Assembly (NCBI RefSeq): GCF_017349315.1
Contig: NZ_JAFMPP010000006.1
Span: 62,001-126,000, forward strand
Direction of reading: 5' to 3'
Source of the DNA: Jiella flava
GTDB taxonomy: Bacteria > Pseudomonadota > Alphaproteobacteria > Rhizobiales > Rhizobiaceae
Length of the DNA: 64,000 nucleotides
The first letter of the stretch is position 1; every line of letters begins with the position of its first letter. Under the pieces are notes generated by a model. The model had not been told where the DNA came from and searched no databases. It saw only the letters and a list, made by a program, of their open reading frames with translations. Below are positions 1 through 64,000 of the stretch, piece after piece. The position numbers and the translations under genes were made by a program.

Positions 1-842
1 AGCCGGCCAGCCTCACACTCGCCAAACTCGCCCGGCGGATCGAGACCGAACTCGGCATCACCGTGTCGATCGGCCTGTCGCACAACAAGTTTCTCGCCAA
101 GGTCGCGAGCGAGCTGGAAAAGCCGCGCGGCTTCTCGGTGATCGGGCGGGCGGAAACCCAGAGCTTTCTCGCCGAAAAGCCGATCAGCCTGATCTGGGGC
201 GTCGGCAAGGCGATGGAACAAAAGCTCGCGGCCGATGGCTTCAGACAGATCGGCCAACTCCAGACGACGGCGGAAAGCGACCTGATGAAGCGCTACGGCG
301 AGACCGGCCGTCGGCTCTGGCGTCTGTCGCGCGGCATCGACGAGCGAAAGGTCAGCCCCCGCAGCGAGGCCAAAAGCATCTCCGCGGAGACCACCTTTGA
401 CACCGACATCGCCGCTCTCGAAACCCTGATGCCGATCCTGCGCGATCTCAGCGAAACTGTTGCGGCGCGGCTGAAACAGACCGATCTGTCGGCCGCAACG
501 ATCGTGCTGAAGCTTAAGACCGCCGACTTTCGAATTCGCACGCGCAACCGGAAGCTCGCCGACCCCACCCGCCTCGCCGACAAGATTTTCGCCGCCGGTC
601 GCGCGCTGTTGGAAAAGGAAGCTGACGGCACGCGCTTTCGCCTGATCGGCATCGGATGCGCAGATTTCGCCAAGGCCGAGTTGGCTGATCCGGTCGATCT
701 CGTCGACCAGGGGGCCGAGAAGCGCGCCCGCGCCGAACAGGCCCTCGACCGTCTGCGCGGGAAATTCGGCAAGAGCGCGATCGAAACCGGCATCACCTTC
801 GGCAAGCTGGCGAAACCGCGACGGGACGAGCCGCGCACATAG
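1..842 (+). CDS. dinB: DNA polymerase IV, C-terminal part (cut by window start)
   Basis: Y-family translesion DNA polymerase that copies damaged templates. The reading frame is open from base 3 with no start codon that fits the family, so the gene begins before the window. Seen here: the end of the palm with the motif [13 protein letters not shown] (near base 75), then helix-hairpin-helix residues with IWGVGKAM (fingers/thumb) and the little-finger domain to the stop at 840-842. Roughly the last 280 residues of a family of about 350-430 are present. It converges on dnaE. The short form after LSHNK and the neighbouring replicative polymerase fit DinB rather than ImuB. The left boundary is the window edge. 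Confidence 0.93.
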
Positions 843-1147
843 TGCCGCTGAACAAATCAAATGACCTGCCGGCCATGTCCTCTTGGCCCTGGGTTCAAAC
901 GCCACTCCGGCCTGCCGGCGCCCCATGCAAGCGATACTCCCTGATGTGAGCCGCGATAAGCTGCACTGCGCGCAGCCGTGCGCAAGGGGCCGCGCGCAAG
1001 GAGCCGCGCCCACCCATTAAGCCGGCTTATAAATTGTCCGGCGACCTCAGCGCGGCGGGCATCACGCGATTTGCAGCGGCCCATCAGCCCGGCATCATGA
1101 CGAGACCATCGTCAACTTCGCGTCCGCACCATCCGGCGCCTCGACCG
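843..1147. other. Convergent intergenic region, no gene seen
   Basis: These 305 bases lie between the convergent ends of dinB and dnaE. I see no convincing coding potential. Two imperfect direct copies of GCCGCGC with flanking GCAAGG lie around 988-1012. No hairpin with a clear T-run is visible, so no intrinsic terminator is called. Confidence 0.5.
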
Positions 1148-4645
<3,498 letters not shown>

Positions 4646-4874
4646 GATCGGCTCCCGTCCTTCACCGCCCGGATCGACGAGGCGGACGATCCAGCCGAAT
4701 GTTCTGGTGTGAGGCGTACCCCTCAACCCGCCGTTATGAAAGGCGGCCGGCGCCATCCGTCCCCAGAAAAAGGAGGCCCCCGCCACCGAATGGCGAGCGC
4801 CGGCGGTCCGCCCCGCGGGCTCACCGCGCAGACCACATCGGCTCGCCGCGATCGCAAGGCGCAGCCCGTCTCCG

Positions 4875-4961
4875 TCAGACGGCGTGGATCACCAGGGCGA
4901 AAACGAACAGGAAGCTCGAAATGGCGGCGAGCGACAGGATGTCCTTGGCAACGATGAGCAT
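4875..4961 (-). CDS. Possible 28-residue membrane peptide
   Basis: A short reading frame encoding a peptide that starts MLIVAKDIL and ends VFALVIHAV. It is almost one hydrophobic helix (about residues 8-26) with a short charged start. GGAG lies 9 bases before the ATG. The frame stays open upstream (ATGs at 4988 and 5108), but a TTGACA promoter at 5016-5021 would place the transcript start near 4985, which favours the 4961 start. It lies 230 bases upstream of dnaE on the same strand. I do not recognise a family. Short hydrophobic frames can arise by chance, so confidence is moderate. Confidence 0.4.
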   Translation of the reverse strand: MLIVAKDILSLAAISSFLFVFALVIHAV

Positions 4962-4991
4962 AGCGAAAATCTCCGTTAGCGCTTTCATCCC

Positions 4992-5021
4992 TTTATGTTC
5001 TTCTTTTGTTCTCTCTGTCAA
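4992..5021 (-). promoter_or_regulatory. Candidate sigma-70-type promoter for the small membrane peptide
   Basis: On the minus strand, a perfect TTGACA (5021-5016) is followed after 18 bases by CATAAA (4997-4992). The predicted transcript start is near 4985, leaving a leader of about 24 bases with GGAG before the ATG at 4961. The AT-rich tract here stands out from the GC-rich surroundings. The -10 match is only four of six and the spacer is one base long. Confidence 0.4.
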
Positions 5022-5657
5022 GCGTTTTTCCACGGCGTCATTGACGATATTGAAAAGGCCGGTCATGCCCGTCACGGCGGCTGACGGGTCGAAGCCGCAA
5101 CACCCCATTCCCGCCGGTTACCCGCGCAAATTCCAAAGGGCGGCGCGAGTGTGTTTCGGTGCGGAAGATTGATCTGACGCAGACGCGATGGTCAGGTCGG
5201 GCCGAGCAGGCCCGCTTCGAGGCCATCGCGCCGGGCGCGATGATGTCCCCGGTCGCGATGTCATTTGACGGCGACGGTCATGGCGGCAGACAACGCGCCC
5301 GCCGCGGCGGCCCCTCAGTCAGACAGGTGATGTCATCAGCAGATTGCGCCAGTCGCCTTTTATCGACCGCGAGCGTGGCGGTCGGCAACCAATGTCGACA
5401 CGAGCTGGCGCCGCATCGATCGCATGCGCCCGTTTCAAGCCCAGGAAGACATCATCGGCAGTTTCCTCGGTCTTCGCACGGATCTTGAGGTCGGCAAGAC
5501 ATTCAACGCGACCGTCCGCTACGAGACCAGGGCGGCATTTGGCTGACGGTCAGAACCTTGAGCAGACAACCTCGGTCCATGGCAACTCTCCGTCATCGCT
5601 CGGTTTCCCCGTGTCTCTCGAGTTCTCCCGACGCTTGGCACGCGCAAAAGTCCGACC
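5022..5657. other. Intergenic stretch without a supported gene
   Basis: About 640 bases between the small peptide and the T6SS cargo genes. Open frames exist on both strands but have no start-site signals, no recognisable motif, and compositions expected from GC-rich chance frames. It may hold eroded sequence at the left edge of the T6SS island. I see no integrase, tRNA or clear repeat. Confidence 0.4.
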
Positions 5658-5969
5658 TCAATCCCTCGCAGCCGAAAGATCCGCGCCGGACAAGAGGTCT
5701 TTGACCATCGCAAAAAAAGCCGCGACCGACAGGCCGATTTCAACAGGCGTGAAATCCCGCCCCCACCGACGCGCGAACTCGTCTTCCGCGCGGTTGTGAT
5801 AGCGCGCCAAGAACTCATCCATCTCGGCCTCGACTTGGACCCGTTCAGACTCGGCGATATCGCCGCAGTAGTTCAAGATCGCCTCGCGAACCGTGTCGGC
5901 ATAGAGATCCATGTCCTGATGGAGATAACCGCCGATCATCTGCGATATCTCGAAAAATCCGTCCGCCAT
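5658..5969 (-). CDS. CdiI-type immunity protein (CdiI_2-like)
   Basis: Intact 103-residue protein. The segment ISQMIGGYLHQDMDL (about residues 8-22) matches the GGYFHQDWDL-type core of the CdiI_2 family of contact-dependent inhibition immunity proteins. It is acidic and probably cytosolic, as expected for an inhibitor of an RNase toxin. The ATG at 5969 follows the toxin's TAG stop (5975-5977) by 5 bases, so it is probably translationally coupled to it. Because of frameshifts in the toxin, this gene is also in frame with the toxin's middle segment, giving an artificial 297-codon frame up to 6551; the family match and toxin stop show that this is not a natural fusion. Confidence 0.75.
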   Translation of the reverse strand: MADGFFEISQMIGGYLHQDMDLYADTVREAILNYCGDIAESERVQVEAEMDEFLARYHNRAEDEFARRWGRDFTPVEIGLSVAAFFAMVKDLLSGADLSAARD

Positions 5970-5974
5970 CGCGA

Positions 5975-6805
5975 CTAAATCGGGTAGGAGGTGAGAATGA
6001 AATACTGCATTCCGTTGTACTCTTCCTTGCGAAGGATGATTTTCACCCGCGACAGTCTGGCGAGACTCTCGGTCGATCGCGTGATCGCCGAAGCCCACGT
6101 CGCGTCCCGCATCCATCTCCAGGACGAGATTCCGGCGCCCCGCCGACTGGGCCCACTGCTGAATTTGGGCCTTATTGATCCTTAGAACCCGACTGATCGA
6201 ACGTTGCGCGATCGCCAGATCATCGAATGTCGAAATCATCGCCGGTGGCCGGCTACTTGCCACGGTCTCGGCGATCCGTTGGCGAACAGTGGCTTCGTCC
6301 AGCCAAACATGCCGCAAAATCGTATGACCGCCCAGTCGGGGCCCCTCGACGGCCTCATGGCGCATGAGAGAAATCTCACCCGAGCGGATGACGCCGACAC
6401 GCACGGCTCCGGCCAATGACGCGGCGCCGATCGGCACTGCGATATCGGCGATCGTTCCGATCGTTCGCGAGGCCGATGGCGATGCGCCAAGATCCTCCGC
6501 CAACCGACTGGCGGCTCTATCGAAAGCGAGCGCCGGCTTTGCCCGGTCCAAATCTCATCAGCGCCGGTAGCGCATTGATCGAGCCCGTGCACGCCCAACG
6601 CGACGCCGCCGATCTTGGTCAGAGCGCTCGGCTCCGGCTCTGCCAGCAGGACACCGGCGCCGACCAATTCGGCACCGCAGCCGAGCATGCGAAGACCGCC
6701 AAGCAGTCGATTGCCTACGGCCCTCCCAGGCTCAAGCGATTCGCCTTCAAGCACCGCAGCAAGCTGTATCTCGAACAGCTGATTGACGCCCTCGACAATC
6801 GTCAC
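5975..6805 (-). pseudogene. RNase A-like (CdiA-CT type) toxin, broken by two frameshifts
   Basis: Three frames together make one effector. Frame 1 (6805 to about 6545) holds a glycine/hydrophobic pretoxin region ending near GVALGVHGLDQ and EIWTG. Frame 2 (about 6545-6088) has RTIGTIADI followed by GGHTILRHVWL and STFDDLAIAQRSISRVL, the start of the bacterial RNase A-like domain. Frame 3 (about 6088-5975) has VKIILRKEE and ends FILTSYPI, the usual end of this domain with its Thr-x-Tyr pair. One missing G near 6542-6544 and one extra base near 6083-6090 would explain the shifts. A functional start is unclear: GTG at 6805 is the only candidate, yet the frame stays open upstream through a 42-bp palindrome to a TGA at 6908-6910. 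Likely a T6SS cargo RNase, now inactive unless these are sequencing errors. Confidence 0.75.
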
Positions 6806-6859
6806 CCACTCAGCCCGTAAAACCTCCTGCCCAGCGGCGATACCACCCGGAAGACACGA

Positions 6860-6901
6860 CCCGCCTGGACAAAACCGAGGCCTCGGTTTTGTCCAGGCGG
6901 G
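6860..6901. repeat. Perfect 42-bp palindrome
   Basis: Every base of 6860-6880 pairs with 6881-6901 (centre GAGG/CCTC, outer arms CCCGCCTGG and CCAGGCGGG), with no spacer. It sits between the secreted unknown (ends 6992) and the toxin remnant. Neither strand has a T-run directly after it, so it is not a standard intrinsic terminator. It could be a strong cruciform or RNA hairpin that isolates the toxin, an operator, a remnant of a mobile element, or an assembly fold-back. Confidence 0.85.
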
Positions 6902-6991
6902 GATCTCTCACCAATCCACACGGACACCGAGTCACGCTCATATCGCTCGTCGCTCATCGTCAGCGCGCCGGCGCAGGCTGCAGCAGTCCGA

Positions 6992-7885
6992 TCAGCCGGA
7001 ACCCGCGGCTTGCTGTTTCAGAAACGCCATCAGGGCTTGCCGTAAGTCGGCGTCGACTTGTCGTTTGAAGGCCGCAATCAAGGTGCCGCGTTTTTCACGC
7101 CCACTTGGGCTCTGATAGAAATCCAGAAGCGTTCGCACGTCATCAGCTCGCAACGTCGCCAGTGCCAGTTCCACCCGCTGCTCTTCTGCCTGACGCGACA
7201 GTTCGGGCGACGGCATGCCCTCAGTGCCGACGCTGGCCCCGGTTGTATCAGCGAGAATGGCATCGACGGCCTCGGCCCGATCGGATTCTCCCAGAGCGCC
7301 AATCTCGCCCGGCGCTCCGCTGGCGACACGGCGAAGGGTCTCGGCGATCTTTTCGCGGCAAAACGCTACCTCGGCCGCAAGCTCAGGGGCAGCCATCAGA
7401 GGCGCCAAGGTCCGGATCGCAGCGAGATCTGTCCTGCTTGCAAGCGGCAGGGAGTGATCACCATCATGGATCTTCAAAGAATCGACAGGCGACCGCCTTG
7501 CGGCAAGATAGTGTTTCGCCGCTTCGGCGAGGCGCTCGCCATCATTGCGTCGGTCAGGGACCGCGGCCAGCGCCGACCGCATCGCCGTCATCGCGGTCTT
7601 GACGTCGAAAGCCGACGCTGCTGCCTGGCGCATATCCGCGAAACGGCGTGTGGACTCTGCTCGATCAGTCCGAAGTGGTTCAACAGGCACACTGTCGACC
7701 ACGCTGGGCAATGCCGCATAGATCGCCCGCGCCTGTTCCAGGCCGAGCAGGGCATCATCCTCAGCCCTCCCAGCCTGCGCACGGACCGACACGCCGGCGA
7801 AGATCATCAGCACGCCCATCGCAAGCGCGCCGGACAATCGACCGATGGCGACAGATCCTAAGGGCCGAAATCGCATCCTCGCCAT
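6992..7885 (-). CDS. Secreted protein of unknown function, possible periplasmic immunity partner
   Basis: A 297-residue protein with a signal peptide: basic start MARMRFRP, hydrophobic LSGALAMGVLMIFAGVSV and a likely AQA cleavage site near residue 38. The mature part is helical and charged. Its C-terminal third (LLDFYQSPSGREKRG) loosely resembles DUF2059-type helices, but I do not recognise a firm family. Its ATG overlaps the stop of the gene before it (TGATG), so the two are translationally coupled. It is the second gene after hcp, where Agrobacterium-type clusters carry effector/immunity pairs. Inference: a periplasmic immunity or accessory protein for the preceding gene. Confidence 0.6.
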   Translation of the reverse strand: MARMRFRPLGSVAIGRLSGALAMGVLMIFAGVSVRAQAGRAEDDALLGLEQARAIYAALPSVVDSVPVEPLRTDRAESTRRFADMRQAAASAFDVKTAMTAMRSALAAVPDRRNDGERLAEAAKHYLAARRSPVDSLKIHDGDHSLPLASRTDLAAIRTLAPLMAAPELAAEVAFCREKIAETLRRVASGAPGEIGALGESDRAEAVDAILADTTGASVGTEGMPSPELSRQAEEQRVELALATLRADDVRTLLDFYQSPSGREKRGTLIAAFKRQVDADLRQALMAFLKQQAAGSG

Positions 7886-8934
7886 CAGCTTCTGACGTCC
7901 ATGAAGCTTTGCGGACGAACGGCTTTTGCGATCTGCGAAAGCACCAGCTCGGCTTTGACCAGCTCGCGATGCGTCGTCGGCTTGCCGCCGAACAAACCGC
8001 CATGCTCGACGTAGAACGGGGCCTTAAAGATCTCGCGATGCAGTTTGTCGATGCGATCGCGAATGCCGGACCCCAAGTCGTCGATGGCGACATATTGCGA
8101 GGCCCCGACAGCGCCGAGCATGGCTTTCGGCTGCGTGGCGACCGGATATAGCGGCGAGCGAGGCGACATGTCGATCGGCGTCTCGGTGGCGCCAACGACG
8201 CTGCTGAACCCTGGCGTGGCGGCAACCGCATGAGCGGGAACCTTGACGAGATGGTCCGAGTCGAGAATGGCCGACATGTAGAAGGACAGCTCGATCTTTT
8301 TCGCCAAGCTCTCTTCCTGAATCGAATTGGCCGGCGGCGGATTGAAAAACGGGGCCTTTTGGAGTTTGACCGCCAGGGCGTCCTTTTCCTCCGCAGACAG
8401 GTTCGGATCGTCCTGGATGCCGTTCGCGACCATTTGGACACAGATCGCGTTCTTGCGGATGAAGTCGTCGACCCGCGTCATGTAGTTGATCGACGTGCTC
8501 GACGCCGCCATCTGCGAACTTTGCAGAAGCTGTGTCGTCGCGATCGTCACGCGCTTCTTGAGCTGCTCTTTGCTTTCGTCGAAGACCGCCCCCAAGGCAA
8601 ATTGAGCGGTCTTGTTGTTGGCGAAGGCGTGAACGACGGCAAAGGTGCGGTCGAGTTCCCGATTGCAGATCGCATCGAGAAACAGACGGCCGGCCAGAAC
8701 CCGCAAAGACGCCGTGGCGAAGACGGCCATCAAGACGCTGCCGGTCGCGACCGACGCCGCAAAGACCAGAAGCTCGGCCGATGCCTTGTCGCTCTGATCC
8801 TGCAATTTCAACGTTTTATGATAGCGCTCATATGCCAAGTCGTAGGCCCGGACATACGGATTGCCGACATTGGCCGACCAGAGATTCTGCTTCAGGGGAA
8901 TATCGCGGATGACACGCGCAATGCGATCCGGCAT
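7885..8934 (-). CDS. Unknown protein after hcp, candidate T6SS cargo
   Basis: A 349-residue protein of no family I recognise. The start at 8934 has AAGGAGAG six bases upstream and is preferred over a start at 8964. There is no signal peptide. A hydrophobic stretch around residues 54-80 (ELLVFAASVATGSVLMAV) could form one or two membrane helices; the rest is soluble, with a proline-rich FNPPPANS near the middle. It follows hcp on the same strand after about 135 bases and overlaps the next gene, which encodes a secreted protein. Position, lack of a Sec signal and coupling to a secreted partner suggest an Hcp-delivered effector. No catalytic motif is visible. Confidence 0.6.
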   Translation of the reverse strand: MPDRIARVIRDIPLKQNLWSANVGNPYVRAYDLAYERYHKTLKLQDQSDKASAELLVFAASVATGSVLMAVFATASLRVLAGRLFLDAICNRELDRTFAVVHAFANNKTAQFALGAVFDESKEQLKKRVTIATTQLLQSSQMAASSTSINYMTRVDDFIRKNAICVQMVANGIQDDPNLSAEEKDALAVKLQKAPFFNPPPANSIQEESLAKKIELSFYMSAILDSDHLVKVPAHAVAATPGFSSVVGATETPIDMSPRSPLYPVATQPKAMLGAVGASQYVAIDDLGSGIRDRIDKLHREIFKAPFYVEHGGLFGGKPTTHRELVKAELVLSQIAKAVRPQSFMDVRS

Positions 8935-9069
8935 CGCTTCTCTCCTTCGGTCGCAAACAAGCATAGGCAGACCTGCCGCGCGGCACGCGGCAGGATCTTT
9001 GGCAGATCGCTCAGCGACAGAGCCATCCGCAACACCGCCGTCGCGTCAGCCGTGCCGCGATCAGGAGGA

Positions 9070-9546
9070 TCAGGCGGCCTTGGTGGTGGCCAGATCGTAG
9101 GAGGCGATCATCGGCGACAACGGCCGCTGATCTTCATCGTACGGCGTGTACTTCACTTCCATCTTGGTGAAATTCAGCCGGATGGTCTCGACCGGACGAT
9201 CGCCGCTGGAGTCGATCGTGTAGTTCGAGATCAGCGTGTTGGTGAGGGTGTATTCGATGTAGGTCATACCCGGGTTACCGGTCGTGACCAGATGGATCAC
9301 CGCGCGCTTGCCGGTATGGCCCGAGCAGGCCTCCTGAAACAGTTTGGTCGCCGAGGAATCGCTCACCTTGGTGAGGACGACTTCCGAAACGGTCGGCTCG
9401 GAAGCCTCGCGGTTGGCGGCCGAGCCGGCGGAGGTGTTCAGGTTGCGGGCGACATTCCAGTGGATTGCCTCGATGTCCATCCACTTTTTGTGCTGCTCGT
9501 GGGTCGCATCGCCCTGAATACCGTCGATCTGCAGATAGATTGGCAT
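9070..9546 (-). CDS. hcp: T6SS tube protein Hcp (TssD)
   Basis: A 158-residue Hcp-family protein that stacks as hexamers into the inner T6SS tube and is secreted, often carrying small effectors in its lumen. The start MPIYLQIDGIQGDAT, the central VSEVVLTKVSD and the C-terminal IRLNFTKMEVKYTPYDEDQ are typical of the family. It lies 46 bases after clpV on the same strand and precedes the cargo genes, the order seen in the Agrobacterium hcp operon. AGGAG lies about 13 bases upstream of the ATG, slightly far. Confidence 0.95.
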   Translation of the reverse strand: MPIYLQIDGIQGDATHEQHKKWMDIEAIHWNVARNLNTSAGSAANREASEPTVSEVVLTKVSDSSATKLFQEACSGHTGKRAVIHLVTTGNPGMTYIEYTLTNTLISNYTIDSSGDRPVETIRLNFTKMEVKYTPYDEDQRPLSPMIASYDLATTKAA

Positions 9547-9592
9547 GACGTCATACTCTCCTGTCTAGATGCCACTCTGTTGGTGCTAGTCG

Positions 9593-12385
9593 TCAAGGCG
9601 TCGTGGCCCGACGGGTCTGCGCGACGTCCAACGCCTCGGATGCCGCCTCATCCGCCGCCGCTTCGGGGTCGGCGAATTCTTCGGGGTCGGCGAAGACGGG
9701 GGCGAGCGTGAAGCCCGTGCCCGTCTCGTGGTCGACCATGATTTCGGTGATGCGCCCGCCATCGAGCATCGCTTTCAGAAAGACGCTCGACAGCTCTGGC
9801 AAAAGATCGCGGGCGATCATCGCTTCGATCGCCCGGGCCCCGGTGACACTGGCCTTGGCCGAATTGACCAGGGCATCGCGAGCCGGCTCGGCGAGCGACA
9901 AGCGAGCGCCGTAGCGATCGACGATCCGCGCCGCGACCTTGGCGATCTGCAGATCGACGATCGCGGCGAGGCTTTCGCCGGTCAGCGGGTTGTATGGCAG
10001 GATCGTGGTTCGCCCGAGAAAGGCCGGCTTGAAATGCTTGCCGAGTTCCTCGGCGATCAGCGCCTCGAACGCCTCGCCAGTCGGCATCGTCTCCGGATCC
10101 TCGGCAAGCTCCGCGATCAATTCCGATGCGCTGTTGGCGGTCATCACGATGGTGGTGTTCTTGAAGTCGACGTCGCGGCCCTCGCCGTCGCGTAAGACCC
10201 CCTTGTCGAACAGCTGATAGAACACGTCCTGGACGCCCGGATGCGCCTTGTCGATCTCGTCGAGCAGCAGGACGCCATAAGGCCGACGACGCACCGCTTC
10301 GGTCAAAACGCCGCCTTCGCCGTAGCCGACATAGCCGGGAGGCGCCCCGACCAGCATCGAGACTTTGTGCTCCTCCTTGAATTCCGACATGTTGATCGTC
10401 GTCAGATATTGCGTACCGCCATAAAGCAGATCGGCCAGCGACAACGCCGTCTCGGTCTTGCCCGTCCCCGACATGCCGACCAAAAGCAAGACCGCTGGCG
10501 GACGGCGCGGATCGGACAGGCCGGCGCGCGCCGAGCGCATCGCCGCCGCGATCCGGTCAAGTGCGGCATCCTGGCCGATCACCCGCTCCTTCAGCCGCGC
10601 TTCGAGAGTTTCGACCGCCGAGACCTGATCGGCCAGCAGCTTGCCGACGGGAATGCCCGTCCAGCGCGCCACGACCGAGGCAATGCCTTCGGCATCGACC
10701 ACGCGGCGCAACAGCGGAGCCTCGCCGCCGATCGTCTTCAGCTCGCGCTCGGCCCGGGCCAGCGCCAGCTGCAGCGCGGCGCGGTCGTTGGCCTTCTCGC
10801 CGCCCGGAAACACCGCAACTGTCGCTGCCGGCTCGATCGCCCCCTCCGCCGTTTCAAAGGCCGCCGCCGATGGACCATCGTTGATCCGCGCCAAAATGGT
10901 CTCGATGCGATCGGCTTCTTCGGCGCGCTCGCGTTCGGCCTCGAGTTGTTCTCGCATCGCCGCGATCAATGCCGAGAGCTCCGCTTGTCGGTCGGCGATG
11001 GCGGCGAGACGATCGCGTCCCTCCCCGCTTGCGGGCTGACGCTCCAGCCATGCCGCCTCGACGCTCAAACGCTCGATCTCGGCTTCGGCGACCCGCACCG
11101 GATCCGGGCTGCCGTGGCGGCTGAGCGCCACCGCGGCAGCAGCCGTATCGACCAGGCTGATCGCCTTGTCCGGCAACTGCCGATCGGGAATATAGCGGGC
11201 CGACAGGCGGACGGCCGCCACCAGCGCATCATAGCGGATGACCACGCCATGGTGGGTCTCGAACCGATCGGCGACACCGCGCAGCATGGCGATCGCGCGA
11301 TCCTCGTCCGGCTCGTCGATCTTCACCGCCTGAAAGCGGCGGGCGAGCGCGGCGTCCTTCTCAATATGGCGCTTGTATTCGCTGAAGGTGGTTGCCGCGA
11401 GGGTTCTGAGTTCACCGCGCGCGAGCGCGGGCTTGAGAAGATTGGCCGCCGCGCCCTGGCCGTCGCTGCGGCCGCCGCCCATCAGCATATGCGCTTCATC
11501 GATGAACAGGATGATCGGTTGGGTGCTGGCCTTCACTTCATCGATGACGCCGCGCAGGCGACGCTCGAACTCGCCTTTGATCCCGGCGCCCGCTTCGAGC
11601 AGCCCGAGATCCAGCGACAAAAGCCGCATTTCGGCCAGCCGCTCCGGCAGTGTGTCTGCGGCGATCGCCAATGCCAGCGCCTCGGCGACAGCGGTCTTGC
11701 CAACGCCCGCTTCGCCGACGAGGATCGGATTGTTCTGGCGGCGGCGCATCAAAACGTCGACGACTTGGCGAAGCTCGGCCTCACGGCCGATCACCGGATC
11801 GATCCGCCCCTCCCGGGCCGCTGCGGTCAGATCCTGGGTGTATTGATCGAGAAATGCACTGTGAGCGCCCGCTCCGGCAACGCTTTGGTCTCCGCCGAAG
11901 GACGGCGCGACCGATGACGGCGCCGCCGGCTCGGATGCGGCCAGTTCGGCATCCAGAACCTCGCGCCTGGCTTCGCGTAGCGACGGCGCGATGCCGCGCA
12001 GGACGGCCCGCAGGGACGTTTCGTCGAGCATACAGGCGATCAGATCCGCCCGGCAGACCTGCCGGCGACCATGTTGCAGCGTCGCCCGCACATAAGCTTC
12101 GCGCGCCAGTTCGATCAGATTTTGCGACAGAGTCAGCGTCGCATCCGGACTGGCCGGAAGATCGGCCAGCGCTGCATCGAGCTCGGCCCTGACGGTATTC
12201 GTCGGAACGCCGAGACGATCCATCAGAAGGCGACCGTCATCGACGTCCACAATTGCCCTCAACCAGTGCACGACCTCGACTGTTCTATGGGTCGAGCGGG
12301 CCGCCATCGCAGCAGCCGACTCCAAGTCGGAGCGACATGCCGGATCGAGATTTTGAATTAACTTCTCGACACTTATCTGAGGCAT
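9593..12385 (-). CDS. clpV: T6SS sheath-recycling ATPase ClpV (TssH)
   Basis: Hsp100/Clp ATPase of 930 residues that disassembles contracted TssB/TssC sheaths. In order: a Clp N domain (about 1-150), a first AAA+ module with Walker A GEAGVGKTA (Lys about 230) and Walker B ILFIDEAHML, a coiled-coil middle domain, a second AAA+ module with GMSGTGKTE and LLLDEIDKAHPGVQ, and a C-terminal D2-small domain. The start at 12385 gives MPQISVEKLI, a good Clp N start; an ATG five codons earlier (12400) is also possible, and neither has a strong ribosome site. Divergent from tssA. Confidence 0.95.
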   Translation of the reverse strand: MPQISVEKLIQNLDPACRSDLESAAAMAARSTHRTVEVVHWLRAIVDVDDGRLLMDRLGVPTNTVRAELDAALADLPASPDATLTLSQNLIELAREAYVRATLQHGRRQVCRADLIACMLDETSLRAVLRGIAPSLREARREVLDAELAASEPAAPSSVAPSFGGDQSVAGAGAHSAFLDQYTQDLTAAAREGRIDPVIGREAELRQVVDVLMRRRQNNPILVGEAGVGKTAVAEALALAIAADTLPERLAEMRLLSLDLGLLEAGAGIKGEFERRLRGVIDEVKASTQPIILFIDEAHMLMGGGRSDGQGAAANLLKPALARGELRTLAATTFSEYKRHIEKDAALARRFQAVKIDEPDEDRAIAMLRGVADRFETHHGVVIRYDALVAAVRLSARYIPDRQLPDKAISLVDTAAAAVALSRHGSPDPVRVAEAEIERLSVEAAWLERQPASGEGRDRLAAIADRQAELSALIAAMREQLEAERERAEEADRIETILARINDGPSAAAFETAEGAIEPAATVAVFPGGEKANDRAALQLALARAERELKTIGGEAPLLRRVVDAEGIASVVARWTGIPVGKLLADQVSAVETLEARLKERVIGQDAALDRIAAAMRSARAGLSDPRRPPAVLLLVGMSGTGKTETALSLADLLYGGTQYLTTINMSEFKEEHKVSMLVGAPPGYVGYGEGGVLTEAVRRRPYGVLLLDEIDKAHPGVQDVFYQLFDKGVLRDGEGRDVDFKNTTIVMTANSASELIAELAEDPETMPTGEAFEALIAEELGKHFKPAFLGRTTILPYNPLTGESLAAIVDLQIAKVAARIVDRYGARLSLAEPARDALVNSAKASVTGARAIEAMIARDLLPELSSVFLKAMLDGGRITEIMVDHETGTGFTLAPVFADPEEFADPEAAADEAASEALDVAQTRRATTP

Positions 12386-12507
12386 TGTTCCCAGCCACAT
12401 CGATCGTCAGACTGATAGTTTTGACTACTTGTTGTCGAGCTCAATCAAGAAAAGGGGTGTGGCAAAAAAATGTTTGCTAGGCTTTACGAACTGAATGCGC
12501 GCCATAA

Positions 12508-12524
12508 GCTTTCAAGATGAAAGC
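12508..12524. promoter_or_regulatory. Inverted repeat in the clpV/tssA divergent region
   Basis: Perfect six-base arms GCTTTC and GAAAGC separated by AAGAT. It lies about 20 bases upstream of the sigma-54-like element of the tssA operon, inside the 194-base region between the divergent operons. It could bind a regulator acting on either arm. This is close to the promoter for a classical enhancer site, so the role is uncertain. Confidence 0.3.
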
Positions 12525-12542
12525 GCCGTCTGCGGACTGGCG

Positions 12543-12558
12543 TGGCAGTAGTTCTGCA
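12543..12558 (+). promoter_or_regulatory. Candidate sigma-54 (RpoN) promoter of the tssA operon
   Basis: TGGCAG, five bases, then CTGCA. The invariant GG (12544-12545) and GC (12556-12557) are exactly ten bases apart, and 14 of the usual positions fit TGGCAC-N5-TTGCW except one in each half. The transcript would start near 12570, about 10 bases before the tssA ATG. Sigma-54 control of T6SS operons is known in other bacteria. No dedicated sigma-54 activator is inside the T6SS cluster. Confidence 0.5.
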
Positions 12559-12579
12559 GTTTTATGACAGCGAGACCAC

Positions 12580-13731
12580 ATGGTTGCGATCGAGATTGCC
12601 GACCTCTTGCAAGGGTTGCAGGACGACAATGGATGTGGCGAAAACCCACGTCTCGGCGAAACATCCCGCAGCCTCTACTATAGCCTGAAGGACGCGCGGA
12701 ACGCTGCGCGCGCCGATGAGCGCGCGACGTTGCCGGGGGATCAGATCCGGGTCTCGGCGAGTTGGCAGGAGGTCAACCGACTCGCCACGACCATTTTGAC
12801 CGAGCACGGCCAGGACATCGAGGTTCTGGCCTGGCTTGCCGAAGCCCAGCTGCGCCTCGGCGGCTTCGATGGGCTGCGCGACGTCTTCGATGTCATGGAA
12901 GTGCTGTTTCGCGAGCGCTGGGATCAGCTTCATTCGATCGACGACGAGGAGCTCGAGGACAAGGTCGCGCCGATCGCGGGCCTGAACGGCGTCGGCGTCG
13001 AGGGCAGCCTGATCCAGCCGATCCGCCTCGCGCCCCTCGTTCCAAGCGGCAACTTCGGCCAGTTCAGCCTGTGGGACTATCAGATGTCCCAGCGGGCCGG
13101 CGAGACCAACCGCCACGACGAGCTAATGGAAGCAATCGCCGAAGCCGGCTCGGAGGTGATGGCCCGCCATCACCAAATCATCGTCGAATGCGCCGCGACC
13201 TGCGAGCGCATCTCCGCCCTCCTGGAAGAGCGCTGCGGCCAGGACGCCCCGCCGACCTCGAAGATCGTCGCGGCGATCAAGGAAGTGGCTGCGGCAGTGC
13301 GCGTTCTCGCCGGGATCGAAGCCACGCCGGAGCCGGTTGTCGGCCCAGCCGCGTCGGCCCGGCCGCGTTCCGCCAACGGTCACGACGACATCCCTGCCGC
13401 GCCGACCACGGACGAGGCAAGCGCGCCGGCCGCAAGCCCTCCGAGCGAAGCTGCGCCGCAGCCCAGCCCTGCCACACTGCCGGTCTCGGCTCTGGTGATC
13501 AAGTCGCGCGACGAGGCCTTTCAGGTGCTCGCCGCAGTTGCGCGGTATTTCCGCTACGCCGAACCCCATTCCCCCATCGCCGCCTCGATCGACACGATGG
13601 TCCGGCGGGGACGGATGGACTTTGCCGACCTGCTCAGCGAGCTGCTGCCGGACACCGGTGTGCGCCATCAGGTGCTGACCGCGGCTGGCATTCAGCCGCC
13701 GCGGCCCGACGGCAGCGGGAACCCGCAATGA
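12580..13731 (+). CDS. tssA: T6SS baseplate/cap protein TssA (ImpA family)
   Basis: 383 residues. The N-terminal ImpA_N domain (about residues 1-190) carries CGENPRLG near residue 19 and ASWQEVNRLATTIL. A proline/alanine-rich linker (about 240-300) leads to a C-terminal helical part containing DEAFQVLAAVARYFRYAEPHSP (split here as DEAFQVLAAV and YFRYAEPHSP). TssA primes tail assembly and binds baseplate, sheath and membrane complex. It is the first gene of the plus-strand operon, as in the Agrobacterium imp operon. The ribosome site before ATG 12580 is weak. Confidence 0.9.
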   Translation: MVAIEIADLLQGLQDDNGCGENPRLGETSRSLYYSLKDARNAARADERATLPGDQIRVSASWQEVNRLATTILTEHGQDIEVLAWLAEAQLRLGGFDGLRDVFDVMEVLFRERWDQLHSIDDEELEDKVAPIAGLNGVGVEGSLIQPIRLAPLVPSGNFGQFSLWDYQMSQRAGETNRHDELMEAIAEAGSEVMARHHQIIVECAATCERISALLEERCGQDAPPTSKIVAAIKEVAAAVRVLAGIEATPEPVVGPAASARPRSANGHDDIPAAPTTDEASAPAASPPSEAAPQPSPATLPVSALVIKSRDEAFQVLAAVARYFRYAEPHSPIAASIDTMVRRGRMDFADLLSELLPDTGVRHQVLTAAGIQPPRPDGSGNPQ

Positions 13732-13762
13732 CGGCGTCGGCCAACCGCCGCGTTGGCCCGCC

Positions 13763-13796
13763 GTCCCCGCCCTTGCCGAACGCCCAAGCCGGGGAC
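13763..13796 (+). other. Hairpin between tssA and tssB
   Basis: The arms GTCCCCG (13763-13769) and CGGGGAC (13790-13796) enclose a second pair CTTG/CAAG (13772-13775 and 13785-13788), giving an 11-base-pair stem with small bulges in the 138-base gap. There is no T-run after it. It may protect or process the mRNA so that sheath genes are expressed more than tssA. Confidence 0.35.
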
Positions 13797-13869
13797 TTCG
13801 GCTCAATGCAACGACGGAGCCCCCGACATCCGGTGGTCTTCGACCCGACCTTTATGAAGGAGTGCGACA

Positions 13870-14394
13870 ATGGAAAGCGTTCACCAGAAGCTGGATCGGG
13901 TGCGCAAGCCCCGCGTCCACATCAAATACGAAGTCGAGACCGAAGGCGCGATGGTGGTCAAGGAATTGCCCTTCGTGGTCGGCGTGCTCGGCGATTTCTC
14001 GGGTGATCCGACGGCCAAGCTCAAACCCTTCGGCGAGCGCAAGTTCGTGCAGATCGATCGCGATAATTTCGACGACGTGATGCGAAGGATGTCGCCGGGC
14101 CTCCACCTGTCGGTCGAGAACACGCTGACCGGCGACGGCACCGACATGGAAGTCTCGCTGCGCTTCGACCGGCTCGAAGACTTCGAGCCGGGCGCCATCG
14201 TCCAGCAGGTTCCCGCGCTGAAAGCGCTGCTCGATGCCCGCAATGAGCTGCGCGATCTGATGAGCAAGGCCGACCGTTCGGAAGATCTGGAGCAGCTCCT
14301 CGAAGATGTCCTGCAGAATAAGGGCGATCTCGAAAAACTGGTCGGCGAGCTTGCCAAGCGCCGACAGGCCGATAGCCAGAACCAGGCTGACTGA
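13870..14394 (+). CDS. tssB: T6SS sheath small subunit TssB (VipA)
   Basis: 174 residues. The N-terminal [13 protein letters not shown] and [13 protein letters not shown] are hallmarks of TssB/VipA. The C-terminal half is helical ([16 protein letters not shown]) and pairs with TssC to build the contractile sheath. AAGGAG lies 9 bases before the ATG. tssC follows after 20 bases. TagJ in the same operon is known in other systems to bind the TssB N-terminus and help recruit ClpV. Confidence 0.95.
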
Positions 14395-14414
14395 CCCCAG
14401 GAAGGACCCTGATC

Positions 14415-15893
14415 ATGAGCCAGGAAACGCAGCTTCAGCCGAATGAAACCGTCGAGCTTCAAGAGGTCAACATCCTCGACAAAGTGATTTCGGCGACCAA
14501 GCAAACCGCGCCCGACCGGGCGGAAAACCTCCTTCGCACCCTGACCGATCAGGCGTTGAAGGGCACCGTCGTCTACGACCGCAATCTCACGGTGACGCTG
14601 AACAAGGCGATCGCCGCGATCGACACGGTGATCTCCACCCAGCTCGCCGCCATCATGCACGCGCCGAAATTCACCAAGCTCGAGGGCACCTGGCGCGGGC
14701 TGCATTATCTGGTGAAGAACTCCGAGACCAGCGCCAATCTGAAGATCCGCGTGCTCAACGCCACCAAGCGCGATCTCAGCCGCGATCTCGACAAGGCGAC
14801 AGAATTCGATCAGTCGCTGCTGTTCAAGTCGATCTACGAGGATGAGTTCGGCACTCCAGGCGGCGAGCCGATGGGCGCGATCGTCGGCGATTACGAATTC
14901 GACAATTCCTTCGAGGACGTCCAGCTGCTCCAGGGCATCTCGGCCATCTCGGCCGCGTCCTTCGCCCCGTTCATCGCCGCGGCGAGCCCGCAGATGCTCG
15001 GCTTCGAGGACTTCCGCGATCTCGCCCGGCCGCGCGATCTCGAAAAGATCTTTGATACGGTTGAGTATACGAAGTGGCGCTCGTTCCGGGAAAGCGAGGA
15101 CTCCCGCTTCGTCACCCTGGCCCTGCCGCGTGTCCTGGCGCGTATGCCCTACGGCCCGGACACGGTGCGGATCGACGAATTCGGCTATGACGAGATCGGC
15201 GACACCGACCGTCGGCAGCTGCCGCACGACCATTATTGCTGGATGAACGCCGCCTATGTGATGGGCACCAAGCTGACGGAGGCTTTCGCCCGCAGCGGCT
15301 GGTGCACGGCGATCCGTGGCGCCGAGAACGGCGGTAAGGTCGAGAACCTGCCGACCCATGTCTTTGCCAGCGACGACGGCGACATGGACCTGAAATGTCC
15401 GACCGAGGTCGGCATCACCGACCGGCGCGAAGCCGAACTCGGCAAGCTCGGCTTCCTGCCGCTATCGCACTACAAGAACACCGACTATGCGGTGTTCTTC
15501 GGCGCCCAGACGGTGCACAAGCCGAAAATCTACGATCTGCCGAGCGCCACGGCCAATGCCGCGATCTCGGCGCGGCTGCCCTACATCATGGCCACCTCGC
15601 GCTTTGCCCATTATCTCAAGGTGATGGGACGGGACAAGATCGGCTCCTTCATGGAAGCGGACGACGTCGAGAACTGGCTGAACCGCTGGATCTCCAACTA
15701 CGTCAACGCCAACGAGGAAGCCGGCGAGGAGGCGCGCGCTGCCTATCCCCTGCGCGAAGCCCGCGTCGAGGTGCGCGAGATCCCCGGCCGCCCCGGTTCC
15801 TACAACGCGATCGCCCACATGCGCCCGTGGCTGCAGCTCGAAGAACTGACCACCTCGCTGCGCATGGTGGCGCGGATTCCGACCAAGAGCTGA
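14415..15893 (+). CDS. tssC: T6SS sheath large subunit TssC (VipB)
   Basis: 492 residues, normal length for TssC. The N-terminal 70 residues form the segment that pairs with TssB. The core starts with [18 protein letters not shown] and [12 protein letters not shown], followed by [19 protein letters not shown]. The C-terminal half has [18 protein letters not shown] and [18 protein letters not shown]. Ribosome site AGGA before ATG 14415. It is the primary sheath subunit; the next gene is a shorter paralogue. Confidence 0.95.
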
Positions 15894-15948
15894 GCCGTCG
15901 CCGGTCGCCTCCGCGCGGCCGGCATCAACCGCCGCAGGAAATGAGGCC

Positions 15949-17349
15949 ATGAGGGGCGACCCGTCCGATTGGATCTTCCGGACCGTCTGCGATCGCGTCA
16001 TCGCCAAGATCGACGCGGCGCTGGAGCGTCAAGTCAACGCGATCATCCATCATCCGCAATTCCAGGAGATGGAGGCGCGGTGGCGGGGGCTGGCCTTGCT
16101 CGTCCGCACGGCGGCACGCAGCGAGGACGTCAAGATCAAGGTCGTGTCCGTCAGCTGGCGCGACCTTGGCCGCAGCCTCGAACGGGCCGGCGAATTCGAT
16201 CAAAGCGCGCTGTTCGACCTCGTCTATAATCGCGAATTCGGAGCACCCGGCGGCGAGCCCTTCGGGCTGTTGGTCGGCGACTATCTCTTGTCCCCGACGC
16301 CCCGTGGCACCGGCGATACGGTCGGCGCGCTGCAAGCGATCGGCGGCGTCGCGGCCGCCGCCTTCAGCCCATTCGTCGCCGGCGCCGCACCCGAGGCGCT
16401 CGGTCTGGCGGAGTTCAGCGACCTCAACCGCACCTTCGACTTGTCCCTCACCGACCGCGATCCCGGCCTCGTTCGCTGGCTGTCGATGCGCTCGGACGAA
16501 GACTCGCGCTTTCTCGGCCTGGTCGCGCCGCGCATCCTGTTTCGCGCCCCCTATACACCCTATGAGCGGTGCCGTGACGACGGCTTTCCGTTCCAGGAAA
16601 CGATCGCCAGCGACGGAAGCACGCTGTTGTGGGGCAACGGCGCCTTCGCCTTTGCCGCGATCGTCATCCGCGCCTTCATCGATACCGGCTGGTTTGCCGA
16701 TCTTCGCGGCGTCACCCAGGATCGTGTCGACGGCGGCATGCTGGGGCCGAGCGAGCTGTTGCCCCTCGATCTCGGCATCGAGAGCGCCGGGCTTTCCGAG
16801 CAGCCGCCGGTCGAGGTGCGCCTGACGGTCCAGCAGCAACAGCAAATGGCCGACAAAGGCCTGATCCCGATCGGCACGACCTATCTGTCGCCGGCGCTGA
16901 TCTTCAATTCCAACCAGTCGCTGCATTCGCCGGGTCGCTATTCCTCCGAAAGCGCCCGTCAAAACGCCCGCCTCGCGGCGATGCTGCAATATGTGCTCTG
17001 CGCCTCGCGCTTCTCGCATTACCTTAAGGTGATCATGCGCGACGAGATCGGCGCCCTTTCGGACGCCAGCATCATCGAGCGCCGGCTGGCCGACTGGCTG
17101 GCCGAATACACCCTCGGCAACGACGATGCGAGCCAGGAGCTGCGCACCCGCTATCCCCTGCGCTCGGCCGGCATCGAGGTCGGCGAGATCCCCGGCAAAC
17201 CCGGCAGCTTCGCCTGCACCGTCCGCCTCCAGCCGCATTTCCAGCTCGACGACGTCACGACGAGCTTTCACCTCGTGGCGGAATCGCCCGGCCTTGCGGG
17301 CGAGACCCGCGATCGCGGTCCCGCCGTCCCAGAAAGGGTCTTCGCATGA
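15949..17349 (+). CDS. Second TssC-like protein with shortened N-terminus
   Basis: 466 residues, clearly homologous to the preceding TssC: IIHHPQFQEMEARWRGL, EFGAPGGEPFGLLVGDY and SRFSHYLKVIMRDEIG match its core. It starts only about 17 residues before the first shared block, whereas TssC starts about 70 before, so the TssB-pairing segment is mostly missing. A five-glutamine run lies at about residue 294 within VRLTVQQQQQMADKG. Agrobacterium also carries two tssC genes in tandem. Ribosome site AGGAAATGAGG before ATG 15949. It overlaps tagJ by 4 bases (ATGA). It may modulate or cap the sheath; function is inferred. Confidence 0.88.
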   Translation: MRGDPSDWIFRTVCDRVIAKIDAALERQVNAIIHHPQFQEMEARWRGLALLVRTAARSEDVKIKVVSVSWRDLGRSLERAGEFDQSALFDLVYNREFGAPGGEPFGLLVGDYLLSPTPRGTGDTVGALQAIGGVAAAAFSPFVAGAAPEALGLAEFSDLNRTFDLSLTDRDPGLVRWLSMRSDEDSRFLGLVAPRILFRAPYTPYERCRDDGFPFQETIASDGSTLLWGNGAFAFAAIVIRAFIDTGWFADLRGVTQDRVDGGMLGPSELLPLDLGIESAGLSEQPPVEVRLTVQQQQQMADKGLIPIGTTYLSPALIFNSNQSLHSPGRYSSESARQNARLAAMLQYVLCASRFSHYLKVIMRDEIGALSDASIIERRLADWLAEYTLGNDDASQELRTRYPLRSAGIEVGEIPGKPGSFACTVRLQPHFQLDDVTTSFHLVAESPGLAGETRDRGPAVPERVFA

Positions 17350-18170
17350 CGCTCGCCGCTCAAATCTCCGAAGCCCTCGATCGCAACGCCCTCGACGAGG
17401 CGGTGGCTGCGGCGACCGCGGCCGTGCGCGATGGCCCGTCGGATGCCGTCGCGCGCAACCTGCTGATCGATCTGCTGATCCTTGAAGGCCAATTCGAGCG
17501 GGCCGACAAGCAATGCGCCCTCGCCAGCACGTTCTCGCCGGACCTCGCCGTCGGCTTCGCACGGCTGCGTGGCGAATTGCGCGGCATGGCCGCGCGCGAG
17601 GCCTTCTTTACCGAGGGGGCCGTGCCGGCCTTTCCGGGGGAGCCGAGCGCCTGCGATGCGCTCGCCCTGCGCCTTTCGGTCAGCGCACGTAAAGGCACGC
17701 AGAGCGAGACCAAGCCGCTGCTCGAAGCCCTGGAAGATGAGCGCGCCGGCCAGGCGATGATCGTCAACGGCACCCCGGTGGCCGATTTTCGCGATTGCGA
17801 CGACCGCACGCCCCATGCGCTGGAGGCGATCTCGTCCGGCGGCGCCTATCTGTGGGTCGACTTCGCCAAGATCGCCGCCCTGACCCTCAAGCCGATGAGC
17901 CGGCCGCGGGACATCGCCTTTCGCGAAGCCGAGCTGACGCTGCATGATGGCAGCGTCGGCACGGTGCTCGTCCCGATGCTCTATCATGGCGGCACGCAGG
18001 CGGCAGAGGTCAAGCTCGGGCGCGAGACCGCCTGGCAGGATCTCGGCAGCGGCATCACCGTCGGCTGCGGCCAGCGCTGCTTCCTGTCCGGCGATGATCT
18101 TCTGCCGATCCTCGAACTCAAGACGCTGGAGGCCGCGGCGCCGGCCGATCGGGAGGCGCTGCATGCCTGA
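17346..18170 (+). CDS. tagJ: T6SS accessory protein TagJ (ImpE/SciE family)
   Basis: 274 residues. An N-terminal TPR-like helical repeat region (DALDEAVAAATAAVR as EAVAAATAAVR, then LLIDLLILEGQFERADKQ) is followed by a beta-rich ImpE domain with WVDFAKIAALTLKPMSRPRD and LVPMLYHGG. In H1-type systems TagJ binds the TssB N-terminus and ClpV. It overlaps the second tssC by ATGA and tssE by 8 bases, indicating tight coupling. Confidence 0.88.
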   Translation: MTLAAQISEALDRNALDEAVAAATAAVRDGPSDAVARNLLIDLLILEGQFERADKQCALASTFSPDLAVGFARLRGELRGMAAREAFFTEGAVPAFPGEPSACDALALRLSVSARKGTQSETKPLLEALEDERAGQAMIVNGTPVADFRDCDDRTPHALEAISSGGAYLWVDFAKIAALTLKPMSRPRDIAFREAELTLHDGSVGTVLVPMLYHGGTQAAEVKLGRETAWQDLGSGITVGCGQRCFLSGDDLLPILELKTLEAAAPADREALHA

Positions 18171-18672
18171 TCCGCTCGACCGCTTCGTCCCCAGCACCGC
18201 CGGCTACGCCCGCCCGCTCCTCGACCGGCTGATCGACGCCGAGCCGGACAGCCCCGAGGACGCGCCGCAGCGGCCGGTGGATCAGATGCGGCAGCTGCGC
18301 GAGGGCATCCGGCGTGACCTCGAAGCGCTGCTCAACACCCGGCGCAATCCGGTCAGCACGCCGGCTGCCCTGCCCGCTCTGGACAGCGCGCTGGTCTCTT
18401 ACGGGATCGACGGATTCGTCGCCGCCAATCTCGCCACCGAGGCGGCGAAGCTGCGCTTTGCCCGGGCCGTCGAGCGACGCATCGCGATGTTCGAGACGCG
18501 GCTGTCCAACGTCTCTGTCACCATCATCAAGCGCAGCGACGACCGCGACCGGGCGCTGCGCATGCGCATCCAGGCGACATTCCGCCTTTATGAAGGCATG
18601 CCGCCGATCAGACTGGAATCGATGGTCGACCCGTCGACCTCGCGGATCGAGATCGAGGCCCCGCATGGCTGA
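18163..18672 (+). CDS. tssE: T6SS baseplate protein TssE (gp25-like)
   Basis: 169 residues, gp25/lysozyme-like baseplate wedge protein. Core motifs are LREGIRRDLEALLNTRR (about residues 45-61), SLVSYGIDG as LVSYGIDGF, and RIAMFETRLSNVSV. The start at 18163 has GGGAGG seven bases upstream and overlaps tagJ by 8 bases. The stop overlaps tssF by 8 bases. Confidence 0.92.
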   Translation: MPDPLDRFVPSTAGYARPLLDRLIDAEPDSPEDAPQRPVDQMRQLREGIRRDLEALLNTRRNPVSTPAALPALDSALVSYGIDGFVAANLATEAAKLRFARAVERRIAMFETRLSNVSVTIIKRSDDRDRALRMRIQATFRLYEGMPPIRLESMVDPSTSRIEIEAPHG

Positions 18673-20434
18673 CTTCCTCGCCCATTACAACGAGGAACTC
18701 GACGCTCTGCGTGAGCGCGCGGCCCGCTTTGCCAAGGCGTTTCCGAAGGTCGCGGGGCGGCTGCGGCTGACCGGCGAGGTCGCCGACGATCCCCATGTCG
18801 AGCGGCTCGTCCAGAGCTTCGCCTTCAGCGCCGCGCGGGTGCGGCAAAAGCTCGACGACGAGTTTCCGGAGCTGACCAGCGGCCTGCTCGAAACGCTCTA
18901 TCCGCATTATCTGGCGCCGATCCCGTCGATGTCCGTCGTGCGCTTCCAGCCGGGTTCCGGCGCCGCCGGCGTGCTGCCCGTACCACGCCATACCGAGATC
19001 CAGGCCGAGCCGATCAACGGCGAAAGCTGCCGCTTTCGGACTTCGCAGCATGTCGAGGTCGCACCGGTTCGTCTGGCGGCGGCGCGGCTCGCCAGCCAGC
19101 CGATCGAAGCGCCCGCCTCGCCCCATCGCGGCGCGGCCTCATGCCTGCGCCTGTCGCTGCGCCCGGCGGGCGGAGCCAACGGCATCGGCGAGATCGGCCT
19201 GTCGCGGCTGCGCTTCTTTCTCGCTGGCTCCTGGCGCCAGGCGAGCGGCCTCGCCGAGTTGTTGATGAACCACACGCTCGGCCTTGCTCTTGCCCGTCAT
19301 TCCAGCGATCCGGAGCCGATCCTTTTGCCGAAGACGCGGCTGCGGGCGGTGGGATTCGACGCCGATGAAGGGTTGCTGCCCTACCCGCCGACCAGCTTTT
19401 CCGGCTACCGGCTGCTGACCGAATTCTTCGCCCTCCCGCAGAAATTCCTGTTTCTCGAGATCGACGGCCTCGACGCCTGGGCCGGCAAGGATCTTGAAAT
19501 CTTTGTCTATCTCGACGAGTCGAACAGCACGCTCGAACAGGCGGTTTCAGCCGAAGATTTCGTGATCAACGCCACCCCGGTGGTCAATCTCTTTCGCCAG
19601 CTGTGCGAGCCAATCACCCTCGATGGCACCCGCACCGAATATCGGCTGATCCCGGATTCGCGCCGCCAGAAGAGCCGCGAGATCCATTCGGTCACCGCCG
19701 TCAATGTCGGCGAACGCACCGGCACGCGCTATCCGAGCGTCCCGTTCTTCGGGCGCACGCGGACCTCCCACACCGGCGTCTACTGGCAGGTTAACCGGCA
19801 GTTTTCCGACGACGGCAGCAGCGACGTCGACATCGCCTTTGTCGACGAAAACCGGCGCAGCACCGGCCCGCTGGACGCTGTGGCAAGTGTCGAAACGCTG
19901 TGTCTCAATCGCGATCTGCCGGAAAGCCTGCCGTTTGGCGGCGGCCATCCGCATCTCTCCTTGGTCGACGGCATGGAGACGATCGAGGCGGTCGAGGCGC
20001 TGGTGCCGCCGACGCCGACGGTCCGGCTTGACGAAGCCGATGGCCGAAATTGGCGGCTGATGTCGCATCTTCTTCTCAACCATCTGTCGCTCGCCGATCA
20101 GGGCGGCAGCGCGCTGAAGGACATCCTCAAGCTCTACGCCTTCCGTGATACGCCGGAAACGCGCCAGCTCGCCGGCTCGATCGCCAGCATCGAGACGACG
20201 AGCGCCACGACCCGGATCCAGGCCGGCATGGTGCCGGGCACGGAAATCGCCTTGACCTTCGATCCGGCGACGATCGACCGGCCCTCGGCCTATCTTTTCG
20301 GCGCAGTGCTCGACCGCTTTTTCGGCCTTTACACCTCTATCAACAGCTACACCCGGCTCACCGTGCATCTGCGGGGCCAATCGCGACCGGTCGCGCGCTT
20401 TGCGCCGCGGGCGGCGGAAAGGCCGCTGTTATGA
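18665..20434 (+). CDS. tssF: T6SS baseplate protein TssF (VasA/ImpG)
   Basis: 589 residues, the expected length for TssF. It starts MADFLAHYNEELDALRERA, with FAKAFPKVAGRL and DPHVERLVQSFAF close behind, the standard N-terminal block. DEFPELTSGLLETLYPHYL and SMSVVRFQPG follow. TssF forms the baseplate wedge with TssG, TssE and TssK. The start at 18665 overlaps tssE; the frame is open further upstream but the family block starts here. tssG follows with an ATGA overlap. Confidence 0.95.
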   Translation: MADFLAHYNEELDALRERAARFAKAFPKVAGRLRLTGEVADDPHVERLVQSFAFSAARVRQKLDDEFPELTSGLLETLYPHYLAPIPSMSVVRFQPGSGAAGVLPVPRHTEIQAEPINGESCRFRTSQHVEVAPVRLAAARLASQPIEAPASPHRGAASCLRLSLRPAGGANGIGEIGLSRLRFFLAGSWRQASGLAELLMNHTLGLALARHSSDPEPILLPKTRLRAVGFDADEGLLPYPPTSFSGYRLLTEFFALPQKFLFLEIDGLDAWAGKDLEIFVYLDESNSTLEQAVSAEDFVINATPVVNLFRQLCEPITLDGTRTEYRLIPDSRRQKSREIHSVTAVNVGERTGTRYPSVPFFGRTRTSHTGVYWQVNRQFSDDGSSDVDIAFVDENRRSTGPLDAVASVETLCLNRDLPESLPFGGGHPHLSLVDGMETIEAVEALVPPTPTVRLDEADGRNWRLMSHLLLNHLSLADQGGSALKDILKLYAFRDTPETRQLAGSIASIETTSATTRIQAGMVPGTEIALTFDPATIDRPSAYLFGAVLDRFFGLYTSINSYTRLTVHLRGQSRPVARFAPRAAERPLL

Positions 20435-21477
20435 GCGCATTGGAAAAACTCCCCGACGTTCAATGGGCGCCGAGTACCGCCAACGATAGCGACGCGGAGA
20501 TGCTGCGCCAGCGGCTGGCAAACGACCCCGGGCGTTTCGAATTCACCACCGCGTTTCGGGTTGCGACCGAAGATCCGGCGGTGCGCGTCACCTCCACCTT
20601 CGGCGTGCGGCCGGCGGCGGTTGCGGTGACGATCGGGACTGAGCGCGGCGGCGACCGCGTGGCGGCGACGCCCGCCGGCGGTCTGATCGGCTCGCTCGGC
20701 GTCCTACCGCCCTCCTATGACGAGGCGGTAATGCGCGAAGAGCGCAACCGCTCCCACGCCCTGCGCAGCTTCGTCGATCTCTTCACCGCCCGGATCACCG
20801 CCCTTCTCGTCGGCGCCGCCGAGAAATACCGGCTGGCCCGGCGGCTGCGCTGGGCCGAGGCCGGCGGCAAGACGGGCAATGCCTTCCTCAAGACGCTGTT
20901 CTCGCTCACCGGCTTCAACTCGGAACGGCTGCGCACCGAAAGCCGCATCGATCCCGATATCCTCCTGCGGTATTCCGGCTTCTTCGCCCAGCGCATCCGC
21001 AACGCGGCCAGCCTGCAGGCCATGCTCGCCGAAGTGACGGGCGTCCCGGTGCGCATCGAGCAGTTTCGCCCGCGCTGGCTGACGATTGCCGACAGCGACC
21101 GAACCGCCATCGACGGCCGTTCGCAACTCGGCGTCGACACGATCGCCGGGGCCTCGATCAAGGACCACTCCTCGGGCTTTCGCATCGTCCTCGGGCCATT
21201 GGGCTACGACGACTATCTCGCCTTTGCGCCCGGCAAGCCGGATGCCGCCGCACTGGTGGCGCTGACCCAGCTTTTCGTCGGCTCGGGTCTGACCTTTGAC
21301 GTGCAGATGGTCCTGAAAAAAGACGAGATCCCGCTTTGCCAGCTCGGCAGCCAAGGCCCGGCGGCGCCGCGGCTTGGCTGGAACAGCTGGGCACGGGTGG
21401 CGCCAGCGGTGGCGGACAGCGGCGACGCGTTCTATCCGGCCGAGGTCGGCAGCAGGGAGGCAACGCATGCGGCTTGA
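20431..21477 (+). CDS. tssG: T6SS baseplate protein TssG (VasB/ImpH)
   Basis: 348 residues. Motifs of the family: FTTAFRVATEDP near the start, GSLGVLPPSYDEAVMREE, LRSFVDLFTARITALL and RYSGFFAQRIRNAASL. TssG pairs with two TssF copies in the wedge. It starts at the ATGA overlap with tssF and ends 11 bases inside tagH. Confidence 0.93.
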   Translation: MSALEKLPDVQWAPSTANDSDAEMLRQRLANDPGRFEFTTAFRVATEDPAVRVTSTFGVRPAAVAVTIGTERGGDRVAATPAGGLIGSLGVLPPSYDEAVMREERNRSHALRSFVDLFTARITALLVGAAEKYRLARRLRWAEAGGKTGNAFLKTLFSLTGFNSERLRTESRIDPDILLRYSGFFAQRIRNAASLQAMLAEVTGVPVRIEQFRPRWLTIADSDRTAIDGRSQLGVDTIAGASIKDHSSGFRIVLGPLGYDDYLAFAPGKPDAAALVALTQLFVGSGLTFDVQMVLKKDEIPLCQLGSQGPAAPRLGWNSWARVAPAVADSGDAFYPAEVGSREATHAA

Positions 21478-23095
21478 ACTGCGCCAGACCGCTGGCCCCG
21501 AGGCGCCGAATACCCGCCGCGGCTGGACGCTGGAACGCGGGCGGCGCACCCTTGGGGGCGGTCGCGACTGCGACTGGCCGGTCGCCGATGAGAGTCCGGA
21601 CCTGTCCGACCATCACTGCGTCATCGCCCGCGACCGCGACGGCTTCTTTCTGCAAGATCTCAGCGCCCATGGCACGCGAGTGAACGACGCGCTGCTGCGC
21701 CAGGGCGAGCGGGCACGGCTGCTGCAAGGCTCGACCATCGCCTTTGGCGACGTGGCATTCGCCGTCGCCGTATTCGGCGAGCCGGAGCCCGATCTGGACG
21801 ACCCCTCGGCCGATCTGCGGCTGAGCGAAGAGGCACCAACGATCTCCTCGATCCTCGCCGACGTCGCGCCGGCCCGCGCGTCCGGCAGCGGCTTGGCCGG
21901 CCACCTCTTCGACGACGAACGGCTCTCTGCGGGTGCCCCGCGCCCGGCGGTCGGCGCATTCGGCGAAACGCCGCGCGGCCCCTCCTCCCGCCACGTCGAG
22001 ATCGGCTGGGACGGCCCGCCGAAGATCGGCAGCGACCGGCCGCTGCTGCCCGACGATTGGAACGACGACGCTGCCGATACGACCTATGCCAGCGAGCTCG
22101 AACACCGCCCGGCGATCACCACCGCCGTGTCGCACATGCGCTACGGTTCAGGCCGGCGCGATGAAACGCCGGCCGAGATCCCAGACGATGTCTTTGAAGG
22201 TCTCGCGCCACCCGAGAAGGAGCGGCCAACCGCGCCGAGCGAAGAGGCACCGCCAGCCACGCCGCCGGCTGGCGAGGCGGCGATCCCGCCGCGACCGACC
22301 CTGGTGCCGCAGCCGAGCCACGACGCCGACCCTGCGCCACGGCGGCCGGAGCGGGAGCCAGGCAGCGCCTTGCTTGACGACGTCTTTTCCCGGCCGCGCG
22401 AAACACAGCCGCCGCATCTGCCGTCGACCGCCGACGGGCCGTTCGGGCAGCCGCGTTTTCCCGAAGGCCCGGCACAGCCCATGACCGGGCCGAGCGTGAC
22501 CGATATCTTGGCAACGCCGCCGAAGCCCCAGCCCCTGGATGTCGATCGCGCCAACGGCCCGCGTGAGGCCAAGCCGACGCCCACAGCGCGGCCGCGGCCG
22601 ACGCTCGCAGCCGTCGTCTCGGATATGCCGCCACCGCCCGCGCCGCCGGTTGCCATGGCCGACGCGATACCATCGGCCGACAGCCGGCCGCCGCGTCTCG
22701 AAACGCTGCTACGCGAAGCTGAAGAGGCGGTGGACGAAATGTCCGCGCTGCTCGGCCTGCCCGAGAGCGCGCGGCCGCAGGCGCGGCGCACCGATACGCC
22801 CGAAATGCGGCTGGAAATGATTGTCGCCCATCAGATTGCCCAGCGCGAAGGGCTCGCCCGGATGCTCCAAGACGCTGGCCAGCTGTTCGAGCCGCGGTTG
22901 ATCGAGGCACGGGTGGACCGCCGGCGCGGCATCTTCGCCGTCCTGAGGCGCCCCGGCCTCTACTGGACGGAATACCGGGCCGCCTTCCGGCAAGACGGCA
23001 AGGATCTGTCGGTGTCGCAAATCCTGCAGCGGCTGATCGGCCACGAGGACCGCACGCCATCGACCGAAACACCCCCCATGAGCGACGACCATTGA
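21467..23095 (+). CDS. tagH: FHA-domain T6SS protein TagH (Fha/ImpI)
   Basis: 542 residues. An N-terminal FHA domain (about 1-105) has LGGGRDCDWPV, SDHHCVI and HGTRVND, the phosphothreonine-binding loops. A long proline-rich disordered region (about 120-390) is followed by a helical C-terminal TagH domain ending RPGLYWTEYRAAF and LSVSQILQRLIG. The start at 21467 has AGGGAGG upstream; the frame is open earlier but there is no homology. In Agrobacterium, Fha binds TssL phosphorylated by PpkA. Here no PpkA gene is in the cluster, so the FHA ligand is unknown. Confidence 0.88.
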   Translation: MRLELRQTAGPEAPNTRRGWTLERGRRTLGGGRDCDWPVADESPDLSDHHCVIARDRDGFFLQDLSAHGTRVNDALLRQGERARLLQGSTIAFGDVAFAVAVFGEPEPDLDDPSADLRLSEEAPTISSILADVAPARASGSGLAGHLFDDERLSAGAPRPAVGAFGETPRGPSSRHVEIGWDGPPKIGSDRPLLPDDWNDDAADTTYASELEHRPAITTAVSHMRYGSGRRDETPAEIPDDVFEGLAPPEKERPTAPSEEAPPATPPAGEAAIPPRPTLVPQPSHDADPAPRRPEREPGSALLDDVFSRPRETQPPHLPSTADGPFGQPRFPEGPAQPMTGPSVTDILATPPKPQPLDVDRANGPREAKPTPTARPRPTLAAVVSDMPPPPAPPVAMADAIPSADSRPPRLETLLREAEEAVDEMSALLGLPESARPQARRTDTPEMRLEMIVAHQIAQREGLARMLQDAGQLFEPRLIEARVDRRRGIFAVLRRPGLYWTEYRAAFRQDGKDLSVSQILQRLIGHEDRTPSTETPPMSDDH

Positions 23096-23114
23096 CGAGA
23101 GCAAAGCGAGCGCA

Positions 23115-24455
23115 ATGAAGAACGAGAACCGGGTGGCATGGAGCGAAGGCATGTTCCTTCGCGTGCAGCACTTCCAGCAGTCCGATCGCTGGACGGAACG
23201 GCTCGTGCGCACGACCCTGCACGAGACGATCCCCTATGCCTGGGGCTTGGCCGACATCGAGATCGATCGCAGCGCGCTGGCCATCGGCCAATTCGCCCTG
23301 TCGGGTATTCGCGGCATCCTGCCCGACGGCACGCCGTTTGAGGCCCCCGGCGACACCGACTTGCCGCCACCGCTGGATCTCCACGACACGGTGAAGAACG
23401 AGATGGTCTATCTCGCGCTGCCCGCGCGCCGGCCGGGCAAGGCCTATGCGGTGATGCAGCCGAAGGGCGAATTGAACGGGGCGCGGATCGCCGCCACGCC
23501 CTTCGAGGCGCCGGACGCCAACATCGACACCGATTTCATCGCGCCGATCGACGTGGCGCGGCTGAATCTGCGGTTTCTGACGGGTAGCGACGAACTGGCC
23601 GGCTACGATCTCATCGGTCTTGCGCGGGTCATCGAGGTGCGCTCGGATCGCTCGGTCGATCTCGATCCGGATTTTCTCGCGCCAAGCCTGACCTGCGCCG
23701 CCGAGGGCCGGCTGCGCGAACTCGTCACCGAACTTCTCGGCATCGTGCGCCACCGCGCCGCCGCGATCGCCGACCGGATCGGCGATCCGACCATTCGTGG
23801 CACCGCCGAGGTCGGGGATTTCTTCCTTCTGCAGATCCTCAATCGGGCGGACCCGATGCTAGCCCATATCGCGGCCAATGCCAGCCGGCTCCATCCGATG
23901 AGCTTTTACGAGTTCTGCATCCAGCTCGCGGGCGAACTTTCAACCTTCACCGCCGACGCGAAACGGGCAAGCGAGTTTCCGCCCTATCGCCATGACGATC
24001 TGAAAGCGACCTTTCACGCGGTCTTCGAGGACCTGCGCACCTCGCTGTCGGCCGTTCTCGCCCAGACCGCCGTCGCCATCGATCTCGTCGAGCGCCGCCA
24101 CGGCGTGCGCGTCGGAACGATCCGCGACCGCTCGCTGCTGGCGAGCGCCGGCTTCGTCCTGGTCGTCGGCGCCGACATGCCGGCCGAGGACATCCGCCGC
24201 AAGCTGCCGGCGCAGATCAAGGTCGGTCCGATCGAGCGCATCGTCGAGCTCGTCAACGTCGCCCTTCCCGGTATCCCCGTCCGCCCCTTGCCGGTGCTGC
24301 CGCGGCAGCTGCCGTATCGCTCGGGCCGCGTCTACTTCGAGCTGGATACCGGCTCGCCGCTTTGGAAACAGCTGGAGACCAGCGGCGCGATCGCGCTGCA
24401 TCTGGCCGGCGACTTCCCCGAACTCGACATGGAACTATGGGCGCTGCGTGAATGA
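23115..24455 (+). CDS. tssK: T6SS baseplate protein TssK (VasE/ImpJ)
   Basis: 446 residues, normal length. It starts MKNENRVAWSEGMFLRVQHF, matching the family's W.EGMFL.PQHFQ block. HPMSFYEFCIQLAGEL and ELSTFTADAKRASEFPPY (about 255-290) and the C-terminal GRVYFELDTGSPLWKQL as VYFELDTGSPLW are also typical. TssK trimers link the baseplate to the TssJLM membrane complex. It ends with an ATGA overlap into tssL. Confidence 0.95.
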   Translation: MKNENRVAWSEGMFLRVQHFQQSDRWTERLVRTTLHETIPYAWGLADIEIDRSALAIGQFALSGIRGILPDGTPFEAPGDTDLPPPLDLHDTVKNEMVYLALPARRPGKAYAVMQPKGELNGARIAATPFEAPDANIDTDFIAPIDVARLNLRFLTGSDELAGYDLIGLARVIEVRSDRSVDLDPDFLAPSLTCAAEGRLRELVTELLGIVRHRAAAIADRIGDPTIRGTAEVGDFFLLQILNRADPMLAHIAANASRLHPMSFYEFCIQLAGELSTFTADAKRASEFPPYRHDDLKATFHAVFEDLRTSLSAVLAQTAVAIDLVERRHGVRVGTIRDRSLLASAGFVLVVGADMPAEDIRRKLPAQIKVGPIERIVELVNVALPGIPVRPLPVLPRQLPYRSGRVYFELDTGSPLWKQLETSGAIALHLAGDFPELDMELWALRE

Positions 24456-26104
24456 GTGCGACCTTCCCCCCGACCGGTGATCGAACGACGCTCGGATCCG
24501 ACGACGACCTTCGGACCAAGGACCAACGCGCGCCCGAAGTCTTCGACGATCTCGTCGAGTCCGCCCCGCCCTTCGCCGATGGGCCGCCGATGGCGGCGCC
24601 GCAGCGGCCGCAGGGTGGCGGCTGGTCGCCGGAGGTGCTGCTGCGCAGCTTCCGCTTCGGTGGCAGCGAAGTGCCGGTCATCGTCGCCTCGGCCGCGCCC
24701 CTGCTCAATCTCGCCCATGAGCTTCGCCAGCGCGGTTCCGCCCCCAATATCGAGGAGTTGCGCCCGACGGTGATCGAGGCGGTGCGCCGCTATGAGCGCG
24801 ATCTCGCCAGCGCCCGGATCAGTCCAGAGCGGGCCCGCGCCGCCCACTACGTCATCTGCGCCACCATCGACGACGTCATTCTCGCCCAGCCCTGGGGCGA
24901 GCGAATCGCCTGGGCGCGGCAGGGCCTCGTCTCGACCTTCCACATGGATGTCACCGGCGGCGACCGGGTGTTCGACCTGCTCGACCACTTCCACCAAAGC
25001 CCGGGCGCGAACAAGGACCTTCTGCTCCTCATCTATCTTTGCATCTCGCTCGCCTTCGAGGGGCGCACCCGGGTCTCCGCCCGCGGCGCGCTGGAACTCG
25101 AACGCATCCGCGAAAGCCTCTACCGCACGCTGCTCGGGCAGTTCGGCGTGTTCGAGCGCGAACTCTCGCCCCATTGGCGCGGCGTCAACGCCCGGCATAA
25201 GCCTCTGCGCACGGCGACGGTGTTGTGGACGCTTCTCGCGCTCCTCGCGCTGATCCTCGGCATCGGCTATCTGTTCTTCCTGATCGGCCTCAACCGCGCC
25301 TCGGACGGCACCTTCAGCGCCCTCGCCTCGCTGCCGCCGAACCAGGCGCCGTCGCTGGCACCGCCTCCGCCGCCGCCGGCCCCGAAGGTCGAAACGGTCA
25401 AGGCCGCGCCGAAAACGGCACCGCCGCCGCCCAAACCAACGCCGCCGGCCAAGCCCCAGGTTTCGGACCTCGAAAAGCGGCTTAAAAACCTGATGGCCTT
25501 CCTGCAGCCGGAGGTGGAGAAGGGTCTCGTCGGGCTCTCCAACGCCAATGGGCGCCTCTTGGTGCGGATTTCCAATGCCGGCCTGTTCGACACCGGCAGT
25601 GCCGATGTCAATCCGAAATTCCAGGGACTGTTGCAGCGCATCGGTGGGGCCTTGGCGTCGGAAGACTTCAAGGCGGTCGTCGTCGGTTACACCGACAACG
25701 TTCCCATCCATACGCCGGAATTCCCGTCGAACTACGACCTTTCCAAGGCCCGCGCCAAGGCTGTCGGCGACGTGCTGTCGCAGTTCACCGGCCCCGGCCA
25801 GGTCACCACCGAGGGGCGCGCCGACAGCGATCCGATCGCCAGCAACGACACCCCCGAGGGTCGGGAGAAGAATCGGCGCACGGAAATCCTGGTGATGACC
25901 GACGCCGCCAATCGGCTCGAAAACTCGGGTGCCCAGGCGATGGGGGCTCCGGCGCCGCAACAGCCCGCCGCAACAGCGATCCCCGATCTGAAGGGCGCGC
26001 AAACAGCCTTGCCTGAACCCTCGACCCGCGACGCCGCGCCAGCCGCGGCGCCGGTCAAGCCCACCCCGACTGTTCCCCCCGCTTCGCAAGGCTCCGCGCA
26101 GTGA
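24452..26104 (+). CDS. tssL: T6SS membrane protein TssL with OmpA peptidoglycan-binding domain
   Basis: 550 residues. A cytoplasmic DotU-type domain (about 50-245; CATIDDVILAQPWGERIAW as IDDVILAQPWGE, STFHMDVTGGDRVFDLL) is followed by one membrane helix (about 252-280, LLALLALILGIGYLFFLIGL), a proline-rich linker, an OmpA-like domain (about 345-485; VVGYTDNVPIH, NYDLSKARAKAV, NRRTEILV) and a proline/alanine tail. The fused wall anchor fits the lack of a TssJ lipoprotein gene. The N-terminus is rich in Thr/Ser/Asp, as in TssL proteins phosphorylated by PpkA, but no kinase is nearby. Confidence 0.94.
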   Translation: MSATFPPTGDRTTLGSDDDLRTKDQRAPEVFDDLVESAPPFADGPPMAAPQRPQGGGWSPEVLLRSFRFGGSEVPVIVASAAPLLNLAHELRQRGSAPNIEELRPTVIEAVRRYERDLASARISPERARAAHYVICATIDDVILAQPWGERIAWARQGLVSTFHMDVTGGDRVFDLLDHFHQSPGANKDLLLLIYLCISLAFEGRTRVSARGALELERIRESLYRTLLGQFGVFERELSPHWRGVNARHKPLRTATVLWTLLALLALILGIGYLFFLIGLNRASDGTFSALASLPPNQAPSLAPPPPPPAPKVETVKAAPKTAPPPPKPTPPAKPQVSDLEKRLKNLMAFLQPEVEKGLVGLSNANGRLLVRISNAGLFDTGSADVNPKFQGLLQRIGGALASEDFKAVVVGYTDNVPIHTPEFPSNYDLSKARAKAVGDVLSQFTGPGQVTTEGRADSDPIASNDTPEGREKNRRTEILVMTDAANRLENSGAQAMGAPAPQQPAATAIPDLKGAQTALPEPSTRDAAPAAAPVKPTPTVPPASQGSAQ

Positions 26105-29100
26105 ACCCGCTCAGTTCCTTCTATACAATCCGCTCCTATGCGGAGGCCTATGCCGGGCTGATCGGCCGGCGCTTCCTGTCGCTGATCTGGGTCGTGGCGA
26201 TCTGCTTCGTCATCTGGTTCTACGGCTATCTCGCCGCCTTCGGCAGCTTCAAGCCGCTGGCAAGCCAGAGCCACCGCCTGATCGCCATCGGCCTCGTCGT
26301 CCTCGCCTGGCTGATCTATCTCGGCGTCTCGGCCTATCGATCGCGCAAGCGCGACAAGGAGCTGGTCGAGGGGATCGAGCAGGACGCCGAAGCCCTGGCC
26401 GAGGGCGAGCGCAGCGCCGAGGTCGAGGCGGTGCGCGGTCAGCTGCGCGATGCGCTGGCGCTGCTCAGGCGGGTCACCCGGCGGCGGCTCGGCTATGTTT
26501 ACGAGTTGCCCTGGTACGTGATTTTCGGCGCGCCGGGCTCCGGCAAAACCACCGCCGTGACCAATTCCGGCCTCACCTTTCCACTCGGGGAAGCCAGCGG
26601 CAGCGAAGGCGTCGACGGGGTCGCCGGCACGCGCACCTGCAATTGGTGGTTCAGCGAGGACGCGATCCTCGTCGACACCGCCGGCCGCTACACCATTCAG
26701 GACGACCTCAACGGCGCGGCCAAGGCCGGCTGGGAAGGTCTGCTCAACCTCTTGAAGCGCTACCGGCGCTCGCAGCCGGTCAACGGCGCGCTGATCATCC
26801 TGTCGATCCAGGATCTCCTCGGCCAGGATCCCGATGCCCGCCGCAACGAGGTGCGGGCGATCCGCAAGCGCCTTGCCGAGATGGACGAGTTCCTCAAGGC
26901 CCGGGTGCCGGTCTATCTCGTGCTGACCAAGGCCGATCTTCTGACCGGCTTCACCGAATTCTTCGACGGCTTCAACAAGAGCGACCGCGAACAGGTCTGG
27001 GGCATGACCTTCGATCTGGCGGCCAGCAACAAGGCGAGCGTGCTGCCGGAGAAGTTCCAGGAGGAATTCGGCCTCCTCCAGGAGCGGGTCGGCGCGATGC
27101 TGATCGAGCGGCTGCAACAGGAGCCGGATTTGGAGATCCGCGGCCGCATCTTCCGCTTTCCGGCCGAGCTGTCCGCCCTCGAGGATGGCGTCCACGAGAT
27201 CCTGACCGAGCTGTGCTCGGGCTCCAAGCTGGTCGTGCCGCCGCTGCTGCGCGGCGTCTATCTCGCCTCGGGCACGCAGACCCAGAAGTCGGCTCGCAAT
27301 CTCATCGCGCAGCCGGTGCCGCGTATGCGCCGGAGCTATTTTCTCACCCGCCTGTTCACCGACGTGATCTTCGGCGAAGCGGCGCTCGTCAGCCGTGACC
27401 GCCGTCTGTCGCGGCGCCAGCGGGTCTTTCGCCAGCTCGCCTATGGCGGTGCCGTGTCGCTGCTGGTCTTCGTTCTGGCGAGTTGGACCATCGCCTATTT
27501 CCAGAACAGCTCGGCACTGGCTGAGGCGAACAATAAGATCGCCGCCTATCAGAGCGCGATCAAAGGCATTCCCGTCACCAATGTGTCCGACGCCGACTTC
27601 CTGCGCGTGCTGCCGGCACTCGACGAGCTCGCCGGCGTGACCAGCGGCTTCGACGCCATCGGCGTCTGGCCGCCGAGCTTCGGGCTCGATCAGCAGCCGA
27701 AGATCGCCAGCCGCCAGCGCGACGCCTATCAGCGAGCGCTCAATGCCCTCCTCCTGCCGCGCATGCTGGTCGAGTTGCAGACCATCATGGACAAGAGCAA
27801 GGATCCGAACCAGATCTTCGACGCCTTGAAGCTCTACGGTATGCTCGGCGGTCTCGGGCCGCTGGACCCCGGCTATGTCAAGACGCAGTCGGCGCGGCTG
27901 TTCAAGACGCTCTATCCCGAAGAGGGACGCGCCATGGTGCGCGCTTCGCTGACCCGCCACGCGACCTTGATGGCCGAAGGCGATCTGCCGCCGCTGACGC
28001 TCGATACGGTGCTGATCTCCAAGGCGCGCAGCCGGATCGCCGGCCTGACCTATCCTCAGCGCGCCCTGGCGCTTCTCAGGGAGGACGCGCATGCGGCCGA
28101 CGTAGCGAGCTGGGACGCTGCCGACGCGTTGGGTCCGGTCGGAGAAAGAGCTTTCGAACGCATCTCCGGCCAAAACCTCCAGTCCGGCGTTCCGGGGCTT
28201 TTCACCGCCGTCGGCTACAACCAGATCGTCCTGCCGAAGCTCGACGAGGCTGTCCGCACGGCTCTCAACGAGGGCTGGGTGCGGGGCTCCCCCGCTGCGA
28301 CCACCTCCGATACCGTCGACGCCGTTTCCAAAGCGACCCTCGACCTCTATGACGATGCCTTCACCAAGAACTGGACCTCGCTGATGAAGGATATCCGGGT
28401 CCGCCAGCCGCAAACCATCGCCGACGAGACAGAAACCGCCCGCATTCTCGCCAGCGTCCCGAGCCCGGTAGAGGATCTCGCCAAATCCGTCGCCGCAGCC
28501 ACCGATCTGCGGCCGCCCAGCGTCCGCCTCGCCGATGCCGCTGGCCCGTCCGACGACGGCGCTGCCACCGACGCCTCCGAAGTGGATGCAAGCGCCGCCG
28601 GAACGCTGGCTTCGGCCGTCACCCTCGGCAACACTCCAGACCCCTACGGCGATTTGCGCAAGGCGCTGAAGCCCGCCGGCAAAGGCGGCCTGACCGATGT
28701 CGCCGATGCCGCGAGCGACGCCGCCGGCGCCTCGTCCGGCAAGGAGAAGCCGTCGCAGATCGCGGCGCTCCAGCCGCTTCTCGACGCCGTCTACCAGCAG
28801 CTTTCGCGCGCCTCGACGTCCACCGCGGCCATCGCCCAGGTCTTCGATGCCGACGGTCAGCTGACCAAGTCCAATCAGGATCTTCTCCAGGCGGCCCGCC
28901 GCCTGCCGGAACCGGTGGCAACCTGGATGGTCGGGCTTGCGGCCGACGTGAACGCGCTCTCGGTGAAGACCGCCCGCCACACCTTCGCCGAGGCCTGGCA
29001 GAGCGAAGGGGCATCGCTCTGCGCCGCCGCCGTCAACGACCGCTATCCGTTCAAGCGCACTTCGAAGGAGGACATCCCCCTCGCCGACTTCACCCAACTG

Positions 29101-29670
29101 TTCGGACCGCAGGGGCTGTTCCAGAGCTTCTTCACCAAGCGCCTCGCCCCCTTTGTCGACACCACCAAGACGCCCTGGACATGGCGCGGTGCCTTTGGCG
29201 CGAAGGGGCAGGAGAGCCAGGCCCTGACGTCCTTCGAGGAAGCCGACGCGATCCGGCGGGCATTCTTCGGCTCGGATTCGCCGACGCCCACCCTGTCCAT
29301 CAATGTCGTGCCCGTGTCGCTATCCGACGCCGCCAACGCCGTGATGCTCGAAGTCGATGGCGAACGGGTGGTCTATTATCATGGGCCCAAGGTGTCGAAG
29401 TCGATCCAGTGGCCGACCAAGGACGCCGCCAATCAGTCGCTCGTCGCCTTTCAGCCGGGGGACCGCGACCAGGCGACGACGGAGAGCGGCGACTGGTCCC
29501 CGTTCCGCCTTCTCGACTCCGCAAAGATCCTGTCGCGACAGAACGACATGATGCGCGCGGAATTCGATGTCGGCGGCAAATCGGCGGTGTTCGACATCCA
29601 GTTCGGTTCCGTGCTCAATCCGTTCGATCTTCCGGCACTGAAAACGTTTCAGTGTCCGAGTTCGTTCTGA
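26101..29670 (+). CDS. tssM: T6SS inner-membrane protein TssM (IcmF/VasK)
   Basis: 1189 residues with a GTG start overlapping tssL. Two N-terminal membrane helices (about 18-45 and 60-80) and a third near 440-465 (VSLLVFVLASWTIAYF). The cytoplasmic loop has a Walker A motif GAPGSGKTT (Lys149) and ILVDTAGRY as Walker B. The periplasmic part carries the IcmF-related and VasK C-terminal regions. It contains an alanine/aspartate-rich low-complexity stretch around 815-880. TssM bridges the envelope and with TssL anchors the baseplate. Walker A is intact. Confidence 0.95.
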   Translation: MNPLSSFYTIRSYAEAYAGLIGRRFLSLIWVVAICFVIWFYGYLAAFGSFKPLASQSHRLIAIGLVVLAWLIYLGVSAYRSRKRDKELVEGIEQDAEALAEGERSAEVEAVRGQLRDALALLRRVTRRRLGYVYELPWYVIFGAPGSGKTTAVTNSGLTFPLGEASGSEGVDGVAGTRTCNWWFSEDAILVDTAGRYTIQDDLNGAAKAGWEGLLNLLKRYRRSQPVNGALIILSIQDLLGQDPDARRNEVRAIRKRLAEMDEFLKARVPVYLVLTKADLLTGFTEFFDGFNKSDREQVWGMTFDLAASNKASVLPEKFQEEFGLLQERVGAMLIERLQQEPDLEIRGRIFRFPAELSALEDGVHEILTELCSGSKLVVPPLLRGVYLASGTQTQKSARNLIAQPVPRMRRSYFLTRLFTDVIFGEAALVSRDRRLSRRQRVFRQLAYGGAVSLLVFVLASWTIAYFQNSSALAEANNKIAAYQSAIKGIPVTNVSDADFLRVLPALDELAGVTSGFDAIGVWPPSFGLDQQPKIASRQRDAYQRALNALLLPRMLVELQTIMDKSKDPNQIFDALKLYGMLGGLGPLDPGYVKTQSARLFKTLYPEEGRAMVRASLTRHATLMAEGDLPPLTLDTVLISKARSRIAGLTYPQRALALLREDAHAADVASWDAADALGPVGERAFERISGQNLQSGVPGLFTAVGYNQIVLPKLDEAVRTALNEGWVRGSPAATTSDTVDAVSKATLDLYDDAFTKNWTSLMKDIRVRQPQTIADETETARILASVPSPVEDLAKSVAAATDLRPPSVRLADAAGPSDDGAATDASEVDASAAGTLASAVTLGNTPDPYGDLRKALKPAGKGGLTDVADAASDAAGASSGKEKPSQIAALQPLLDAVYQQLSRASTSTAAIAQVFDADGQLTKSNQDLLQAARRLPEPVATWMVGLAADVNALSVKTARHTFAEAWQSEGASLCAAAVNDRYPFKRTSKEDIPLADFTQLFGPQGLFQSFFTKRLAPFVDTTKTPWTWRGAFGAKGQESQALTSFEEADAIRRAFFGSDSPTPTLSINVVPVSLSDAANAVMLEVDGERVVYYHGPKVSKSIQWPTKDAANQSLVAFQPGDRDQATTESGDWSPFRLLDSAKILSRQNDMMRAEFDVGGKSAVFDIQFGSVLNPFDLPALKTFQCPSSF

Positions 29671-29685
29671 AACGTAACGAGACCC

Positions 29686-31290
29686 ATGGCGCTCTTTCGT
29701 CATCGTCCCCGTCGCGAGCCGACGTCGCCGCCCCCGCCCGCCGGCAAGGGGCACGACGGTCGCGGCGCTGACGTGGCGTCGCGGATCGCCGCCGTCCATC
29801 CCGGCTTCTTCGGCAAAGTGCCGAGCCATGGCGATTTCGTCGCCGCCGATCTCGATCCCCGCTTTCAAACAGGATTCGATGCGTGGCTGCAGCAAAGTTT
29901 GTCGGCGAGCCGGCAGGTCCTCGGAGATCGTTGGGAACAGCTCTTTCTGGCCGCCCCCGCCTGGCGCTTCACCTTAGCGGCAGAGCTGTGCGGACCGAGC
30001 GCGATGACCGGGGTGTTTCTGCCGAGCCGCGATCGGATCGGCCGCTGCTTTCCGTTGGTCATTGCCGCCCGCCGCACGCTGGAGGGTACGACCGCGCGGA
30101 TCGTCTATGACGAGCACTGGTTCATCGTCGCCGAAGCGATCGGTCGCACCGGGCTGCAGAGCGATTTCGACCTCGCCGTCTTCCGCGACAAGCTGCGGCG
30201 CGTGCGCCCCCCGCGCGATCCGGAGGGCGCAGTCGGCCCGGCGGCGACGACCTACGGCTCGGCCTGGTGGACCGCCGGCGGCCCGACCGTGCGACCGAAG
30301 GAGTTCGCCTGCGACGGCCTGCCGCCACCGGACCGCTTTCTGGATTTCCTGGTCGAGCGACCGGGCGGCCGCAGGGCGCAAGGTGGCGCCGAAAGCCGGC
30401 CTCAGAGCGACTTTGCACCGGCGCGGGACTCAGAGCCCGCGGCAGAACGTGCGGCGGTGTCGTCCCGCCAGGAGCCCGAGAACGCCGCCCTGTCACGAGA
30501 CGCCGACCCGCATCCCCCGCCGCCGCCAGCCGGCCATCACGATCCGGACGCAGCGGACAGCCCGCTCCGGGAGGCGAGACCAACGGCTCCGCGAACGGAT
30601 CTTGTCACCACGATCGCTGGCGCTCAGCATGAGGCCGATGCCGCCGCAACGCCGCAGGCGGTGATCGTCGTCAACGAAGCGGCGGGTTTCGCCGGCGTGA
30701 TCGCCAGTTCGCTGGCCCATCGCCTCGGTCCGAAGATCGTCGGCATTGTCGCAAAGGTGCTCCACGAAAGTCCCGCCCATGACGCCCTCGACGACGCCAT
30801 CGCGGAGCTGAAAGGCAAGCTCGGCCGCGTCCATACGCTGCTGCGCACCGGCAATGCCGAAGCGATGGGCGAAACCTCGAAATTGCCTGACGATTTCTCG
30901 ATCAGCCTGGCCGTGGCGATCCACCGCGGCGGCCGGATCGCAGCACTGTGGATCGGCGATTGTCGCGGTTATCTGATGCGCGACGGGATGATGCGTTGTC
31001 TCACCCGCGATCATGTCGAGGTCGGCATGCGGCGGCGGCTGTCGCGCTCGCTCGGCAGTGCGCAAGGCTCCGCCATGCCGGATATCACAATCGAGACGGC
31101 CCTTTCCGGCGACCGATTGATGCTGTGCTCGCCCTCGATCGGCCGCCATCTCAAGGATCGCGCGATCGCCGGTGTCCTTCTCGACGGCAACCCCGAGGAG
31201 ACAGCCGACGGGCTGATCCAGGAAGCCATTCTCGCCGGGGCATCGGGCGGCCTCGCAGTTTGCCTCCTCGACCTTTCGCAAGCCCCCTGA
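29686..31290 (+). CDS. tagF: TagF domain fused to a degenerate PP2C-like domain
   Basis: 534 residues. The TagF domain (about 38-225) has GFFGKVPSHGDFV, WLQQSLSASRQVLGDRW and SRDRIGRCFPLVIA. A disordered linker (about 225-300) leads to a PP2C fold (about 310-530). The fold is recognisable from FAGVIASSLAHRL and WIGDCRGYLMRDG...LTRDH, but the metal-binding positions are lost: DG of DGMGG is N330-E331, the DG of SDGL is P483-S484, and the DN near the end is G521-G522. TagF-PppA fusions regulate T6SS post-translationally in Agrobacterium; here the phosphatase half is probably inactive. Last gene of the operon. Confidence 0.88.
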   Translation: MALFRHRPRREPTSPPPPAGKGHDGRGADVASRIAAVHPGFFGKVPSHGDFVAADLDPRFQTGFDAWLQQSLSASRQVLGDRWEQLFLAAPAWRFTLAAELCGPSAMTGVFLPSRDRIGRCFPLVIAARRTLEGTTARIVYDEHWFIVAEAIGRTGLQSDFDLAVFRDKLRRVRPPRDPEGAVGPAATTYGSAWWTAGGPTVRPKEFACDGLPPPDRFLDFLVERPGGRRAQGGAESRPQSDFAPARDSEPAAERAAVSSRQEPENAALSRDADPHPPPPPAGHHDPDAADSPLREARPTAPRTDLVTTIAGAQHEADAAATPQAVIVVNEAAGFAGVIASSLAHRLGPKIVGIVAKVLHESPAHDALDDAIAELKGKLGRVHTLLRTGNAEAMGETSKLPDDFSISLAVAIHRGGRIAALWIGDCRGYLMRDGMMRCLTRDHVEVGMRRRLSRSLGSAQGSAMPDITIETALSGDRLMLCSPSIGRHLKDRAIAGVLLDGNPEETADGLIQEAILAGASGGLAVCLLDLSQAP

Positions 31291-31390
31291 CCTCAAGCGC
31301 AGCCGTCCAGCGCACCGCTTACGAGATCGGCGCGGCGACACGTTCACCGCCAACGACGTCGCCGATCCGATCGGTGTTTGAACATGGCAA

Positions 31391-31421
31391 ACGGGGCCGA
31401 TCGTCCTGCGATCAGCCCCGT
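31391..31421. terminator. Hairpin between convergent tagF and export-lipoprotein genes
   Basis: The arms ACGGGGCCGATCG and CGATCAGCCCCGT pair over 13 positions with one C/A mismatch around the loop TCCTG. It lies in the 165-base gap between the two stop codons. On the minus strand it is followed by GTTTG, a poor T-run; on the plus strand there is none. Probably a bidirectional terminator. Confidence 0.5.
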
Positions 31422-31455
31422 CGTCAACGATCAGCTTTTGTCTGTCGCCGGCCCT

Positions 31456-32685
31456 TCAAGCCCCCGATCCGGAACTGGAACCTGACTGAGCCGGCGACGG
31501 CGCTGCGGGCAACGGCGGCGTCTTCTGGAAGACCGTCATATATTTCGCCATATCCACCGCCTGGGCATTGGTCGCGTAGAGGATGTCGTCATCCTGCATC
31601 TGGATCTGCTGCATATACAGAAAGCTCGATGGATCCTTCAGATTGATATGGACGATGATCGGGCTGGTCGTGACCGTCGTCGCCATCGCCGGCGCGGACA
31701 GCTGTTCTTTATAGGAGCCCTTCACCGCCGTGGTCTGCACGGGCTGCAGCATCTTCTGGGTCCGGAACAGATAGACGTTGATCGGATCGGCCTTGTCGTC
31801 CAACAGACCGCCGACCCGGCCGATCGCCTTGGCGAGGGTAAGATGACCGGGCTCGAACTTGAACTCACCGGTGCTCTTGAACGAACCATAGGCGGTGAAA
31901 GACGCGCCGGTGCCGCCGGTCTGGTCGCCGACACTGACCCGGTCGCCCGGCATCAAGGTGACGTCTTCAACGCGGTTCGCCATGATCTTCGCCAGCGGTG
32001 CCGACGCGGTGTGGCCGCCGCGCTGAATGGTGACGTTGGTCGTTGCCGGGCTCGACTTTGCCCCGCCCGCAAGGGCGATCACGTCGAGCACCCGGCTGCC
32101 GCCGGACGACAGCGGAAACTGTCCCGGTGTGCCGACCGAACCGTCGACGGTGACGAGGTTGCCGGCATTCGCGACGATATTGACCGTCGCCTGCGGGTTC
32201 ACCGCACTGCCACGCAGGGCGTTGGCGATCTGCCGCTGAACCGCGGCGGAGGTCGAGCCGGCAACCCGCTGACGGCCGGCGAACGGCAAGGTCACATAGC
32301 CGCGCGAATCGACGGTAAACTTGCCGAGATCGAGAGACTTGCTGTCGGTCGAGGAGAACAGCCCCTTCTCCCCGGTGTCGAAAATCGTTACGTCGATGAC
32401 GTCGCCGGTGCTGATCCGTGTCGGATCGAAGCGACCGCGCGGCAGGGTGCGAAGGCTGCCCTGCGCGGCGACAATGCTCATGTCCTGGCTGCCGGCGGCC
32501 GTCACCGGCCAGAGATAGCGGCTGGCCTGGGACAGTTCGATTACCGGCACACGTTGGCCGTCGGGTGCGATGGTCTTGGTCGCGATCGCATCCGGTTTCG
32601 GTCCGGACGAGGGAAGATAGGATTTGGGAACGCCACAGCCGGCAAGAAGAAGCAGTGCGGCAAGACAGGAAGCCGTTCGAGACAC
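31456..32685 (-). CDS. Wza-like polysaccharide export outer-membrane lipoprotein
   Basis: 409 residues. A lipoprotein signal with lipobox LLLAGC (Cys about residue 17) is followed by a Poly_export domain (about 90-185; ISTGDVIDVTIFDTGEKG and GYVTLPFAGRQRVAG) and SLBB-type repeats (TVDGSVGTPGQFPL and YGSFKSTGEFKF). Such proteins form octameric channels for capsule or exopolysaccharide. The C-terminal tail is rich in Ser/Gly/Pro. No Wzc-like kinase, flippase or glycosyltransferase is nearby, so its partner genes are elsewhere. Confidence 0.88.
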   Translation of the reverse strand: MSRTASCLAALLLLAGCGVPKSYLPSSGPKPDAIATKTIAPDGQRVPVIELSQASRYLWPVTAAGSQDMSIVAAQGSLRTLPRGRFDPTRISTGDVIDVTIFDTGEKGLFSSTDSKSLDLGKFTVDSRGYVTLPFAGRQRVAGSTSAAVQRQIANALRGSAVNPQATVNIVANAGNLVTVDGSVGTPGQFPLSSGGSRVLDVIALAGGAKSSPATTNVTIQRGGHTASAPLAKIMANRVEDVTLMPGDRVSVGDQTGGTGASFTAYGSFKSTGEFKFEPGHLTLAKAIGRVGGLLDDKADPINVYLFRTQKMLQPVQTTAVKGSYKEQLSAPAMATTVTTSPIIVHINLKDPSSFLYMQQIQMQDDDILYATNAQAVDMAKYMTVFQKTPPLPAAPSPAQSGSSSGSGA

Positions 32686-33199
32686 GTTTCAGCCCTTCGA
32701 CCGATTGGATCTGATTGAGGCATAATCGTGACTTCGTTACCGGACAATGTTCCGGATCAACGCAATTTCTCATAAGTCATGATTGTCTGTTATGTGTATC
32801 AAATTTACACGACTTGAAAGCAAGACGACCGACGCTAGACGCGGCTTTGCTAGCCGTTGCGGCGCGGCTTTGCAGCAAATTCGTCTTCGAACCGCAAATG
32901 CCGCCGTGATGATTCGCGGCGGCGAACCGGTCGCGAGGAATCGCGCATCGCGCGGCCGCCAGGCCAAAATCCCGCCGTTCGGCGAACCGCGAAATGCGCT
33001 GCGGAGATCGGCCGCAATGGGTTGCATCGACCAGCCGCGCAAGGCGATTTTCTTCCGGAGAAGGTGCCGCGGTATCCCGCGCATTCCTGTCGCAATGCCT
33101 GCCGACTTCATATACAGAAACGACGATTAGGCAGGCTCGAGCCGTCACCACTGCCCCTCAATACGAGGGCTCGGCCAGCCTCCCATAGGTGAGAAGATA
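32686..33199. other. Intergenic region between export lipoprotein and secreted unknown
   Basis: 514 bases between divergently transcribed genes. Several overlapping short frames exist in all directions, none with a ribosome site plus recognisable protein, so I call none. The stretch 32700-32815 is AT-richer than its surroundings and probably holds promoters; it contains the inverted repeat listed separately. Confidence 0.45.
32794..32810. promoter_or_regulatory. Inverted repeat upstream of the export lipoprotein
   Basis: GTGTA and TACAC separated by seven AT-rich bases, within the AT-rich upstream region about 110 bases before the lipoprotein start. The form suits a dimeric regulator. No regulator family can be assigned. 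Confidence 0.3.
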
Positions 33200-33820
33200 A
33201 TGTCTGCAGGTTATCCATCCATCGCCGGTACGCTCGCGATTTGCTTCGCCCTGACTAATCCGTCCTTTGCCCAAGACAGCGGCGTCCCGAGCAAGGCGCC
33301 GGAGCAGCCGGCGCCATCGACCCCCGCCCCGGCTCTCGCGGCACCGGCCAAACCGCCAGTTCCGCCCAAGTCGAGCCCGCCGAGAACCAGCACATCGAGC
33401 ACCAAGGCGCCGACGTCAGCGGCTACCCGCAGCGATTTTTCAACGGCGGTCGAAAAGCTCTCGCCGATCGTGCAGGACGTGCAGATCGTCGGCCCCTGGA
33501 CCGACGGCGACCTCGAAGGCGTCTGGCGGACGGTGATGGTCCAGCCAAGCGGCAACGATGCGAAGATGCATTTCTTCGTCCAGCAGCTTCAGACCGATGA
33601 CGACAACGGCGTCTCCATCCGCTCCACCACGGAGATCCCGGAGATCGCGCAGTTGAAGGGCCAGATCGTCGGCTACCGCGCCGACGAGCCGAACGAAGAG
33701 GAGCCGAACACCCTGGGTCTGTTCTTCGAAGTTGTTCCGGCCGATGGCGAGGTCAGCGAAACTTACGAGCTGCACTTCACGCCGGGCCAGCCATACAGTT
33801 TCGCCCCGGCGTCGAACTGA
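33200..33820 (+). CDS. Secreted protein of unknown function
   Basis: 206 residues. A signal peptide (about 1-24, ending SFAQ) is followed by a proline/alanine/serine-rich linker (about 25-75) and a compact C-terminal domain (about 80-206) beginning with VQDVQIVGPWTDGDLEGVWR and ending YELHFTPGQPYSF. GGTGAGAAG precedes the ATG. The domain appears beta-rich and is probably periplasmic, tethered by the linker. I do not recognise a named family. Confidence 0.7.
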   Translation: MSAGYPSIAGTLAICFALTNPSFAQDSGVPSKAPEQPAPSTPAPALAAPAKPPVPPKSSPPRTSTSSTKAPTSAATRSDFSTAVEKLSPIVQDVQIVGPWTDGDLEGVWRTVMVQPSGNDAKMHFFVQQLQTDDDNGVSIRSTTEIPEIAQLKGQIVGYRADEPNEEEPNTLGLFFEVVPADGEVSETYELHFTPGQPYSFAPASN

Positions 33821-33877
33821 GCGTGCAACACCGCCCGTCGATGGCGGCGGTCAAAACATTTGAACGGACATGATTTC

Positions 33878-33907
33878 GGCCCGAAAACCGGCAGCGGTTT
33901 TCGGGCC
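33878..33907. terminator. Strong bidirectional terminator hairpin
   Basis: A perfect 12-base-pair stem GGCCCGAAAACC / GGTTTTCGGGCC with a six-base loop, located between the convergent secreted protein and hydrolase genes. A/T runs are built into the stem, so it can serve both strands. A related hairpin lies at 36442-36465. Confidence 0.7.
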
Positions 33908-33972
33908 TTACTGGTGCTTGGGACCGATCGCGGCATCCAGACGATCCAAGCGATGCGGCAACCCGAACGGGC

Positions 33973-34677
33973 TCACGATGCGCCTTCGACCGTTGCGATC
34001 AGGGTTTGAAGCGCGTCTGCCGTCGCCTCGGGCGCCTCCATCGGCACCATATGACCGACGTCCGGCAGGGCGATCAGCCGCGCGCCGCAAATTGCCGCCG
34101 CCATCTCCTGTGACCGTTCAGTCGCGATCACTTGGTCGGAGGTTCCGGTAACGATAACCGTCGGCACGTCGATCGACGGCAACAGCGGCCGCTGGTCCCG
34201 GCGCGTTATGATCGCCGCCTGCTGGCGGGCAAAGACGGCCGGACCGACGGCCAGCGCCATATCGAGATTGCGCGCATCGCGGTCTTCAGTCCGCGTGGCG
34301 GCCCCAAAGAGCCGGTCGCTCATCAGCTTGGTGACGGCCGCGATCCCGCGCTCGCCGGCCATCGCAACCAATCGCCGGCGTAGCGCCGTCTGCTCCTCAC
34401 TGTCCGGCCACGGCGACGTCGACAACAGCGCCAGCCCCGCCACCCGCTGCGGTGCGAGCCGCACCACCTCCAACGCCACATAGCCGCCCATCGAGTGTCC
34501 GCACAGAACGAACTGTCCGGGCGCCGCCTCCAACACGCGCCGGGCCATGGCTGCGATCGTATCATCCTTCAACGTATCCGCAACGAACGGCGCCACCCCC
34601 AACACGTCGATCAGCTCGCGATAGACATCATGCGTGGACAACAACCCAGGAATGACAACCAACTGCGTCTTTTTCAC
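33973..34677 (-). CDS. Alpha/beta hydrolase
   Basis: About 234 residues with the alpha/beta hydrolase fold. QLVVIPGLLSTHDVY gives the first strand and oxyanion region, CGHSMGGYVALEV the nucleophile elbow (Ser), TGTSDQVI the acid and LPDVGHMVPMEAPE the catalytic His. The substrate is unknown. GTG 34677 is chosen because GAGGG lies upstream and the fold begins at once; an ATG at 34779 would add 34 residues that look non-conserved. Divergent from the DEAD-box gene. Confidence 0.85.
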   Translation of the reverse strand: MKKTQLVVIPGLLSTHDVYRELIDVLGVAPFVADTLKDDTIAAMARRVLEAAPGQFVLCGHSMGGYVALEVVRLAPQRVAGLALLSTSPWPDSEEQTALRRRLVAMAGERGIAAVTKLMSDRLFGAATRTEDRDARNLDMALAVGPAVFARQQAAIITRRDQRPLLPSIDVPTVIVTGTSDQVIATERSQEMAAAICGARLIALPDVGHMVPMEAPEATADALQTLIATVEGAS

Positions 34678-34812
34678 CAGTCTGCCCTCAAAATCGGCCC
34701 ACGACGCCCCATATGGGTGCTGACGGTTGACATAGGACGGCACTCGCCCTATCGCCCGACTGGGCTTCAAAGGCGCCATTGCGCCTCTCTCGATTTAAAG
34801 AGTACTGCCAGC

Positions 34813-36348
34813 TTGACACTCTTCTCCGATCTCGGTCTCAGCGCCAAGGTACAGGCTGCTGTCGAAGCGGCCGGTTATAAGGAACCGACGCCGATCCAGG
34901 CGGAAGCCATCCCCCATGCTCTGGAGCGGCGGGACGTGCTCGGCATCGCTCAGACGGGAACCGGCAAGACGGCGTCGTTTGTCCTGCCGATGTTGACGAT
35001 CCTCGAAAAAGGTCGCGCGCGGGCCCGCATGCCGCGCACGCTGATCATCGAGCCCACCCGCGAACTCGCGGCGCAGGTCGAAGAATCCTTCACCCGCTAC
35101 GGCAAGGACCAGAAGCTCAACGTCGCGCTGCTGATCGGCGGCATGTCCTTCGATGAGCAGGATCGCAAGATCGACCGCGGCGCCGATGTTTTGATCGCAA
35201 CGCCCGGCCGCCTGCTCGATCATTTCGAGCGCGGCAAGCTGCTGCTGACCGGCGTCGAGATCCTGGTCATCGACGAAGCCGACCGAATGCTCGACATGGG
35301 CTTCATTCCGGACATCGAAAAGATCTGCAAGTTGTTGCCCTTCACCCGGCAAACGCTGTTCTTCTCGGCAACGATGCCGCCGGAAATCACCCGCCTCACC
35401 GAGCAGTTCCTGCAGAATCCGGTGCGCGTCGAGGTCGCCAAACAGGCCTCCGCCGCTTTGACGGTCACCCAGCGTCTCGTCGCTGCGGGCCGCAAGGAGT
35501 GGGATAAGCGGGACGTTCTGCGCACCATTGTTCGCGAGCAGGACGATCTGACCAACGCCATTATCTTCTGCAATCGCAAGCGCGACGTCTCCACCCTGTT
35601 CCGCTCGCTCGAAAAGCACGGCTTTTCCGCCGGCGCGCTGCATGGCGACATGGACCAGCGCGCCCGCATGATGATGCTGCACAATTTCCGCGAGGACAAA
35701 ATCCAACTCCTCGTCGCGTCGGACGTCGCCGCCCGTGGTCTCGACATTCCGAAGGTGAGCCACGTCTTCAACTTCGACGTCCCGATCCATGCCGAAGATT
35801 ATGTGCACCGCATCGGCCGGACGGGACGCGCGGGACGCTCCGGCAAGGCCTTCACGCTGGTCACCAAGGCCGACAAGAAATATCTCGACGCGATCGAGAA
35901 GATGATCGGCACGTCGATCGAGTGGCACGGCACGACGATCGCGGATCTTGTCGAAGAGCCGGACGAGGACGATCGCTCCCGTCGGCGCGGAGGCCGCAAG
36001 CCTGCCGGCGAGAAGACCGAGCGGCGTGGCCGCCGCTCTAGGAGCGAGGCCAAGGTCGAGGCGGCCGACGCCGACGAGACAAATGCCAACGTGTTGGACC
36101 GCGCCGAAGCCGGAGAACTGGATATGCCCGTGGAAGCGATCGCCGAGCGGCCGACCGCCAAGGACAACACCGCATCGCGGGCGACGTCCGCAAGCTACGA
36201 CCGAGGCACGACGTCGAGCCGCGCGCGGCCGAAGCGCAACGTCGATGCGCCGAAGAACAGCGGGCGCCAGCGCGGCGAAGAGACCAATCAACTCGTCGGT
36301 TTCGGTGACGACATCCCCGCCTTCATGCTGATCGAAACCGGCGCCTGA
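34813..36348 (+). CDS. DEAD-box ATP-dependent RNA helicase
   Basis: 511 residues. Q motif (YKEPTPIQAEAIP), motif I AQTGTGKTA, PTRELA, motif II DEAD in VIDEADRMLDMGF, motif III SAT, and motif VI HRIGRTGRAG are all present in order. A basic, low-complexity C-terminal tail (about 390-500; RRRGGRKPAGEK) probably binds RNA. RhlE-like. No ATG fits; TTG 34813 gives MTLFSDLGLS, the usual family start, with AAAGAG upstream. The frame stays open upstream to 34495 but overlaps the divergent hydrolase. Confidence 0.9.
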   Translation: MTLFSDLGLSAKVQAAVEAAGYKEPTPIQAEAIPHALERRDVLGIAQTGTGKTASFVLPMLTILEKGRARARMPRTLIIEPTRELAAQVEESFTRYGKDQKLNVALLIGGMSFDEQDRKIDRGADVLIATPGRLLDHFERGKLLLTGVEILVIDEADRMLDMGFIPDIEKICKLLPFTRQTLFFSATMPPEITRLTEQFLQNPVRVEVAKQASAALTVTQRLVAAGRKEWDKRDVLRTIVREQDDLTNAIIFCNRKRDVSTLFRSLEKHGFSAGALHGDMDQRARMMMLHNFREDKIQLLVASDVAARGLDIPKVSHVFNFDVPIHAEDYVHRIGRTGRAGRSGKAFTLVTKADKKYLDAIEKMIGTSIEWHGTTIADLVEEPDEDDRSRRRGGRKPAGEKTERRGRRSRSEAKVEAADADETNANVLDRAEAGELDMPVEAIAERPTAKDNTASRATSASYDRGTTSSRARPKRNVDAPKNSGRQRGEETNQLVGFGDDIPAFMLIETGA

Positions 36349-36441
36349 GTGCGATTTTTCGCTTCCGCCCCCGCACTCGACCCACGCACTCGGCCCCACA
36401 CCCTGCCTGACACTCTGATTGAGTCGACGAATCCCGCTCTG

Positions 36442-36465
36442 CCGAAAATCAATGCCGATTTTCGG
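36442..36465. terminator. Hairpin between convergent DEAD-box and hflX genes
   Basis: Perfect nine-base-pair stem CCGAAAATC / GATTTTCGG with loop AATGCC, in the 165-base gap between the two stops. Very similar to the hairpin at 33878-33907, including the TTTTCGGGCC right arm. Likely bidirectional terminator. Confidence 0.55.
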
Positions 36466-36513
36466 GCCGATTCTGGAGCGTCCGGCGTGGCCGATCGGCA
36501 GCGCTCGGGCCCG

Positions 36514-37905
36514 TTAGCCGTCGATCGATAGACCGTCCGTGCTATCGCTCAGCCGGCGTAGTTCTTGCCGGGCCTGGGTGGTGATCTCGAGCTTCAAACG
36601 CACGACACCATCCTCGCCGTCCTCCCGCTCAACGACGCTGCCATTGTCGTAGATCCAGGGCATCACCCCCATACCCTCCGGCGTCACCGCCACCGAGACA
36701 CGGGTGAGATGCCCGGCGATCCGCCGTTCGACATCGGCGAGAAGCGCGTCCGTCCCCTCCCCGGTGACCGCCGAGACGATCTGCGCCGCCCGCCGATCGG
36801 CAAGGGAATCGCGCGCCGCGGCAAGGCGATAGCGCGCATCCTCTTCTAGCCGGTCGATCTTGTTCCAGATCTCGACCACATGGTCGGTATCTTCGGTGTC
36901 GACATTCAGATCGCGCAGGATCTGACGCACATCCTCGGCCTGGGCAAGCGTATCGGGATCGGAGACGTCGCGCACATGCAAGACGAGATCGGCCTCGACA
37001 ACCTCTTCGAGGGTCGCCCGAAACGCGGCGACGAGATGGGTCGGGAGGTCGGAGACGAACCCGACCGTATCCGAGAACAGGACCTCGGTTCCATGCGGCA
37101 GAACCGTCCTGCGCAGTGTCGGATCGAGGGTCGCGAACAACAGATCGCGGGCGAAGACGTCGGAATTTGTAAGCCGATTAAACAATGTCGATTTGCCGGC
37201 ATTGGTATAGCCAACCAGCGCAACGATCGGATGCGGCCGCTTGCGCCGCTTGGCGCGATGCAGCTGGCGGGTGCGGCGCACCTGCTCCAGCTCACGCTCC
37301 AGCCGCTTGATCTTCTCCTGCAGTTGGCGACGGTCGGCCTCGATCTGGGTTTCGCCGGGGCCGCCCATGAAGCCGGCACCGCCGCGCTGGCGTTCGAGGT
37401 GGGTCCAGGATCGGACGAGCCGGCCGCGCTGATAGTTGAGATGCGCGAGCTCGACCTGCAGCCGGCCCTCCTTGGTGCGCGCCCGCCGGCCGAAGATCTC
37501 CAGGATCAGACCGGTCCGATCGAGAACCTTGGTGTCCAGTTCCTTCTCGAGATTGCGCTGCTGAACCGGGGTCAGCGGATGGTCGACGACGATCAGGCCG
37601 ATCGCCTCGGCAGCAATGATGCCCTTCAGCTCGTCGACCTTGCCACTGCCGATCAAAGTTGCCGGTTGCGGCTTCTGGCCGGAGACGATCCCGCTCGCGA
37701 CGATCTCCAGTTCGATCGCAGCGGCAAGGCCAACAGCTTCGTTGAGCCGCGCCTCGTCGCTGCGCCTGACGGCTTCGAGGCTCGACGCCGTTCGGCTGTC
37801 GGCATCCGGTCGCTGCTTGAACACCGGAACATAGACCGCCGCCCGGGTGGGCTCACGGGAATGATCGACCGGTCCGCGCGGCTTTTTATCCTGAAATTCC
37901 GCCAA
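36514..37905 (-). CDS. hflX: GTPase HflX
   Basis: 463 residues. An N-terminal HflX domain (about 30-195; GSGKVDELKGIIAAE and DHPLTPVQQRNLE) and a coiled coil precede a GTPase domain with G1 GYTNAGKSTLFN, G3 DTVGFVSDLP and G4 NKID. HflX splits stalled or heat-damaged ribosomes. It starts at TTG 37905 directly after the hfq stop codon (TGA-TTG), a classic hfq-hflX pair. Confidence 0.94.
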   Translation of the reverse strand: MAEFQDKKPRGPVDHSREPTRAAVYVPVFKQRPDADSRTASSLEAVRRSDEARLNEAVGLAAAIELEIVASGIVSGQKPQPATLIGSGKVDELKGIIAAEAIGLIVVDHPLTPVQQRNLEKELDTKVLDRTGLILEIFGRRARTKEGRLQVELAHLNYQRGRLVRSWTHLERQRGGAGFMGGPGETQIEADRRQLQEKIKRLERELEQVRRTRQLHRAKRRKRPHPIVALVGYTNAGKSTLFNRLTNSDVFARDLLFATLDPTLRRTVLPHGTEVLFSDTVGFVSDLPTHLVAAFRATLEEVVEADLVLHVRDVSDPDTLAQAEDVRQILRDLNVDTEDTDHVVEIWNKIDRLEEDARYRLAAARDSLADRRAAQIVSAVTGEGTDALLADVERRIAGHLTRVSVAVTPEGMGVMPWIYDNGSVVEREDGEDGVVRLKLEITTQARQELRRLSDSTDGLSIDG

Positions 37906-38154
37906 TCAGGCCTTCCCGCCGTCTTCGCCGCCCTCGTACATCTGCACGGGCTGCGAGGGCATGATCGTCGAGATCGCATGCTTATAGACGAGCTGCGAGT
38001 GCCCATCGCGCCGTAACAGCACGCAAAAATTGTCAAACGACGTGACAACACCTGTCAGCTTGACGCCATTGACGAGAAAGATCGTGAGAGAGATTTTCTG
38101 CTTGCGGACCGTGTTGAGAAACAGATCCTGCAGCGGCTGAGTGCGCTCTGGCAT
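37906..38154 (-). CDS. hfq: RNA chaperone Hfq
   Basis: 82 residues. Sm1 motif [20 protein letters not shown] as [11 protein letters not shown] and [11 protein letters not shown]-type strand, and Sm2 motif VYKHAISTI (family Y-K-H). The hexameric ring pairs small RNAs with mRNAs. The acidic tail EGGEDGGKA is short, as in rhizobial Hfq. Transcribed with hflX; a roughly 180-base gap upstream to trkA probably holds its promoter. Confidence 0.97.
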
Positions 38155-38337
38155 GCAGAGAAGTCCTTTATTCTATTTGTGCTGCAGCCCAATGGAAATA
38201 CGGCGCGGTCGAATGCCCGAACCCCGACGCTCTTGATAGCGCAGGCGTCGAGCGCTTCGAAGCCCCATGTGACGAGAATCACGAGGCAACTTCCGTGCCG
38301 TGCACGAAAAAATGCATAAAAGACGCGATCGCCGCCG

Positions 38338-39714
38338 TCAGAAGAACTCCAGGCTGACCCGAAACATCTGCTCGACGTGACGCACGGCCGCTGCCGCAGC
38401 GAAGATCACCACCCGGTCCTTCGCCTTGATCTTGGTCTGTCCGGTCGGCTTCACATAGGCGCCGCTTCTGAAAATGGCGCCGATCCGCAGATTGTCCGGC
38501 AGATCGAGATCGCGCAGCGGCGCCCCGACCAGCGGCGAGGTTTCCAGAGCCTCGGCCTCGATGATCTCCGCAACGCCATTCTGGATCGAGTGGACCGCCC
38601 GAATCCGCCCGCGTCTGACATGCTGCAGGACGCGGGAGATCGTCACCGTGCGTGGATTGATGAAGGCGTCGATGCCGAGCATCCGGGTAAACCCCTGATA
38701 GTCGGCATTGTTCAACAGCGCCAGATTGCCCTTGCAGCCGAGCCGCTTGGCCATGACGCTGGACAGGATATTGACCTTGTCGTCGTTGGTCAGCGCCACC
38801 AGAAGATCGCTGGAGCCGATGTCGGCTTCCTTCAAAATGCCCTGGTCGAGGCCGCTGCCATGCAACACGATGGTGCGCTTCAGCCCGTCAGCGATCGCCA
38901 CCGCGCGGTCGTGATTGTGTTCCACGACCCGGATCTTGGCGCCGAACTTGCGCCGCTCGATCTGGTGGGCAACGTAGTAGCCGATATTACCGCCGCCGAC
39001 GATGACGATTCGGCCGGCTTCCGGCTCCTCATGGCCGAACAGGCCCAGGGCGCGACGCACATGCCCGCGCTCGGCGACGACATAAGCGACGTCTCCGGGC
39101 ACCATGTGATCGCCCGAGCCCGGGATGAACAGGCCGTCGCCGCGCCAGATGCCGACGACCGTGGCATTGAGATCGGGAAACAGATCGGTGAGCTGATCGA
39201 GCGGCGTGTTGATGACCGGACAGTCTTCACTGCATTCGATCGCGACCATTGCGATGTGATCGTCGGCAAAGCGCACCGCATCCATCGCACCCGGCAGCGC
39301 GATCCGCCGTAGCACCATCTCGCCGACCTCGGTCTCCGGCGAAATGATCACGTCGATCGGCATGTTCTCGGTCGAAAACAGATCTTGCCAATGGGGCTGC
39401 AGATAACTCTGCGAGCGAATTCTTGCAATTTTCGTGGGCACATTGAACAGCGAATGGGCGACCTGGCAGGCGACCATGTTGACCTCGTCGTGCAACGTCA
39501 CGGCGATGATCATGTCGGCCTGCTCGGCGCCCGCCTCGGCCAACACGTCCGGCTGCGCGCCATGCCCGACGAAGCCGCGGGCGTCGAGATTGTCGCGAAT
39601 GGCCTGAACCAACGTGCGAGACGTATCGATCACCGAGACGTCGTTGCGCTCCGACGCCAGCCGTTCGGCAATGCCGTAGCCGACCTGCCCCGCACCGCAA
39701 ATGACAACCTTCAT
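38338..39714 (-). CDS. trkA: Trk potassium system NAD-binding protein TrkA
   Basis: 458 residues with two RCK modules: VVICGAGQVGYGIAERL at the start and IVIVGGGNIGYYVAHQ in the middle are the two Rossmann GxGxxG motifs, each followed by a TrkA_C domain. TrkA is the cytosolic regulator of the TrkH/TrkG K+ channel. It lies 58 bases after ntrX, the standard order in Rhizobiales. No trkH is in the window. Confidence 0.95.
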   Translation of the reverse strand: MKVVICGAGQVGYGIAERLASERNDVSVIDTSRTLVQAIRDNLDARGFVGHGAQPDVLAEAGAEQADMIIAVTLHDEVNMVACQVAHSLFNVPTKIARIRSQSYLQPHWQDLFSTENMPIDVIISPETEVGEMVLRRIALPGAMDAVRFADDHIAMVAIECSEDCPVINTPLDQLTDLFPDLNATVVGIWRGDGLFIPGSGDHMVPGDVAYVVAERGHVRRALGLFGHEEPEAGRIVIVGGGNIGYYVAHQIERRKFGAKIRVVEHNHDRAVAIADGLKRTIVLHGSGLDQGILKEADIGSSDLLVALTNDDKVNILSSVMAKRLGCKGNLALLNNADYQGFTRMLGIDAFINPRTVTISRVLQHVRRGRIRAVHSIQNGVAEIIEAEALETSPLVGAPLRDLDLPDNLRIGAIFRSGAYVKPTGQTKIKAKDRVVIFAAAAAVRHVEQMFRVSLEFF

Positions 39715-39772
39715 GCCGGCCGCCCCTCAATGATCGAATATCGCGGCGACGCCGTCTTTGCTCTCACCAAGA

Positions 39773-41137
39773 TCAAATACCGAGCGATTTGAGTTTACGA
39801 TGCAGGGCCGAGCGCTCCATGCCGACGAATTCGGCGGTGCGCGAGATATTGCCGCCGAAGCGATTGATCTGGGCAACGAGATACTCTTTCTCGAACACCT
39901 CACGCGCGTCGCGCAGCGGCAAGGCCAAAATCTGGCCATTGGCCTGGCTCGGCGTGCGCGGCAGCATATCGCCGACCTCGTTCGGCAGCATGTCCGCCGA
40001 AATCGGCTCCTCCGCCTCGCCGTCGCGGGCAAGAATCATCAGCCGTTCGACGTTGTTGCGCAGCTGGCGTACATTGCCCGGCCAGTCGCTGGCCTGGAGC
40101 ACGGCCATGGCCTCGTCGCTGATCGGCTTCGGCTTGATGCCGGTCTGCTCGCTGATCTGCTTCATGAAAGCGTCGATCAGCATTGGGATGTCCTGCCGGC
40201 GATCGGCGAGCGGCGGCACGGAAATCGGCACCACCGCGAGGCGATGGTAGAGATCTTCGCGGAACAGCCCCTCGGCGATCAGCGAATCGAGATTCTGGGC
40301 GGTCGAGGAGATGATCCGGACATCGACCTTGACGCGCTTCGAGCCACCGACCCGTTCGAAGGTCTGCTCGGTCAGAACCCGCAGGATCTTGTTCTGGGTT
40401 TCGCGCGGCATGTCGGCGATCTCGTCGAGATAAAGAACGCCGCGATGGGCTTCTTCCAACGCGCCGATTTTGCGCTCGACGCCCGGCGGCGTCTCGTTGC
40501 CAAACAGCTCGATCTCCATGCGATCGGGCGTGATAGCCGCCGCGTTGAGCGCGATAAACGGGCCCGAAGCGCGCGGCGATGCGGCGTGGATGGCCCGCGC
40601 CACCATTTCCTTGCCGGAGCCGGACGCGCCGAGAATCATCACCCGGCTGTTGGTTGGCGAGACCCGCTCGATGACGTTGCGCAGCTGATTCATCGGCTGC
40701 GACTTGCCGATCAGCTCGGCAAAATCGCTGGACCGGCGTTTCAGCTCCAGCACCTCGCGTTTCAGTTTCGAGGTCTCGAGCGCGCGCTCGGCGATGAGAA
40801 TCAGCCGATCGGCCTTGAACGGCTTTTCGATATAGTCATAGGCGCCGCGCTTGATCGCCGAAACGGCGGTCTCGATGTTGCCGTGGCCGGAGATCATCAC
40901 CACCGGCACCTCGGGATGCTGGGCCTTGATCGCGTCGAGCAGGTCCAGGCCATCGAGCCGGCTGCCCTGCAGCCAGATGTCCAGGAACACCAGCCGCGGC
41001 ACCCGGTCGGTGATCGCCTGCAAGGCGGCATCCGAGTTGCCGGCCGTTCGGGTCTCATGCCCCTCGTCTTCGAGGACCCCCGCGACGAGTTCGCGAATGT
41101 CGGCCTCGTCATCGACGATCAGGATGTCGGATGCCAT
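39773..41137 (-). CDS. ntrX: Nitrogen regulation response regulator NtrX
   Basis: 454 residues. Receiver domain (about 1-120; phospho-acceptor D53 in FLDIWLQG), AAA+ domain with Walker A GASGSGKE and Walker B YLDEIADMP, and a Fis-type HTH at the end (GNISRTAEFVGMERSALHRKL as NISRTAEFVGMERS). The sigma-54 contact motif GAFTGA, present in the neighbouring NtrC, is replaced by NETPPGVERKIGALEE. Such NtrX proteins probably act as conventional DNA-binding regulators. It overlaps ntrY by 19 bases. Confidence 0.95.
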   Translation of the reverse strand: MASDILIVDDEADIRELVAGVLEDEGHETRTAGNSDAALQAITDRVPRLVFLDIWLQGSRLDGLDLLDAIKAQHPEVPVVMISGHGNIETAVSAIKRGAYDYIEKPFKADRLILIAERALETSKLKREVLELKRRSSDFAELIGKSQPMNQLRNVIERVSPTNSRVMILGASGSGKEMVARAIHAASPRASGPFIALNAAAITPDRMEIELFGNETPPGVERKIGALEEAHRGVLYLDEIADMPRETQNKILRVLTEQTFERVGGSKRVKVDVRIISSTAQNLDSLIAEGLFREDLYHRLAVVPISVPPLADRRQDIPMLIDAFMKQISEQTGIKPKPISDEAMAVLQASDWPGNVRQLRNNVERLMILARDGEAEEPISADMLPNEVGDMLPRTPSQANGQILALPLRDAREVFEKEYLVAQINRFGGNISRTAEFVGMERSALHRKLKSLGI

Positions 41138-43374
41138 GGCTCACCACTCCTTTCCTCAATTTCTTCGTTCGGCCCGCGTCCGCCCGTGGTGGCAGAGCCG
41201 GCCGGCAGCACGATCCTCACCATCGCGCCTTGTGGCTGATCCGGCGCATCTTCAAGCGAAATGGTGCCGCCGTGGTCTTCAATGATCTTGCGAACGATCG
41301 CGAGGCCGAGACCGGTCCCCTTCTCGCGGGTCGTCATGTAAGGCTCGAGCAGCCGATCGCGATCGTCTTTGGGGAAACCGCGACCATTGTCCACAATATC
41401 GATGCGATAAATGTCCCCTAACGCCTTGGCACGAATTGCGATCCGTCCCTCGACACCCTCAGTGGATTCGAGCGCCTCGACGGCGTTCTTGACCAGATTG
41501 CCAAAGGCTTGGGACAACAGTCTTATATCGTAAGAACCCAGCATCGGCTTGTCGGGGATGTCCGCGGTGAACGCGATTCCGTGATCGCCCATCTCCCGCA
41601 TGAACACCGCTTCGCGCAGGGCATCGCGCAGATCGATCTTCTCGATCTTCGGCTTCGGCATGCGGGCAAATGTCGAAAACTCGTCCACCATCCGGCCAAT
41701 GTCGGAGACCTGGCGGATAATCGTTTCGACGCAGCGGTCAAAAACCTCGCGGTCATCTTCGATCCGCTTGCCGTAGCGCCGCCGGATGCGCTCGGCCGAC
41801 AGCTGGATCGGGGTCAGCGGATTCTTGATCTCATGGGCGATGCGCCGGGCGACATCCGCCCAGGCAGACGTCCGCTGGGCGTCGACGAGATCGGTGATGT
41901 CGTCGACCGTGACCACCGATGCCTGATCGCCCTCACCCTCCTCCGAGGAGGTGATGCGGATCGCGAGCGTGCGCTCGCGCTCGCGAATGCGCAGCTTGGC
42001 CTCTTCCTGATATTCCGGACGGCGCGAGGCCGCCGCCGCCTTGTGGATCTGACCGATCGCCGGGAAGGCGTCGTCGAGCTTATGCGCCGTCACCGACCCG
42101 GCGCCGACATCAAGGATGCGCTCGGCCGAGGGATTGAGCATCGAGATCGTGCCGTCCCGCTCGATGCCAAGCACGCCGACGGTGACACCGGACAGCACCG
42201 CCTCGATGAAGCGCCGGCGTTCGTCGATGACATCCTTGGCGTTGACCAGCTCGGCGCGCTGGCTGCGCAGCTGGAGAATCATATTGTTGAAGGTATTCGA
42301 CAACGAACCGACGTCGCCGTCGGACACCCGCACCGGCACCGACACCGACAGATTGCCCTCCGACACCTCATCGGCGGCTCCGATCAACAGCCGAATCGGC
42401 CGCACCAGGCGATCGGCGACGCCGATACCGGTCCAAATCGCCGACAACAGAACGATCAGGGTAATGCCGAGATAAAGCAAACCAAAGGCGACCTGCAGGC
42501 CAAAGCGATTTTCTCGCAGGCTTGAATATTCCGCCGTGCGCTCTTCCATCTCGCGCAGCGCCCGGATCACCTTCGGATCGACCGCCCGCACCGTATAGAG
42601 ATAGGTGTCCGCGATCTGACGCAACCGGATGATCGAGCCGACGAGATTGGTGATACCCGGCGGAATGAACACGAGATTGCCCTGGGCCGCCTGCTGCAAC
42701 GCGTCCGCCGGCGGCACCGGCAGCGGCTTGGTCTTGTCGACATCGGCCTTCAGGATCGGCTTGCCGTCGAGGCGCAAGAGCTGGGCCCCCAAGAGCGAGC
42801 GCCCTTGCGCCTGCTCGGTCATCAGCTGCTTGAAACCGGTCGGATCGAGATCATAGAGCCGTCGCTGTTGGTCGAGGTCGTAGGCCATCGACAGCGTGGT
42901 GCCCTGCAGATTGCGGGCGTTCTCGTTGACGTAAGCACGGGCGACGCTGATCGAGGATTCGACGATCGCCTGGGTGCGCATGCCGAACCAGCGGTCGAGG
43001 CCAAGATCGAGGGTCACGCTGGCGACGATCGCGACGAGCAAGGCCGGCAGCGCGGCAATAATCGAGAACAAGACGACGATGCGCACATGCAGGCGCGAGG
43101 CGGCCCTGCCCTGTCGCCGGGCCCGTACCATCCGCAGCACCTCGCGGCCGATCAGCACGCAGAGCAGAACCACGAAGGCACCATTGACGGCCGACGCGAT
43201 GGTGACGATCGTGTCAGACGGCTCGATCGGCGTCAGGCCCATCAGCACGACGAACGAGATCGCCCCGGTGATCAACGCCCCGAGGACGGCGAGCAAACCG
43301 GGGAATAACAGGAATCGGCGCCGTTCCATCAGGAACGGCACTCCGGCGTCAGTGTCGAGCGGTTGTGTCGTCAT
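41119..43374 (-). CDS. ntrY: Sensor histidine kinase NtrY
   Basis: About 751 residues. Membrane helices lie near residues 20-50, 60-80 and 95-125, then a periplasmic region and a further helix near 310 (LYLGITLIVLLSAIWTGIGV). HAMP, PAS (GVLGIERDGTISMLNPSAE), HisKA with the H box in RRIAHEIKNPLTPIQLSAE, and HATPase_c with GRGFPKDDRDRLLEPY and KGTGLGLAIVRKI follow. It phosphorylates NtrX. ATG 43374 is chosen; the frame extends to a TTG at 43428. No strong ribosome site. Confidence 0.95.
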   Translation of the reverse strand: MTTQPLDTDAGVPFLMERRRFLLFPGLLAVLGALITGAISFVVLMGLTPIEPSDTIVTIASAVNGAFVVLLCVLIGREVLRMVRARRQGRAASRLHVRIVVLFSIIAALPALLVAIVASVTLDLGLDRWFGMRTQAIVESSISVARAYVNENARNLQGTTLSMAYDLDQQRRLYDLDPTGFKQLMTEQAQGRSLLGAQLLRLDGKPILKADVDKTKPLPVPPADALQQAAQGNLVFIPPGITNLVGSIIRLRQIADTYLYTVRAVDPKVIRALREMEERTAEYSSLRENRFGLQVAFGLLYLGITLIVLLSAIWTGIGVADRLVRPIRLLIGAADEVSEGNLSVSVPVRVSDGDVGSLSNTFNNMILQLRSQRAELVNAKDVIDERRRFIEAVLSGVTVGVLGIERDGTISMLNPSAERILDVGAGSVTAHKLDDAFPAIGQIHKAAAASRRPEYQEEAKLRIRERERTLAIRITSSEEGEGDQASVVTVDDITDLVDAQRTSAWADVARRIAHEIKNPLTPIQLSAERIRRRYGKRIEDDREVFDRCVETIIRQVSDIGRMVDEFSTFARMPKPKIEKIDLRDALREAVFMREMGDHGIAFTADIPDKPMLGSYDIRLLSQAFGNLVKNAVEALESTEGVEGRIAIRAKALGDIYRIDIVDNGRGFPKDDRDRLLEPYMTTREKGTGLGLAIVRKIIEDHGGTISLEDAPDQPQGAMVRIVLPAGSATTGGRGPNEEIEERSGEPWHPTS

Positions 43375-43456
43375 GCAATCGAATACAATTTCAACTCCCG
43401 TTGCCAGAGAGCAACGGAATGTGTCCAAACTGCAACGAAACGGCGGAAAAGACCAG

Positions 43457-44902
43457 TCAGCGGATCGATCTGACGACGGAAATATCGAGGTCGCGGATCT
43501 TTTTTCGCAACGTATTCCGGTTGACGCCGAGGAGGTCGGCGGCTTTGACCTGATTGCCGCGCGTCGCGGCCAGAGCCGCGGCGATCAACGGATACTCCAC
43601 CTCACGCAAGATCCGCCCATGCAGCCCCGGCGGGGGTAGATCGTCCCCGAAGGACGAGAAGTATTCGGCAAGGTATCGCTCCACGGAAGCGCTGAGATCA
43701 ACGGGTTTGGAGGATTCCGCATCAAGGCCCGGCGCCTTGATCGGATCGTTGGTCAGCTCGTGCTCGACGATCTCGGTGGCGATCTCATCCTGCGGATAGA
43801 GCGCGGCCAGACGGCGGATCAGATTTTCCAATTCGCGCACATTGCCGGGCCAGGGATAGCGGCGCATGACGTCGAGCGCCCCCTGGCTCAGCGCCTTGCG
43901 CGGAAGCCCTTCCTTCTCCGCGGCTGCGAAGAAATGTCGCGCCAGATCCGGCAGGTCCTCGATCCGTTCGCGCAGCGGCGGCAGGCGAAGCGGCACCACA
44001 TTGAGTCGGTAGAACAGATCCTCGCGGAACTGCCCACGGGCGATGAGTTGGCGCAGATCCTTGTTGGTGGCTGCGACGATGCGGACGTCCGTGGCGATCG
44101 GCGTGCGGCCGCCGACGATCGTATATTCGCCCTGCTGCAAAACCCGCAGCAGGCGTGTCTGCGCCTCCATCGGCATGTCGCCGATTTCGTCGAGGAAGAG
44201 CGTGCCGCCCTCGGCCTGTTCGAACCGGCCGCTGGTGCGTGCCTGGGCACCGGTAAAAGCGCCCTTTTCGTGGCCGAACAATTCCGATTCAATCAGATCG
44301 CGCGGGATCGCCGCCATGTTGATGGCGACGAAGGGCCCCTTCCGGCGTCGGCCGTAATCATGCAGCGCCCGGGCGACGAGCTCCTTGCCGGTGCCCGATT
44401 CGCCGGTGATCGTCACCGTCAGGTCGGTCTGCATCATTCGCGCCAGCGCCCGGTAGATGTCCTGCATCGCCGGCGAGCGGCCGACCAGCGGCATCGATTC
44501 CTGGAGGTCGTCCTGGACATTGGTTCGCGGGGTCTTCTTCGGCTCCGACAGCGCCCGGCGAACGATCGAGACCAGCTCGGTCAGATCGAACGGTTTGGGG
44601 ATATAGTCATAGGCTCCACGCTCTGAAGCCTTGATCGCCGTCATGAAGGTGTTCTGCGCACTCATCACCACGACGGGCAGGTCGGGGCGGGAATTCTTGA
44701 TCTTCGGCAGCGTGTCGAAGGTGCTGCCGTCGGGCATCAAAACGTCGGTGATGACGAGATCGCCCTCGCCGGCCGAGACCCAGCGCCAAAGCGTCGCGAT
44801 GTTGGAGGTCACCCGGACCTCGAAGCCGGCCCGCATCAATGCCTGGGAAACAACCGTCCGGATCGCGGCATCGTCGTCGGCTACGATGATCTGCATTGCC
44901 AT
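43457..44902 (-). CDS. ntrC: Nitrogen regulation protein NtrC
   Basis: 481-codon gene. Receiver (phospho-acceptor D53 in [10 protein letters not shown]), AAA+ sigma-54 activation domain with [14 protein letters not shown], an intact GAFTGA loop (EKGAFTGAQ) and FLDEIGDMP, and a C-terminal Fis-type HTH ([20 protein letters not shown] as [15 protein letters not shown]). It activates sigma-54 promoters under nitrogen limitation. The start at 44902 lies 8 bases after the ntrB stop and gives [11 protein letters not shown]; upstream in-frame residues belong to ntrB DNA. Confidence 0.96.
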
Positions 44903-44910
44903 GGTCGGAA

Positions 44911-46041
44911 TTAGTCCTGTTCGTCGCTCTCGGCCGGCGCGGGAAATTCGCGCCAGGCCGGCATGAGAATGCGGAACACTGTGTGTCCGGGTTGGGATTC
45001 GCACTCGATCACGCCGCCATGATCGCCGACGATCTTGGCGACCAGCGCCAGGCCGAGGCCGGACCCGCTCGGCTTGGTGGTCACGAAGGGATCGAAGATG
45101 TGCTCACGAATGTCGTCGGGAACGCCGTCGCCATTGTCCTCGACGGCAAATTCCAGCGGTAAGGTCACGCGGTCCCTCGTGCCGGGAACAGACAGCCGCA
45201 CCCCGGGTTTGAAGGCCGTGGTCAGCCGGATTTCGCCGTCTTCCCTGCCGCGGACCGCCTCGGCGGCATTCTTCAGCAGATTGAGGAACACCTGCACCAG
45301 TTGGTCACGATTGGCAAAGACCGGCGGCAGCGATGGGTCATAGTGTTCGAGAATGCGGATATCGCGGGCAAAGCCGTTCTTGCCGAGCGTCTTCACATGT
45401 TCGAGGACCGAATGGATGTTGACCGCCGAGCGTTCGATCGGCCGCTGATCGGAGAACACCTCCATCCGGTCGACCAGCTTGACGATACGGTCACTCTCTT
45501 CCTGGATCAGTCGGGTCAGGGCCCGGTCCTCGTCGCTGGCCGAGGTGGCGAGAAGCTGGGCCGCCCCCTTGATGCCCGACAGCGGATTGCGGATTTCGTG
45601 AGCGAGCATAGCGGCGAGGCCCGTGACCGTGCGGGCGGCCGAGCGATGGGTGAGCTGGCGGTCCATCTTCTCAGCGATCGAGCGCTGCTGGATCATGACA
45701 ACGACGAGATTCGGCGCTTCTGCCATCGGCGAGACGTAAAGGTCGACCAGCCGCTCGCCGCCAAGACGCGGCGACGACACGTCGACGCGGTACTCGCTGA
45801 TCCGCGTCTGCTCGACCCGCGCCTGCTCGACGAGGAAAAACAGCGGGCTGTCGCCGGGCACGAAGTCCTGTAACCGCTTGCGCGCGAGATAGGCTAAGCC
45901 GGCGGAAAAGAACTGTTCCGCCTCGGAATTGGCAAAGCGAAAGCTGCCGTCTTCGTCAACGACAATCACCGGATGATAGAGCGAGTTCAGCATCTGAACC
46001 GCTTCGCTCGGGATCGGCAGATCCGTTGGATGATCGGTCAT
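44911..46041 (-). CDS. ntrB: Nitrogen regulation sensor kinase NtrB
   Basis: 376 residues, soluble. PAS domain (about 12-120; [21 protein letters not shown] as [10 protein letters not shown]), H box [15 protein letters not shown] with His148, N box [10 protein letters not shown], and G boxes DNGDGVP and GSGLGLALV. Controlled by PII proteins in known systems; it phosphorylates NtrC. The start at 46041 is separated from the dusB stop by two bases, so the genes are coupled. Confidence 0.95.
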
Positions 46042-46043
46042 GG

Positions 46044-47138
46044 TCACGCAGCCTCCGCCTTCGGCGCAGCGATCGCCGACTCGATATCGGCAAGGCTCAC
46101 GCCCGCAAACAGCTGCGCCACGGCGCGCTTCACGGCAACAGGATCGGTTCCGGTCATGACCGCCTTTCGCTGGTCCGGCAAGACGACACCGCCCGCCGCC
46201 GCAAACCGGTCGAGATACCAACCGAGATGCTTGCGGGCATGCCGAGTGCCCGTGACTGCGCCGTAATGGTCAAGCATCGCCTCGTAATGTTCTTGGACGA
46301 AGGTCGACAGTCTCGTTCCCGAGAGGTCTTCAAGAGCGATCGCGCCCGCCATCAATCCCGGCAGCCAGGGCCGCCCATAAGCACCCCGCCCGATCATCAC
46401 CGCGTCGGCACCGCTTTGCGCCAGCATCTCACCCAGCTGGCCAAACGAGACGAGATCGCCATTGGCGACGAGCGGGATCGAGAGCCCGTCCTTCACCGCG
46501 CGGATCGCCCGCCAGTCGGCCGTGCCGTCGTAAAAATCCATGCGGGTGCGGCCATGGACCGTCACCATGCGCGCGCCGGCCTCTTCGGCTCGGCGGGCAA
46601 GCCACGGCGCGTTCATCGCGCTGCGGTCCCAGCCAAGCCGCATCTTCACGGTGACCGGCACCGCGCCGGCGCCTTGGACCACGGACTCGACGATCGCCAG
46701 CGCGAGCGCCGGTTCGCGCATCAGCGCGGAGCCGGACAGGCCACCGACCACCTTCTTCGCCGGGCAACCGAAATTGATGTCGATGATGTCGGCACCGGCA
46801 TCTGCCAGACGCCGCGCCGCCTCCCCCATCACCGCCGGTTCACGCCCAGCCAGTTGAACGGCATGGATGCCATGCGCATCACGCAACGCTCGCAAGGTCG
46901 ATTCGGCGACGCCTTTGAGATATTCCCCGCTGGCGACCATTTCGGACACCACGAGTCCCGCCCCAAAGCGGCGGCACAGCCGTCGAAACGGCCCGTCGCT
47001 CACGCCGGACATGGGGGCGAGCAGGACGCGATTGGCCAGGCTGTGCGGACCCACTTGCAGCGGACGGGAGACGTCCGGCAATCTCTGCTTTTCGCCTAAA
47101 CGTTGAGCGATCATCGTAACTGTCGATTCTTGCGGCAT
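46044..47138 (-). CDS. dusB: tRNA dihydrouridine synthase DusB
   Basis: 364 residues. FMN TIM-barrel enzyme that reduces uridine in the tRNA D-loop. [15 protein letters not shown] at the start, catalytic Cys in [23 protein letters not shown], and [11 protein letters not shown] near the FMN phosphate. The start at 47138 has AGG upstream; 47114 is an alternative. It leads the ntr operon, the standard nifR3-ntrBC order. Confidence 0.93.
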
Positions 47139-47249
47139 CTGACCTGTACTTAATCGTAGCATGCTCAAATGACAAGCAAGTTGGTGCTTGCGCGACCGCT
47201 CCGGTTCGTGCACCTCAACCCACACCAATTCTAATGAGGTCGTGCAGGC

Positions 47250-48446
47250 ATGAAGGACAGCGTCGCGGCGATCCTGGTGGCGGCTGGACGCGGCGAACGC
47301 GCCGGCCGATCCATCGAAGGACCGAAGCAGTACCGCTCGATCGGTGGCCGCGCCGTCCTTGCCCACACGCTGGCGGCCTTCCGCAGCCATCCGCGCATCG
47401 ACGACATCGTCATCGTCATCCACGCGGATGATACCGAGCTGTGCGAGCGTGCCCTCGGCCCCAATATCGCCGGCGCCTTTCTGGTCACCGGCGGGGCCGA
47501 GCGGCAGATCTCTGTGCGCTGCGGCCTGGAGTTTCTCGCGACCGCCAGACCAACACCGCGCATTGTGCTGATCCACGATGCCGTCCGCCCCTTCATCGAT
47601 CACGAGACCATCGACCGCGTTATCGTCGCCGCCGAGGACTTTGGTGGCGCGATCCCGGCGATGCCGATCGCCGACACGATCAAGCGCGCCAGCAGCGACG
47701 CGACCATCGCCGAGACGGTGCCGCGGCGGGGCTTGTTCGGCGCCCAGACGCCGCAAGGCTTTCACTTTGAAGGCATCCGCGACGCTCATGAGAAAGCCGC
47801 GCGTTCGGGCCGTTCAGACTTCACGGACGACGCGTCGATCGCCGAATGGGCCGGCACGACGGTGATGCTGGTCGAAGGGGCCGTCGGCAACGTCAAGCTC
47901 ACCACGCGCCAGGACATTGCCGCGGCCGACCGGACGTTGAAGGAGAGACAGGCGATGATCGACGTTCGCACCGGCAATGGCTACGACGTGCATCGGCTGA
48001 TCGCCGGCGCTCAGGTTACCTTATGCGGCGTGACGATCCCCCACGATCAAACGCTCGACGGCCATTCCGACGCCGATGTCTGCCTGCACGCTTTGACCGA
48101 CGCGCTGCTCGCCACCTGCGGCGCCGGCGATATCGGCGACCATTTTCCCCCAAGTGATCCGCAATGGCGCGGCGCAGCCTCCAAGATCTTCGTTGAGCGC
48201 GCCGTGGCGATCGTCCGCGAAAAGGGCGGACGGATCATGAATGCCGACATTTCGCTGATCTGCGAAGCGCCGAAGATCGCGCCCCATCGCGAGGCAATGC
48301 GCGCGGCGGTCGCCGAAATGACCGGCCTGTCGCTCGATCGGGTGTCGGTCAAGGCGACAACCAACGAGGCTCTCGGCTTTCTCGGCCGGCGCGAGGGAAT
48401 CGCCGCGATCGCCACCGCTTCCGTCGTCTTTGGGGAAACCGCATGA
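47250..48446 (+). CDS. ispDF: Bifunctional MEP-pathway enzyme IspD/IspF
   Basis: 398 residues. The IspD part (about 1-230) makes CDP-methylerythritol and has [14 protein letters not shown] and IHDAVRPFI. The IspF part (about 238-398) cyclises CDP-ME 2-phosphate and has NGYDVHRL (metal Asp/His), [13 protein letters not shown] and [11 protein letters not shown]. The fusion is common in alphaproteobacteria and channels isoprenoid precursor synthesis. GAGG lies upstream of the ATG; divergent from dusB. Confidence 0.97.
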
Positions 48447-48952
48447 GCGACACGCGTGAGATTGCGGACCTCGCCGCGGAGATCGTCATGCGATACGCCG
48501 CCGCCGGCTGGACGATCGCGAGCGTCGAATCCTGCACCGGCGGGCTGGTCGCCGGCGCGATCACCGATATTGCGGGCTCGTCGGCCGTCTTCGACCGTGG
48601 CTTTGTCACCTATTCCAATCAGGCGAAAATCGACCTCGTCGGCGTCGACGCCGCGGCTCTCGCCGCCCATGGCGCGGTGTCTGAAACCGTGGCACGGCAG
48701 ATGGCGGATGGGGGCCGCAGGCGCGCCGGTGTCACCGTCGCCGTCTCGATCACCGGAATTGCCGGCCCCGGCGGCGGAACCGACGCCAAGCCCGTCGGCC
48801 TCGTTCATTTCGCCTGCGCCAGCGAAGCCGGCACACGGCATCGCGAGGAACGCTTCGGCGATCTCGGGCGCGCCAGGATCCGCTCGGCCGCGGTCAAGAC
48901 CGCCCTTGGCATGCTTCGGGATGCGATCGCGGCAAGTTCGGCCTCATCCTGA
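48443..48952 (+). CDS. cinA: CinA/PncC-family nicotinamide-nucleotide amidase
   Basis: 169 residues, the stand-alone C-terminal CinA domain that deamidates [24 protein letters not shown] as [29 protein letters not shown], and [17 protein letters not shown] are the family motifs. ATGA overlap with ispDF. It lacks the N-terminal molybdopterin-binding COG1058 domain, as usual in this group. Confidence 0.93.
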
Positions 48953-49007
48953 GCGTCGATGATGGCGCCGCGGTCAAGACGTCAGGTGGTGCGCGCAGCC
49001 GAACCGA

Positions 49008-49454
49008 TCAGCTGTAGATCTTGTCCGCCCGCTCTTCGAAGGCGGTGGCAAAGCGGCGGAAGGCATAATCGAACATCGAGCCCATCAACACACCAAGGGT
49101 GCGGCTCTTGAACTCGTATTCAATGAAGAATTTCACGTTGCACTCGCCCTCACCCGTCGGCTCGAAGGTCCAGCGATTGTCGAGAAACTTGAACGGCCCG
49201 TTGACGTAGGAGACCTCGATCCTGCGCTCTTCCGGCTTCAACAGCACCTGCGAGGTGAATGTCTCGCGGATCATTTTATAAGCCACCGTCATATCGGCGA
49301 TCAGAAGGCGCTTGCCTTCCTTCTCGCGTTCCGAGCGGACCGACAGCGCGTGACAGAGCGGCAGGAACTCCGGATAGCTTTCGACATCCGCGACGAGTGC
49401 AAACATCTCGTCGGCAGTGTGATGGACGTGTCGGGTCGTTTCGAATTTCGGCAT
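49008..49454 (-). CDS. ratA: RatA/Coq10-family START-domain protein
   Basis: 148 residues. Polyketide-cyclase/START fold with MFALVADVESYPEFLPLC, the hallmark of Coq10/RatA, and SRTLGVLMGSMFDYAFRR at the C-terminus. Coq10 homologues bind ubiquinone; the E. coli member was described as a ribosome-association toxin. The start at 49454 gives MPKFETTRHV, normal for the family; the 25 residues upstream lie inside the lipA gap. It follows lipA by 13 bases, a conserved pair. Confidence 0.92.
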   Translation of the reverse strand: MPKFETTRHVHHTADEMFALVADVESYPEFLPLCHALSVRSEREKEGKRLLIADMTVAYKMIRETFTSQVLLKPEERRIEVSYVNGPFKFLDNRWTFEPTGEGECNVKFFIEYEFKSRTLGVLMGSMFDYAFRRFATAFEERADKIYS

Positions 49455-49467
49455 GACGACAGGAAAA

Positions 49468-50442
49468 TCAGGCGGCGGACTGACGCGCCAGCCGCGCAGC
49501 CTTGAGGCGTTCGAAATCCTCTCCCGCATGGTGCGAGGAGCGGGTGAGCGGGCTAGCCGAGACCACCAAAAAGCCCTTGGTCAAGGCGACCTTTTCGAAG
49601 GACTGGAATTCCTCTGGCGTCACATAGCGAATAACGGCGTGGTGTTTCTTAGTCGGCTGCAGATACTGGCCGATGGTGAGGAAATCGACGTCGGCGGTTC
49701 GAAGGTCGTCCATCAACTGCAGCACCTCGTTCCGCTCCTCGCCAAGGCCGACCATGATGCCGGACTTGGTGAAGATCGTCGGATCGAGTTCCTTGACCCG
49801 CTGCAGCAGCCGGATTGAATGGAAATAGCGGGCGCCGGGGCGCACCGTCAGATATTTCGACGGCACGGTTTCGAGATTGTGGTTGAAGACGTCGGGCTTG
49901 GCTTCGACCACGCGCTCCAGCGCACCGGGCTTGCGCAGGAAATCCGGGGTGAGGATCTCGATGGTCGTGCCGGGCGCCGCCGCCCGGGTCGCGCGAATAG
50001 TTCGCACGAAATGCTCCGCGCCCCCGTCGGAAAGGTCGTCCCGGTCCACCGAGGTAATGACGACGTGGTTCAGTCCCATCCTGGCGACGGCGCGCCCAAC
50101 ACTCTCGGGCTCGCTCTCGTTGAGGGGATGCGGCATACCGGTCGCGACATTGCAGAACGAGCAGGCCCTGGTGCAGATGCCACCCATAATCATGAAGGTC
50201 GCGTGCTTTTTCTCCCAACATCCGCCGATATTGGGGCAGCCGGCCTCCTCACAGACCGTGACGAGCCGATTCTCGCGGGCGATTTTTTGGGTTTCAAAAT
50301 AGCCCTTGGAGACCGGCGCTTTGACGCGGATCCAATCGGGCTTCGGCGGACTCGCCGCTGCGTCCGGCCGATGAGCCTTTTCCGGATGACGAAGCCGCGG
50401 CTTGTCGGGAGCGGGCTGACGGGTATCGAGGATGGTGACCAT
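49468..50442 (-). CDS. lipA: Lipoyl synthase
   Basis: 324 residues. Radical SAM enzyme that inserts two sulfurs into octanoyl-lipoyl domains. The auxiliary cluster cysteines are in [13 protein letters not shown] and the radical SAM cluster in [10 protein letters not shown]. It serves the lipoyl domains of PdhB and PdhC encoded just upstream. The ribosome site before ATG 50442 is weak (TAGG). Confidence 0.97.
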
Positions 50443-50546
50443 GAAGCCTACTTAAGCCTCCGGTTTTTGCGATGCAATCGGCGTCGATACCTGTCGAAGC
50501 AGCTATGCGACGACGTCAGACGTCGCATAGCTTCGTTGCGATTGTC

Positions 50547-50801
50547 CTATCGACGAACGGCGCGGGCGATGAGGATCAACAGGCAGGCACCGACGAAGCC
50601 GGTGATGAGATAGGCCCATGAGAAGGACGCAGAGGCACCCGGGCCGATGCCGGTGACACGCAGGATGAAGCTCAGAAGGATCGCTCCCACGACGCCGAGA
50701 ATGATGTTCATCATCACCCCCATATCGCTCTTCATCACTTTTTCTGCGAGCCAACCCGCAATGCCGCCGACGATGATTGCGGCCAGAAAACTTCCGATCA
50801 T
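50547..50801 (-). CDS. GlsB/YeaQ/YmgE-family small membrane protein
   Basis: 84 residues with three hydrophobic segments: SFLAAIIVGGIAGWLAE, MMNIILGVVGAILLSFIL and AYLITGFVGACLLILIA. GGIAGWLA and the central NIILGVVGA block are typical of the transglycosylase-associated/stress-response family of unknown activity. ATG 50801 has GGGAAGG five bases upstream; a GTG two codons earlier is less likely. Same strand as lipA and lpdA. Confidence 0.9.
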   Translation of the reverse strand: MIGSFLAAIIVGGIAGWLAEKVMKSDMGVMMNIILGVVGAILLSFILRVTGIGPGASASFSWAYLITGFVGACLLILIARAVRR

Positions 50802-50945
50802 TGACACCTTCCCCGAAGTTCACGTGAGTTTTTCATGACCGATAGTTAGAGGCGTCCCTTTTCAGGCAAGAGGAGACCCTCTGAAATTTCGAACGCATCG
50901 TCCGATTTCCGGGCCCCTCTTTGTGCCTGCGGCACGGCTCTTTGG

Positions 50946-52400
50946 TTACATATGGATGACGCGGCCAAAGGCGTCGAGCACGCTTTCGTGCATCATCTCC
51001 GACAGGGTCGGATGCGGGAAGCAGGTGTGCATCAGCTCTTCTTCGGTGGTCTCGAGGCCCATGGCGACGACAAACCCCTGGATCAGCTCGGTCACCTCGG
51101 CGCCGACCATATGCGCGCCGAGGAGTTCACCGGTCTTGGCGTCGAAGATCGTCTTGACCAGACCTTCCGGCTCGCCGAGTGCGATCGCCTTGCCGTTGCC
51201 GTTGAAGCTGAAGCGGCCGACCTTGATCTCGTAGCCCGCCTCCTTGGCCTTTGCCTCCGTCAGACCGACCGACGCGACCTGCGGCTGGCAATAGGTGCAA
51301 CCGGGGATCTCGGTCGTCTTCATCGGATGGACGTCCATCCCCTTGATCTTCTCGACGCAGATCGTGCCCTCATGCTCGGCCTTATGAGCCAGCATCGGCG
51401 GGCCGGCGACGTCGCCGATGGCATAGATGCCCTCGACATTGGTCTTGCCGAAGGCATCGATCTTGATGCAGCCGCGCTCGGTCTGAACGCCGACCTCTTC
51501 GAGGCCAAGGCCCTCGATATTGCCCTGAACGCCGACCGCGGAAATCAGCCGCTCCGCCTTCAGCGTCTCCGTCTTGCCACCCTTGGTCTCGACCGTGACA
51601 GCGACGCCGTCCTTGCCCTTTTCGACCTTGGAGACCTTCGCCTCGGTGAGGATTTTTAGGCCCTGCTTCTCGAACTGCTTGCGGGCGAGCTTGGCGATCT
51701 CGGCATCTTCCACCGGCATGATCTGCGGCAGCAGCTCGACCACCGTCACATCCGCGCCCATGGTCTTGTAGAACGAGGCGAATTCGATGCCGATCGCGCC
51801 CGAGCCCATGACGACGAGGCTCTTCGGCATCGCCTTCGGCTTCATCGCCTCGAAATAGGTCCAGATGCGATCGCCGTCCGGCTCGATGCCGGGCAGAACG
51901 CGCGGGCGTGCGCCGGTCGCGACGATGACATGCTTGGCCTTATAGGTGCCCTCGCCGAGCGTGCCCTTCGGAACCGGGTTCTGCGGCTCGACCACCGGCT
52001 TCTTCGACGCGCTGACCTTGATCTCGACCGGTCCGCCCTTGCCCGCCTTGACGATCTTCGCCTCGCCCCAGATGACGTCGATCTTGTTCTTCTTCATCAG
52101 ATAGCCGACGCCGCCATTCAGCTGAGCTGAGACCTGGCGCGAGCGCTTGACGACCGCCTCCATGTCGAAGGACGGCTTCGCGATCTTCAGGCCGTAATTC
52201 TGGCCATTCTCGGCATAGTGGAAGATTTCCGCCGAGCGCAGCAGCGCCTTGGTCGGAATGCAGCCCCAGTTGAGGCAGATGCCGCCGAGATGCTCGCGCT
52301 CGACGACGGCCGTCTTGAAGCCGAGCTGGGCGGCCCGAATGGCCGCCACGTAGCCGCCAGGCCCGCCGCCGATGACGAGAATGTCGTAGGGTTCAGCCAT
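50946..52400 (-). CDS. lpdA: Dihydrolipoyl dehydrogenase (E3)
   Basis: 484 residues. FAD-binding GGGPGGYVAAIRAAQLG near the start, redox disulfide in CLNWGCIPTKAL, NAD-binding GSGAIGIEFASF, and C-terminal catalytic His in CFPHPTLSEMMHE. It re-oxidises the dihydrolipoyl groups of pyruvate dehydrogenase. GGAGAG lies upstream of ATG. It is preceded by the GDSL hydrolase and pdhC on the same strand. Confidence 0.97.
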   Translation of the reverse strand: MAEPYDILVIGGGPGGYVAAIRAAQLGFKTAVVEREHLGGICLNWGCIPTKALLRSAEIFHYAENGQNYGLKIAKPSFDMEAVVKRSRQVSAQLNGGVGYLMKKNKIDVIWGEAKIVKAGKGGPVEIKVSASKKPVVEPQNPVPKGTLGEGTYKAKHVIVATGARPRVLPGIEPDGDRIWTYFEAMKPKAMPKSLVVMGSGAIGIEFASFYKTMGADVTVVELLPQIMPVEDAEIAKLARKQFEKQGLKILTEAKVSKVEKGKDGVAVTVETKGGKTETLKAERLISAVGVQGNIEGLGLEEVGVQTERGCIKIDAFGKTNVEGIYAIGDVAGPPMLAHKAEHEGTICVEKIKGMDVHPMKTTEIPGCTYCQPQVASVGLTEAKAKEAGYEIKVGRFSFNGNGKAIALGEPEGLVKTIFDAKTGELLGAHMVGAEVTELIQGFVVAMGLETTEEELMHTCFPHPTLSEMMHESVLDAFGRVIHM

Positions 52401-52480
52401 GGGTCGTCTCTCCGGAAATCGTCATTTTGTGGTCGGCGGTGCGAGGCCCGCCGCTTGTTCGGAATAGGTCGCGCAGCGGT

Positions 52481-53119
52481 TCAATCGAGAAGCGCGCGGA
52501 TCGGCTCGACCAACGCTTCGCCGAGCCGGATGGTGTTTTCGGCGTCAAGATGCACGCCGTCCATCGGCGAGGTTTCGCAGACCTCCGCCGCGTCGAACAT
52601 CGCGCAGCCATACTCCTCGGCGACCTTGGTCACCGCCGAGCGGAAATGCTGCGATTCCTCCACCGCATGGCCGAAGAGCAGAGCAAAATCCGGCTCGGTG
52701 GTCTGGCAAAAATGCGGTGGCGCGACCAGCAGGATCTTCGGCGCCTGATAGCCGCGCTGGTAGGGAAAGCACTGGGCGATTTCGACCAGCCGTTCGAGCC
52801 CCTGGCGGCTTTCGAACACCCGCCCACCGCCGGTGTCACGCTTCAGATCGTTGGTGCCGAGCATGATGACCAAGACGTCGAGCGGCTGATGGGTGGCGAG
52901 CAGCGTCGGCAGAATCTTGGCGCCGTTGCGCTCGGCCGCCACGAGGTGGTCGTCGAAGGCCGTGGTGCGGCCGTTTAACCCCTCGCCGATCACCCTCACA
53001 TCGTGGCCGAGCTTGCGGCCTGCAACGATCGGCCAGCGGGAGAAGAAATCGTGCCGCAGCCCGGTTTCAGGATCATAGCCCCAGGTAAGCGAGTCACCGA
53101 ACGCAAGAACTGTCTTCAT
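52481..53119 (-). CDS. SGNH/GDSL-family hydrolase
   Basis: 212 residues. All four SGNH blocks are present: GDSLTWGY (nucleophile Ser), GEGLNGRTT (Gly), LGTNDLK (Asn) and DGVHLD (Asp/His). No signal peptide, so cytosolic; similar to arylesterase/acyl-hydrolase members. It lies between pdhC (12 bases away) and lpdA, apparently in the pdh operon. Substrate unknown. Confidence 0.9.
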   Translation of the reverse strand: MKTVLAFGDSLTWGYDPETGLRHDFFSRWPIVAGRKLGHDVRVIGEGLNGRTTAFDDHLVAAERNGAKILPTLLATHQPLDVLVIMLGTNDLKRDTGGGRVFESRQGLERLVEIAQCFPYQRGYQAPKILLVAPPHFCQTTEPDFALLFGHAVEESQHFRSAVTKVAEEYGCAMFDAAEVCETSPMDGVHLDAENTIRLGEALVEPIRALLD

Positions 53120-53131
53120 GGCCCGGCATCC

Positions 53132-54541
53132 TCATACCAGCATCGACATCGGGTTTTCGATCAGCTTCTTGAAGGCGGCGAGGAGTTCAGCGCCAAGAGC
53201 GCCATCGACAGCGCGGTGATCGGTCGACAGCGTCACCGTCATCACGGTCGCGACGGAAACGGCGCCGCTCTTGACGACCGCGCGCTGTTCGCCGGCGCCG
53301 ACAGCAAGGATCGTCGCATGGGGCGGATTGATCACGGCGGCAAAGTCCTTGATGCCGAACATGCCGAGATTGGAGACCGCCGAGGTGCCGCCCTGATATT
53401 CCTCGGGCTTCAGCTTGCGGGAGCGAGCGCGTTTGGCGAGATCCTTCATCTCGTTGGAGATCGCCGACAGGGTCTTTTCCTCGGCGCTGCGGATGATCGG
53501 CGTGATCAAACCGCCCTCGATCGACACGGCGACGCCGACATCGGCGTGCTTGTGGATCAGCATCGCGCCATCCGTCCACGAGGCGTTGGCCATCGGGATG
53601 GCTTTCAGCGCCAGCGCGTGAGCCTTGATGATCATGTCATTGACCGACAGCTTGTAGGCCGGCTTGTCGCCGGTATCGGTCTTGATCAACGGCGCGGCGT
53701 CGTTGAGCTGCTTGCGTAAGCCCAGCAGCGCGTCGATCTCGCAATCGAGCGTCAGATAGAAATGCGGGACCGTCTGCTTGGCCTCAACCAGGCGCTTGGC
53801 GATGGTCTTGCGCATCCCGTCATGCGGGATCTTCTCGTAGGAGCCCTCCGGGAAGAGCTTGAGAATCTGCTCGTCGCTCGGCCCCTTCGCCGCCGGCGCG
53901 GCTGCGGCTTCCGGCGCTTTGGCAGCCGGTGCCTTTTCCGGCGCAGCCGCCTTGGCGCCGTGGCTCGTCTTGGCGGCCTCGACATCGCTCTTCACCACGC
54001 GGCCATGCGGGCCGGAGCCATTCACCGCGCCAAGATCGACGCCCGCTTCCTTGGCAAGCCGCCGCGCCAGCGGCGAAGCAAAGACCCGGTCGCCCTGGGT
54101 CTCCTTGGAGGAAGGCGCCGCCGCCGGATCGCCACTTGCCCGGCTATCGCCGCGCATTTCCGGCTGTATGGCCGCGTCCTTGGAACCGGTCTTGGCGTTG
54201 TCGGCCTTCGGATCGACCGTCATCGCGCCGCCCTTGGCGTCACCGGCGTCAGCCTTACCACCCTTGCCGCCCGGCCGCGCGGCATCGGACACGTCCTCGC
54301 CCTCAGCGGCGAGAACGGCGATCACCGCATTGACCTTGACGCCTTCCGTCCCCGCCGGCACGACGATCTTGGCGAGCGTACCTTCGTCGACCGCCTCGAC
54401 CTCCATCGTCGCCTTGTCAGTCTCGATCTCGGCGATGATATCGCCGGCGGAAACCGTATCGCCCTCCTTGATCAGCCATTTGGCGAGATTGCCTTCCTCC
54501 ATGGTCGGAGACAGGGCGGGCATGGTGACGTTGATCGGCAT
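53132..54541 (-). CDS. pdhC: Pyruvate dehydrogenase E2 (dihydrolipoyl acetyltransferase)
   Basis: 469 residues. One N-terminal lipoyl domain (lipoyl Lys43 in [11 protein letters not shown]), an alanine/proline-rich linker, a peripheral-subunit binding domain (about 155-190; [16 protein letters not shown]) and a catalytic domain (about 235-469) ending with the active-site [13 protein letters not shown]. The ATG at 54541 has GGAGA upstream. A Uma2 and an SRPBCC gene separate it from pdhB. Confidence 0.96.
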
Positions 54542-54562
54542 AAGGGCGTCTCCGAAAGCGTC

Positions 54563-55177
54563 TTACTGCGCGTTTGAGATATCGTTCGCTTCGGGCCCAT
54601 CGAGCGGCCACAAAACGGTGAGCGAAAACGAGACAGCGTCGAAGGGCTCGGCCTTCACCGCCGTCTTGTTGTCGAAGGTCGGGCCGACGAGCCATTGGCC
54701 ATCGGCGAGATGAAAGGTTTCCAGAAACTCGGCCCGCGGATCGAGCAGCCACAGGTCTGCAACGCCGGCCTCGGCATAGATGCGGCGCTTGGCACCGCGG
54801 TCGTAGCGCTCGGTCGAAGCCGACAGCACCTCGCACACGAAATCGGACGCGACGTCGATGAAGGCCGCCTCCGGCAGCGATGGCAGCCGCTCGCGTCGCC
54901 AGCCAGCGATATCCGGAACCACGACATCCGTGCCGAGATGAAGCTCCGGTTCGGCGATGATGATCCAACCGCCCGGCCCCGAGCGCCCCCGGCCAAACGC
55001 GTCCGTTAGCTCCGTGATGAGCAGACTGGCAGCAATACCGTGCTTCGGCGCCGGCCGCGGATGGGCGACGAGCTCACCGTCGATGATCTCGGCGACCAGA
55101 TGCTCGTCGACCGCTTCGAGATCGGCATAGGTTGCCGGCCCCTGCGACACGGGCGAAAGCGATTCAGCCGTGGACAT
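54563..55177 (-). CDS. Uma2 (DUF820) family protein
   Basis: 204 residues with the Uma2/DUF820 restriction-endonuclease-like fold: ELVAHPRPAPKHG, VVPDIAGWRRERLP (PD motif), VCEVLSASTERYDRGAKR and YAEAGVADLWLLDP. The catalytic pattern PD...ExL is preserved. The role of this family is unclear; it is widespread in cyanobacteria and sporadic in proteobacteria. It lies 21 bases upstream of pdhC with GGGAGG before its own ATG, so it appears part of the pdh transcript. Confidence 0.85.
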   Translation of the reverse strand: MSTAESLSPVSQGPATYADLEAVDEHLVAEIIDGELVAHPRPAPKHGIAASLLITELTDAFGRGRSGPGGWIIIAEPELHLGTDVVVPDIAGWRRERLPSLPEAAFIDVASDFVCEVLSASTERYDRGAKRRIYAEAGVADLWLLDPRAEFLETFHLADGQWLVGPTFDNKTAVKAEPFDAVSFSLTVLWPLDGPEANDISNAQ

Positions 55178-55192
55178 CGACGCCTCCCTGTC

Positions 55193-55696
55193 TCATGGCC
55201 GGCCGCCGGCCGAGCTGCGGATCATCTCGTCCTCGTCGGAGGTGAGATCCTCGGCGAAGGCGGCGAGATTGCCGAGATGGTTCTGCCAGCCGGCCTGATG
55301 GTCGAGAAGATAGGTCGCGCGATCGGGCTCCGCGACCTTCTCCCAGCCCTGATGCTCGATGGTCACCCGTGTGCCGCCGTCGATCACCTGAAGGGTCACC
55401 GAGACAACGGTGTCGAACGCCCACTCAACATCTGCCCAGACCATGACGAAGCCTTCGGGCGGATGAAATGCCGTCACCTCGGCGCGGGTGACGCGCTCCC
55501 TGCCCGAGGGATCCGACCACGGCTCGACGAAGCGTCCGCCGAGCTTGGCTTCAAATTCGAGATTCGTCCGCCACCAGACCTTGAAGCACTCCGGATCGGT
55601 GAGGCAACGCCAGACGCGCTCGCGGGGGCTGCGCAGCTCCTGGATCAGCACAAGCGTATCCCCGGCGGTTTCCCCTGGCGCGCCTTCCGGCTTCAT
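55193..55696 (-). CDS. SRPBCC (AHSA1-like) domain protein
   Basis: 167 residues of the START/AHSA1 fold: RSPRERVWRCLTDPECFKVWW near the start, KLGGRFVEPW, and VTIEHQGWEK. Such proteins bind hydrophobic ligands; no specific function can be given. It lies 22 bases after pdhB and 15 bases before Uma2 on the same strand. Confidence 0.8.
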   Translation of the reverse strand: MKPEGAPGETAGDTLVLIQELRSPRERVWRCLTDPECFKVWWRTNLEFEAKLGGRFVEPWSDPSGRERVTRAEVTAFHPPEGFVMVWADVEWAFDTVVSVTLQVIDGGTRVTIEHQGWEKVAEPDRATYLLDHQAGWQNHLGNLAAFAEDLTSDEDEMIRSSAGGRP

Positions 55697-55718
55697 CTGG
55701 ACGGTATCCTTTCCCGAC

Positions 55719-57164
55719 TCAGTCCCGATAGGTGACCGCCTTCACCGCGTCGATCACCTCTTTGACCGATGGCAGCGCCAGCTTTTCGAGATTGGCGGCG
55801 TACGGCATCGGCACGTCCTTGCCGGCGACCTTCAGCACCGGCGCGTCGAGATAATCGAAAGCGCGAACCATGATCTCCGACGCGATATGGGCGCCGACCG
55901 AACTCTGCGGATAGCCCTCTTCGACGGTGACGCAGCGGTTGGTCTTCTTGACCGAGCGGATGACGGTGTCGAGATCCATCGGCCGGATGGTGCGCAGGTC
56001 GATCACCTCGGCCTCGATGCCCTGCTCGGCCAGCTCCTCAGCGGCCTTGATCGCATAGGTCATGCCGATGCCGAAGGAGACGATGGTCACATCGTCACCC
56101 TTGCGATGAATGCGGGCCTTGCCGATCGGCACCGTCCAGTTATCGATCTTCGGGATCTCGAAGGTGTGGCCGTAGAGGATCTCATTTTCGAGGAAGATGA
56201 CCGGATTGGGATCGCGGATCGCCGATTTCAGCAGACCCTTGGCGTCGGCCGCCGAATAGGGCTGCACGACCTTCAGACCCGGAATATGACTATACCAGGC
56301 CGCGTAGTCCTGGCTGTGCTGGGCGGCAACGCGGGCCGCGGCGCCGTTCGGGCCACGGAACACGATCGGGCAGCCCATCTGACCGCCGGCCATATAGAGC
56401 GTCTTCGCCGCTGAATTGATGATCTGGTCGATCGCCTGCATGGCGAAATTGAAGGTCATGAACTCGACGATCGGCTTCAGCCCGCCGAAGGCCGCACCGA
56501 CGCCCAGACCGGCAAAGCCATGCTCGGTGATCGGCGTGTCGACCACGCGGCGCGCCCCGAACTCGTCGAGCAGGCCTTGGGTGATCTTGTAGGCACCCTG
56601 ATATTCGGCGACCTCTTCGCCCATGACGAAGACCGCCTCGTCGCGGCGCATCTCTTCAGCCATAGCATCGCGCAAGGCTTCGCGCACGGTCACCGAGACC
56701 ATCTCGGTGCCTTCGGGAATCTCCTGGGCCAAAGCGCCTTCGGCATCGTCGGGATCGGGATGGACCTTGCCCTCGGCCGGCACGCGGCGAGCTTCGATAC
56801 CCTCGGCCGACGGAGCATCGGATGTCGCCTCATCGCTCTTGGCGGCGACGTCATCAGCCTTGGATTTGTCCGATTTCGACGCCCCGGATGATCCGGCATT
56901 GTCGAGCGCGCTTTCGTCCTCCCCCTCTTCGAGAAGCACGGCGATGGGGGTGTTCACCTTGACCCCTTCGGAGCCCTCTTCGACCAGGATCCTGCCGAGC
57001 GTTCCCTCGTCGACGGCCTCGACTTCCATGGTCGCCTTATCGGTCTCGATCTCGGCGATGACGTCGCCCGCAGCGACGCTGTCGCCAACCTTCTTGAGCC
57101 ATTTGGCGAGCGTGCCCTCTTCCATGGTCGGAGAGAGCGCCGGCATCAGGATTTCAGTCGGCAT
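55719..57164 (-). CDS. pdhB: Pyruvate dehydrogenase E1 beta with lipoyl domain
   Basis: 481 residues. An N-terminal lipoyl domain (about 1-80, Lys43 in [11 protein letters not shown]) is fused to the E1-beta transketolase part (about 160-481; [30 protein letters not shown] and [12 protein letters not shown]). A lipoyl domain on E1-beta is usual in alphaproteobacteria. The start at 57164 has GGAGG upstream; the frame is open further but upstream residues are not homologous. Confidence 0.96.
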
Positions 57165-57321
57165 GAAGGTGTTTCCTCCTGACAAACGGGTCTTCTGGCG
57201 GGTCTTCTGGCAGCTCGTCGGCGCAAACCATTCGCGCGGCCCGTTGGCATTTGCATCACAACATCGAAACGTGCCGGCGGCGGCGAGAAACACCGCGCAC
57301 CGGACAGGCGCTCCCGATCCG

Positions 57322-58440
57322 TTACTCCGCCGCCTGCGGAATGTCTTCAGCGTAGATATCGGTCCACAGCTCGGACTCATCCGGCTCCGGATCGTTCTGA
57401 GCAAAATCGGCGGCGTCGGCGACAATGTCGCGAACGTCTTTGTCGATTGCCTTGACGTCGTCCTCGGACATGCCGTGGTCGGCGACGAGCCGCTTCTTGA
57501 CCTGCTCGATCGGATCCGACTCCGAGCGCATCTTCTGCACTTCGTCGCGGCTGCGATATTTGGCCGGGTCGGACATCGAATGGCCGCGATAGCGATAGGT
57601 CATCATCTCCAGGATGATCGGCCCTTCGCCCGAGCGGCAATGCTCGGCCGCCAGATCGCCGGCCGCCTTCACTGCCCGCACATCCATGCCGTCGACCTGG
57701 AAACCAGGGATCTTGAAGGACAGGCCGCGATGGGAAAAGTCGGTCTCGGCCGAGGCGCGGCTGACCGCCGTGCCCATGGCGTAGCGGTTGTTCTCGATGA
57801 CGTAGACGACCGGAAGCTTCCACAGCGAGGCCATGTTGAAGCTCTCATAGACCTGGCCCTGATTGGCCGCACCGTCGCCGAAATAGGTGATCGAAACGGC
57901 CCCATTGTCGGAATATTTGTTGGCGAAGGCGAGGCCGGTGCCGATCGGCACCTGGGCGCCGACGATGCCGTGTCCGCCGAAGAATTTCTTCTCCTTTGAG
58001 AACATGTGCATCGAGCCGCCCTTGCCCTTGGAATAGCCGGAGCGGCGGCCGGTCAGTTCGGCCATCACGCCGCGCGCTTCCATGCCGGTGGCCAGCATAT
58101 GACCGTGGTCACGATAGCCGGTGATGACCTCGTCGCCCTCCTGCATCGCCATCTGCATGCCGACGACCACGGCCTCCTGGCCGATATAGAGGTGACAGAA
58201 TCCGCCGATGAAGCCCATACCGTAAAGCTGGCCGGCCTTTTCCTCGAAGCGGCGGATCAGCAGCATGTCGCGATAGGCTCGAACTTCGTCGTGCTTGGCG
58301 AATTTCGCCGGCGCCGGCGCCTCGAAATGTTCGAGGGTCTTGACGATCTCCTTAGCGGAACTCTCCGTGGCCGACTTGCTGGATCCGCCCGCCGATGTCG
58401 CCGATGAATTCGAGGCGGAATTGCGTGACCTTGTCGCCAT
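57322..58440 (-). CDS. pdhA: Pyruvate dehydrogenase E1 alpha
   Basis: 372 residues. A Ser/Ala-rich N-terminus (about 1-35) precedes the ThDP enzyme. [16 protein letters not shown], the ThDP-binding [17 protein letters not shown] motif (as GDGAANQGQ and NNRYAMGT), and the phosphorylation-loop-like [14 protein letters not shown]. It forms E1 with PdhB. ATG 58440 has GGGAG upstream. 157 bases separate it from pdhB. Confidence 0.96.
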
Positions 58441-58862
58441 GATGACTCCCGTCCTTGACCCGTGGCCTTGTCGCTCCACGTCTATTGCTTGGCAGTCAGT
58501 ATATTGGACCCCGACCCCTCTTCAAGCAGGATCTCCCGATTTAACTTTATTTCGGTTCAACTAGCCGCAGAAGCCAATTTTAACTGCAAATCAGTTATTT
58601 TAGAGCAGGGAGAGGCGTGCTGCGCAGCAATTCGCGTTGCTTGGCACCCGGCTTCGACGTCCGGGTGGCGATGAAACCCCCTCATATTGCCCCATAAAGC
58701 CGCACCGCACCGGCATCGCCGCCCGATCAGAAAAACCCAAGCGCGAGCGGCCGGACAACCCGAAGGCCGACCGGCTTGCCCGTCAACAACGGGCCCGGCC
58801 GCCCGTCACCGACGAGGCATCTGCCGAAGAGATTCGCTGAAGTCAACGCGCCTGGGAAGCGC
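58441..58862. other. Intergenic region upstream of pdhA
   Basis: About 420 bases between pdhA and ftsB on the same strand. No convincing gene. It holds a candidate pdhA promoter and two small palindromes: TGCTGCGCAGCA (58618-58629) and AACTG-N5-CAGTT (58582-58596), either of which could bind a metabolic regulator. Confidence 0.45.
58498..58525 (-). promoter_or_regulatory. Candidate pdhA promoter
   Basis: On the minus strand TTGAAG (58525-58520) and TATACT (58503-58498) are 16 bases apart. Predicted transcript start near 58491, giving a leader of about 50 bases to the pdhA ATG. The -10 fits five of six consensus bases, the -35 four of six. Confidence 0.45.
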
Positions 58863-59171
58863 TCACCGCAAAATGACGATCTCGTCGTCGCGGGCGACGT
58901 TCAAAGCCTGGCGGGCGCGCTCGTCGAGCATGTCTTTTTCGAGCGTCCCGTCTTTCAATTGCTGAACGCGTTGCTCGAGCTTGTGACGCTTGGCGAGGAG
59001 TTCGGCATATTCGGCGTTGCGCTCGGCCAAGTGGCGGTTCAGCGCCAATTTCGCCTCACTGCCGTAGCGCCCGGTCTGCGCATGCAGAAGGAAGTAGGAC
59101 AACACCGCGACCGTCACCGCGGGGACGATGAGCCTGCCGAGAACGGTCTTGCGTTTTTGTATCGTGCGCAT
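58863..59171 (-). CDS. ftsB: Septum formation initiator FtsB/DivIC
   Basis: 102 residues. One N-terminal membrane helix (about 14-32, LIVPAVTVAVLSYFLLHA) followed by a coiled coil (about 50-80, NAEYAELLAKRHKLEQRVQQ) and the short DMLDERARQALN element typical of FtsB/DivIC. It bridges divisome proteins in the periplasm. ATG 59171 has GGAGG five bases upstream. In Rhizobiales it usually lies just upstream of pdhA, as here. Confidence 0.9.
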   Translation of the reverse strand: MRTIQKRKTVLGRLIVPAVTVAVLSYFLLHAQTGRYGSEAKLALNRHLAERNAEYAELLAKRHKLEQRVQQLKDGTLEKDMLDERARQALNVARDDEIVILR

Positions 59172-59361
59172 TCGAGCCTCCGGATCCAAAGCTTTGCACG
59201 TGGATGGTTAAGCCCCCGTGAACGCGACCCACTTCGCGCTGACTCATGCAATCCGCGGTGCACGCGACTCCCCTATTCATTCAGCGCGCGACCACCCTAT
59301 CCTTCCTCGCACCGGCGTCTTTTCACGAAGCGGTTTCGTGCGCCAAACGCAAGAGGCAACG

Positions 59362-60327
59362 ATGACGCGCGAGGCAAACACGCGGCAGGACCGCAATGTC
59401 GAAGACGATGCGATCGCCAAGGCCAGGAAGGATCCCGAGGAGTCCCTCGACAATGCGCCGTTCGAAGGCGCGACCATCCGTGACTTCTTTTCGTTCGAGG
59501 AAATCTTCGCCCGCGTCCTGTCAGTCGCAGACCATGAGCTGGAGGCGACGAATCGCTATCTGTTCTGGAGCGGCCTCGGCGCCGGCGGCGCGCTCGGCCT
59601 GACCTTTCTCGCCCGGGTGATCTTCAGCGAATCCGCCCATGAGACCAGTCCCGGTCTGCTCGGCAATTTGCTCTACCCGGCCGGCTTTTTGATCATCGTC
59701 CTCGGGCGCTATCAACTCTTCACCGAAAACACGCTGACCCCAGTGGTCTTGGTGCTGACCAAGCTCGCCAGCGTCGCCAATCTCCTGCGCCTCTGGCTGG
59801 TCGTGCTGATCGCCAACATGGTCGGCGCAGTCGGCGTCGCGGCGCTACTGGCCTATTTCGACGTCCTCAATGCGCTACGCCTTGCCAAAGCGATCGAGAT
59901 CAGCCGCCACGCCTATGAAACGGGCTGGTTCAAGATCTTCTCCATGGCCATTGTTGCCGGCTGGATCGTCGCCGCCATGGTCTGGCTCGTCCATGCCAGC
60001 AAGGACACCATCTCACGGGTGCTGATCGTCTGGCTACTGATGTATTTCGTCGGCGTCGGTGGATTCTTCCATGTCATCACCTCCTCGGTCGAAGTCTTTT
60101 TCCTCGCCTTCCGTGAAAGCGACGTCCACCTCCTGCCGTTGCTGCCGACCTTCGTCCTGCCGGTTCTCCTCGGCAACACGATCGGCGGCGTGACATTTGT
60201 CGCAGTGCTGAATTACGCACTGTTCGCCGAACACAAAGATTCCAAGCTCTTCGAACGCTATGGCGATCGAATGAATTGGCGAGAATGGGTTTTCGGCGTC
60301 GCGCGTCACGACCGCCAAAGCTCTTGA
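59362..60327 (+). CDS. Formate/nitrite transporter (FNT) family channel
   Basis: 321 residues. A charged N-terminal extension (about 1-55) is followed by six membrane helices of the FNT fold (e.g. GLGAGGALGLTFLARVIF, LLYPAGFLIIVLGRYQLFTE, LWLVVLIANMVGAVGVAALL, NTIGGVTFVAVLNYALF). YQLFTENT is close to the family's LFTGN signature in its YfdC-like branch. The substrate is unknown: FNT members pass formate, nitrite or hydrosulfide. ATG 59362 has AAGAGG upstream. Confidence 0.88.
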   Translation: MTREANTRQDRNVEDDAIAKARKDPEESLDNAPFEGATIRDFFSFEEIFARVLSVADHELEATNRYLFWSGLGAGGALGLTFLARVIFSESAHETSPGLLGNLLYPAGFLIIVLGRYQLFTENTLTPVVLVLTKLASVANLLRLWLVVLIANMVGAVGVAALLAYFDVLNALRLAKAIEISRHAYETGWFKIFSMAIVAGWIVAAMVWLVHASKDTISRVLIVWLLMYFVGVGGFFHVITSSVEVFFLAFRESDVHLLPLLPTFVLPVLLGNTIGGVTFVAVLNYALFAEHKDSKLFERYGDRMNWREWVFGVARHDRQSS

Positions 60328-60345
60328 TCGGGGAATTTTCCGATC
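60326..60345 (+). terminator. Weak hairpin after the FNT gene
   Basis: GATCGG / CCGATC stem extended by G-T pairs around an AATT loop, overlapping the stop codon of the FNT gene. There is no T-run after it. Possibly a weak terminator. Confidence 0.3.
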
Positions 60346-60505
60346 GGATCTGTTAAAAAAATCATGCGTAAACAGTCGAATGATCGGATTTGACTCAAAA
60401 CTGAGGCCTTAACGTTAGTCAGACGAAGCGATAGATCTTCCGTCCATTTTTCAACAAACGACCTATACTCTAAAAAAAGCGATTTTGGCGCGGAAGGACG
60501 ATTTC

Positions 60506-61231
60506 ATGAGAGCGCGGGCTTTCGTTTCCCTGCTGACGGCGGCAACCAGTCTGGTGCCGGCGGTTGTTCCGGCTTTGGCTGGCGGACGGACAGTCTCCTG
60601 CTACGAGCCGGTGCAGGAACCTGCCACCTATACAACAAAGCAGGAAACAATCGTCCTTCGCCCCGCCCGAACCGTCTACGACATCGTTCCGGCCCGCTAC
60701 GGCTGGGGGACGCGGGAGGTGCTGGTCGAGCCCGGCGGCGTCAAGGAAACGATCATCCCGGCTGAATACAGCTTCGTTGAAAAGCAGATCGAGCTGGAGC
60801 CAGCCCGCGTCATTCAACACACGACGCCCCCCGTCTATGCGACCGTTCAGCAAAAGGTCGTGGTGCAGCCGGCGACCGAACGCTGGGAGTGGCGGGTCGT
60901 CAACGGCAAACGCGTCTATTGCCGGATCGTCGTTCCGGCCCGCTACGGCGTCGCGCCGCGCCGTGTCGTGGTGACGCCCGGTCGCTCGTGGACCGAGGTC
61001 ATCCCGGCGCGTTACGGCATGTCGCGCGAAAAGGTCATGATCCGACCCGCCTCTGTCGAGCGCTATGTGATCGCCCCACGCTATGAGACGGTGCGCGAAT
61101 GGGTGATGCTCACGCCGGAGCGACAGGTCGCTCGGATCGTCCCGGCGGAATTCGGCACCCGGCCGGTAACCGTGAAGGTCGAGGAGGAACGGACCGGCTG
61201 GCGCCAGGTGCATCTGCGCGGCTCCTGCTGA
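60506..61231 (+). CDS. Secreted protein made of VPARYG-type repeats
   Basis: 241 residues. A signal peptide (about 1-26, ending ALAGG) is followed by about seven tandem repeats of roughly 23 residues with the pattern hP-A-x-Y-(G/x)...(R/K)-x-V-x-V-x-P: VPARYGWGTREVLVEP, IPAEYSFVEKQIELEP, TPPVYATVQQKVVVQP, VPARYGVAPRRVVVTP, IPARYGMSREKVMIRP, APRYETVREWVMLTP and VPAEFGTRPVTVKV. Probably a periplasmic or surface beta-repeat protein. AAGGA precedes ATG 60506. No named family recognised with certainty. Confidence 0.7.
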   Translation: MRARAFVSLLTAATSLVPAVVPALAGGRTVSCYEPVQEPATYTTKQETIVLRPARTVYDIVPARYGWGTREVLVEPGGVKETIIPAEYSFVEKQIELEPARVIQHTTPPVYATVQQKVVVQPATERWEWRVVNGKRVYCRIVVPARYGVAPRRVVVTPGRSWTEVIPARYGMSREKVMIRPASVERYVIAPRYETVREWVMLTPERQVARIVPAEFGTRPVTVKVEEERTGWRQVHLRGSC

Positions 61232-61369
61232 CCGTCCAACGACCAGACTGTCGGAGAGACCCGCAGCACCGTCACGCTGCCGGGATCGCTGCACCGATGA
61301 CGGCAAAGCCGAGACAGCCGCTTCGTGAAATGCCGTCGCGTTCGCACTGGATCGAGGCGATCAAACGGC

Positions 61370-62647
61370 ATGAGCCAGACCACCAAGACATCGACCGGCC
61401 TGCCCGCCAGCTTTCACCTTGAGAACGGACAATTGACGCTCGATCCCCGCGATCCGAGCTTTGTCCAAAATCCCTATCCCGCCTATGCCGCGCTCATCGA
61501 AGCCGGCGGCGTGGCCCTATGGAACACGATCGGCGGCCTCGCCGTCGCGCGGCACGATCTCGTTGCCGCGATCCTGAAAGATCGCCGCTTCGGGCGGATC
61601 GTGCCGAACAATGCCGAAGGCCGACCCGACTTTTCCGATAAGCCGGATCATCTCAGCGCCTTCTACACGCTCGAAGCCGGCTCGCTGCTGGAACTCGAAC
61701 CGCCGACCCACACCCGGCTGCGGGCGCTTTTGACCCGCGCCTTCGTCTCGCGGCGGATCGAGCAGCTCGCCCCGCAAATCACGGCGATCGCCGACGCGCT
61801 GATCGACAGTTTCGAAGGCAAACCCGCCATCGATTTGATCGCCGATTTCGCCACGCCCTTGCCGGTGCGGGTGATCACCGCGCTGATCGGGGTGCAGGAC
61901 GCGGCGGCGGAGCGACTGCTCGACTGGTCTCACCGCATCGTCGCCATGTATACGCCCGGCCGCACACAGGCCGTCGAAGTCGCTGCCAATCGCGCCGCAG
62001 AGGAGTTTGCGGCCTTTCTGCGCCCCGCCATCGACGACAAGCGCCACGCCCCCGGCGACGATCTCATCTCCGCGCTGATGGCCGCCGAGGTCGAGGACGG
62101 CAAGCTTGACCGGGACGAACTGATCTCTCTCGTCGTGCTGCTGCTCAATGCCGGCCATGAAGCGACCGTGCATCAGATCGGCAATGCGGTGAAGCTGATC
62201 CTTGAATCGGGCGAGGATCCGGCCGTGCTGTTCGCCGACACGCGTCAGGCCGAGGCGGCGATCGAGGAAACGCTGCGGCTCGATCCGCCGCTGCATCTGT
62301 TTGAGCGCTTTGCCCTCGAAACGATCGAACTGCCGGGAGGCGTCACCCTTGAACGCGGCGACAAGGTCGCGTTGCTGCTCGCTGCCGCCAATCGCGATCC
62401 GCAAGCCTATGGGCAGCCCGGTCGCTTCATTCCCGATCGATTTTTGGCGCGCGAGACCAAAACCCTGACCTCCTTCGGCGGCGGCATCCATTTCTGCATC
62501 GGCGCACCGCTCGCCCGGCTGGAACTGCGGATCGGCTTGGAGCGGCTGTTCCGGCGCTGCCCCAAGCTGACGATCGCCGCGCCGCCGCGCTATCGCGACA
62601 ACTGGCACTTCCATGGGCTGGAACGGCTGGAGGTCAGCCGCCTGTAA
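61370..62647 (+). CDS. Cytochrome P450
   Basis: 425 residues, soluble bacterial class. Heme-ligand loop FGGGIHFCIGAPLARLE with Cys376, ExxR in EETLRLD, and I-helix oxygen-activation motif LNAGHEATVHQ (AGxEAT in place of AGxET/DT). The N-terminal PYPAYAALIEAGG and HTRLRALLTRAF are typical. No ferredoxin or reductase gene is adjacent, so redox partners are elsewhere. Start at ATG 61370; an upstream in-frame ATG at 61325 is less likely. Substrate unknown. Confidence 0.92.
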   Translation: MSQTTKTSTGLPASFHLENGQLTLDPRDPSFVQNPYPAYAALIEAGGVALWNTIGGLAVARHDLVAAILKDRRFGRIVPNNAEGRPDFSDKPDHLSAFYTLEAGSLLELEPPTHTRLRALLTRAFVSRRIEQLAPQITAIADALIDSFEGKPAIDLIADFATPLPVRVITALIGVQDAAAERLLDWSHRIVAMYTPGRTQAVEVAANRAAEEFAAFLRPAIDDKRHAPGDDLISALMAAEVEDGKLDRDELISLVVLLLNAGHEATVHQIGNAVKLILESGEDPAVLFADTRQAEAAIEETLRLDPPLHLFERFALETIELPGGVTLERGDKVALLLAAANRDPQAYGQPGRFIPDRFLARETKTLTSFGGGIHFCIGAPLARLELRIGLERLFRRCPKLTIAAPPRYRDNWHFHGLERLEVSRL

Positions 62648-62657
62648 ATCCTCGACC

Positions 62658-63005
62658 TCACAGCCGCACGACATAATGCTTCTTGGTCGGCTCGACGACC
62701 TTCCAGCGGCCCTTGAAGCCCGGGCGGATGACGAAGCTGTCGCCGGCTTTCAGCTTGATCGGCTCGCCGCCCTCTTCGGTCAGCACCGAGACGCCTTCGA
62801 GAATGTGGAAGAACTCCCATTCGGTATAAGCGACGTCCCACTCGCCGACGGTGGACTCCCAGATTCCGGCATAAAGCCCGCCACCGGCATCTTCGACATT
62901 CCAGGTCTTGCTGGAGGGCCGGCCGCTGCGGATCTTGTCCTTCTCCGGCGTACCGATCTCGGGTTCGATGGCGTCCTTGTCGAAACGGATGAAATGCCCG
63001 GCCAT
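62658..63005 (-). CDS. Cupin-domain protein (DUF861-like)
   Basis: 115 residues. A small cupin barrel of the DUF861/(S)-ureidoglycine aminohydrolase-like group: GIWESTVGEWDVAYTEWEFFHILEG as VGEWDVAYTEWEF and HILEG, then KAGDSFVIRPGFKGRWKVVEP in two blocks (GDSFVIRPGFKG). Often of unknown function. ATG 63005 has AGAGGAG upstream; the frame is open to 63152 but without homology. Convergent with the P450, 10 bases apart. Confidence 0.85.
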   Translation of the reverse strand: MAGHFIRFDKDAIEPEIGTPEKDKIRSGRPSSKTWNVEDAGGGLYAGIWESTVGEWDVAYTEWEFFHILEGVSVLTEEGGEPIKLKAGDSFVIRPGFKGRWKVVEPTKKHYVVRL

Positions 63006-63150
63006 GACTGCTCCTCTTGCCTGCCTCGCCGCCGCGCATCCCGATGGGACGGAGATGCCCGACGCCCTTGTCGCCGGTGGCATCCCGTATCGGCGTGTCG
63101 GCGCGAAGCAGCCGGAATGACTGAGCCCGGCCTTGGTTCCGCGCTGCAGC

Positions 63151-63178
63151 AAAAACCGACCGGCGCAGCCTGCGCCGG
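63151..63178 (-). terminator. Rho-independent terminator of the metY-like gene
   Basis: On the minus strand a perfect eight-base-pair GC stem CCGGCGCA / TGCGCCGG with a three-base loop is followed by TCGG and TTTTT (63155-63151). It lies about 30 bases after the metY stop codon and is correctly oriented. Confidence 0.75.
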
Positions 63179-63207
63179 CCCGTCCTTATCGCTCCGCCAG
63201 CGCGAGC

Positions 63208-64000
63208 TCAGGTCTGCGCCAAGGCTTGATCGAGATCGGCGATGATGTCGGAGACGTCCTCAATGCCGATCGACAGCCGCACCACATCAGGCCCGGCGCC
63301 GGACTTGATCTTCTGTGCGTCGTCGAGCTGACGATGGGTGGTCGAGGCGGGATGGATCACCAGCGAGCGCGTATCGCCGATATTGGCGAGATGGGAGAAC
63401 AGCTCCAGCGCCTCGACGAATTTGGCGCCGGCGTCGTAGCCACCCTTGAGGCCGAAGGTGAAGACCGCGCCGGCGCCCTTCGGGCAATATTTCTGCATCC
63501 GCTCATGGGTCGGATCATCGGGCAAACCGGCATAGGAGACCCAGGACACCTTGTCGTGCCCCTTCAGGAATTCGGCGACCGTCAGCGCATTGTCGCAGTG
63601 GCGCTGCATCCGCAGCGGCAACGTTTCGATGCCGGTGAGGATCATGAAGGCGTTGAAGGGCGAGATCGCCGGGCCGAGATCGCGTAGGCCGAGAACCCGG
63701 CAAGCGATCGCGAAGGCGAAATTGCCGAAGGTCTCGTGCAGCACGATGCCGTTATATTCCGGCCGCGGCTCCGACAGCATCGGGTAGCGGTCGTCGGCCG
63801 ACCAGTCGAACCGGCCGCCATCGACGATCACGCCGCCCATGGAATTGCCGTGGCCGCCCATGAACTTCGTCAGCGAATGGACGACGACGTCGGCGCCGTG
63901 CTCCAGCGGCTTGCACAGATACGGCGTCGCCATGGTGTTGTCGACGATCAGCGGCAGCTTGTGCCGCCGAGCGACCTCGGCGATCGCCGCAATGTCCATC
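63208..64000 (-). CDS. metY: O-acetylhomoserine sulfhydrylase-type PLP enzyme (cut by window end)
   Basis: The C-terminal 264 or so residues of a Cys/Met-metabolism PLP enzyme of usual length about 425. The PLP lysine is in VVHSLTKFMGGHGNSMGG; the cofactor Asp precedes in LPLIVDNTMATPYL. GLRDLGPAISPFNAFMILTGIETL in two blocks (GLRDLGPAISP) and SLVIHPASTTHRQL match O-acetylhomoserine aminocarboxypropyltransferase, making homocysteine from O-acetylhomoserine and sulfide. The frame continues past base 64000; the ATG at 63999 is internal. Cystathionine gamma-synthase-type enzymes are relatives, but the SPFNAF and STTHRQL signatures favour MetY. Confidence 0.9.
   Translation of the reverse strand, partial: MDIAAIAEVARRHKLPLIVDNTMATPYLCKPLEHGADVVVHSLTKFMGGHGNSMGGVIVDGGRFDWSADDRYPMLSEPRPEYNGIVLHETFGNFAFAIACRVLGLRDLGPAISPFNAFMILTGIETLPLRMQRHCDNALTVAEFLKGHDKVSWVSYAGLPDDPTHERMQKYCPKGAGAVFTFGLKGGYDAGAKFVEALELFSHLANIGDTRSLVIHPASTTHRQLDDAQKIKSGAGPDVVRLSIGIEDVSDIIADLDQALAQT

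Follow-up and report, generated by a model that had tools for sequence, protein, structure and literature searches.

A TagF repressor fused to a probable PP2C pseudophosphatase in a Jiella flava type VI secretion cluster that appears to lack the threonine-phosphorylation switch

The type VI secretion cluster and its terminal fusion gene

The window, that is the whole stretch of 64,000 nucleotides of Jiella flava analyzed here, carries a type VI secretion system (T6SS) cluster whose core genes were recognized by library models and which is closed by a gene encoding TagF fused to a PP2C-like domain. The features, in window coordinates, are as follows.

9593..12400, minus strand: clpV/tssH (library model)
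12580..21477, plus strand: tssA, tssB, two tssC genes, tssE, tssF and tssG (library models)
17346..18170, plus strand: open reading frame at the tagJ position, no NCBIfam match
21467..23095, plus strand: fha (PF00498, 48.5 bits)
23115..24455, plus strand: tssK (library model)
24452..26104, plus strand: tssL, N-terminus without the phosphosite motif (library model and alignment)
26101..29670, plus strand: tssM (library model)
29686..31290, plus strand: tagF-PP2C fusion gene, 534 aa (open reading frame)
29803..30201, plus strand: TagF domain, residues 40-172 (PF09867, E 4.9e-36)
30202..30582, plus strand: linker, partly proline-rich (read from the translation)
30583..31278, plus strand: PP2C-like domain, residues ~300-531 (phmmer, family HMM)
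31291..31455, no strand: gap of 165 bases, where relatives carry ppkA (~900 bases)
31456..32685, minus strand: polysaccharide export gene (Poly_export/SLBB), marking the position of the missing ppkA

The layout is that of group-5 (imp-type) clusters: fha sits between tssG and tssK, and tagF-PP2C follows tssM, matching annotated Rhizobium clusters. The assignment to group 5 comes from this gene order and from the group 5 classification of the Agrobacterium fusion (PMC5813230). That TagF is fused to a PP2C domain, as the first-pass annotation had read from the sequence, was borne out by library matches to PF09867 (TagF_N, 124.1 bits against a cut-off of 27) and TIGR03373 (121.1 against 41.2), and by phmmer matches of the diverged PP2C half to PstP (1txo, E 4.5e-12) and PppA (6jkv, E 3e-7); PF13672 gave this half 17.5 bits, under its 24-bit cut-off. 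The same fusion is described in the group 5 T6SS of Agrobacterium tumefaciens as TagF-PppA (Atu4331; PMC3953482, PMC5995506), and the Fha-binding positions of TagF reported there are kept in the window (G43-K44, D65/W67 and S114/D116/R120; PMC5995506).

Upstream of clpV and on the same strand lies a 297-aa open reading frame (5658-6551, minus strand) in which residues 75-155 match an RNase A-like CdiA-CT toxin domain and residues 201-286 match CdiI_2 (immunity), toxin and immunity seemingly sharing one reading frame. Among nine congeneric genomes (G001-G009), TagF/PP2C matches were weaker in seven (best E 2e-16) and none were found in two, and the nearest kin of the window's fusion, G117 and G195, belong to another family. 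The cluster may have arrived by horizontal transfer.

Metal-binding motifs and constraint in the PP2C half

In PP2C enzymes the aspartates of the DG, SDG and DN motifs are metal ligands, that of SDG being an essential one. The corresponding positions in the window, together with a conserved core, are listed here.

30673..30678, plus strand: N330-E331, taken at first as the DG position; alignment-dependent, with A340-S341 as the alternative
30949..31056, plus strand: conserved core WIGDCRGYLMRDGMMRCLTRDHVEVGMRRRLSRSLG, residues 422-457 (identity to G117)
31129..31137, plus strand: S482-P483-S484 replacing SDG (pairwise, 26-row, 46-row and HMM alignments)
31246..31251, plus strand: G521-G522 replacing DN (pairwise, 26-row, 46-row and HMM alignments)

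Of the three substitutions initially proposed, those of SDG by S482-P483-S484 and of DN by G521-G522 held, and that of DG by N330-E331 proved insecure. The DG column fell on N330-E331 in the 26-row alignment and on A340-S341 in the 46-row alignment, phmmer paired N330-E331 with the NED motif of PstP instead of its DG, and an HMM built from 37 fusion relatives aligned the window from residue 350 only, leaving the first ~50 PP2C residues unaligned. Reading the sequence directly, we found no D-G pair in residues 300-372, so the DG motif is lost whichever column is correct. The aspartate D425, the GD of WIGD, is retained. Separate PppA proteins used as controls (G003, G072 and Rhodovulum) retain DG, SD and DN. 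Compared with Pseudomonas PppA (6jkv) and PstP (1txo), to which it is related by sequence as a PP2C protein, the window's domain has SDG and DN replaced, DG unrecognizable and a flap-like loop missing. An AlphaFold2 model of the PP2C half, built from a two-row alignment of the window and Labrys, reached a mean pLDDT of 41 and was discarded.

Conservation within the domain is uneven. Between the window and G117, identity is 60% over TagF and 38% over the PP2C domain, rising to 78% in the 36-residue core. Between G117 and G195, two relatives that likewise lack the kinase, purifying selection acts on the PP2C domain (dN 0.094, dS 0.521, dN/dS ~0.18; for TagF, dN 0.062 and dS 0.465). The greater divergence of PP2C than of TagF on the window's line also fits a slow decay.

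Kinase, phosphosite and reader among fusion loci

For comparison we assembled 43 fusion loci, the window and 42 others, comprising the strongest or full-length hits and the outlying fusions G071, G171 and G544. These loci are a selection of the matches from overlapping searches, which hit 31 of 151, 82 of 397 and 86 of 394 genomes. In a plasmid search 126 records matched; seven fusion records were used together with Rhodovulum, which is not a fusion and was left out of the trait table but kept as a control.

Of the 43 fusions, 40 have no SDG aspartate; the three that retain one, G284, Shinella and G171, are outlying. DG is retained in 41 of 43 (exceptions: the window and G700), as is DN or EN (17 and 24 fusions respectively; exceptions: the window and G171), and all three motifs are absent only in the window. 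The flap-like loop spans 20 columns in each of the three PppA controls; 42 fusions have 2-3 residues left of it, and G171 has 11. Seven fusions (Labrys, G238, G286, G569, G654, G071 and G544) carry an asparagine where the window retains the GD aspartate, which points to a different route of metal-site loss.

Annotated Rhizobium loci run from tssM through tagF-PP2C and ppkA to an antisense polysaccharide-export gene. Fusion and export gene are direct neighbors in three loci, 165 bases apart in the window and, by open reading frame ends, ~ten bases apart in G117 and G195. The observation that the cluster lacks PpkA thus stands, and it extends to the whole genome: no match to PF00069 (Hanks kinase) was found in the window's genome, and 11 of 14 control genomes had matches. 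The same search was negative in G117, G195 and G487, making four of 36 distinct genomes (17 plus 20 searched, one Labrys genome being present twice); each of the other 32 gave at least one match. For the named plasmid loci the kinase was scored as the open reading frame adjoining the fusion and not by genome-wide PF00069 search, and G071, G171 and G544 carry their kinase away from the fusion. The PP2C domain is retained in all four kinase-less loci. The window's assembly consists of 49 contigs and is 99.99% complete.

A second PP2C protein was also sought in the window's genome. PF00481 and PF13672 gave no match at E 0.001 (controls: 6 and 7 of 14 genomes), and tblastn with a separate PppA returned the fusion itself and one hit at E 0.024, with no separate PppA. 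This hit was rejected as a second PP2C, its open reading frame reading as exonuclease III. Because PF13672 fails to detect even the fusion of the window, another degenerate PP2C may have escaped the search. Among the five other genomes of the genus of G487, four had no match to the G487 fusion and one, 65% complete, a weak match. Loci L029, L030 and L031, in genomes of the same order, encode a single chain with an N-terminal PP2C and a C-terminal part that reads as Ser/Thr kinase-like.

In Agrobacterium, PpkA phosphorylates TssL on Thr 14, which is then bound by Fha; either Fha substitution, R30A or S46A, lowers secretion, and the two combined abolish it (PMC3953482). Residue 14 is the threonine of LPTIVELT in G055 and Rhizobium etli, and most relatives carry LPT[IV]VE[LIV]T at the TssL N-terminus. 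In the window RTTLGSD aligns to PT[IV]VE[LI]T, with a threonine at the Thr-14 column in a different context; threonines remain in this N-terminus. With a motif wording chosen after the alignment was inspected, [PS]T[IVLAT][VI] is found in 38/38 kinase-bearing loci with data and in 0/4 kinase-less loci. The reader follows the same pattern, the FHA equivalents of R30, S46, the next His and Asn-Gly being present in 37/37 kinase-bearing loci with data and intact in 0/4 kinase-less ones (G071, whose genes fall outside its stretch, is left out of the FHA and TssL counts, and G284, with no hit, out of the FHA count). The window has G31 for the Arg equivalent to R30, D48 for Lys and H68 for Asn, and keeps the Ser (S47) and the next His; G117 and G195 share the Gly in place of Arg and the His in place of Asn, and keep the Ser and first His. 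In G487 the Ser is replaced by Gly and the His by Glu, with the Arg and Asn-Gly kept. Since the genomes without a Hanks kinase are also those that have lost the TssL motif and the FHA residues, the threonine-phosphorylation pathway indeed looks dismantled, as the first-pass annotation had suggested.

A tree was built from TssK and from TssL without its N-terminus, leaving out G071 and flagging long branches, among them Shinella, G284, G171 and G487. A single shared loss of ppkA, with the window, G117, G195 and G487 in one clade, was rejected (delta lnL 91, p-AU 4e-94). We take this as two independent kinase losses. One loss with a later regain would need as many steps on the tree; two losses are favored because different FHA residues were lost (R30 and the Asn in one case, S46 and the His in the other). 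Kinase loss apparently went with erosion of substrate site and reader twice, an association on small numbers because three of the four kinase-less loci share one ancestor, giving two events and not four.

The comparison supported neither the order implied by the first-pass annotation, the switch dismantled and the phosphatase half then converted, nor the implied uniqueness of this locus. In the window's clade (38 rows) the SDG aspartate is absent from every fusion, and ppkA adjoins the fusion in 34 of the 38; the SDG ligand being gone in a clade where the kinase is mostly still alongside places its loss before that of the kinase. From the tree and trait table, the SDG aspartate would have disappeared first, in the ancestor of the rhizobial clade and at a time when ppkA was still there. 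The common ancestor of the window, G117 and G195 would then have lost ppkA together with the phosphosite motif and the reader residues. DG and DN, which G117 and G195 both keep, would have gone on the window's own line.

Possible roles of the fusion and its wider meaning

We consider it likely that the window encodes a TagF repressor joined to a PP2C pseudophosphatase, in a T6SS without a threonine-phosphorylation switch. Control of this system seems to do without the usual phosphate switch. The Ser and His that FHA retains and the threonines left in TssL count against this reading. TagF repression needs the TagF-Fha interaction in Agrobacterium and Pseudomonas, and in the authors' model TagF keeps Fha from the membrane complex (PMC5995506). 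Extrapolating from these two organisms, TagF bound to Fha would hold the system off without phosphorylation, and the PP2C half would act through its conserved core as a non-catalytic protein-binding module, its first metal-site region being left to drift. The PP2C half is most likely non-enzymatic. A binding or sensing module, as first proposed, is plausible given the purifying selection between G117 and G195, the 36-residue core and an observation in Agrobacterium, where overexpression of the PppA domain repressed the T6SS without PpkA and left TssL phosphorylation unchanged (PMC5995506), the behavior expected of a pseudophosphatase.

An unlikely but serious alternative is that the PP2C half is a functionless, decaying remnant and that TagF alone matters. 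The Agrobacterium TagF domain by itself is enough for repression (PMC5995506), and both the unaligned first ~50 PP2C residues and the faster divergence of PP2C than TagF on the window's line would be expected of a remnant. However, the frame has stayed open, the core remains 78% identical to that of G117, dN/dS between G117 and G195 is ~0.18 and no kinase-less locus has shed the domain. We regard as highly improbable a phosphatase that persists with an altered or single metal site and another substrate. D425 is kept, and the DG and the DN or EN found in 41/43 fusions each would allow partial metal binding in relatives, but the window has lost each of DG, SDG and DN, the flap-like loop of separate PppAs is missing and PF00069 found no Hanks kinase in the genome. 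Least probable of all is that the kinase was replaced by an unrelated one or that its gene went unassembled. The genome search covered Hanks-type kinases (PF00069) only, in an assembly of 49 contigs; against this stand its 99.99% completeness, the export gene lying 165 bases from the fusion, the same lack of a Hanks kinase in G117, G195 and G487, and the eroded TssL motif and FHA residues of all four.

The preferred reading, a pseudophosphatase joined to TagF, can be carried to the wider group, where we hold it to be an even bet. The rhizobial TagF-PppA clade, very likely with the Agrobacterium protein, would then consist of pseudophosphatases and PpkA would have no cognate phosphatase; the PP2C half would be an adaptor helping TagF to hold Fha or TssL, and after loss of ppkA the phosphosite and its reader would erode and the adaptor stay. 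We infer that the Agrobacterium protein falls in the SDG-less clade from the presence there of Rhizobium, Neorhizobium, Sinorhizobium and other relatives.

Beyond the fusion itself and the Fha-binding residues shared with Agrobacterium, the window differs from that system in having no PpkA, no TssL phosphosite motif, none of DG, SDG and DN, and altered phosphothreonine-binding residues in FHA. Two further systems resemble it by description only. PHLPP2 has a PP2C-family domain whose activity disappeared in an ancestor and for which a scaffold role is proposed, but unlike the window's protein it is an animal protein and binds one zinc (PMC12002173). The group 4B T6SS of Pseudomonas putida uses TagF without a phosphorylation cascade, but its cluster has no pppA and hence no fusion (PMC5813230). 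The fusion, TagF without a phosphorylation cascade (group 4B) and PP2C pseudophosphatases (PHLPP2) are already known. We found no paper in the open-licence PMC literature on a TagF or type VI secretion pseudophosphatase, nor on genomes without the PpkA/TssL threonine-phosphorylation pathway. What appears to be new is the combination, a probable pseudophosphatase fused to TagF in a system whose kinase, phosphosite and reader have eroded together.

These loci offer a natural experiment, in which the phosphorylation switch of a T6SS was removed apparently twice, the site and its reader wore away and the repressor stayed. Loss of the SDG aspartate in the clade would give a simple reason why the PppA domain of Agrobacterium represses secretion with no change in TssL phosphorylation (PMC5995506), an observation that had been puzzling. 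If true, the label "phosphatase" on rhizobial TagF-PppA proteins would need correction.
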